This document shows, piece by piece, positions 1-49,684 of a DNA stretch of 49,684 nucleotides. The notes below the pieces were generated by a model, which was given only the letters and a program-made list of their open reading frames with translations, was not told where the DNA came from and did no database searches. Origin of the DNA: Spirogloea muscicola (taxonomy: Eukaryota > Streptophyta > Zygnematophyceae > Spirogloeales > Spirogloeaceae); contig WELB01000263.1 of the NCBI GenBank assembly GCA_009602725.1, forward strand, positions 46,563 through 96,246, given 5' to 3'. Made by a program: the position numbers and the translations under genes. How positions within the stretch are numbered: position 1 is the stretch's first letter; each line of letters starts with the position of its first letter.

Positions 1-122
<122 letters not shown>

Positions 123-1517
123 CCGCCGGGCGCGCGCGCGGCGCAGGTGCAGGCGGCCTTCCCGCGCCGCCACACGCTCGCCTGCATCGGCACGAGCGCC
201 GCATTGCCCGCTGCGCAGCTGGCCGGCGCGAGGCAGGTGGCGGCCGCGCTCGGCATCCGCCTGCTGGAGGTCGACCTCCCCCCTTCCCCAGTCCACCCTC
301 TGTGCCTGCGCGGCGCGCTGTTGGCAGCGGCCACAGTCGCGGCTCACAGCGTGGCATGTAGGCTCATGGCGGAGGCAGGTGGCCACGAGGGAGGGCGAGG
401 TGCCGGAGTACGTTGCCAACCTGGGCACCAGCTGCTACCACTGCAAGACGGAGCTATACACGACGCTGCGTGCCGTCGGCAGAGCTGCCACTGCAGCAGC
501 TCACCTCGACAGTGCAGGTCGTTGTGCCTCCATCGATGCACCTTGAAACGCCACCAGCAACGGCTTTTCCTCACGCTGGCCCCGCCCCTGCGCCTAGATG
601 CCATCCCCCTCTGGCAACACCGCTTCCTCACCACCACTCTCATGTACGTTGGCTACCAGAGCACGTGGTGCTCTTCAACGGGACCAATGCCGATGATCTA
701 AGAGACCCGACGAGGCTCGGGCTGTTGGCAGCCATGGACTTTGCAGTCGCGAGCCCTCTGGCCCAGCTTCCCAAGGCCACCGTGCGAGTACGCTCGCAAT
801 CTGTCATTCAGCCACATGCTTTTGCCTAGTGGTCCACTGTCTGTGTGGTACTGATCAATTATGGGTGGACTCTGATCCTGAAGTATCGTCGTTTTGTATT
901 CGAGCATGTGCATGCCTACAAGCTTGGCTGTTGCCCACATGGTCGCTCAGACTTGCCCAAGGCCTTTGCGGCTGACTTTCACCAGCATTGAGAAATGTGC
1001 AGGCACTTGCCAAAGCGGCCGGCCTGCCCAATTGGGATCTGGCTGCTGCGCCCTGCTTGCGCAGCCGCCTGGCTTTCGGAGTGCCAGCCACGCCGGAGAT
1101 GCTTTCGTTGGTGGAGAGAGCCGAGGCTCAGGTCAGCATCAATCAGCACTTTTGGCAGGCGAGCTGAGCAGTCCCTGCATGTCTCACACTGAGGCAAGGC
1201 TGCCTGTAATGAACTGTGGGCTTGACAACGCAATCCATCTGTGAGATGCTTCAAGTAACACATGTACAGCTGAGTTTTGGCAGATTCGAAGCCTGCTGTG
1301 CCTGCAACCCAGCAGCAACATGCGAGTGCGTATCATTGGAGAGGGTCAGGCTGTTGTTGAGGTGGATAGCGCGGATCTGAACACGGCGCTTGCCCAGGAG
1401 CCTGCCATCACCGCACAACTTAGGGAGCTCGGCTTGGGTGTTGTCACCATCCGTGCATTTGTCTCAGGCTCGCTCAGCGGCTTCCTTGCATCACCCAGAG
1501 TAACACAGTCATCATAA
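123..1517 (+). CDS. LarE-like ATP-dependent sulfur transferase (PP-loop), 5' truncated
   Basis: LarE enzymes adenylylate a substrate carboxylate and transfer sulfur, best known for the nickel-pincer cofactor of lactate racemase; the role of algal homologues is not established. Five exons join in phase: up to 269, 379-517, 660-787, 1003-1131 and 1284-1517. Landmarks in order are LACIGTSAALPA, EVPEYVANLGTSCYHCKTEL, LFNGTNADDLRDPTRLGL, GLPNWDLAAAPCLRSRLAFG and a C-terminal half ending FVSGSLSGFLA. The cysteine in PCLRSR lies where LarE proteins keep their conserved active-site motif. All junctions use GT-AG and keep frame, so the visible part looks intact. The N-terminal SGGxDS-type ATP loop is absent because the gene runs into the poly-T tract. 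The stop is TAA. The family call is strong; the physiological substrate is unknown. Confidence 0.85.
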
Positions 1518-2986
1518 GTCTGTGGATTTCGGCACCTACACCGCACTGCAGTAGGCTGCGCTGCTCACTTAGGGTATTTTTACGAACATACAGTTAGGGT
1601 CCTTGATCTCAGGTCTACGTAGGGTGAGGAGTGCTTGAGACACGCCCTCCCTGCCACGTCCTGCAGGATGGGCTCCTCGTACACACTCTCCTTCATGCTC
1701 CTGCCTTCATTCCTACCCTTACGGCCAGGTCTTTGCAGTCCAACAGTTGCACATTCTTTGCCTCCTCCCCTGCATCGACAGTTGATTATGTCTACACTGA
1801 TCAGTCGCTGATTTTTAGCAAAGTGTGCGGAGATTTGTTCGATGCCAAGCACGACTAGCATCAGCTAATGTCAGAATAGAGGCTTGTCCTGCTTCACTGG
1901 AGACATTGCACTTTTGTCCCATTGGCCGTGTGCATACCACTTCAAGACGTACATGGAGTACATAATCTTAGACTGTCTTAGTCTTGGCAGGGTAACCAAT
2001 ACTGTTGAGGCAAGAATGGCTCTGGTGAGATATCACGATACACACACGGGGCATCGCATGTAGCCCTCCTATGATAAGGCGGATGTACTGGTAGCCTTGC
2101 CTATCCATCCTCGTCTATAGCAATCACAACCTCTTGACATACCTGACAAAGTTACAACCTCCCTCCCAACACCCCTTTCCTCTTCCGGTGCTCCCCTGCA
2201 CCCAACTCAGCTGCAGTGCACTCTGAGCGGCAGTGACGCGCAAGTGCGTATCCTTAACAAGGGCAAGTCAAAGTAAGGCAAATTCTTAACTTGGGTCTAG
2301 CGCCAGCTTTGGAGCCCCTCCTGATAATAAAGATTGGAACGCGCTGTGCAAGACGTCACACAGAGTTCCATACTTTGTGACTTGATCCTGCCTGTACTGC
2401 TGTTGTGCCCATCCTGAAGGCACAATGGGCTCCTTCATGAATTGCGACATCAGCTTTTAGCTTTGCTGCTTTAGACTATCCACAACGCCAATTTCTACTG
2501 CAAGAATCATTGCATATGCAGTCTAGAAGCTCAGGACTTCTTCTGGCTTTCGTAGACCACAATGCGACAAGCATACACTGAGGCTCTTCTCTAGTGAGCA
2601 TGTGATGAGGTACACAGGTCGTGGTCTTGACCTTGAGGATAATCGGCTGCTACTAGCCACTGTCCCTTAGCTAACACTCCCCCTATCAGATATAGTCTGA
2701 ACCTCGCAAGCCAGTAGCATATACTAATGCAGCATGGTGGGTTGGTTTGTACATGTGTCTCTTGTGTGTAACTCCGAACTGCTGGCCACGGAAGGCATTG
2801 GTATAGGGAGTAGTCATGACGTCAGGCACGCGCGCATATCCTTTGCAGGCAGTGTCTATGTCTAGTCCTTCTGGCGGAGGGTCCTGCTGCTACATTGTAC
2901 AAGAAGCCTAGGCTGACCAAGGAATAAGAAGGCGCTGCACTCGCTGCGCATAGCAGGCTTATCAAGCACCTGCAAGCACCCTCAAC
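1518..2986. other. Intergenic, no gene recognised
   Basis: Only short unrelated reading frames occur here. Base composition is less GC-rich than in the flanking exons. I see no repeat from the local transposon families, no RNA gene and no conserved protein motif. It separates the 3' ends of two convergent genes, LarE-like (+) and PC-esterase-like (-). Confidence 0.4.
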
Positions 2987-4815
2987 TTACTTGGTCCGTT
3001 CTCTCAAGTGATTGGGAAAGGTGGACCCCCCTTGCTCTAAGCCCATCAACCTATACCCTTCAACAAGTGTCAGGTACATGGTGTCCCAAAGTGGGGCCCA
3101 CCATGCCGGCACCAAACCCCAGTGCGTGCAGTCTCTGTAACCATTGGCGGCTGCTATTGTATTGACGTGATGCTCGTGGAAGTTCATCTGCCAAAATGCC
3201 CTCTGAATCAGAATTCCATAATTCTGAGCCACCTCCTCCATCAAGTCATTCCTCCAGCTCTGGCACGACGGAGAAGTCAAGGACACCAACAGATCAATAG
3301 CCAGTCGCTAGACATACATATGCAGCGCTCGGTGTTGTTCCCTTCTCTGCATGCAGATGAGTGCACTAGTCTTCCTAGTGCACATAGGTCGATGTGGACA
3401 AGATGACATGTGGCTGACATCCACCTTCTTGCAGGATGCCTCCACAGACCAATCAAGCAATGAGAAATGCATGGGAGGAACTGCCACCGTAACCCAAGTC
3501 ATTGACTTGCGCAAGACCAACCACTGCAAGGATGTTCACCTGAAGGTGTAGATTGGCGCAGCGGTGGCACTTCGTGCCAGATTCCCGTGCCTGTGTCCGA
3601 AGGTATGCTAAGTCGTAAGCTCCAGATGCATCGGGTGTCAGAAAATGCTGGGGAAGAGTTTCCCTGAAGAACGCCAATTTGCCTGGCAGCTTGTTGTATG
3701 CGGCCATGGCTTGTGCAAGCTCTCGGTAGTGGTGATGGAGGATGTCCCTGGACCCTGGATCAGGGTGATAGTGAATTCCAAAGTTGATTATGACCTACAC
3801 AAGAAGAAGGTGCTGATCAGCAGCGGCCCGCAAGTAGGCTTTGGATTGCTATCAGATGTAAAGGTCTTATTGAGTAGCATAGCTTGTTGAGCATGAACGC
3901 CTCCGCTGCCCTTGCGATGCCCCACCGTCTTTTGTTTGCTTACCACGTCAGACTGTGAGAAGATGTGGTCAAGAACTGCTGGATACAAGTTCTTCCTCTT
4001 GTCGCGAATGTCTGGATGTGGTAGCATGTATGCTGTGCACGCAGACGAAGATTTCATGCTAGAGTAAGCGCCACAAGCCTTACATGTTGTCCTTATGACA
4101 CAGTCCACAGAGCCAAGGGCAGCTTATGTAGTAGACATGACATCCACAAATCTGACACGGCTATCAATGAGGACTCGGCCAATTTGGTCAAGCCTCATGA
4201 CCTCATACAGAGGAGCTGGATGGGCAAGCCAGTAGCGACCATAGGCAGCGGAGTCAGAGCAAGAGTTACGGACCGTCGTAGTGGTTCCATGTCAGATTAT
4301 CGAAAGGCCCCTCCAATGTATGTGACCTCACGACGGTGTCGCAGTTTTGTTGTTGACTTGTTGCGGACTGATCTATCGTCGTGGCCTCAACGGCCAGTCT
4401 CAGCGGCATGTCTAGGATTGTGTCATTCATGGTGACGTTGCAGTAGAAGCTGAGTCAGGCAGAACATCACAAACAGCAGAGATTCTAGACTTCAGGTCCT
4501 GAGCAACATTGCACGCCGCGTGGTCAATCCTGGTCGTGGTGCAGAGCAGGCCGTCAAGCGAGTACATGCTAGCCAGGATACTGGCGGGAAATGAGCTGCA
4601 CGATTGCTGGCATGGAGTTGAGCTATGCTCGAGCTACTCTGTGGCGTAGTGAATAGCCACACGACGCCCACTGCCTTTGGACACCTGGTGGTTCACCTCT
4701 TTGTAACAAAGGAAACAAAGTCCTCGTAGCCAGCTTGCTGGAGCGCGATGATGAATGTTTGGCTGAGGTGGCGCGAGAGGGAGTCCCCCACGATTGATAC
4801 TCTCTTCCCTGCCAG
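2987..4815 (-). CDS. PC-esterase / TBL-like acyl-esterase, 5' end unresolved
   Basis: Two hallmark motifs of the PMR5/TBL (PC-esterase, SGNH-like) family lie on the minus strand. An upstream exon ending at 4697 contains GKRVSIVGDSLSRHLSQ, the GDS serine motif. The last exon (3259-2987) contains YRDCTHWGLVPAWW, the DxxH motif. Between them, exon 3794-3540 encodes VIINFGIHYHPDPGSRD and a long helical stretch; 3794-3540 and 3259-2987 join in phase 0. The interval 3795-4696 should hold one or more further exons that I could not place. Family members mostly O-acetylate or de-acetylate wall polysaccharides in the Golgi; the substrate here is unknown. I see no signal peptide because the start exon was not located; it may lie in the GC-rich DNA right of 4815. 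Confidence 0.6.
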
Positions 4816-5828
4816 CAGCTGCCCATTCCGCAAAGGGTGGACTTAGGCACTCATCTCCCGTATACGGCTGCCCCAGCTTGCGTGTGAGTGCCTGAGGTCA
4901 GCATTCCTCGGCGCTTGCTGCAAGCGACAAGCGCCGGCACGCACTGATCTTGCAGGCGTCGCGTTTCGTCAATAAGCGTCCGCTGAGCGAGTGGCTTCAC
5001 TCGTGGAAGTTGACCACGATGGGCCCGACCCGGGATCATCCAAGCGTAATTGGCGCCAGTACCGACGTGCAAGCCACCCTCTCGATGAGCACGACAGGCT
5101 GGTGGTGGCTGGTGGAGCGTCCCGATGCCCGCGAAACTCGTTCGCATCAGGCATGCAGGCCAGTTGGGCGCGTTGAGGGAAACGAAAGCTCGGAGGCCAT
5201 ACCAGGGCGACGTCGACGGCGGAGTGCGTCCTGGAGCCGTCTATGCGCGTGAACGCCCGATGGTGCAGGCGGTTCCGCTCCGCGTTCCACTGACGCATAG
5301 GCACGATCGGGGAGTGCTTGCCTTGGAAGACGCCCGCCCATGCAAAGTGGGTTGGCGCGAGGGCCGCCGCGGAGCCCGGCGCCTCACGCGGCGTCCCGAA
5401 CGCGCCCAGCAGCGCCCTCCTGGAGCCGAGGCGCGCCGCGCCGCCTCCCTCCGGGCGCCCGGGGAGCAGGCCGGAGCGCGCGGCGGCGCCATGGCGGCGG
5501 CGGGGGGGGGGCCGAGAATGCGGCAGGCAGCTCCCGGCGCCTGGGCCGGCGGAGTGCTGCGCCCAGGGGGTGGGCGGCCTCTCCTCCCCACCTGGGCAGG
5601 TTCGTGCTTTTTGCGCCTCCCGGCCTTGCGGACAAGGGTACGTTCCTTTGGGCTGGCCTCTCACGGCCACTGCCCGGCATTGCAGAGCTGAGTTCTTCCC
5701 GCCTCGCGCTTGCCCAGTGCCCGCATCTCCCTCGCCCTCCTCTCTGTTGTGTTGTTGTCACCTCCTCTTTCTTGTGTTGGCTGGCTGGCCTGTCACTGAG
5801 TACGAGAAGGACGAGAAGAAGCCTTTCC
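4816..5828. other. GC-rich region, possible promoter/first exon of the minus-strand gene
   Basis: Very GC-rich DNA (most extreme at about 5300-5600) with long frames open on both strands, as expected from composition alone. None shows a recognisable domain. Its position immediately upstream of the GDS exon makes it a candidate for the promoter and leader exon of the PC-esterase-like gene. From about 5600 rightward, pieces of the local hairpin repeat begin. Confidence 0.35.
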
Positions 5829-6118
5829 CAACATAGCGCTTCCCAGCATAGCGTTCTGATAGCGCTTTTAGCCCCTATCCTCTATGGGCGAGCCCTTCTT
5901 CGCCTTCAAAAGAAGGGGCTTTAGGCCCCTCCGTCATCTGGCCCCTTCGACCCTTTGTCAATTCTATTCGGGCTGGCTTTTCATAGCCCTTGCCCCCAGT
6001 GGGAGAAAGTGCTTCGCCCATAGATAGAAGGGGCACTCCCACTCATAGATAAGAGGGGCTGGCAAAGCCAGCCAGAAAAGATTGGACACTGTCCAAATGG
6101 GAGAGCCACTTCTTCCCG
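5829..6118 (+). repeat. Hairpin-repeat units of the local retrotransposon tail
   Basis: Contains several degenerate units of the family that recurs through the window: a C/T-rich lead (CCCCTTCGACCCTTTGTCAA), then a GGGCTGGC...AGCCC stem-loop, then a GGGAG/GGGCGAGC box and a CTTC-rich end. Units near 5880, 5970 and 6050 differ in loop sequence while keeping the stem. Confidence 0.6.
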
Positions 6119-6297
6119 CCGAGTCGCTCGCCCAAGTCTTTCGTATGCGCCTGGCGGTATTGCTTTAACGCTCCCTTGCCTACGCCGTCCACACGCGAGT
6201 AGGCCGTGCTATGGCTGCTGCCTCTGGGTCTCGGCGGAGTGCCTCTTTCCCTGCAGCGAGCTACTCCGACCTGATGTTGCTCACTCGCGGGTACTGA
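6119..6297 (+). mobile_element. Non-LTR retrotransposon ORF2 C-terminal fragment
   Basis: Encodes ESLAQVFRMRLAVLL, an in-frame TAA, then RSLAYAVHTRVGRAMAAAS and SYSDLMLLTRGY followed by TGA. The same C-terminal peptide recurs in at least seven other fragments here, the longest at 35168-36204. It is followed directly by the hairpin-repeat tail. 5' truncation and the internal stop make it a dead copy. Confidence 0.75.
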
Positions 6298-7560
6298 GCT
6301 TCCCTTTGCTTCGTCTTACGTTTTGTATTGTTTTGAGGTGTAGTCCTCTTTTCTGTCTTTCGGGCTACCCTTTCACAGCGAGAAAGACTTTATCCAGTAG
6401 GAGAAGTGGCTCTCCCAATGGGGGCAAGGGCTGTGAGAAGCCAGCCCGGTAAGAATTCACAAGGTTCGAAGGGGCCAAAATGACAGAGGGGCCTAAAGCC
6501 ACAGTGACGTAGATGGCTGGGATTGGCGAGCCCAGAAGAGAAGTGGCACTCACAATGGGGGCAAGGGCTGTGAAAAGCCAGCCGGAAAAGAATTGACAAA
6601 GCTTCGAAGGGGCCAAATGACGGAGGGACCTAATGTGCTTCGTAGCTGCTTCGTTTCTTTTTGTGCTTGTTGTTCTACGTACTTCCCCTGGCCCCTTCTC
6701 GTCCTTTGGTCATTCTTTTTACAGCAAGCGCGGCCAGATTAACTGGTGGCTGGGAGAGAAGAAGAGCGCGCCCATAGAAAAGAAGAAGAAGTGGCTATCC
6801 CAATGGGGGCAAGGGCTGTGAGAAGCCAGCCCGAAAAGAGAATGACAAGGTTCGAAGGGGCCAAACTACGAGCTAAGCAGCGACTGCGGGGCCTGAAGAA
6901 GAAGTGGCTCTCCCAATGGGGGCAAGGGCTGTGAGAATAATAATAGAATAAGTGGCTCTCCCAAATGGGGGCAAGGGCTGTGAGAAGCCAGCCCGAAAAG
7001 AATTGACAAGGTTCGAAGGAGGCTATGGCAGAACGGGGGAGGATGGACCACATAGAAAAGAGAGAAGAAGCAAGCGCGGCCAGATTAACTGGTGGCTGGG
7101 AGAGGCCAGCCCAAAAGAATGGACAAGGTCTGAAGGAGTCGGAGTGCTAAGGACTGAGACAGCAGTAAGCGAACTCTCAGAGAAGGGCTCGCCCATTGAG
7201 GATATTGGCTGGAAAAAGCCAGCCCAGAAAAGAATGTACAAAGGACGAGAAGGCATAGAAAAGAGGGGCTGGCAAAGCCAGCCCAAAAAAGAATGGACAA
7301 TGTCTGAAGGAGCCGGAGTGCTAAGGACTGAGACAGCAGAAAGCGAACTCTCAGTAACAACAGTTTTTGGGCTGGGTTTTATCAGCCCCTATCCTTAGGG
7401 GCGAGCCCTTCGTTTTTTTGGCACCTCTTTTCTTTGGCTTTGGGACATTGTAAATTCTTTTCGGGCTGGCTTCTCACAGCCCTTGCCCCCATTGGGAGAG
7501 CCACTTCTTCTTTGCCAGCCCCTCTTCTTTTTTTCCCCCTTCTCTATGGGCGAGCACTTT
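6298..7560. repeat. Array of truncated retrotransposon tails / hairpin repeats, both orientations
   Basis: At least eight copies of an approximately 80-base unit occur here. In minus orientation each reads (AAG)n, GTGGCTCTCCCAATGGGGGC, AAGGGCTGTGAGAAGCCAGCCC, then a GACAAGGTTCGAAGGGGCC end. Copies sit near 6400, 6545, 6788, 6898, 6955 and, inverted, near 7460-7510. At 7115-7181 and 7285-7347 two near-identical blocks are reverse complements of the 3' UTR at 36204-36262, so these are retrotransposon 3' ends truncated at or just past the ORF stop codon. Confidence 0.7.
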
Positions 7561-8520
7561 CTTCTTCCCAACGGGCAGGTAGCTGTGAAAGACTGTGAGC
7601 TATGAGGGGCTTGACAAGGCCGGCCCGGCAGGAGCGGACCAGGTGCCCGGCAGGGAACGGCAAGCGGAAACAACAGAACAGCGGCAGGAGCTTTCCGAGA
7701 GGGGACGTGTTGGCTGCGAAAAAGGGGAAGACGGGAAGAGCGAAAAAGCGCTTTCAGATTGACAGCAGTGGCTGTGAGAAGGGGCACTCCCAACGGGGGC
7801 ACGGGCTGTGAAAAGCCAGCCCGAAAAAGAACTGACAAAGGTTCGAAGGGGCCAAACGATGTATTAATTCGTATGGAAGTAGCACAACCTGGAACTCAGA
7901 TTTGAGGGGCCTAAAAAGCGCTACGCAGCTACTAAGGGGCCTGAAGAGGCTATGTCAGAACGGGGGAGGATGGACCACTCAGTAGTTACGAATGAGGAGC
8001 CTAAGCCGTGAGAAGCCAGCCTAAAAGAGTGGACAAGAAGCGAAAGACCAGCCCGACGGAAATGTCCCGGTCCTGAGGAGCCCGAATGCGCAAACCACGC
8101 ACAGCAAGTGGATGGCCACTCACTGACCTCGCTGCAAAGAGAGGACAAGCCCCTCAATAAATGTGCGTGGCCGCTACAGGCCACTTCACACATCGCCCTC
8201 TTTCCCAAGAGCTCTTCCCTCTTTTCTCTCTGTTACATTGGCCACCTTAGCGCAGGGCTTCGTTTGAGATGGCCCCACGTTTTGCACTAGCTTCTGCCTG
8301 GACAGGCATTTTCTTGATTTGGCGACCCTTTCCATTCATGCGCTCCCCGCGCCTTCTTTCTTTGGCTTGCCTCTCAACCAAACCCGCCCACCCCCACAAC
8401 CCCTCCCTCCTGATTCCACTTCTCAGTTGTCTGGTAGAACAGGAAGTGGGGTGTTGATTTCGCGGCAGGGTAGGGGCTCCTTGTCCTACATGTAGTCCTC
8501 CAAAGCCAGCCAACGTACAT
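7561..8520. other. Repeat-derived DNA, no gene recognised
   Basis: Further partial hairpin units (near 7770-7850 and 8000-8040) and GGGGCCTGAAG/GGGGCCTAAA boxes are scattered here. A pyrimidine-rich stretch at about 8190-8410 follows. I see no conserved protein motif. Confidence 0.4.
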
Positions 8521-8710
8521 CTGAGCAGCTGAAAAGCATCAGGTATGTCAATCTAATCTGACAGGAACAAATGTGGAGTACTGATGGTCAAGGGCCTATG
8601 GTCCTGAGATCATGTCCTGCTGGTGCGCTGTACAGGCGGCCTTTTCCAAGGCAATCTGGCTATCCTGAGGCTGCCGACAACATAGGAGGCAGGCAGGTGC
8701 GCTTGTACAG

Positions 8711-9409
8711 TTTTCAGACACGTAATTACGAGTTGATGAGGGCGTCGGTTGTCAATGTCAGAGAGCTCCACCCAGAACTTAAGCAGATCATGGACAACCA
8801 CAACTTGAAGATGTGAAGGATACCGCAAACAACCTATTGTCAGTTGTCGGCTTCACTGTTACCTTCATTGTGCAGCACTGGCGATGCAGTTCTGTATCCA
8901 AGGTCAGCTGCAGAAGAGGAGGGCATGAGTCGTTATGCAGTGTCTCGCCTTCACTTCTCATTTAGAACAATTGTTGCTTGTTTGCTATGAACTGCACGTC
9001 AAGCAAGTACAGGAAGCTGGTACCATCTTGTCAGGCATTTGCCACTTGTCTTGAAGCCGGCTCACGCTCTAGATCCCTGTAGTAATCCAAGATCTCCTGC
9101 TCCTCTCACCTTAGATTGGACTTGTTGCTCTTGCAGACAATAGTGGCACTGGCCTACAAAGACAGGCTGACAACATACCACACAAACATTCATGACCTAC
9201 TAGGCAATTTTTTTTTTTGTGAAACTGCAGAAGCAAAGCCAGGAGGAAGATGATGCTTGGCGGCAGCAGTACGAGTCGGATCGGGATTTATTATACAGAG
9301 TCTGTCATTGTATGCACATCGGTGCTCAGGAGGCAAAGAGAAAATTGCAGGAAGGAAAGGCCATTGTGCGTTCAATGGGCAATAAGGCGATAAGGCGCTT
9401 GATCTTGTA
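8711..9409 (+). pseudogene. Copy C of the four-helix-bundle (HeLo/MLKL-like) family, frame-broken
   Basis: Two exon relics align with the exons of copies A and B. The first (to 8902) ends with LLSVVGFTVTFIVQHW...VSK and the same AAG|GTCAGC donor seen in A and B. The second starts at 9137 after TTGCAG with TIVALAYKDRLTTYHTNIHD, matching ALVARAYKIRLATYKEEI in copy B. A frame change inside exon 1 (around 8805-8815) separates the upstream helix region ending ELKQIMDNHN from the rest. An 11-base T run at 9209-9219 interrupts exon 2, after which a helical KLQKQSQEEDDAWRQQYES stretch continues to 9409. This is the most diverged of the three copies and is probably non-functional unless the breaks are sequencing errors. 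Confidence 0.5.
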
Positions 9410-9800
9410 GAGCAGTTGTCAAGATTTTGACCTCAGCAAAGTAGTGTAAGAGCTTGACAGGATTCTCCATGCACATGATGCTCGTCACAGCCGCCCCATC
9501 GGTGGAGCAGAATGGGAGACCATGGGCATTGGGTACCAATATCTCTCTTATGAAGCAGCCAGCGAGGCCACAGGACGCTTTTAAATTCTGGCAGGGTGCC
9601 TTTAGAAAGGCGCGTGAAGGACTACTGCCTCAAGAGATCTCCAAGAGTAACAAGCAGTGGCTATCGTGGGCATGAAATTGTTTCACTGCCGGATCAGCCA
9701 TGGCGGCGAGCCAGTAAGGTTGCTGGAGGACACCATCCGTGCTACGAACATTTGGCTCCGCTCTCCGTTGTCTGTAGCGGCGACAATGGCACTGCTCACT
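9410..9800. other. Degenerate downstream region of copy C
   Basis: Parts resemble the DNA downstream of copies A and B, for example TTCTGGCAGGGTG near 9588 against the matching string near 19621. Reading frames do not stay open across copies, so I read this as decayed 3' sequence shared by the family, not a separate gene. Confidence 0.35.
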
Positions 9801-9808
9801 GCAGCGTC

Positions 9809-9930
9809 CACAGAAGCGACGGCGACAGCAGCAGCGGCGGCGGTGGTTGCGGTGGCTGCGGCAGCGGCAGCGGATAATGCGTGGACAGCGGCTGCAGCGG
9901 CGGCAGTGGTAGTGGTAGTTGGTAGGGCTT
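9809..9930 (+). repeat. GC-rich triplet repeat (alanine/valine-like)
   Basis: Imperfect GCG/GCA/GTG triplets. All frames give low-complexity peptides, so no protein is inferred. Similar CCG runs occur near 17515, 23660, 24530, 30868, 31560 and 40140. Confidence 0.7.
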
Positions 9931-9989
9931 GGCTAGGTCCAGTAGGTGCAGAGGAGTGCAGGACTTATACTTCGGCTGTTAGAAGCCCT

Positions 9990-10135
9990 TGGCCCCTTTG
10001 GGCGTCCCCCTAGCCTCAATGGGCGAGCCCTTCTCCCTATGGGAGTACCACTTCTCCTTAGACATTATCGATTCTTTCTGGGCTGGCTTTTCATAGCCCC
10101 TGCCTCATATTGGAAGAGCTATTAATCTTTGGCTT
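9990..10135 (+). repeat. Hairpin-repeat units
   Basis: Two incomplete units: CCCCTTTGGGCG...GGGCGAGCCCTTCTCC, then ATTCTTTCTGGGCTGGCTTT followed by TCATAGCCCCTGCC. They carry the same stem and order of blocks as the arrays at 6.3-7.5 kb. Confidence 0.6.
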
Positions 10136-11260
10136 TCCTCGAACCTGCCCAAGGGAGTGCGTAGACGGCTCGCCTGGGCACATGCGCTGAGTCGGCCAGG
10201 TCATGCAATCAGCTGCTGACCTGGCCACAGGCTGGCAGCACCGGACTCTCTGGTTTCTAAGCCCCAATGCCGGCCCACCAACCGCTGCTTGTACTGAGCT
10301 TAATATGGCGTGCAAGTGAGGTGGTGCTGCGAAGCTCCACACACAGCCTGGGACCTGGATCCGATGAGCTAGAGAGAGTTGAGGTTTACATGGAGCTGTC
10401 TCTTTGATACTTCCACTCTAGCAAGTATGTTACACTAGCACGTATGATACTGACACTTCACCATACCAAGTTGCTCTACAGATCTAAGATGTTTACAGAT
10501 CTAATATGATCTAAGATGCTTTGCTCTGGCTACATTTTTAGCTATTTTGTCAGCAGTCATGCTGTCAGTTGGACAGTATTTCAAGCAAACATTGCAGACT
10601 CTACGAGTTCTCGCACACAGTACCACTGAGTATGATGTGCTTAGTACGGCTGTGATGTTCTATGTCTCCAATGAGGGCCAGACTTCCTTGAGTGTCACAG
10701 TAGAAAAAAGTCGGAGCATGTCTGAGAAGCTCACCTCTTCAACTAGTCTCCCTCAACCACACAAACTTTTCAGTACCTTGAGTTGCCGCCATATACCCTG
10801 CTCCAAAGCAGACAGAGCCACTAATCTTTGTCGTTGATTAGTCCATGGGAGTGCCGCTCTTCAATAGAAAGACAGCCCAAAAGGCAAATCTTACAGGTTG
10901 CAACATTGACGTCCTAATCCCTGTACACGCAGTTAGGGGTTAGTACGTCCTTATTGAATTCGGACCTAGGGTCTCAAAGGATAGGGTTCCTCCCAGGTTA
11001 TATTCAGCGCTATCCTGTGCTTTCTGCCTTGAATGCTGCATCGACTTGAAAAGAGAACGTGGGCCGTGATTCTTGCAAACGAAATGGGCCCTCCCAGATC
11101 GTCTCGCTCCGTGCTGCTCACCTTAAGTGCATCTGAACTTGATGATGGTGAGGTGCAATCAGAAGAAAGTGCGGTGCTGCTTTCAGCCTTCCACGACGGC
11201 TATGTTGATGCAAAGTGGGGTGGAGATGTTGTGTAACGTCCCCCTGTTTGGGAGAATCAA
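10136..11260. other. No gene recognised; one small open frame
   Basis: A plus-strand frame at 11033-11236 encodes 67 residues including ASELDDGEVQSEESAVLLSA. It has no recognisable family and no clear splice context. Another at 10547-10837 is equally anonymous. I do not claim either is a gene. Confidence 0.3.
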
Positions 11261-11269
11261 ACTGTTCCG

Positions 11270-11420
11270 GTAAGCGGCTTCACGCGCGGCTTCACGCGCG
11301 CCACACACCAGTCACGCGAGGCACGCGCCAGTCATGCGCGGCGCGCGCCAGTCCCCAGGACTCGTGTGCTATTCGTCGGGCTCGCGTGGCGACCTTGCGC
11401 GTCACGCGCCAGTCGTATCC
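11270..11420. repeat. Degenerate CACGCG-rich tandem repeat
   Basis: Near-repeats of TTCACGCGCGGC and CACGCGCCAGTC recur at 10-30 base intervals (11278, 11288, 11314, 11330 and 11400). This is a CpG-rich local tandem array without coding sense. Confidence 0.55.
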
Positions 11421-11699
11421 CCATTGTGCGGGTCCGCTCCTCCGGGAGCCGGACCTTGGAGCTACACTCGTCACACCCTCGGGGGAGGGGTGGCAGGTGG
11501 AAATCTATTAGTAGCAGGCTGAGGCCAAACTCCTCAGTCGAACCAGTGACGCCCAGAGAGAGGCATAGCCCTGCTTGCCTGCTGCCGCAGCCGCCGAACC
11601 CAAGGACTTGCATTCCTTCAGTTGCTGAAGAGTGCTGCAAGAGTCCACTCTCTCTTCCGAATGCCATGTGCAAATCCCTGCTTCCTTAAGAGAATTTCG

Positions 11700-12235
11700 C
11701 ATATCTTGTGGTTCCATAAATGGGGAGCTTGCTTTTGGTCATACAACAACATTTTACGATATGAACCTTTTTAAGATGCTGTGAGTCAAGAAAGCCCTCT
11801 GGCTGCTGCATGTAGAAGTCACCAGCAGATCTTCATTCAAAGAACGCTGTTTTGAGCTGTTTTTACATCCATTTTGGTGGACCTCAGGTCCTTGACTTCA
11901 GCGACATTTAGCAGCATTCAGATTAAGGTGTACTTGACTACTGGCGCAAAGGTTTAACGATAATTGATGCCTTCAATCTGTGTGTGACCCTTGGCAATCA
12001 GCCTGGCCTTGTACTGCACTACTTTCTGCATCTACTATTTGTAAATGTTATTACCAACTAATGATTAAGCTTCAAGTAAGAGGATGATGCAATGTCATGA
12101 ATGGTGTGGGGGTATGTTGAATGATAATGAATATCCTCACTTTCAATGCACAGGCAGCCATGAGCATACACAACCACTGCTACGTGCGAAGTTCTCTTGC
12201 AGACGGTGACCCCTTCGTGCTGCTCAGCTAAGCAC
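11700..12235. other. Intergenic, no gene recognised
   Basis: AT-richer DNA lying downstream of the 3' end of the minus-strand NLR-like gene. No repeat family or conserved motif was seen. Confidence 0.35.
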
Positions 12236-15200
12236 TTATGGCGTTGTATGCAATTTCACATTACAGAGCAGCTTCTGGAATTGGCCGTTATGAGCCACCA
12301 AGCTGAATTGGCGGATAGTGGCTGCATGGTCGTGGCCCTGTCCTTGACGTTGAAGCATCTTGCATATGAGGGTCTCTTCTTCTTCAAAGCAGGGCTCCAT
12401 TTGCAGCAACACGAGCAACAATTTGTACAAGCTCTCAGTTTCCGCTGTGAAAAATCTTTTGTGTTGGATCTGCTCGGCTATTGAGATGCTGTCTTGCAGC
12501 AACCTCTTTGCCTCCTCATAAAGGTGCTGCATGACGTGTAGCCTAGCCAGCTTATCCAGCATGCCAACTAAAATGACGTGTTCTGGTGTTCTGGTACTTC
12601 TGCCTCGAACAAGATTATGCAGTATTACCAGAGAGGCTTCGAGCAGACGACCTGCTTCTTGTAGCCGCGGCTCGTCTTCAATGCGCATGAGCAGGCCTGC
12701 ATAAATGACAGGTGCTTCAGCCATGACTTTGTGCTGGCACCCATCCTTCGATGCCGCAAAATCCACCACCTGGCGAAGTAGGTCCTCTGCCTCGGTGAGA
12801 TTGCCAATCTTCTCAAATTCGACGGCCAGGTCGATAAGCCTGTAAGGGTTGACGATCTCGGAGCGCTTCAAGATTGTGTAAGCCTCACATCACGTAGTCT
12901 CCGCCTCCATCAATTTATTCTGCTTCCTTAGAGAGGTGGCCAATGTGGTGAGGCTGAAGACAGCACCAGGGCTGCTCCGTCCGTGTAGCTCTTGGCGCAT
13001 TGCCAAGCTGTCGCGTGCATGCTCCGCTGCCTCTGCATAGCGGCCAACTTTTAGCAGGAGATTTGCCAAATGCTCAAATATCTGCAGACTCTGCACTTGG
13101 CCCCAGGTTTCTCTCTCAATGTTGACGGCCTGCTGAGCGAGTTCTACTGCTTCGTGGTACTTTCCTATTCTGCTGTTGATCATCATAAGCTGCCCAAGCG
13201 TTTACACGACCAACCTTGGCTCCTCACGCAAGCGCTTACTGATCTCCAGGGACTCCCGGCATGCCTGCTCTGCTTCTTCGTACTTGTCATTGAAGTCCAA
13301 GGCCCTGGCATGCGCCAGCAGTAAGTGGCTGGCGAGTTGCTCGGAGTCAGCCGTTTGCCTCTACAGCTCCAGTGCGTGCCGGCTCTGCTGCTCCGCTTCT
13401 GCGTGCTGTCCAAGCAGGATCAGCACAAAACACCTCCCTTCAGACACTAGGTGGCAGATGGCTGGAAAGGCCTGCAGCTGGTGCTCTGCCGCCCAAGCCA
13501 GGCGATCGGCAATCTGCCAGAGCCCCCCACAAAGACTGCCAATAGTTCCTCAAAGAGCACAAGTGAGGGGAGCCGAGAGCCGCTGCCAAGAGCGACATCA
13601 ATGGCATTGTGAAAGTGCTCGGGGTGTGTGTCTAGGTTGTCATAGAGCATGCAAAGGCTGGCCGCCATGGCTGTGCCAGCCTCTGCGCCGCCCTTGGCCT
13701 TTCCGTAGTCTTGTACAAGGCGGTGGAAGATGAGGAAGCCGCACCTGGCGCGCCTCGCCATGCCATACCGTACCAGCAATCGCTCCGCCTCCTCAACCCC
13801 AATCAATGCGTCTCCTCCTGTCAGTCCTCCCTCCTCCCTGATCCGCGAATCAGAAGCCAGGGCCAGCAGTGATGCTGGGATTGGTGCGTCAGCAAACCAG
13901 CCTGCGGCATGCACCATCTTGACTGCCAGCTCCTTGTGCGCAGCGGCAAAATCGACATTGCTCTGCAGCAGCTCGATGCTTGTATCCAAGAGTCGCAGGA
14001 GGTCGGGGTGCGTCCGAAAGAAGGGATCCATGGCCTCATTAACGAAGGTCCTTACACCTTCATTTTCCAAGCGTTGCAGAAGCTTTGAGGGTAGAATGCC
14101 ACCATGAGCAAGCATCCGCCGGCAGACAGCCAGGCTAAGCGTCAGGTATTCCAGCCGTGCGGCAAGTGGATGTGCTGCCTTTAGCTCGTCAGCAATCAGC
14201 TTCTCGTCGCCAAGCAGCAGCTCCATGGCTTCGCTGTGGGCCAGCTTCTCGATGTCTAATTCCTTGAAGCTGGCAACTCCGTACAGACGAGTTGTCATGA
14301 GGATGCAGCATGTCTCGCTATTCGGCAGCAACTCGACCAGCGTAGCATCAACGTGCTCTAGGTTGTCAAGGACCAGCAGCGTAGACCCGTGGCAGTCCTC
14401 AAGGGCCATCCGCACGGCTTTCAGACTCCGCTTTTCTGTGTCGCAGCCTGACATCGAGGCAGTTGAGGTGAGGACTCTCATGCACGACTGTGCAAGACAT
14501 TCCATCTCCACGGAAAAAGTGCAACCGCAATGTAGTCACAGTGGATTCTGAGAAGCTTGTGAGATATGCAGGTGGCATGGCGGCCACAGACATGAGCCAT
14601 CACCTGCAGGCAGAGTGTCCACGTCCTCGTTTCCTTCACCAAGCGTGAAGCCCAGCGGCTCGGCAAGGCCGAGGAACTCAGCCGCAAGCCTTGAGCTCGA
14701 GGCGTCCAGCCAGAAGATGCGCACAAAGTGGCGCTGGTGCAGATACACGTATGCAAGTGCGAGTTGCGTCTTGCCCATGCCGGCAAGGCCCCCGATGGCA
14801 ACACGATGCTGGGCCATCAGCAACGCGTGCAAGGCCTCCAGCTGCGGCTTGCGGCCAAGGAAGTCCACATTTGGCGGGAAAGGCGTGGTGTTGAGTGTGG
14901 TGAGGTCAGAAGGCGCTCGCATGCGATGCGCACGGCCTCGTCAATTGCACCGGTCCCATTCTTGCTTGAAGTCGCTCAGCTTGAGCATCGTCACGTTCGC
15001 CACGAGCGCAATGACGCGGCGCCACGCTGCCTCATCGCCGCCGTAGCGCTCCCACAGACGGCCGCCTTCCCAGCCGGCCTGGCTCCACCCGCCCCGCTGC
15101 TCCACGATGTCGTCAGCATTGACGTTCCTCGCGCTGAGGCCCACAAGGATGGGCAGCACGCAGCGCCGGTCAAGGAAGCATTCCAGCTCTCGCATGCAGT

Positions 15201-15600
15201 CGCTGCTGGCCAAAGAAATTGGGGGAGAACACGACAACGCCCAGGCGCGCCGTCTCCATGGCAGTGTGCAAACACGGTGGGCGAGTCGTCGCGGGCCTGC
15301 AACCACAGGTCGAGGAAGACGGAGAGGCGCTGGCGCTCCAGCTCCAGCCCCAGGAATGTGCAAAATTCGGGCTTGGTGTCCGACCCGCGGTGGCACAGGA
15401 ACACGTCGCATGGCTTGGCGGTCGAACCCGAGCAGCCTGGCGTGGGCCGCCAACGCGGCCAGCGGCGGCCGGTCATGGCGGGACGCGGCCCCGAGGCGAG
15501 CGGGCTCGCGCGCGGGGGGCTGGCGCAGCGGCGGGTGGGGGGGGGGCGGCGCGAGATACTGCTGCTCGCCGGGCGCATGGCGGCGGGCCCTCGCTCCTTC
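12236..15600 (-). pseudogene. TIR-NB-ARC-TPR (NLR-like) gene with frame breaks
   Basis: Plant and bacterial proteins of this layout sense infection and signal through an NAD-cleaving TIR domain; activity here is not known. On the minus strand: TIR start CDVFLCHRGSDTKPEF (about 15410), then METARLGVVVFSPNFF (15259) and CMRELECFLDRRCVLPIL with the usual catalytic-site glutamate; NB-ARC P-loop GLAGMGKTQLA (about 14780) with FWLDASS; intron about 14603-14448; Walker B TLLVLDNLEHV; CCILMTTRLYGV; IFHRLVQDYG at the MHD position; then tetratricopeptide repeats (13450-12240), for example GKYHEAVELAQQAVNIE. Damage: frame changes near 15265, 15210, 14945, 14900 and in a G run near 13540; TAG 13361-13363, TAA 13202-13204 and TGA 12890-12892 inside TPR repeats. 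Homology continues past each break, so loss is recent or partly sequencing error. Domain calls are firm. Confidence 0.8.
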
Positions 15601-15619
15601 GAAGGGTAAATCCAAGGAA

Positions 15620-15880
15620 GCAGCTCTTCAGAGGAGGCGACGGCCGCAGGAAGGAAAGGAACAGGAGCTAGCCTGCAAAAAAAATGTCAGGTCTCAGGAA
15701 GACGGAACGAGGATAGCACGCAGGTCACAAGCAGGGGATTTCACTGATGCTTCACGGAAGTTGAGAGGAGGGAGGTCCGCATCGGGCAGATGCGAGCCGC
15801 GTGGCAGCCGCGCTTGCCGCCGGCGGAGCCCGCGCTTGCGTGGCAAGCAAGTGTGTGAACCGGTACTTGCTTGTTCTGAC
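15620..15880. other. GC-rich spacer upstream of the NLR-like gene
   Basis: This DNA lies between the TIR-coding start and a retrotransposon relic and would contain the NLR promoter. No clear TATA or known element is visible. Confidence 0.3.
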
Positions 15881-16140
15881 CCCGCATCCTGGCCGATGTG
15901 GTGACAACCGACTGCTTCGACTCCGCCGATCCCCACCAGATCGGCGTCGTTGCAGCACACGCGGTCGGCCAGGCGGCCCGGGGCAAGGAGCGGCAATGTG
16001 CTGATCACCCGGTTGGTGATGAACTCGCGGCCCTGGCGATGGATGTACACGGGGCTTTCGGCAGCCGCTGGCTGGATCTCCTTCAGCTTTGGCTGCTTAG
16101 GCTGATGCTTTGCACCAGAAAGCTGGGCGAGCTCTAGTTG
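15880..16140 (+). mobile_element. Retrotransposon ORF2 fragment
   Basis: Plus-strand frame reading DVVTTDCFDSADPHQIG, then QAARGKERQCADHPVGDEL and LAMDVHGAFGSRWLDLLQ. It aligns with IADVVPTDSLDSRSATRSAE and AVDVHGAFGAKWLDLLHR of the better-preserved copy at 35168-36204. Confidence 0.7.
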
Positions 16141-16319
16141 GTGGCAGAAGGGCTTCGTATCTGCCATCTAGTATTCAGGCATCGGTCAGCGACCTTTATG
16201 TTCTGACCCGTGGTTACTGAGCGGGTCAATCTATCGTAGATTATGTAGGTCTTAAGAAGTGCTTGCCTTTGCAGTTGGCCATTTGGCCTTCGTTTGTTTC
16301 AAATACACGAAATTCCCCT

Positions 16320-16573
16320 CTTCAGCGGCTTGCCCGCCAGGCCATTGACCGGCGGCCGGGTCTGCCAGGGGCGATGCCCCGCTTCAACGCCGCCGGTTCG
16401 CTCGCCCGAGTCTTCCGCACACGCGCCTGGCTGTATCGTATCAACGCTCCCTTGCCCACGCCGTCCACACGCGAGCAGGCCGTGCTATGGCCGCCGCATC
16501 TGGGGCTCGGCGGAGTGCCTCTTTCCCTGCAGCGAGCTACTCAGACCTGATGTTGCTCACTCGTGGGTACTGA
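16320..16573 (+). mobile_element. Retrotransposon ORF2 C-terminal fragment
   Basis: Contains FNAAGSLARVFRTRAWLY and the terminal block ending with the codons for TRGY-like residues and TGA at 16571-16573. Frame shifts inside the ~80-residue segment show decay. The hairpin tail follows immediately. Confidence 0.7.
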
Positions 16574-16619
16574 GCTTCCCTTTGCATCGTCTACTTGTTT
16601 TGTAGTGTTTTGTGGTGTA

Positions 16620-16970
16620 GTCCTTTTTCCACCTCCTCTTTCTTTGGCTTTGGAGATTGCCCATTCTTTTTAGGGCTGGCTTTGCCAGCGTCTCTTCTCT
16701 GTGGGCGAGCACTTCTTCTTCTTCGGGCTGCCTTTTGGCACAAGAAGAAGGGCGCGCCCATAGAGAAGGCCTCGCCTATAGAGAAGTGGGACTGGCAAAG
16801 CCAGCCCAAACAAATTGGACGAAAAATTTCAAAATCCCACAAAGGACAGGGGCTGGGAAAGGCCAGCCCCAAAAAGTATGGACAAAGTGCGAGAAGGGGC
16901 CAGGGGAAGCACGAAGGAAAACAAGCACAACAAGAAACTTTTGGCACAGCCCCGTCGCCTCAGCTTGCTT
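16620..16970. repeat. Hairpin tails, head-to-head
   Basis: A plus-oriented unit (GGGCTGGCTTTGCCAG near 16673, ending CACTTCTTCTTC) faces minus-oriented units (AGTGGGACTGGCAAAGCCAG near 16784; GGGGCTGGGAAAGGCCAGCC near 16849). The perfect stems with swapped loops show the hairpin is the conserved element. Confidence 0.6.
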
Positions 16971-17431
16971 CTTCCAGAAGCTGGTAGTGTGGGAGCGTCC
17001 GGGCCGGCGGAGAGCGCGGAGCGGGATGCACGGGGAATATCCGCCGCAGAGGCGGCGGCCGGTGGCGGGCGGGGACCGCCCGCTGAGCCCGTGGCGATAG
17101 CTGTCCCGCCCTACATCATCCGGGCCCACACATAAAGGAAACGAAGCAGCTCCGAACCACTCAGTGCCCCCTGCTAAGCAGCCTCAGGTCAAAGAAACTG
17201 GGTTCCTGGAAGTGGGTCCGCTGGCCAGAGCCAGAGGCAGCAGCGAGGGCTCTGCCTGCACGCAGGTGCAGCAAGCGGGCCATAGACCGCTGCAGCGAGA
17301 CGGCCAAGCGCATATCAAGGCCCCACTCGCGCCCGAGAGTGCGGAGCGGGATGCACGGGGAACATCCGCCGCAGCGGCGGACATTCCCCGGATATCCGCC
17401 CGCACGCACCCACACTACCAGCTTCTGGAAG
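16971..17431. repeat. Segment bounded by a perfect 23-bp inverted repeat
   Basis: CTTCCAGAAGCTGGTAGTGT plus GGG at 16971-16993 is the exact reverse complement of 17409-17431. Inside lie a second, imperfect inverted pair around GGGATGCACGGGGAA and a minus-strand retrotransposon end (17175-17330). It could be a foldback element or two opposed copies of one repeat. Confidence 0.6.
17175..17330 (-). mobile_element. Retrotransposon ORF2 C-terminal fragment
   Basis: Minus-strand frame reads MRLAVSLQRSMARLLHLRAG, then RALAAASGSGQR and FDLRLLSRGH. This is the same C-terminal block as the other fragments, about 50 residues long. Confidence 0.75.
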
Positions 17432-17454
17432 ACCGCTGCAGCGAGACGGCCAAG

Positions 17455-17464
17455 CGCATATAAG
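17455..17464 (+). promoter_or_regulatory. TATA-like box upstream of four-helix gene A
   Basis: GCATATAAGGGC occurs at 17456-17467, upstream of the transcribed-looking 5' region of gene A. The 25 bases before it (CTGCAGCGAGACGGCCAAGC) are retrotransposon coding sequence in reverse. A sister block at 17287-17334 has ATATCAAGG in place of ATATAAGGG. Promoter function is inferred from position and sequence only. Confidence 0.4.
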
Positions 17465-17514
17465 GGCCCCACTTGCGCCCCCCGGACGCCACTCTCCTTC
17501 GCTTCCCGCCCCCG

Positions 17515-17595
17515 CGCTCCCGCCGCCGCCGCCACCGCCGCATCCGCCGCCGCTGCCGCCGCCGCCGCCTCCGCCGCCGCCAGCGGAACCGCCAC
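17515..17595 (+). repeat. CCG triplet repeat in 5' region of gene A
   Basis: Imperfect CCG/CCA triplets, matched in the second unit at 24528-24590. It probably lies in the 5' UTR. Confidence 0.6.
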
Positions 17596-17981
17596 GCCGT
17601 CGCCGGAGGCGGGTCCGAGCAGCAGCCGGCTGACCGGATGCTCTGCGCCCTCACAGCGGGCAGCATCTCCGACAATTCTAGATTCCATAAGCTCGTGTCT
17701 ACCTGGACCACCATCTCCTAAGCATCTCAGTGCCTCAGTGCCTCCTCGTGGAGGCGGCCGCGCTCAAATGTGTTCACCCACAGGGTAAGCCCAGCCTGTC
17801 TCCTAAGGCAAAGCGCAGTCGCGTCCTGGGTGCATCTCACTTGCCTCCTGCATCAGGGACGCGCCAACCGCACAGCATCTACCTGCACAGTATCAACCTC
17901 TACTTTTCAAAACTGCTGGTGGCACAGAATCTACCTGCATGGTATCAACTTATCATATCCACAAGTGCCGTTGGCAGCAAT

Positions 17982-19099
17982 ATGTCTACTGGAAACCAGG
18001 GCTGCAGTAGCTTGCTAGAGGACCCTCAAGATGCGGATGAAGCTTTTTAAAGGATCGTTAGCAGATTGAGAAAGAAACATGTGAAGAGCCTTCATCCCAA
18101 GAAGATGTCAAAATTCTGGGGCGACTGCGTATCCGAGGCCGTCTCCGTGCCCTTAGAGCTCCTGGGAGAGGTATTGGCTGTTTAAACCCATCAGCCTGGC
18201 TGTGAATGGCAGCTCGCATCCGCTGCTATATAGATCAGAGCAAATTGGTCAAAAGTCGGTGAGCAATCAGCCTGCATGTAAGGAGCTTTGACCTGACTTA
18301 TCTGCTCATCGCCACTCATTGTCCAGACACCAGCTGTCGAACATGTGCATAATCTCTAGATGTTATTTGTCACTTACACTGATCCTCTCTTAAGCTCAAC
18401 TTAGGGATGCTGTTGGCATTGTGTTCCGCAGGTTCCGCAGGTGGGCGTGGCCTTCACTATCATGCATAGACTATTGGAGCTTCGAAAGATCAAGAAGGCC
18501 GTCGATGATGACATGGTCAGGACGTCTGGTTACCTCCAGCAGCTTGACTTAAGAGTCAAGGGACTGATAGATACTGGCAATAAAGAAGTGATGAAAATTG
18601 CACATGAGCTAGCCTTCGTTATCAGCTGCACTTTCATCTTCATCTTCACCTACATGGAGCATTGGCACTTCAACTTCCTTAGGAAGGTCAGCAGCAGAAA
18701 GGAAGGGGCAGAAGTACTAACGTGGTGCCACGCTTTCTTAAGCTCGTGAAGCGACTGTTGCCTGCTTGCTCTTGATTTGCACGTCTTGAGTTGCTGCATT
18801 TAAATTGCAGGTATTGGGCAGCTTGTATTGTCTTGTTAGCTATTTTGTATCATCTCATCGCTGTAAAGGCCTGTACATAACCACAAATATCCTGTTCCTC
18901 TCAATTGAGAATGGACTTATTGCACTTACAGGCCCTAGCGGCACGGGCCTACAAGATCAGGCTGGCCATGTACGAGAAAGAAATCGAACGGCTGATAGGA
19001 CTTCTCAATTTGGACTTGCTAAGAAGTGGCCAGAAGAGGAATGATTCTAATTGGCAGCAAGTAATGTCGCTCCTGAGGGGATTGGTACCTGCTTGTTAG
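17982..19099 (+). CDS. Four-helix-bundle (HeLo/MLKL-like) gene, copy A
   Basis: Three coding exons: 17982-18170, 18432-18686 and 18932-19099, joined in phase 0. The central exon encodes VPQVGVAFTIMHRLLELRKI then a helical domain ending FIFTYMEHWHFNFLRK; the last begins ALAARAYKIRLAMYEKEIER. The PxVGxAFxILxxLLxL start, a second amphipathic helix and an xYKxRLxxYxxxI end resemble the N-terminal domains of MLKL and HeLo proteins, which insert in membranes or seed death signalling; I infer this from pattern only. An in-frame TAA (18048-18050) lies where copy B has a CAA codon. Translation could instead start at ATG 18105 and keep the whole bundle (162 residues). Compared with B it lacks about 200 bases including B's start codon. 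A 5' UTR exon probably ends near 17783 (AGG|GTAAGC). Coding exons diverge from B far more than introns do. Confidence 0.55.
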
Positions 19100-19813
19100 T
19101 ACAGTGCAAGCCCTGCAGGTAACAGGAATATTACCGTCTTGTCAAGCATTTGTCAAGTCTGATGAGCATGCTCGTGGTGAAAGTTTGTGTACCTAATCAA
19201 AGACTTGACTGCTCCTCTTACTTCAGACTGAGCTTGTTGCACTCTGCAGGCTCTTGTGGCACAGACCTACAAGCTGAGGCTGGCAACACTCAAAACAATC
19301 AGCTGCAATTGAGATACGTCTCTGGGACCCGCAAGTGCATGGCCAGGAAAAAGGTGGTGCTAGGCGGCAGCTCAGTGGCGTTGTTCCAAGGACTGGAACT
19401 GTGGCAGGGAGGCAAGGCAACCAGCGGTTGATTCATGGTAGCGCGAAGAAGGTCATGAGCCATCTCCCTAAATCTCTGCAGATATCGGAAAGAACTTGGC
19501 TCAGTTTCACATGCACATGACATCTCGTGACAGCCTTGTAGCAACCGCCCAGGCAGAATGGAAGACAACAGTTTGCCGAAATCTCTACCTTGAAGCAGCG
19601 CTGCAAGAAGCTTTTGCAATTCTGGCAGGGTGTCATAAGAAGGCATGTGAGGACAACTGCTGCAAAGTTTTCGGGTGCGAGGAGTGTTTGATCCAGACAT
19701 GGAAGTATTGCAAGTTGGTGTTGGTGGAGCCTATTTTCCTGCAAGATCGTACTGATGCAGCATTGACCAAGGTGCTGGCCCATACGTCATTCCTATTGGC
19801 TGCTAGCAAATGA
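19100..19813 (+). pseudogene. Relic exon and decayed 3' sequence of family copy A
   Basis: After TGCAG at 19249 comes GCTCTTGTGGCACAGACC, encoding ALVAQTYKLRLATLKTISCN and then TGA. It is a tandem duplicate of the last exon of gene A. The following DNA resembles copy C downstream sequence but loses frame. It diverges from the matching B segment at only about 6%, the same as introns, so it is not under the selection that acts on the real exons. Confidence 0.5.
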
Positions 19814-19974
19814 GCTACACAATATATCGACCGCTGCAGGGGTAGATTCTGCGGTTGGCAGTTTACGGCTTATGCAATTGAGGCAGAGACATAGATCTGA
19901 AAACGTTGAGCCCATTCAGCCGCTGAATCCTTGTGACCTCCCATTGCATATGTTAGAAGGTTGACTTCAGCATT

Positions 19975-22222
19975 CCCATGTACTGTCTGTGCCCTTATCA
20001 TTGTTTGGCTACATTTTCGTATTATTCATTCATCCTGCCGCTTGCATTGCATAATAACTAATTTCGTTGAAGTAAAACCTTTCAAAGGGCTACTCTTGGC
20101 AGCTCTCATGCTCAGTCTCGCAAGATCTTTGTGCGAGTGAAAGCGCTGTTGCAGAGCTTGGGTAGTTCTGTGAGAGGCCAGCCCAGGAAACGAATGGACA
20201 AAGGAGCATTGCCGATAGTCAACGCCCTTTCATCCACGTCGAAAAGCTAGATTCCATATCACCACAAAGTATTCATTTTGAGCGGAAATTGTCAGCTCCT
20301 CGAGCTTGGGCAAAGCAGCTAAGCCTCTTGCGCAAGACCACGTCATATGATGCAAGATGCATATGCAAGTCTAGATGGAAAACCTTCTGTGACTGCCCTG
20401 GTCGCCTGCGGATTGCCCGCAGGCCCACTGTGTTTGCCATAAGAGTTGACACTTAAGAATGCTTCTTTGGCGAAGGATTCTACTGCATACTAGGCCATCG
20501 TGAAATTGAGGTTGTAGAGCCTCTTGAGAGCACTGATTGTAGTAATTATTGGGGCGATTTGAGAGTCTCAAGAAGATGAAGGTCACAAAGCAAGATACCA
20601 AGCATGGGTTCACGAATAGCAGCTGTTCGACTCATCTCGTACAGAGTACCTGTTGCAAGAAAGTTGCCAGCAAGCTGTTCATACCTGGATGCAGGGTATT
20701 GTATCATGTTCAGGTGTTAACTTACATAGAGTTCAGCACAAACAGCCCACGCCCCGTCCAAAAACAAGATCAGCTTGCTATTATTTGCAGCTCGGCTTGC
20801 AGGTCTACAGCATTCTATTATCTGAAATGTGGGGGACGGTTGTGAACCTCTGCCTTGCACCCCTGCACAGCTCGTGCGTTAGCTGCTGGCTCAAACTTTG
20901 TCTTTGCAGGCTCTACTCTGAAGCACCAATCTGCAAATCCTGCTGGCAATCTGGCTATTCTTAGGCGCCTCCATCCAACCATTTGCCACAACAAGAACCT
21001 GGAGCTGGATGGACCTTCGCGGCCAAGGCCAGGGCTCCTATATTGGGCGCACCCGAGTGCATGCACCTTCTCAGCAAGACCTTGACATCAGTGTGCTGCG
21101 TCTCAACCTGCGTGTGTGACATTGGGCACGAAGATATGACTGTTTGCTGAAGAGACGCCGTTCACGATAAACAGCACCATTTAACAGCCAGAGCACGCAG
21201 ATTACAGGTGCCGCTCCTTGGCCTGGAAACCTTACACTTTAAACCATGCTTTCTGCTGTGGCCAAGCATTACTCCCCACCGCAATAATCTCCGCAGAGCC
21301 TCGTACAAGCGTTGAGACTCCACATGCCCCCTGTCAAGAATCTGCGCGCAGATTGTGAGATTCTCCCCCGCAGCAGCAGCTCGGGCGGCTAGTAATGCAG
21401 CCCAAGGGAAGGCATTGCTCATATTCTCTGAGTAGAAGGGCCAGCTGCCATCAGCCTGATGAGGTAACACACGCTGTACGTCAGACAAGGACCTCGAGCC
21501 CTTGCCCCATATACCGCGCTATTCCTTGCAGGACACCAGCAACGTCGGATGGCGAGAGTGGCGGAGCTAGAGATTGGCAGCAATGATATTGCATTGCAGG
21601 GGCAACCCCTGCGTGCAGCTTGACATGTCTCCAGAGCTAGGGGTATTCAAAGCCACTTCAGTCTTAGATACAATGAAGCAACAGCTGCTCACTTGTTCCA
21701 AAGAGCAACAGCAACAGCAGACAGGTGCGTGCAGCAATGCAGCTATTATTGGCTGCTACACAGGCGGCGGCTATGCATGGCCTAGCCCAATGGCATCCGA
21801 TACACTGGGCGAGAATGGCAATAGCAGCAAAGGAGGGTAGATTACTAGGTGTCTTTCTAGAAGGCCCAATTTTCAATCGGTATTTTGGATCAGCCAGTAG
21901 CAACATGTTCTGGTCAGAAAGGCATTCCCTGCATAGAAATTATCAATGCTTCAGGAGGAGCTTTGCCTGATGCTTGCAGCCAATCTACGGCTAAATAGGC
22001 ATGTCAAAGGTGGCAAGCAACGGGGTTACCACTGCTGCACATTGCCAATACAAGCGGCATGGTTAACAAAAGCTAGCCACATAGCCATAGTTGCTGCGGA
22101 GTATCATAGGAACTTACAAGTATGTACAGTGACCGGCAAGTAGAAAGACTGTGTAGAGTCCCTCCACGTCCTTGTTGAAGAGCTTATCACATCATATCAA
22201 TATCTCTTTAAGTAGCCATATC
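19975..22222. other. No gene firmly recognised in first copy of the identical segment
   Basis: A minus-strand frame at 21488-21162 reads AGENLTICAQILDRGHVESQ and looks helical, but belongs to no family I know. A hairpin-like fragment (GTGAGAGGCCAGCCCAGGAAAC) lies near 20170. The remainder has only short frames. The second copy (27183-29430) is the same. Confidence 0.35.
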
Positions 22223-22948
22223 TTAGAGTCTCATTTCCATCCAGTGGTGCTTGATTCCAGCATCCAGAAACACCTCTTCTGATTGAAATATGTAGCCCAG
22301 GGACAAATAGAAGTTGCAAGCATCCAGCTGTGCTCCTAGGTAGCGACCGGCATAAGCCAACTGATGTGCCTCGTTCTGGGGAAAGCCACCGTGAGAGATG
22401 GCCTGTGCCATTGGCTGAGCACCTCCTCTGTCCTGCCATCCCTACCTGTGAGGCAGTGTTATAGCATGTTGGAAAGGTAAAGCTCACATGAATGGCAAGC
22501 ATAGTGGCCCTAACAACCCCCTGACGTCGAAAGTCCGGCGAAGTGGCAATGCGCCCGACCTTGGCAAGCTCACCTGGCGCCTTGTAAGTCAGGAGCCTAC
22601 CTGTAGGCGTAAAAATAGGAGATGGACTTGTAAGTTGCCCGTGCTCTGTGTGGAGTTCAAATTGCTACAATCCACCAGTGGAGGTCTTGACAAAGTCCTT
22701 GCTATGAACTTATCCGCAGCTTTTGCTTTTGCTTTTGCTCAGAGATCCCATCAGCCTTCTGCTGGTCACACACTGAGCTGATCCTTGAATCATGGGGAGG
22801 TCAGCTGCACCAGAGGCAGCACACCTGTGCCGGCTGGGACACTATTCACAAAAGCCAAGAAATGAGCAGCTCGTTTTGTTGCTTCGTGCACCAGGGCTCC
22901 TTCGTCAAACTCGTCAACTTCCTCTTCTGGACAAGGAACATGCACGAA
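22223..22948 (-). CDS. GNAT acetyltransferase (ElaA-like), first copy, 5' end unresolved
   Basis: Transfers an acetyl group from acetyl-CoA; ElaA-type substrates are unknown. Three exons join in phase on the minus strand: about 22948-22825 (EFDEGALVHEATKRAAHFLA, FVNSVPAGTG), 22600-22488 (RLLTYKAPGELAKVGRIATS, then PDFRRQGVVRATMLAIH) and 22414-22223 (QAISHGGFPQNEAHQLAYAG, then FYLSLGYIFQSEEVFLDAGI), stop TAA. RRQGVV fits the acetyl-CoA loop (Q/RxxGxG/A), and FYxSLGY...E.FLDAGI.H..M is the ElaA-type C-terminus. Intron donors are GTGTGC and GTGAGC. The first ~40 residues of the family are not located; they should lie right of 22948. The body looks intact. It is transcribed opposite to the four-helix genes and duplicated with them. 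Confidence 0.75.
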
Positions 22949-23039
22949 CTAATGAGTAACATCATCAACACGAGGCAATCAGGTTTTCCATTGCTTGCCT
23001 TCATGAGGCTGCTACACAGAACTTTATGAAGGGGCACCT

Positions 23040-23640
23040 CCTAACAGTGTAAAGGCTATGACCAGCCAATGAGGCTAATGAGGGGAAGACGTGCCAACCA
23101 CCTGAAGGCCGTAAGTTTGATACGAGAAATTAAGTTGGCAATTCTCAAAGCAGCAGCGCGAGCCCTTATTCACTTAAGATGAGAGCCCAAGGGAGTGCTA
23201 AAAGTTGGCACCCCAACCTTCTGGAACTCCCTGACCAATCACAAAGACGTCATGCCGGATCCGCCTGTATTGTCCGAACTGCAGTCAACAGCGGATCGGA
23301 CGGTATATGTTGTGCTAAGTACTTCTCACGGGCATTGCAACATGAGCATTGGCATGCGACGAGTCCTGGCGTCATAGAAAATATCAAAGGATGTCCGGCG
23401 AACTCGGCCTGGCGGCGACTAGGCAGCTGGCACTGGCCGCTAGGTCCTAAGCGCTACCGGAAATGAGCTGGAACGAAGCAGTAGTTGACGATCAGCACGG
23501 CGGCATGCAGATCTGGCATCCAGAAGCGTAGAACTCACTCCTCCTGTTTAGCTACTTTCACGACTGTCACGCTGCTCATTGCGCCGGATTATGCGCGCCG
23601 CTCTGGCCGCACACAGCAGCCATAGTCCGCCGCGGGAGCG
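23040..23640. other. No gene firmly recognised
   Basis: This DNA may hold the first exon and promoter of the GNAT gene. A (CGG)n run follows at 23660-23692. Only short frames were seen. Confidence 0.3.
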
Positions 23641-23859
23641 CCCCGGACACAGCAAGCTGCGGCGGCGGCGGCGGCGGCGGCGGAGACGGCAATCTGACCT
23701 GCTGCGGCAGCACCAGCTCTGGCCTGGACAAGCGGGGCGGAATGAAGCCCGCACCGTCAAGGGACCGAGTCACCAACAGGTAGTACTGGTTTTCGCGCAC
23801 CGTCCATCCGACAGGCGATCGATCAGCCAGCCAGCAGCCAGCAGATCGCGGCCGTCCGG

Positions 23860-24007
23860 AGAAAGGGCTCGCCCATTGAGGATAGGGGCAGGAAAAAGCC
23901 AGCCCAGAAAAGAATGAACGAAGGACGAGAAGGGGCCAGGGGAAGTACGAAGAATAACAAGCACAGAAAAGAAGCGAAGCAGGTACGAAGCACTCAGTAA
24001 CCCCTGC
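23860..24007 (-). mobile_element. Retrotransposon 3' tail, minus strand, cut by the gap
   Basis: Reverse complement reads GGGGTTACTGAGTGCTTCGT (ORF stop region), then the 3' UTR and the hairpin GGCTGGCTTTTTCCTGCC with a GGGCGAGCCC box. The intact continuation is at 31202-31465. The contig therefore ends inside a dispersed repeat. Confidence 0.7.
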
Positions 24008-24517
24008 NNNNNNNNNNNNNNNNNNNNNNNNNNNNNNNNNNNNNNNNNNNNNNNNNNNNNNNNNNNNNNNNNNNNNNNNNNNNNNNNNNNNNNNNNNNNN
24101 NNNNNNNNNNNNNNNNNNNNNNNNNNNNNNNNNNNNNNNNNNNNNNNNNNNNNNNNNNNNNNNNNNNNNNNNNNNNNNNNNNNNNNNNNNNNNNNNNNNN
24201 NNNNNNNNNNNNNNNNNNNNNNNNNNNNNNNNNNNNNNNNNNNNNNNNNNNNNNNNNNNNNNNNNNNNNNNNNNNNNNNNNNNNNNNNNNNNNNNNNNNN
24301 NNNNNNNNNNNNNNNNNNNNNNNNNNNNNNNNNNNNNNNNNNNNNNNNNNNNNNNNNNNNNNNNNNNNNNNNNNNNNNNNNNNNNNNNNNNNNNNNNNNN
24401 NNNNNNNNNNNNNNNNNNNNNNNNNNNNNNNNNNNNNNNNNNNNNNNNNNNNNNNNNNNNNNNNNNNNNNNNNNNNNNNNNNNNNNNNNNNNNNNNNNNN
24501 NNNNNNNNNNNNNNNNN
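24008..24517. other. Assembly gap (510 N)
   Basis: A run of N joins two contigs. It lies exactly at the end of the identical duplicated segment. Confidence 0.99.
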
Positions 24518-24527
24518 CTTCCGATCT
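24518..24527. other. Illumina adapter remnant at contig edge
   Basis: CTTCCGATCT, the 3' end of the standard Illumina adapter, is the first sequence after the gap. The homologous position in the first unit (about 17524-17533) has plain CCG repeat, and alignment starts at the next base (17534/24528). Confidence 0.85.
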
Positions 24528-24922
24528 ACCGCCGCACCCGCCGCCGCTGCCGCCGCCGCCGCCTCCGCCGCCGTCAGCGGAACCGCCACGCCGTCGCCGG
24601 AGGCGGGTACGAGCAGCAGCCGGCTGACCGGATGCTCTGCGCCCTCACAGCGGGCAGCATCTCCGACAATTCTAGATTCCATAAGCTCGTGTCTACCTGG
24701 TCCACCATCTCCTACGCATCTCAGTGCCTCAGTGCCTCCTCGTGGAGGCGGCCACGCTCAAATGTGTCCACCCACAGGGTAAGCCCAGCCTGTCTCCTAG
24801 CGCAAGCGCAGTCGCGTCTTGGGTGCATCTCACTTGCCTCCTGCATCAGGGACGCGCCAACCGCACAGCATCTACCTGCACAAAATCAACCTCTACTTTT
24901 CAAAACTGCTGGTGGCAGCAAC

Positions 24923-26320
24923 ATGATATTTGAGGAGCACGGCGGCAGGAGCTCGCGCACGAACGATTCGGAAGGCGGCAGTAGCTCGCCAGTGGACCCT
25001 GCGGACAGTGCGGATGTCGATTCACTTGCCTTACGCATCCGACGCGCGCTACCCGAAGGAATACTACTGCATGACATAATGGTATACCATGGTGTGCCAC
25101 AAACGCAGCAAGCGCAACTCGCACAGAATCTACATGCACAGTATCAACTTATCATATCCACAAGTGCCGTTGGCAGCCCTGTAAGAAATCAAGATCAGGG
25201 CCGCAGTAGGTTGCCAGAGCTCCCTCCGAATGCGGTTGCCAAATTACAAGAATACGCTAGCGCAGTGGGTCAGCAGACTTTGGGGAGCCTTTCTCCCAAG
25301 AAGATCTCAAATATCTGGGCCGACAGCGTACGCCTCGCCGTCTCCAACACGTTAGAGATCCTGGCGACGGTATTGGCTGTTTCAACCCATTAGCCTGGCT
25401 GTGAATGGCAGCTCGCATCCGCTGCTATATAGATCAGAGCAGATTGGTCTAAACTCGGTGGGCAATTAGCCTGCATGTAAGGAGCTTTGACCTGACTTAT
25501 CTGCTCATTGCCACTCATTGTCCAGACACCAGCTGTCGAACATGTACATAATCTCTAGATGTTATTTGTCACTTACACTGATGCTCTCATAAGCTCAACT
25601 TAAGAATGCTGTTGGCATTGTGTTGTGCAGGCTCCGCAGGTGGGCATGGCCTTCGCTATTCTGAATGTATTATTGAGGCTTCAAGAGATCCAGACGGCCG
25701 TCAATCGAGATATGGTCATGACGTTATATTACCTCCTGGCGCTTCAAACAAGAGTGCTGGAAGTGATGCATACTGGCGATGCAAATGTGGAGGAGGATGC
25801 ACGTCAGCTAGCCGTCGCTATCAGCTGCACTGTCATCTTCATCTATACCTACCTGAGGCGTTGGCGCTTCAACTATCTTAGCAAGGTCAGCAGCAGAATG
25901 GAAGGGGCAGAAGTACTAACATGGTACCACGCTTTCTTAAGCTCGTGAAGCGACTGTTGCCTGCTTGCTCTTGATTTGCACGTCTTGAGTTGCTGCATTT
26001 AAATTGCAGGTATTGGGAAGCTTGTATTGTCTTGTTAGCTATTAGCTGTTAGCTATTTTGTATCATCTCATCGCTGTGAAGGCCTGTACCTATCCACAAA
26101 TATCCTGCTCCTTTCAATTGAAACTGGACTTTAATTGCACTTACAGGCCCTAGTGGCACGGGCTTACAAGATTAGGCTGGCAACATACAAGGAAGAAATC
26201 ACACGGCGAGTGGACCTTCTCTTTTTTGACCTGCACATAATTGGCCAGGAGAGGAATGATTCTAATAGGCAGCAAATGTTGTCGCTCCTGAGGCGATTGG
26301 GTGGTCCTGCTTGTTGTTAA
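24923..26320 (+). CDS. Four-helix-bundle (HeLo/MLKL-like) gene, copy B
   Basis: Best-preserved copy: exons 24923-25369 (149 codons), 25631-25885 (85) and 26147-26320 (57 plus TAA), all phase 0, giving 291 residues. Residues 1-130 are polar and probably disordered at first (SSRTNDSEGGSSSPVDPADS), then helical. The bundle follows: LAVSNTLEILATAPQVGMAF, LNVLLRLQEIQTAVNRDM, a long second helix, CTVIFIYTYLRRWRFNYLSK and ALVARAYKIRLATYKEEITR. This order matches MLKL N-terminal and fungal HeLo-type domains, which drive membrane-linked cell death in other organisms; the match is by pattern, not by search. The start is the first ATG after the acceptor GGTGGCAG|CAAC. No kinase, NB-ARC or other C-terminal domain follows, so it would act as a stand-alone bundle or adaptor. 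Exons are far more diverged from copy A than introns are. Confidence 0.6.
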
Positions 26321-27182
26321 CCTGCAGACCCTGCAGGTAACAGGAATACTACCGTCTTGTCAAGCAGTTGCCAAGTCTGACGAGCATGCTTATGGTGAAA
26401 GTTTGTACCTAACCAACGACTTGACTGCTTCTCTTACTTCTGACTGAGCTTGTTGCACTTTGCAGGCTCTTGTGGCACAGACCGACAAGCTTAGGCTGGC
26501 AACACACAAAACAATCAGCTGCAGTTGAGATATGTCTTTGGACCCGCAAGTGCATGGCCAGGAAAAAGGTGGTGCTAGACGGCAGCAAGTGGCGTTGTTC
26601 CAAGGACTGGAACTGTGGCAGGGAGGCAAGGCCACCAGCGGTTGTTTCATGGTAGCGCGCAGAAGGTCATGAGCCATCTCCCTAGATCTCGGCAGATTTG
26701 GGAAAAGCTTGGCTCAGGTTCACATGCAAATGACATCTCATAGACAGCCTTGAAGCAACCGCCCAACGGCAGAATGAAAGACAACAGATTGCCGAAGTCT
26801 CTACCTTGAAGCAGGGCTGCAAGAAGCTTTTGCAATTCTGGCAGAGTATCATAAGAAGGCATGTGAAGGATAACTGCTGCAAAGTTTTCAGGTGTGACGA
26901 GGAGTGGTTGTTCCAGACATGGAAGTATTGCAAGTTGGTGTTGGTGGAGCCTATTTTCCTGCAAGATTGTACTGATGCAGCTTTGACCAAGGTGCTGGCC
27001 CATACGTCATTCCTATTGTGAGCTACACAATGTATCGACCGCTGCAGGGGCAGATTCTGCTGTTGGCAATTTCCGGCACATGCAATTGAGGCAGAGACAT
27101 AGATCTGAAGACGTTGAGCCCTTTCAGCCGCTGAATCCTTGTGACCTCCCATTGCATATGTTAGAAGGTTGACTTCAGCATC
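26321..27182 (+). pseudogene. Relic exon and decayed 3' sequence of family copy B
   Basis: The duplicate last exon starts at 26466 after TTTGCAG and reads ALVAQTDKLRLATHKTISCS, then TGA. It differs from the copy A relic at about 4 of 64 bases. Downstream frames are broken differently in A and B (for example, B lacks one G near 26542). Confidence 0.5.
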
Positions 27183-30100
27183 CCCATGTACTGTCTGTGC
27201 CCTTATCATTGTTTGGCTACATTTTCGTATTATTCATTCATCCTGCCGCTTGCATTGCATAATAACTAATTTCGTTGAAGTAAAACCTTTCAAAGGGCTA
27301 CTCTTGGCAGCTCTCATGCTCAGTCTCGCAAGATCTTTGTGCGAGTGAAAGCGCTGTTGCAGAGCTTGGGTAGTTCTGTGAGAGGCCAGCCCAGGAAACG
27401 AATGGACAAAGGAGCATTGCCGATAGTCAACGCCCTTTCATCCACGTCGAAAAGCTAGATTCCATATCACCACAAAGTATTCATTTTGAGCGGAAATTGT
27501 CAGCTCCTCGAGCTTGGGCAAAGCAGCTAAGCCTCTTGCGCAAGACCACGTCATATGATGCAAGATGCATATGCAAGTCTAGATGGAAAACCTTCTGTGA
27601 CTGCCCTGGTCGCCTGCGGATTGCCCGCAGGCCCACTGTGTTTGCCATAAGAGTTGACACTTAAGAATGCTTCTTTGGCGAAGGATTCTACTGCATACTA
27701 GGCCATCGTGAAATTGAGGTTGTAGAGCCTCTTGAGAGCACTGATTGTAGTAATTATTGGGGCGATTTGAGAGTCTCAAGAAGATGAAGGTCACAAAGCA
27801 AGATACCAAGCATGGGTTCACGAATAGCAGCTGTTCGACTCATCTCGTACAGAGTACCTGTTGCAAGAAAGTTGCCAGCAAGCTGTTCATACCTGGATGC
27901 AGGGTATTGTATCATGTTCAGGTGTTAACTTACATAGAGTTCAGCACAAACAGCCCACGCCCCGTCCAAAAACAAGATCAGCTTGCTATTATTTGCAGCT
28001 CGGCTTGCAGGTCTACAGCATTCTATTATCTGAAATGTGGGGGACGGTTGTGAACCTCTGCCTTGCACCCCTGCACAGCTCGTGCGTTAGCTGCTGGCTC
28101 AAACTTTGTCTTTGCAGGCTCTACTCTGAAGCACCAATCTGCAAATCCTGCTGGCAATCTGGCTATTCTTAGGCGCCTCCATCCAACCATTTGCCACAAC
28201 AAGAACCTGGAGCTGGATGGACCTTCGCGGCCAAGGCCAGGGCTCCTATATTGGGCGCACCCGAGTGCATGCACCTTCTCAGCAAGACCTTGACATCAGT
28301 GTGCTGCGTCTCAACCTGCGTGTGTGACATTGGGCACGAAGATATGACTGTTTGCTGAAGAGACGCCGTTCACGATAAACAGCACCATTTAACAGCCAGA
28401 GCACGCAGATTACAGGTGCCGCTCCTTGGCCTGGAAACCTTACACTTTAAACCATGCTTTCTGCTGTGGCCAAGCATTACTCCCCACCGCAATAATCTCC
28501 GCAGAGCCTCGTACAAGCGTTGAGACTCCACATGCCCCCTGTCAAGAATCTGCGCGCAGATTGTGAGATTCTCCCCCGCAGCAGCAGCTCGGGCGGCTAG
28601 TAATGCAGCCCAAGGGAAGGCATTGCTCATATTCTCTGAGTAGAAGGGCCAGCTGCCATCAGCCTGATGAGGTAACACACGCTGTACGTCAGACAAGGAC
28701 CTCGAGCCCTTGCCCCATATACCGCGCTATTCCTTGCAGGACACCAGCAACGTCGGATGGCGAGAGTGGCGGAGCTAGAGATTGGCAGCAATGATATTGC
28801 ATTGCAGGGGCAACCCCTGCGTGCAGCTTGACATGTCTCCAGAGCTAGGGGTATTCAAAGCCACTTCAGTCTTAGATACAATGAAGCAACAGCTGCTCAC
28901 TTGTTCCAAAGAGCAACAGCAACAGCAGACAGGTGCGTGCAGCAATGCAGCTATTATTGGCTGCTACACAGGCGGCGGCTATGCATGGCCTAGCCCAATG
29001 GCATCCGATACACTGGGCGAGAATGGCAATAGCAGCAAAGGAGGGTAGATTACTAGGTGTCTTTCTAGAAGGCCCAATTTTCAATCGGTATTTTGGATCA
29101 GCCAGTAGCAACATGTTCTGGTCAGAAAGGCATTCCCTGCATAGAAATTATCAATGCTTCAGGAGGAGCTTTGCCTGATGCTTGCAGCCAATCTACGGCT
29201 AAATAGGCATGTCAAAGGTGGCAAGCAACGGGGTTACCACTGCTGCACATTGCCAATACAAGCGGCATGGTTAACAAAAGCTAGCCACATAGCCATAGTT
29301 GCTGCGGAGTATCATAGGAACTTACAAGTATGTACAGTGACCGGCAAGTAGAAAGACTGTGTAGAGTCCCTCCACGTCCTTGTTGAAGAGCTTATCACAT
29401 CATATCAATATCTCTTTAAGTAGCCATATCTTAGAGTCTCATTTCCATCCAGTGGTGCTTGATTCCAGCATCCAGAAACACCTCTTCTGATTGAAATATG
29501 TAGCCCAGGGACAAATAGAAGTTGCAAGCATCCAGCTGTGCTCCTAGGTAGCGACCGGCATAAGCCAACTGATGTGCCTCGTTCTGGGGAAAGCCACCGT
29601 GAGAGATGGCCTGTGCCATTGGCTGAGCACCTCCTCTGTCCTGCCATCCCTACCTGTGAGGCAGTGTTATAGCATGTTGGAAAGGTAAAGCTCACATGAA
29701 TGGCAAGCATAGTGGCCCTAACAACCCCCTGACGTCGAAAGTCCGGCGAAGTGGCAATGCGCCCGACCTTGGCAAGCTCACCTGGCGCCTTGTAAGTCAG
29801 GAGCCTACCTGTAGGCGTAAAAATAGGAGATGGACTTGTAAGTTGCCCGTGCTCTGTGTGGAGTTCAAATTGCTACAATCCACCAGTGGAGGTCTTGACA
29901 AAGTCCTTGCTATGAACTTATCCGCAGCTTTTGCTTTTGCTTTTGCTCAGAGATCCCATCAGCCTTCTGCTGGTCACACACTGAGCTGATCCTTGAATCA
30001 TGGGGAGGTCAGCTGCACCAGAGGCAGCACACCTGTGCCGGCTGGGACACTATTCACAAAAGCCAAGAAATGAGCAGCTCGTTTTGTTGCTTCGTGCACC

Positions 30101-31215
30101 AGGGCTCCTTCGTCAAACTCGTCAACTTCCTCTTCTGGACAAGGAACATGCACGAACTAATGAGTAACATCATCAACACGAGGCAATCAGGTTTTCCATT
30201 GCTTGCCTTCATGAGGCTGCTACACAGAACTTTATGAAGGGGCACCTCCTAACAGTGTAAAGGCTATGACCAGCCAATGAGGCTAATGAGGGGAAGACGT
30301 GCCAACCACCTGAAGGCCGTAAGTTTGATACGAGAAATTAAGTTGGCAATTCTCAAAGCAGCAGCGCGAGCCCTTATTCACTTAAGATGAGAGCCCAAGG
30401 GAGTGCTAAAAGTTGGCACCCCAACCTTCTGGAACTCCCTGACCAATCACAAAGACGTCATGCCGGATCCGCCTGTATTGTCCGAACTGCAGTCAACAGC
30501 GGATCGGACGGTATATGTTGTGCTAAGTACTTCTCACGGGCATTGCAACATGAGCATTGGCATGCGACGAGTCCTGGCGTCATAGAAAATATCAAAGGAT
30601 GTCCGGCGAACTCGGCCTGGCGGCGACTAGGCAGCTGGCACTGGCCGCTAGGTCCTAAGCGCTACCGGAAATGAGCTGGAACGAAGCAGTAGTTGACGAT
30701 CAGCACGGCGGCATGCAGATCTGGCATCCAGAAGCGTAGAACTCACTCCTCCTGTTTAGCTACTTTCACGACTGTCACGCTGCTCATTGCGCCGGATTAT
30801 GCGCGCCGCTCTGGCCGCACACAGCAGCCATAGTCCGCCGCGGGAGCGCCCCGGACACAGCAAGCTGCGGCGGCGGCGGCGGCGGCGGCGGAGACGGCAA
30901 TCTGACCTGCTGCGGCAGCACCAGCTCTGGCCTGGACAAGCGGGGCGGAATGAAGCCCGCACCGTCAAGGGACCGAGTCACCAACAGGTAGTACTGGTTT
31001 TCGCGCACCGTCCATCCGACAGGCGATCGATCAGCCAGCCAGCAGCCAGCAGATCGCGGCCGTCCGGAGAAAGGGCTCGCCCATTGAGGATAGGGGCAGG
31101 AAAAAGCCAGCCCAGAAAAGAATGAACGAAGGACGAGAAGGGGCCAGGGGAAGTACGAAGAATAACAAGCACAGAAAAGAAGCGAAGCAGGTACGAAGCA
31201 CTCAGTAACCCCTGC
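27183..31215. repeat. Duplicated segment, second copy (identical to 19975-24007)
   Basis: See first copy. On this side the sequence continues without a gap into the retrotransposon ORF end (CCCCTGC|TAAGCAGCCTCAGG), so this copy is the contiguous one. Confidence 0.9.
29431..30156 (-). CDS. GNAT acetyltransferase (ElaA-like), second copy
   Basis: Same three exons as the first copy, shifted by 7208: about 30156-30033, 29808-29696 and 29622-29431, stop TAA. No difference was seen in exons or introns. If the duplication is real these are two identical genes; if it is an assembly error there is only one. Confidence 0.75.
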
Positions 31216-31465
31216 TAAGCAGCCTCAGGTCAGAGAGACCCCAGGTTCCTGGAAGCGGGTCCCCTGGCCAGAGCCAGAGGCAGCAGCGAGGGCTCTGCCT
31301 GCACGCAGGTGCAGCGCGCGGGCCATAGACCTCTGCAGCGAGACGGCCAAGCGCATGCGGTACACCTGCGCTAGCGACCCTGCTGCATGGGAGTTCACCG
31401 GCTCCCCATGGAAGCGGCGGACAATGGCGTGGCGTGAGAGCTGGTTGAGCAGCTCGAGTCCAGAG
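31202..31465 (-). mobile_element. Retrotransposon ORF2 C-terminal fragment with 3' tail
   Basis: Minus strand reads LLNQLSRHAIVRRFHGEPVN, then GSLAQVYRMRLAVSLQRSMA and RALAAASGSGQGTRFQ, with stop TGA at 31202-31204. It lies about 270 bases upstream of the SerRS-like start codon. Confidence 0.75.
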
Positions 31466-31559
31466 GAGCCTGCCCCCTCCTCCGACCCCCTGCGCCGCCA
31501 TCTGCCCGGCCGCCTTACCGCCCCCCTCGCCTCCAACTCGCCTTGGTCTCCGGGAATCC

Positions 31560-31577
31560 GCCAACCCTCCGCCGCCT

Positions 31578-31616
<39 letters not shown>

Positions 31617-31617
31617 A
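31560..31617 (+). repeat. CCG triplet repeat
   Basis: Nearly pure (CCG)n of about 19 units in the 5' region of the SerRS-like sequence, probably 5' UTR. Confidence 0.7.
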
Positions 31618-31736
31618 GCCATTCAGAACGAAACAGTGGCGCTGCACGAGCCGTCTCGGCCGCCTCCGGCTGCCATTCGCCAGGCTGCGAGCACCTCGCG
31701 CCGATTCTGCTGCGCTGCTAGTCCTGCGGCGTCGAG

Positions 31737-33583
31737 ATGCTGGACATCAACCTCTTCCGGCCGGAGAAGGGTGGCGACCCGGACCTGATCCGGGAGTCGC
31801 AGCGGCGGCGCTACGCGCCGCTCGAGGTCGTGGACGAGCTCATTGAGCTCGACAAGACGTGGCGCGAATGTGAGCACCCGGGCAGCAACGGAAATTGCCA
31901 GGCACTCCCAACCTGCAGGCTTCTCTGGCGCAGTCGAGCGTCGATGCCGCAGCCGGCAGCGCGGCATCAGGGTGTGTCCATTTGTTGAACGAAGATATAA
32001 GCTTATGGAAAGGTAGGATTCATTGTAGCTGCAGCTGCATGCAGTAGGTGGCTTGGTGTGTAGCGACAACAAGACTGAAGTGACTATCAGTGTCCTGTTC
32101 CAACATTAGCTTGACACTATGCTTGAGCCTATCAAGCAAACACTCACAGCAAAAGTGGCACCTCTTCTGCAGGTGTCTGGCGAGGGAGATGACAAGTATT
32201 TGAATGCCACCTCCGAGCAGCCACTCTGTACTTTTCACAAGGGCGAGTGGTTGGACCCTAAACCTTTCCTCTCAGGTACATGTAGGTGTGTATGGCTTGC
32301 TTGTGACTTGTCATAAGGGCATGCATACCTGGTGGTAGCAAAGCCCTTTCCCGTGTGTCAGGGCAACCGATTCTAGGGGCCCTGAAAATCTAATGTTAGC
32401 AGCATCGCCTGCAGGTACGCAGGGTACTCCACGTGCTTCAGAAAGGGGGCTGGTAGCCATGGGCGTGACACATTGGGTATTTTCCGAGTTCATCAATTTG
32501 AAAAAGTCGAGCAGTTCTGTATCGTGAGTCCAGGTGGCACAGAGTCATGGGACAAGCATGAGGAGCTGTTGAAGAATTCTTTGGATTTCTATCAAGAGGT
32601 ATTCCACTTCCATTATGCGTGGGGAAACCACCTCTGCTTTCATCTCTCTTGTCGGTAGAAAGAAGGCATCCTCAGTTTGGCCGGGGCGCGCGCTCATGAG
32701 AGCAGACAACTGTTGAACTTGTGTAAGAGCTTGCTTTGCTTCCCTGCAGCTTTGATTAATACGGCTATGTTGACATGCAGATTGGGCTTCCATACAGAGT
32801 TGTGTCTATTGTATCTGGTGCATTGAATGATGCAGCTGCAAAGAAGTATGATCTAGAGGCCTGGTTCCCTGCTTCTCAAACATTCAGGGAACTTGTGTCC
32901 TGCTCCAATTGCACAGACTATTAGGCTCGGAACCTGGAGATTCGATACGGCAACAAGAAGGTGATGCTATGATTGCGGGCTTTAGATGCTAGTAGATTAG
33001 AGGAGCCCAGATTCGTATGCTATACCTTTCGATATTAGAGGGCTCATAGCATTGTGATGTCTGTGATGTGGATACTAGTCCGTGCAATGTCCTTCATAAT
33101 GATTGGATTCTTTCTGCCATTAACTTTTTCCAATGCAACACCTGCAACGATCAGCAAGCACTTGAAGAAAGCAGCTCAAAATGGATCAGTCTTTTCACAT
33201 GGCCGTGCTTGCAGATGAATGACCAGGCAAAGCAATACGTCCATCTGCTGAATTCCACACTCACTGCAACAGAGCGGACAGTCTGCTGCATCCTGGAGAC
33301 TTCCCAGTCAGAAGAGGGAGTCAGAGTCCCATCCGGTCTGCAGCCATTCATGATGGGCATTGAACTCATTCCATTTGTCCACCTCCCAACTGCTACCAAA
33401 GAGGCAAAACCAAAGAAAGGCAAGCCAGCTGTTGTGCCTAGTGGTTTGGTTGTGGGTGCCGAGGTTGTGCTTCCAAGTCTGCTAGATGGAGCAGCAGGCG
33501 CTTCTACTTCTCCTGCTGCCATCTCGGCATCAGCAGTTTCTGCTTCAAGTATGCCGGGTGAGGTAGGCTTCACCACATCATAG
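31737..33583 (+). pseudogene. Seryl-tRNA synthetase copy lacking its middle
   Basis: Cytosolic eukaryotic SerRS charges tRNA-Ser. Exons: 31737-31869 (MLDINLFRPEKGGDPDLIRE, the family start), 32173-32285 (KYLNATSEQPLCTFHKGEWL), 32415-32598 ([20 protein letters not shown], then [13 protein letters not shown]), 32781-32960 ([29 protein letters not shown]) and 33215-33583 (KQYVHLLNSTLTATERTVCC, ending in a K-rich and A/S-rich tail). Three faults stand out. Only 303 bases separate the first two exons, so about 220 residues (tRNA-binding coiled coil and motif 1) are missing. Motif 2 reads FRKGAG where the family has FRxEAG, losing the ATP-site glutamate. A TAG at 32922-32924 replaces the conserved glutamine of TDYQAR. 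All remaining splice sites are normal. This is most likely a recently dead paralogue; a working gene must exist elsewhere. Confidence 0.8.
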
Positions 33584-33900
33584 CCACTTGTTGTCCACTC
33601 GGAGATGAGTTGCATTTGGTGCTCCAGATCTTGTGTGCCACATGCAGAGCGAATGCACACTCCTCGTCACATCAAGTACATTGCCTGTGCCTGACAGAGC
33701 TATGAGCATGTATCATCTATTCATTACATCACAACGCCTTGTGGGCACTGGTCTCAATTGTTGCCTTGACTGAGTGATGGCTAGTGTTGTCATGTCTGCA
33801 ATGTCTGTGCTTGTGCTCATACATCCATCTTGAGTAAAAGCCAGCCAGGTCCATACTAGTCTAGCATACAGAGCGTGTTCATGAGTAGATTAGCGGAGCC
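33584..33900. other. Downstream of SerRS copy, nothing recognised
   Basis: No frame or repeat of note. The frame after the TAG at 33581-33583 stays open only to a TGA about 110 bases on. Confidence 0.35.
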
Positions 33901-33929
33901 ATGTGCTGGGCAGGCAGGGCTCTTACTTT

Positions 33930-34440
33930 GTTCATCCTTTTTTGGGCTGGCTTTTCCAGCCCCTATCCTCGATATGCGAGCCCTTTCTTAGTTACCCCCC
34001 AGCCGCCCTCAGGCAATTCCGTGTGTTAAAACAACAAAAGGGGCCCTCGGGGGCCCCCTCCCCGCCGTATTCGGCGCGGGCAGCTCTCATGGCCCGGCCA
34101 GGCCCCACTCCGAACTGGCGGGCTTCACCACACCAGGTTAGAGAGAAGGGCTCGCCCATTGAGGATAGGGGCTGGAAAGAGAGAGAAGGGCTCGCCCATT
34201 GAGGATAGGGGCTGGAAATAGCCAGCCCAGAAAAGAATGAACAAAGGACGAGAAGTGGCCAGGGGAAGTACGAAGAACAAAAAACACGAAAAAGAAACGA
34301 AGCAGCTACGAAGCACTCAGTAACCCCTGCTAAGCGAACTGCGCGCCCATAGAGAAGAAGGGCTGGCAAAGCCAGCCCAAAAAAGAATGGACATTGTCCA
34401 AAGCCAAAGAAAGAGGAGCCGGAGAAAGGACTACACTACA
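33930..34440. repeat. Retrotransposon tails in opposite orientations around a GC palindrome
   Basis: A plus tail (GGGCTGGCTTTTCCAGCCCC at about 33948) faces minus tails at 34140-34215, where a 44-base unit (GAGAAGGGCTCGCCCATTGA, then GGATAGGGGCTGGAAA) is directly duplicated. Between them, 34041-34058 is the palindrome-like GGGGCCCTCGGGGGCCCC. Confidence 0.6.
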
Positions 34441-34469
34441 AAACACAGTAGAACACAGAAACAATGCAG

Positions 34470-34700
34470 AGGAAAGCTCAGTACCCACGAGTGAGCAACA
34501 TCAGGTCTGAGTAGCTCGCTGCAGGGAAAGAGGCACTCCACCGAGACCCAGAGGCGGCGGCCATAGCACGGCCTGCGCGCGTGTGGACGGCGTGGGCAAG
34601 GGAGCGTTGAAGCGATACGGCCAGGCACATGCGGAAGACTTGTGCTAAGCAGCCTCAGGTCAGAGAGACTGGGTTCCTGGAAAAAGCCAGCCCAGAAAGA
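34470..34700 (-). mobile_element. Two nested retrotransposon ORF2 ends
   Basis: 34480-34645 is the reverse complement of the C-terminal block also seen at 16480-16573. At about 34648 it is joined to another end block (TAAGCAGCCTCAGGTCAGAG) of the 31202-type copy. Both are fragments. Confidence 0.65.
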
Positions 34701-34729
34701 AGCAAGCGCGGCCAGATTAACTAGTGACT

Positions 34730-35167
34730 GGCCAGAAAAGAATGAACAAAGGACGAGAAGGGGCCAGGGGAAGTACGAAGAACCAGGTTAAGGCTGCACC
34801 AACTTTTCTCCCCCTCTTTTCGGTCAATTCTTTTCGGGCTGGCTTCTCACAGCCCTTGCCCCCAATGGGAGAGCCACTTCTTCTTTTCCGCTGCAGAGGT
34901 CCATGACTCGCGCGCTGCATCTGCGTGCTGGTCGTGCCTTAGCTGCAGCCTCTGGCCCTGGCCAGGGGACCCGCTACCAGGAGATCAGTTTCTCCAAGCT
35001 GCGGCTGCTCAACAGGCGTTACTGGGTGTTCCATTACTACTTTGACACCCTGTGTGCTTCAGCGCTTTCCCTGGCCCCTTCGAATTTTTGTTCATTCTTT
35101 TTCTGGGCTGGCCTCTCACAGCTACCGCCCTCTCCTGAAGGCGTCTTTCTTTTCCTTTTCTTTTTCC
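34730..35167 (+). mobile_element. Truncated retrotransposon end plus tail
   Basis: A hairpin unit at 34825-34885 abuts a 5'-truncated copy whose ORF starts at CTGCAGAGGTCCATGACTCG (RSMTRALHLRAGRALAAASG, ending LRLLNRRYW). Its tail (CCCCTTCGAATTTTTGTTCA, GGGCTGGCCTCTCACAGC) then runs into the next element. Confidence 0.65.
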
Positions 35168-36204
35168 GAGCCCTCCGCTCAGCCCGGGATGAGCTGCTTG
35201 CGGATCATCCCGCCCTGGTGCCACGGGCCGTCCCGTTCGCTCACCTCGCGCGCACGGCCGACCTGCGGGCCCAAGCTCGCTGCATGGCGGAGGTAGATGC
35301 GGCGTCTTTCTCCACGGCGCTGGGGCTTTTGCCTCCAGCCGACCTCCGGGGGCGCGCGCGACTGCTCTCGGCGTCCTCACCAGCGGCGGCTGCTTGGCTG
35401 TCGGCTCTGCTGATCCACGACGCGCTCCGGATGCCGGACGCCGCATTCCGAACGGCGGTGCACCGCCTCCTCGGCCTCCACCCACCATGGCTAGGTGGAG
35501 TACAACAGTGCGAGTGCGGCGAGCGCAGCCCGGACGCGGCGTCACTGGCAGCTCACATGCTCCGATGCGCACGGGGAGGGGAGCGGACCGGCACACACGA
35601 CCTGCTCCGGAACGCGATGTTTGGCGTATTTGTCGAAGCCGGTTACACTGTGGCGCTGGAGAACTCCAGCATCATGCCTCTGACTGCTGGGGCGGACGGC
35701 CGCCTCCACACCCGGCGCGCCGATCTCGTCGCTAGCGCGCTCGGCGGGGGGCCTCGGCTCATTGCCGACGTCGTCCCAACGGACTCCTTGGATTCCAGGA
35801 GCGCAACACGCTCGGCGGAGGAGGCGGGCTACGCCGTCCGCCAAGCGGCCGCCGCAAAGGAGCGCAAGTACTCAGATCACCCGGTAGGCGACGAGTTTAT
35901 CCCACTCGCCGTCGACGTACACGGCGCCTTCGGCGCCAAATGGCTGGACCTCCTTCACCGCCTTGCGCGGCGAGCAGCGGCCCGCCGCGAGGGGCAGCAA
36001 GGCGAGCAGCCTGGCTTCCATGTCGCCGGGTCCCTCGCCCAAGTTTACCGGATGCGCCTGGCCGTCTCTTTGCAGCGGTCCCTAGCTTTTGCGGTCCACT
36101 TGCGCGCAGGCCGCGCTCTGGCGGCGGCCTCCAGCTTCCGTCAGGGCGACGTCTTTCCGCCTGCTAGCTACTCAGATTTGCATCTACTGACGAGAGGTTA
36201 CTGA
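35168..36204 (+). mobile_element. Longest retrotransposon ORF2 C-terminal region (open frame)
   Basis: About 345 residues after the point where reverse-transcriptase motifs would lie; none is visible, so the element is 5'-truncated. Landmarks: RARLLSASSPAAAAWLSALL; a Cys/His cluster ECGERSPDAASLAAHMLRCA; GTHDLLRNAMFGVFVEAGYT; LIADVVPTDSLDSRSATRSA; VDVHGAFGAKWLDLLHRLAR; GSLAQVYRMRLAVSLQRS; YSDLHLLTRGY and TGA. The Cys-His cluster followed by HD...AG.TV.LE resembles the domain after RT in many algal and protist LINE-type elements. The frame is fully open, so this is one of the youngest insertions here. It is the reference for all other fragments in the window. Confidence 0.75.
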
Positions 36205-36450
36205 GAGTTCGCTTACTGCTGTCTCAGTCCTTAGCACTCCGACTCCTTCAGACCTTGTCCATTCTTTTGGGCTGGCCTCTCCCAGCCACCAGTTAATCTG
36301 GCCGCGCTTGCTTCCGCTCCTTCTCCATCCCTTTCGGGTTGGCCTCTCCCAGCCCGAAGCCCTTTTTCCGCGAAAGTGGCCCTCCCAAAGGGGGCAAGGG
36401 CTGTGATTATAAGAGTAGCCAGCTGTGAACTGCTAGCCCGCAGAGAATCG
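36205..36450 (+). repeat. 3' UTR and hairpin tail of the 35168-36204 element
   Basis: GAGAGTTCGCTTACTGCTGT, CTTAGCACTCCGACTCCTTC and AGACCTTGTCCATTCTTTTG are followed by GGGCTGGCCTCTCCCAGCC and a second hairpin (GGTTGGCCTCTCCCAGCCC). The first block reappears inverted at 7115-7181 and 7285-7347. Confidence 0.65.
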
Positions 36451-38150
36451 ACAAGGTCCAAAGGGGTATCCTCTCTTTTGGTACTAACGTCAGACTCTTA
36501 CCTTAGCCACCTTACCATAAGGCTTTATTATTTTAGCCTTTTCTCTGTATGTACTACTTATCGCCTGAACATTGTATTGTCTAAAGTGGCCTCCCGCTCA
36601 TTTCATGCGCACTGCGCACCTTATTCTTTGAAGAAGAATATGAAGCAGCGGCACCGATGGCGGTCTGAGGCTGTGACAGCTAGCCCGCAAAGGTCCAAGG
36701 TCCAAAGTCTGAGGTCCAAAGATCTGAAGGAGTCGGAAAGCGTAGACACCACCAAGTAAGCCTGCTCACTGACCCCTGGCCAGCAGCCGCAAGTCGGGAA
36801 AAGAAGCAGCCTACCAAAAGGGGGAGGCTGTGTATGCAGGCGAGCCACTTGCAGCCTTGTACTGACTGAGACTAGATCATTGACACTCAGAGGTGACACT
36901 CAGAGCCGAGCAATCATACGGTCGGTAAAGCCTCATACTAGAAGCACCCTAAATACTGAACTCCAGCATATTCAATCATTAGCACACTCTATAGGTGCTC
37001 TTCCAACCGCCCTTGTACTTGCCTCCACCAAGTCAAGAGCAAGGACAGGCGTTCAACGAACGTGAATGCAAGGACCTCTGAGGCACGGAAACAAATTGAT
37101 CAGTTGATCCATCATCTCACTTACCCACTTCTTCCCGGACCTGCATGATTTGGATTGCCTTCCTTCCCCACCTGGAGCGTGGCAGGCAGCATCTTGACCT
37201 CTCAAAAGCATCCTTCAATTCAGAATGGACTGAATTCCTAGAGAAGTCACAGTGCTGATGAAGGCCATAGGGTTACAACAATGTGACTGAAACACCACAA
37301 GCTCTTCTAGCCAAAAACACATCGATTGCTGTTGTCCTGAATGTGCCTGAGTTTTGAAAAGTTGGTCGTTGAGCCTGCACAAAGCAGGAGGCCACCTCTG
37401 CAAGCTGATATGGCAAGGGCAAGGGTGGACGAGCATACTTGAAATCATCAGATCGAGTTGGACCGTGGTAAACAATGTCCTGGACATTTCGCACCAGTGG
37501 CAAGTACGTCTTTCTTGAAGTCGGGTGGGTCGCATCCTATGAGCAGGAAATGATATTACCATCGAGGTATCAGTCAGCTCCAGGTGGCAGCGAAGCGAGG
37601 TCTTCAGCAATCGCAGCTGACTGACGAGCATGCGGAGCAAGGCTGCGGAGAAAGAAGCAGCAATTGGAGAATGGGCGAGGGCTGTGAAGGGCCAGTCCAC
37701 GGAACATTCAAGAGAGGAAAGAAGCATCTCCAAAGGGCGCAAGGGCTGTAAAAAGCAGCTCAAATATTATTTCATGGAGTCAGAAAGCAAATGACACTCA
37801 AGAAAGGAAGCGATCACTGAAGACGGAAAGCTGAGCCGAGAGCGCGAGAGGCCCATGCCACTACGGAGTGGGTGGGCTTTTCTGGCCCTTCGAGATTTGT
37901 TCAAAGCTTTAATGTCTGGGCTGGTCACTCACAGCCATCGCCCTCTACTGAAGAGTCTTTCTCTCTCTTTTCTGGTACTGCGTGCGCGGGGCCCATGCAA
38001 TTGAGTTCCAAGGAGCGCCCCCCCAAGAGATAGAAATAGCTCTTCAAACGTAAGGCAATGGCTGTGAGAGGCCACAGAACAGAGAAGAAGAGTCTTTCAC
38101 GTAACCACAATTTTGCTGCTCACATTTAAAAGCAGCTGTGTACGCCAGCT
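36451..38150. other. No gene firmly recognised
   Basis: A minus-strand frame at 37503-37273 (VRNVQDIVYHGPTRSDDFKY) looks protein-like, with a neighbouring out-of-frame extension, but belongs to no family I know. Weak hairpin units occur near 37675, 37735, 37920 and 38060. The rest is anonymous. Confidence 0.35.
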
Positions 38151-38870
38151 GGGTGCATCAAGAAAGAAAGGGGCTCTTCCGAAGGGGGGGAGGGCTGTGA
38201 AAAGCCAGCCCAGAGACAATGGACAAGCGCCGAAGGGCTGTAAGGGGCTAAAACCACACAGCTATGCAAGTGGCGACAGCTAGTGGAATCTTAGTGACCC
38301 CGTGTCAGGAGCCGCACGTCGGACTGCCTTGCAGCTGGACAAGACTCACCCCGACGAAACCCAGAAGCAGCAGCCAAAGCGGCCTGTCCTCGAGTGCATG
38401 CATGAGCCTGGGACCGTTGAAGGATATGGAGAGCCGCATGTGTAACACAGGCAAGCGACCGGCGGCGTTGAAGCTGGACAGCTCACCTTGCTGTCCCTGA
38501 CGACGATTAATGGCTCGCCATGCAAGCCGTGCGAGAGGTCCAGCCACCAACTGCCTGCCCAAGGCCCCATGCACGTCCATCGCCAGTGCCAAAACCTTAG
38601 GCCCTAGCGGAATGGGCATGACACACATTGTACCCAAGGCCACGGTGTAGCCAGCCTCCACGAACACAGCGAGCGTACATCACGCAGGAGGTCGTAAAAC
38701 TTGGCAAACTCTCCCCGGTGTGCACAGCGAAGCATGTGCGCAGCCATCTCCGCAGCATCAGCGTTGCGTGCTCCGCACTCGCCTGCACTCGCACTTTGCA
38801 CTGCGGTGCATCTGGTCTGCACTTGCTCAACAGGGGTTATTGAGCGTCCTTCTGCACGAGTCACGGAGAG
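38151..38870 (-). mobile_element. Decayed retrotransposon ORF2 fragment
   Basis: Minus strand reads GARNADAAEMAAHMLRCAHR, then FVEAGYTVALGTMCVMPIPL and LAMDVHGALGRQLVAGPLAR in shifted frames. It has the same Cys/His block and order as 35168-36204, with deletions. A hairpin tail lies at 38165-38235. Confidence 0.7.
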
Positions 38871-39560
38871 TACTTTCATGTTGTTGCGCCGTCCGGGCCT
38901 TTCAGACCTTCTTCATGCCTTTGGGCTGACCTCTCACCAGGACCTCGTCACTTGCTTTCAGGCTGGCTTTTCACAGCCTCGCCCCCTTTGGAAGAGCCAC
39001 TATTTCTCACCCTTTGGATGAGCTTCCTTCTCACAGCTACTGCCTTACATTGGATGAGCTATTCCTCCTATACGACGGAAAAGCTTCATATTGAATTGTG
39101 CAAGCGGTCCAGGGCTGACCGCGAACTACTGACTAGCAGCTTGCCCGGATCCGCTACAATACCCACTTCAACGGAGCCATAGACCAGGCAAAATTTGTAT
39201 TTAACTGGCTGGCTTCTACAGCTGCCCCCCATCGCTGGAGTGTCTTGCATAGCTGTGTGTGTTGGCACCTTCCGGCCATTTGGACCTTTGTTCATTCTGT
39301 CTGGGCTGGCATTCCACAGCCCCTTACACTAAGGAAAGAAACAGCTCCCGAATATAGGGCAATGGCTGTGAGAGGCCACTTCCCTTTGACAACAGCTGCC
39401 GCATGTCTAAGCAAACAGGAGTTGCGCCGAAAAGAGGGAAACTCTTCCAGTAGAAGGCGATCGCTGTAATTGCCAGCCCAGAAAAAGAACGAACGAAGGG
39501 GGGAGGGCGCCAAAAGTTGGGCCAGGGGAAGCACAAAGAAAAACAAGCACAAAGAGAAAC
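38871..39560. repeat. Hairpin-tail mosaic
   Basis: Plus-oriented units near 38960, 39035, 39210 and 39300 face minus-oriented units near 39360, 39455 and 39510. Each keeps a GGCTGGC/GGCTGTGAG core, with poorer conservation than the arrays at 6-7 kb. No gene was seen. Confidence 0.5.
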
Positions 39561-39578
39561 GAAGCAGCTACGAAGCAC

Positions 39579-40102
39579 TCAGTAACCCCTGCTAAGCAGC
39601 CTCAGGTCAGAGAAACTTGGCTCCTGGAAGCGGGTCCCCTGGCCAGAGCCAGAAGAAGTGGCTCTCCCAATAGGGGCAAGGGCTGTGAGAAGCCAGCCCG
39701 AAGAATTGACAAGGTTCGAAGGGGGCCAAAGTACGAGCCAGAGGCAGCGGCGATGGCTCGTCCGGCCCGCAGGTGCAGCGCGCGGGCCGTAGACCTCTGC
39801 AGCGAGACGGCCAAGCGCATGCGGTACACCTGCGCTAGCGACCCGGCTGCACTGAAGTCCACCGGCTCCCCATGGAAGCGGCGGACGATGGCGTGACGGG
39901 AGAGCTGGTTGAGCAGCAGCTCGAGCCACCGAGCGCCCAACGCCCCGTGCGTGTTGATGGCGAGCGGGAAGAAGTCGACTGCCCGCGGGTGATCTGCGTA
40001 TCTGAGCTCGCCGCTCGGGCCTTGGCCCGAGCGGCCGCAGGCTACCGCATACCCGGCCTTGGTGGCGCACCGAAGAGGAGTGCGTCCAACTTCAAATTCC
40101 AA
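39579..40102 (-). mobile_element. Retrotransposon ORF2 fragment carrying a smaller insertion
   Basis: Minus strand: YADHPRAVDFFPLAINTHGA, LGARWLELLLNQLSRHAIVR, GSLAQVYRMRLAVSLQRSTA and RAIAAASGS, then an 81-base hairpin unit (39654-39734), then the remaining ORF end and stop at 39579. The fragment ends abruptly next to the KNL1-like 5' region. Confidence 0.8.
39654..39734 (-). mobile_element. 81-bp hairpin element with 8-bp target duplication
   Basis: The unit interrupts retrotransposon coding sequence that is continuous in sister copies (for example, 31264-31285). GAGCCAGA occurs once at the site in sister copies but on both sides here (39646-39653 and 39735-39742). In transposon sense it runs GTACTTTGGCCCCCTTCGAA...GGGCTGGCTTCTCACAGCCC...GAGCCACTTCT. 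Confidence 0.75.
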
Positions 40103-40140
40103 CGGTCCCTTTCCCGGGATCCCCCAATCCCCTCCTCGCC

Positions 40141-40175
40141 CCCACCGCCGCCGCCGCCGCCACCGCCGCCGCGNC
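40141..40175 (+). repeat. CCG triplet repeat with one undetermined base
   Basis: A (CCG)n tract in the 5' region of the KNL1-like gene. The single n at 40174 suggests unresolved repeat length or a base-calling conflict. Confidence 0.6.
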
Positions 40176-40408
40176 TCCGCGCGGCAAGGCGCCCGCTGCG
40201 GCCGTCGCCGCCGCCGCTGCGGCCGGTGGCGCGAGCTTCGACGTGACGGTCGAGCTCGAGGCTGGTGGCGAGGTTGGCGCGCTGGAAGTCACGCCGGACC
40301 TCCATGCGCGCCGAAGGAAGCGGCGGTCGTCCGGGCGGAGGTCTGTCAGCCTCTACCTGCAGCCGATGCCGTCACGGGCGCCGCGCGCCACCGATGCACG
40401 CAGCCGCC

Positions 40409-49684: not shown

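What the first reader, a model, noticed from the sequence alone, without database searches (positions are those of the whole stretch)
17982..26320. Coding exons of four-helix genes A and B diverge about five times more than their introns
Aligned by eye, the central exon (18432-18686 against 25631-25885) has about 65 differences in 255 bases. 47 of 85 codons change and only 4 changes are silent. The last exon gives roughly 18 replacement against 4 silent changes. The intron between exons 1 and 2 has about 13 differences in 260 bases, the next intron about 11 in 245, and the 5' region about 9 in 290. Neutral DNA is thus about 3-5% apart while protein sequence is about half replaced. This pattern is known from venom, immune-receptor and gamete-recognition genes and means strong diversifying selection or exon-specific exchange.
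Basis: partly seen in the sequence, partly recalled or inferred. Interest (0 to 1): 0.92.

Follow-up and report, generated by a model that had tools for sequence, protein, structure and literature searches.

The report
Fast-evolving exons in immune-like genes
Two neighbouring copies of a small, apparently helical gene have kept similar introns while about half of their protein sequence changed, and relatives in the same genome tie the gene to plant-type immune proteins, including an EDS1-like domain that the papers read here place only in seed plants.

Summary
Observation confirmed. A–B exon 2 differs at 65/255 sites, introns at 26/506. A third copy, C, on another contig shows the same contrast with A (exons 154/614, introns 44/500), so it does not rest on the A/B pair, which may be a false duplication.

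Interpretation partly supported. Codon likelihood gives omega 2.3 (159 codons, three copies, p=0.0002). The same exon in three multidomain paralogues is under purifying selection (omega 0.04–0.11). But introns are a poor neutral yardstick: exon dS is 0.16–0.19, and A–C third positions match downstream DNA. Only about 2.3-fold is selection; the rest reflects older exons beside homogenised or constrained introns.

What it is: exons 2–3 match the N-terminal part of two paralogues that end in an EDS1_EP domain (PF18117, E 5e-13 and 6e-12). Broken EP relics follow A and B. A TIR–NB-ARC–TPR gene lies head-to-head with A.

Most likely these are truncated, diversifying helical immune executors or decoys derived from a helix-bundle–EP protein. 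No function was tested.

The parts
17980..18170 (+). Gene A exon 1 region; frame from ATG 17982 meets TAA 18048-18050, next in-frame ATG used here 18105
   Evidence: 68/191 differences to B
18171..18431 (+). Gene A intron 1 (GT..AG)
   Evidence: 15/261 vs B, 24/260 vs C
18432..18686 (+). Gene A exon 2, 85 codons, core of the helical domain
   Evidence: 65/255 vs B, 63/255 vs C; omega 2.68 over three copies; 34% over 82 aa to exon 2 of the helix-bundle-EP protein Q, E 9e-10
18687..18931 (+). Gene A intron 2
   Evidence: 11/245 vs B
18932..19099 (+). Gene A exon 3, stop at 19097-19099
   Evidence: 34/168 vs B; 45% over 42 aa to exon 3 of Q, E 7e-5
19750..19839 (+). EP-domain relic behind gene A, frame broken
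   Evidence: tblastn of the EP protein, 50% over 30 aa, E 8e-4; further EP-like words in other frames (by eye)
24923..25369 (+). Gene B exon 1 (ATG 24923)
25370..25630 (+). Gene B intron 1
25631..25885 (+). Gene B exon 2
25886..26146 (+). Gene B intron 2
26147..26320 (+). Gene B exon 3, stop TAA 26318-26320
26737..27047 (+). EP-domain relic behind gene B, spread over two frames
   Evidence: tblastn, 41% over 83 columns plus 48% over 33, E 5e-10
19975..24007 (.). Downstream part of unit A, identical to 27183-31215 of unit B, ends at the assembly gap
27183..31215 (.). Downstream part of unit B, identical to 19975-24007
24008..24517 (.). 510 N gap between the units, followed by CTTCCGATCT, which looks like the end of a sequencing adapter
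   Evidence: adapter identity recalled
12236..15485 (-). TIR-NB-ARC-TPR gene, head-to-head with gene A, read in three frames (changes near 15213 and 13515)
   Evidence: tblastn of the C237 relative: 33% over 206, 52% over 611, 45% over 183 columns down to 12986; TPR by Pfam in two pieces, AAA_16 below cut-off, no TIR or NB-ARC profile match in the 6 window pieces given; P-loop motif 14793-14749, TIR motif 15410-15372

Best explanation
Genes A and B, and their relative C on another contig, are short stand-alone versions of a helical N-terminal domain. Full-length relatives in the same genome carry either an EDS1-type EP domain (two loci, Q and R) or NB-ARC and TPR domains (one locus, P). A and B descend from helix-bundle-EP genes: broken EP relics lie behind their stops; for C this is inferred from its kinship to A, since no EP relic was found in the 9.9 kb held. 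The three exons of the helical domain stay open in A (from ATG 18105), B and C and change amino acids at about 2.3 times the synonymous rate. Likely working (inferred): the helical domain is the executing part of a TIR-triggered immune or incompatibility pathway, like the CC-R/RPW8 or HeLo/MLKL bundles. Freed from the EP sensor, the stand-alone form acts as executor, decoy or inhibitor and diversifies in an arms race. Gene conversion or allelic recombination meanwhile homogenised introns and flanks between A and B but was selected against in the exons, so the exon/intron contrast is selection plus unequal homogenisation. Shown: exon/intron contrast, omega above 1, contrast with paralogues, EP/TIR/NB-ARC kinship. 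Inferred: immune role, executor mechanism, four-helix fold, conversion.
For: Exon/intron contrast in A-B and also in A-C and B-C. Omega 2.32, p = 0.0002, above 2 on all three branches (2.0, 2.8, 2.2), with wrong-frame controls. Same exon 2 in paralogues P, Q, R: 9, 15 and 16 differences in 228 nt, mostly third positions, omega 0.09, 0.11, 0.04, while their introns differ by 10-18%; over exons 1-3 their omega is 0.41, 0.31, 0.15. EP domain in Q and R: PF18117 49.7 and 46.0 bits, cut-off 23.1, over about 80 of 211 profile positions; PAD4 and EDS1 chains match Q at 9.5e-10 and 9.7e-9; 35 of 54 Q-R differences in the EP exon sit on third positions. EP relics behind A, B and E. TIR: 8 of 8 candidates match, 7 of them in a frame of the same reported length as a match to P's NB-ARC region (pairing by me); TIR, NB-ARC and TPR in one frame in 2 of 2 scanned (NB-ARC 22.7 and 23.8 bits, cut-off 23.5). 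Exons are star-like (private changes A 61, B 74, C 61), introns have fewer in A and B than in C (12, 13, 32), p = 0.0009.
Against: No transcripts. A has an in-frame stop in exon 1; copies D and E are broken; A and B have lost EP, so decay of the whole family is conceivable, though plain decay would not leave introns about five times more alike than exons. Only three usable copies and 159 codons; exon 3 alone is not significant and its A-B changes are even over codon positions (11, 10, 11). Adjacent changes are clustered in exon 1 (p = 0.007; exons 2 and 3 0.08 and 0.10), and multi-nucleotide mutations can inflate omega. One of five wrong frames also exceeded 1. Exon dS above intron divergence means that selection on amino acids alone does not explain everything. 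With D added, intron patterns hardly group A with B (AB|CD 5, AD|BC 4). No EP relic near C or D's own exons. No Pfam family reaches its cut-off in the helical domain and structure prediction was off, so 'four-helix executor' is by analogy.
Confidence: 0.5

Rival explanations
1. Positive selection is minor; the main cause is that exons are old (as old as the A-C split) while introns and flanks were homogenised between A and B by gene conversion, and introns are also constrained.
For: A-B: downstream 0/3836 in the tabulated blocks, introns 5%, dS 0.18; A-C: downstream 15%, introns 9%, dS 0.16. dS equal to intron divergence rejected for A-B exons 1-3 (p = 0.0003). Private-change proportions differ between exons and introns (p = 0.0009). 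Introns slower than downstream DNA in A-C (p = 0.0003).
Against: Omega is above 2 in all three pairs by ML (p = 0.003-0.004) and third positions change least in each pair over exons 1-3. Conversion would have had to spare three exons separated by introns of 245-261 bases.
Confidence: 0.28
2. A and B are not tandem paralogues but two haplotypes of one locus laid end to end by the assembler; the exon difference is then allelic hypervariability. (This concerns only how A and B relate and can hold together with the best explanation.)
For: 4033 identical bases end exactly at an N gap, with adapter-like letters at its edge: what two overlapping, unmerged contigs would look like.
Against: A dispersed repeat lies at both unit ends (17129-17313 vs 31170-31356, 89.8%), which fits tandem duplication by unequal exchange; the gap's odd size, 510, suggests an estimated positive distance (inference). 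The contrast is also seen with C on another contig.
Confidence: 0.35
3. Exon-only exchange templated by spliced RNA (cDNA) of a divergent family member, which replaces exons and leaves introns.
For: Change of rate at the two donor junctions, deep exon dS with shallow introns, different exon and intron histories.
Against: The change is weak at the two acceptor junctions (odds lowered from 0.07 for this). No donor with matching exon blocks was seen: exon patterns of A, B, C and D are star-like (AB|CD 13, AC|BD 10, AD|BC 8). Exchange alone does not give omega above 1.
Confidence: 0.05
4. A snoRNA-host-like gene whose introns are the product, so exons are free to drift.
For: Introns slower than downstream DNA in A-C and intron 1 still 67% alike in E.
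Against: Rfam over 17450-20100 gave only one chance-level match, E 4.7; exons exceed the downstream rate (A-C exon 2 63/255 vs 248/1651, p = 0.0002) and keep a frame free of stops in three copies.
Confidence: 0.04

Closest known systems
RPW8/HR stand-alone CC-R genes of land plants
   Same: Helical N-terminal domain found both alone and on NB-ARC proteins; PMC5039405 (passages read) reports more RPW8 than NBS pairs with Ka/Ks above 1, although most pairs are below 1
   Different: No RPW8 (PF05659) match in A, B, C, Q or in this genome at E 1; kinship here is to an EP-fused protein
EDS1/PAD4/SAG101 family
   Same: Relatives Q and R have an EP domain above the Pfam cut-off and match PAD4/EDS1 chains
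   Different: EP is fused to a helical domain instead of a lipase-like domain; A and B keep only relics
TIR-NB-ARC-TPR (TNP) receptors
   Same: Same domain order TIR, NB-ARC, TPR in the relatives on contigs 237 and 218
   Different: Here next to helix-bundle(-EP) genes; orthology to land-plant TNPs not tested
Accelerated-exon genes such as conotoxins (PMC3862624, passages read) and, recalled, snake phospholipases and MHC exons
   Same: Similar introns beside fast-changing coding exons
   Different: Helical domain with immune-type neighbours; signal peptides not tested here

Membership tests
Genes with accelerated (diversifying) exon evolution | dN/dS above 1 | tested here: met
   omega 2.32, p = 0.0002, 159 codons, 3 copies; NG86 1.55-1.72
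Genes with accelerated (diversifying) exon evolution | dS equal to intron or flank divergence | tested here: inconclusive
   third positions equal downstream DNA in A-C; dS exceeds introns in A-B exons 1-3 (p = 0.0003), not in exon 2 alone
Genes with accelerated (diversifying) exon evolution | polymorphism among strains | not testable with these tools
   one genome held
EDS1 family | EP domain (PF18117) | tested here: met
   in relatives Q and R only, over about 80 of 211 profile positions; A, B and E carry broken relics
EDS1 family | N-terminal lipase-like domain | tested here: not met
   290 aa of Q exons 1-3 match no Pfam family at E 10; the upstream limit of the gene is unknown
RPW8 / CC-R | RPW8 profile PF05659 | tested here: not met
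   none in A, B, C, Q nor in the genome at E 1
HeLo / MLKL four-helix bundle | four-helix fold | not testable with these tools
   structure prediction switched off; no profile over its cut-off, no PDB match below E 0.15
TNP (TIR-NB-ARC-TPR) | TIR, NB-ARC and TPR in one protein | tested here: met
   L026 and L024 frames (NB-ARC 22.7, just under, and 23.8, just over the cut-off of 23.5); the window copy matches by tblastn in three frames but only TPR passes Pfam there

The most novel reading that the evidence does not exclude
This genome, with a streptophyte-type Rubisco, no RPW8 match and EP found only in two helix-bundle fusions, holds a one-protein forerunner of the EDS1-helper-NLR module: a helical executor fused directly to an EP sensor, encoded near TIR-NB-ARC-TPR genes. 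The stand-alone executor copies A, B and C escaped from it and diversify exon by exon. EP would then predate seed plants and have begun as the switch of a helix-bundle executor.
Probability: 0.35. Interest if true: 0.93.

Novelty: new variant of a known kind. Interest (0 to 1): 0.8.

Why it matters
Similar introns beside racing exons is a known mark of conflict genes. What is new is where it sits: in a family that joins an EDS1-type EP domain to a helical, executor-like domain near TIR-NB-ARC-TPR genes. Passages read in PMC10834447, PMC9153377 and PMC11218826 state that EP proteins or the EDS1 family are missing outside seed plants. If the organism is indeed an alga of the land-plant lineage, the origin of the TIR-EDS1-helper pathway becomes directly testable.

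Tried and rejected
Intronic RNA: Rfam over 17450-20100 gave one match, E 4.7. Pfam on ten long ORFs of the window: 1 of 10 matched, TPR. Homologues of B (4279 candidates, none at E 1) and of the EP protein (1218 candidates, none at E 0.01) among 5.8 billion proteins; the search needs shared exact words, so this is weak evidence of absence. NB-ARC exon of P: 1 match at E 6e-7 (the best 8000 candidates scored). PDB by profile of the helical domain: best E 0.15.

Rows left out before counts: copies D (frameshifts, 98-base loss in exon 2) and E (stops) from the codon tests; P, Q and R cut to 80, 76 and 28 codons of exons 1-3, because P shifts frame near the end of exon 2; exon 1 used as 40 codons or, from A's later ATG, 22; for the A-C downstream rate the blocks between 19331 and 22000 were not used because C aligns there barely or badly (0/0, 38/84, 4/11, 23/46, 183/300). 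A-C outside those: 5' 41/252 and 22/186, after exon 3 24/222. Sampling other assembly gaps to test false duplication was dropped.
Full report
OBSERVATION. Gene A (exons ending 18170, 18432-18686, 18932-19099) and gene B (24923-25369, 25631-25885, 26147-26320) are two copies with GT..AG introns at the same places. A-B differences: exon 1 68/191, intron 1 15/261, exon 2 65/255, intron 2 11/245, exon 3 34/168, 5' stretches 7/252 and 9/193. Exons against introns: Fisher p = 2e-24. The change of rate is sharp at the two donor junctions and weaker at the two acceptor junctions.

WIDER ANATOMY. The two units align over 6.1 kb. Between 19100 and 19974 they differ by roughly 6-10%; from 19975 to 24007 they do not differ at all, and this stretch ends at a 510-N gap. 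A recent tandem duplication or conversion, or two haplotypes set end to end, would look like this. A dispersed repeat at both unit ends favours the former; the gap and the adapter-like letters favour the latter. I could not decide.

OTHER COPIES. The genome (153 Mb, 471 contigs) holds C on contig 218, D on 92 and a decayed E on 157; the searches score only the best candidates, so more may exist. A-C: exons 154/614, introns 44/500, downstream 248/1651 (22001-23816). So the exon/intron contrast does not depend on A-B. D has frameshifts and a 98-base loss in exon 2, E has stops; both were left out of codon tests.

SELECTION. Pairwise maximum likelihood over exons 1-3: omega 2.30, 2.29, 2.22 for A-B, A-C, B-C (p = 0.003, 0.003, 0.004); NG86 gives 1.72, 1.61, 1.55. 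Three-copy star model from A's ATG 18105: omega 2.32, LRT 13.8, p = 0.0002, 159 codons; by branch 2.0, 2.8, 2.2. Exon 2: 2.68 (p = 0.001); exon 3: 1.56 (p = 0.29); exon 1 (22 codons): 2.33 (p = 0.19). Wrong frames: 0.83, 0.68, 0.89, 1.76, 0.77; the 1.76 frame has the same third position as the true one by my bookkeeping. Adjacent changes are clustered in exon 1 (p = 0.007), less so in exons 2 and 3 (0.08, 0.10), a caveat.

WHY NOT FIVEFOLD. The introns are not a clean neutral standard. In A-C third positions (28/177) equal the downstream rate (p = 0.74) and introns are below it (p = 0.0003). In A-B dS is 0.18 with introns at 0.05; equality is rejected for exons 1-3 (p = 0.0003) and not for exon 2 alone (p = 0.10). 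Private changes are star-like in exons (61, 74, 61), while introns have few in A and B and more in C (12, 13, 32), p = 0.0009; with D added the introns hardly group A with B (5 against 4 sites). So A and B exons look as old as the A-C split, and introns and flanks look younger. Selection on amino acids plus homogenisation of what lies between the exons accounts for this, as is known for MHC introns (recalled). Exon exchange by spliced RNA is not excluded.

INTERNAL CONTROL. The same helical exon occurs in three multidomain paralogues: P (contig 157), Q (237) and R (92). There exon 2 differs at 9, 15 and 16 of 228 sites (P-Q, P-R, Q-R), mostly third positions, while introns differ by 10-18%; omega 0.09, 0.11, 0.04 for exon 2 and 0.41, 0.31, 0.15 for exons 1-3. 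The fast exons are thus a property of the stand-alone copies, not of the exon or the genome.

WHAT THE FAMILY IS. P continues into NB-ARC (26.0 bits, cut-off 23.5), and a frame just downstream carries TPR repeats; P's exon 2 shifts frame near its end, so P may be broken. Q and R continue into an EDS1_EP domain (E 4.7e-13 and 6.3e-12, about 80 of 211 profile positions); PAD4 and EDS1 chains match Q at 9.5e-10 and 9.7e-9. These are the only 2 EP matches in the genome at E 1; 0 of 14 control genomes match. Of 54 Q-R differences in the EP exon 35 sit on third positions. EP relics in broken frames lie behind A, B and E, and one more at 9463-9678; none was found behind C or D. A exon 2 matches Q exon 2 at E 9e-10 and B at 4e-5. 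So A and B, and by kinship C, descend from helix-bundle-EP genes.

NEIGHBOURS. TIR, NB-ARC and TPR share one frame on contigs 237 and 218. On 237 that gene opens about 1.8 kb from the visible start of Q, in the opposite orientation (my arithmetic); in the window one (minus strand, 15485 to 12236, in three frames) lies head-to-head with A; on 92 an NB-ARC match on the minus strand precedes R on the plus strand by about 5 kb. TIR matched at 8 of 8 candidates. RPW8: no match.

ORGANISM. Unnamed. Its Rubisco small subunit scores 184-186 bits with chains that I recall as Arabidopsis and tobacco, 150 with those recalled as Chlamydomonas, and best (197) with 9pvb_M, whose organism I did not see. With about 54% G+C in the window I infer a streptophyte alga; a seedless land plant is not excluded.

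LITERATURE. [quoted passage not shown] Listings for EDS1 or EP domain with green algae (5 of 5 listed), chlorophyte (25 of 40), streptophyte algae (15 of 31), Mesotaenium/Spirogloea (15 of 62), Klebsormidium (5 of 5) and non-seed plants from 2023 on (0 found) showed no title or abstract reporting an algal EP protein. bioRxiv and most subscription journals were not searched.

MECHANISM. Shown: contrast, omega, control, kinship. Inferred: an immune or incompatibility role, executor or decoy action, a four-helix fold, and homogenisation by conversion. Without transcripts or a structure I hold the best explanation at 0.5.

Noticed in passing
G000 contig 237:153680-155500 (L035, L044, L055, L063) and contig 92:179500-181500 (L046, L054, L064): Two helix-bundle-EDS1_EP fusion genes with few replacement changes between them, in a genome with a streptophyte-type Rubisco; EP is described as seed-plant-only in the papers read.
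   Followed up: partly
12236-15485 (-): TIR-NB-ARC-TPR gene head-to-head with gene A, read in three frames (changes near 15213 and 13515), so either broken or with small introns.
   Followed up: partly
9463-9678 (+): Another EP-domain relic (45% over 73 columns, E 7.5e-12) with a stop.
   Followed up: no
24008-24517: Gap of 510 N, followed by CTTCCGATCT (adapter-like) and preceded by 4 kb that recurs letter for letter 7.2 kb on: possible false duplication in the assembly.
   Followed up: partly
17129-17313, 23960-24007, 31170-31356, 34181-34335, 39472-39917: Dispersed repeat at the unit ends, possibly the substrate of the tandem duplication.
   Followed up: no
L018:4077-4327 (contig 157:302076-302326): Intron 1 of the family is still 67% alike in the decayed copy E, and introns evolve slower than downstream DNA in A-C; no RNA family explains it.
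   Followed up: partly
19209-19288 and 26395-26509: A second, short copy of the start of exon 3 (ALVAQTYKLRLAT in A) after an acceptor-like site: possible fourth or alternative exon.
   Followed up: no
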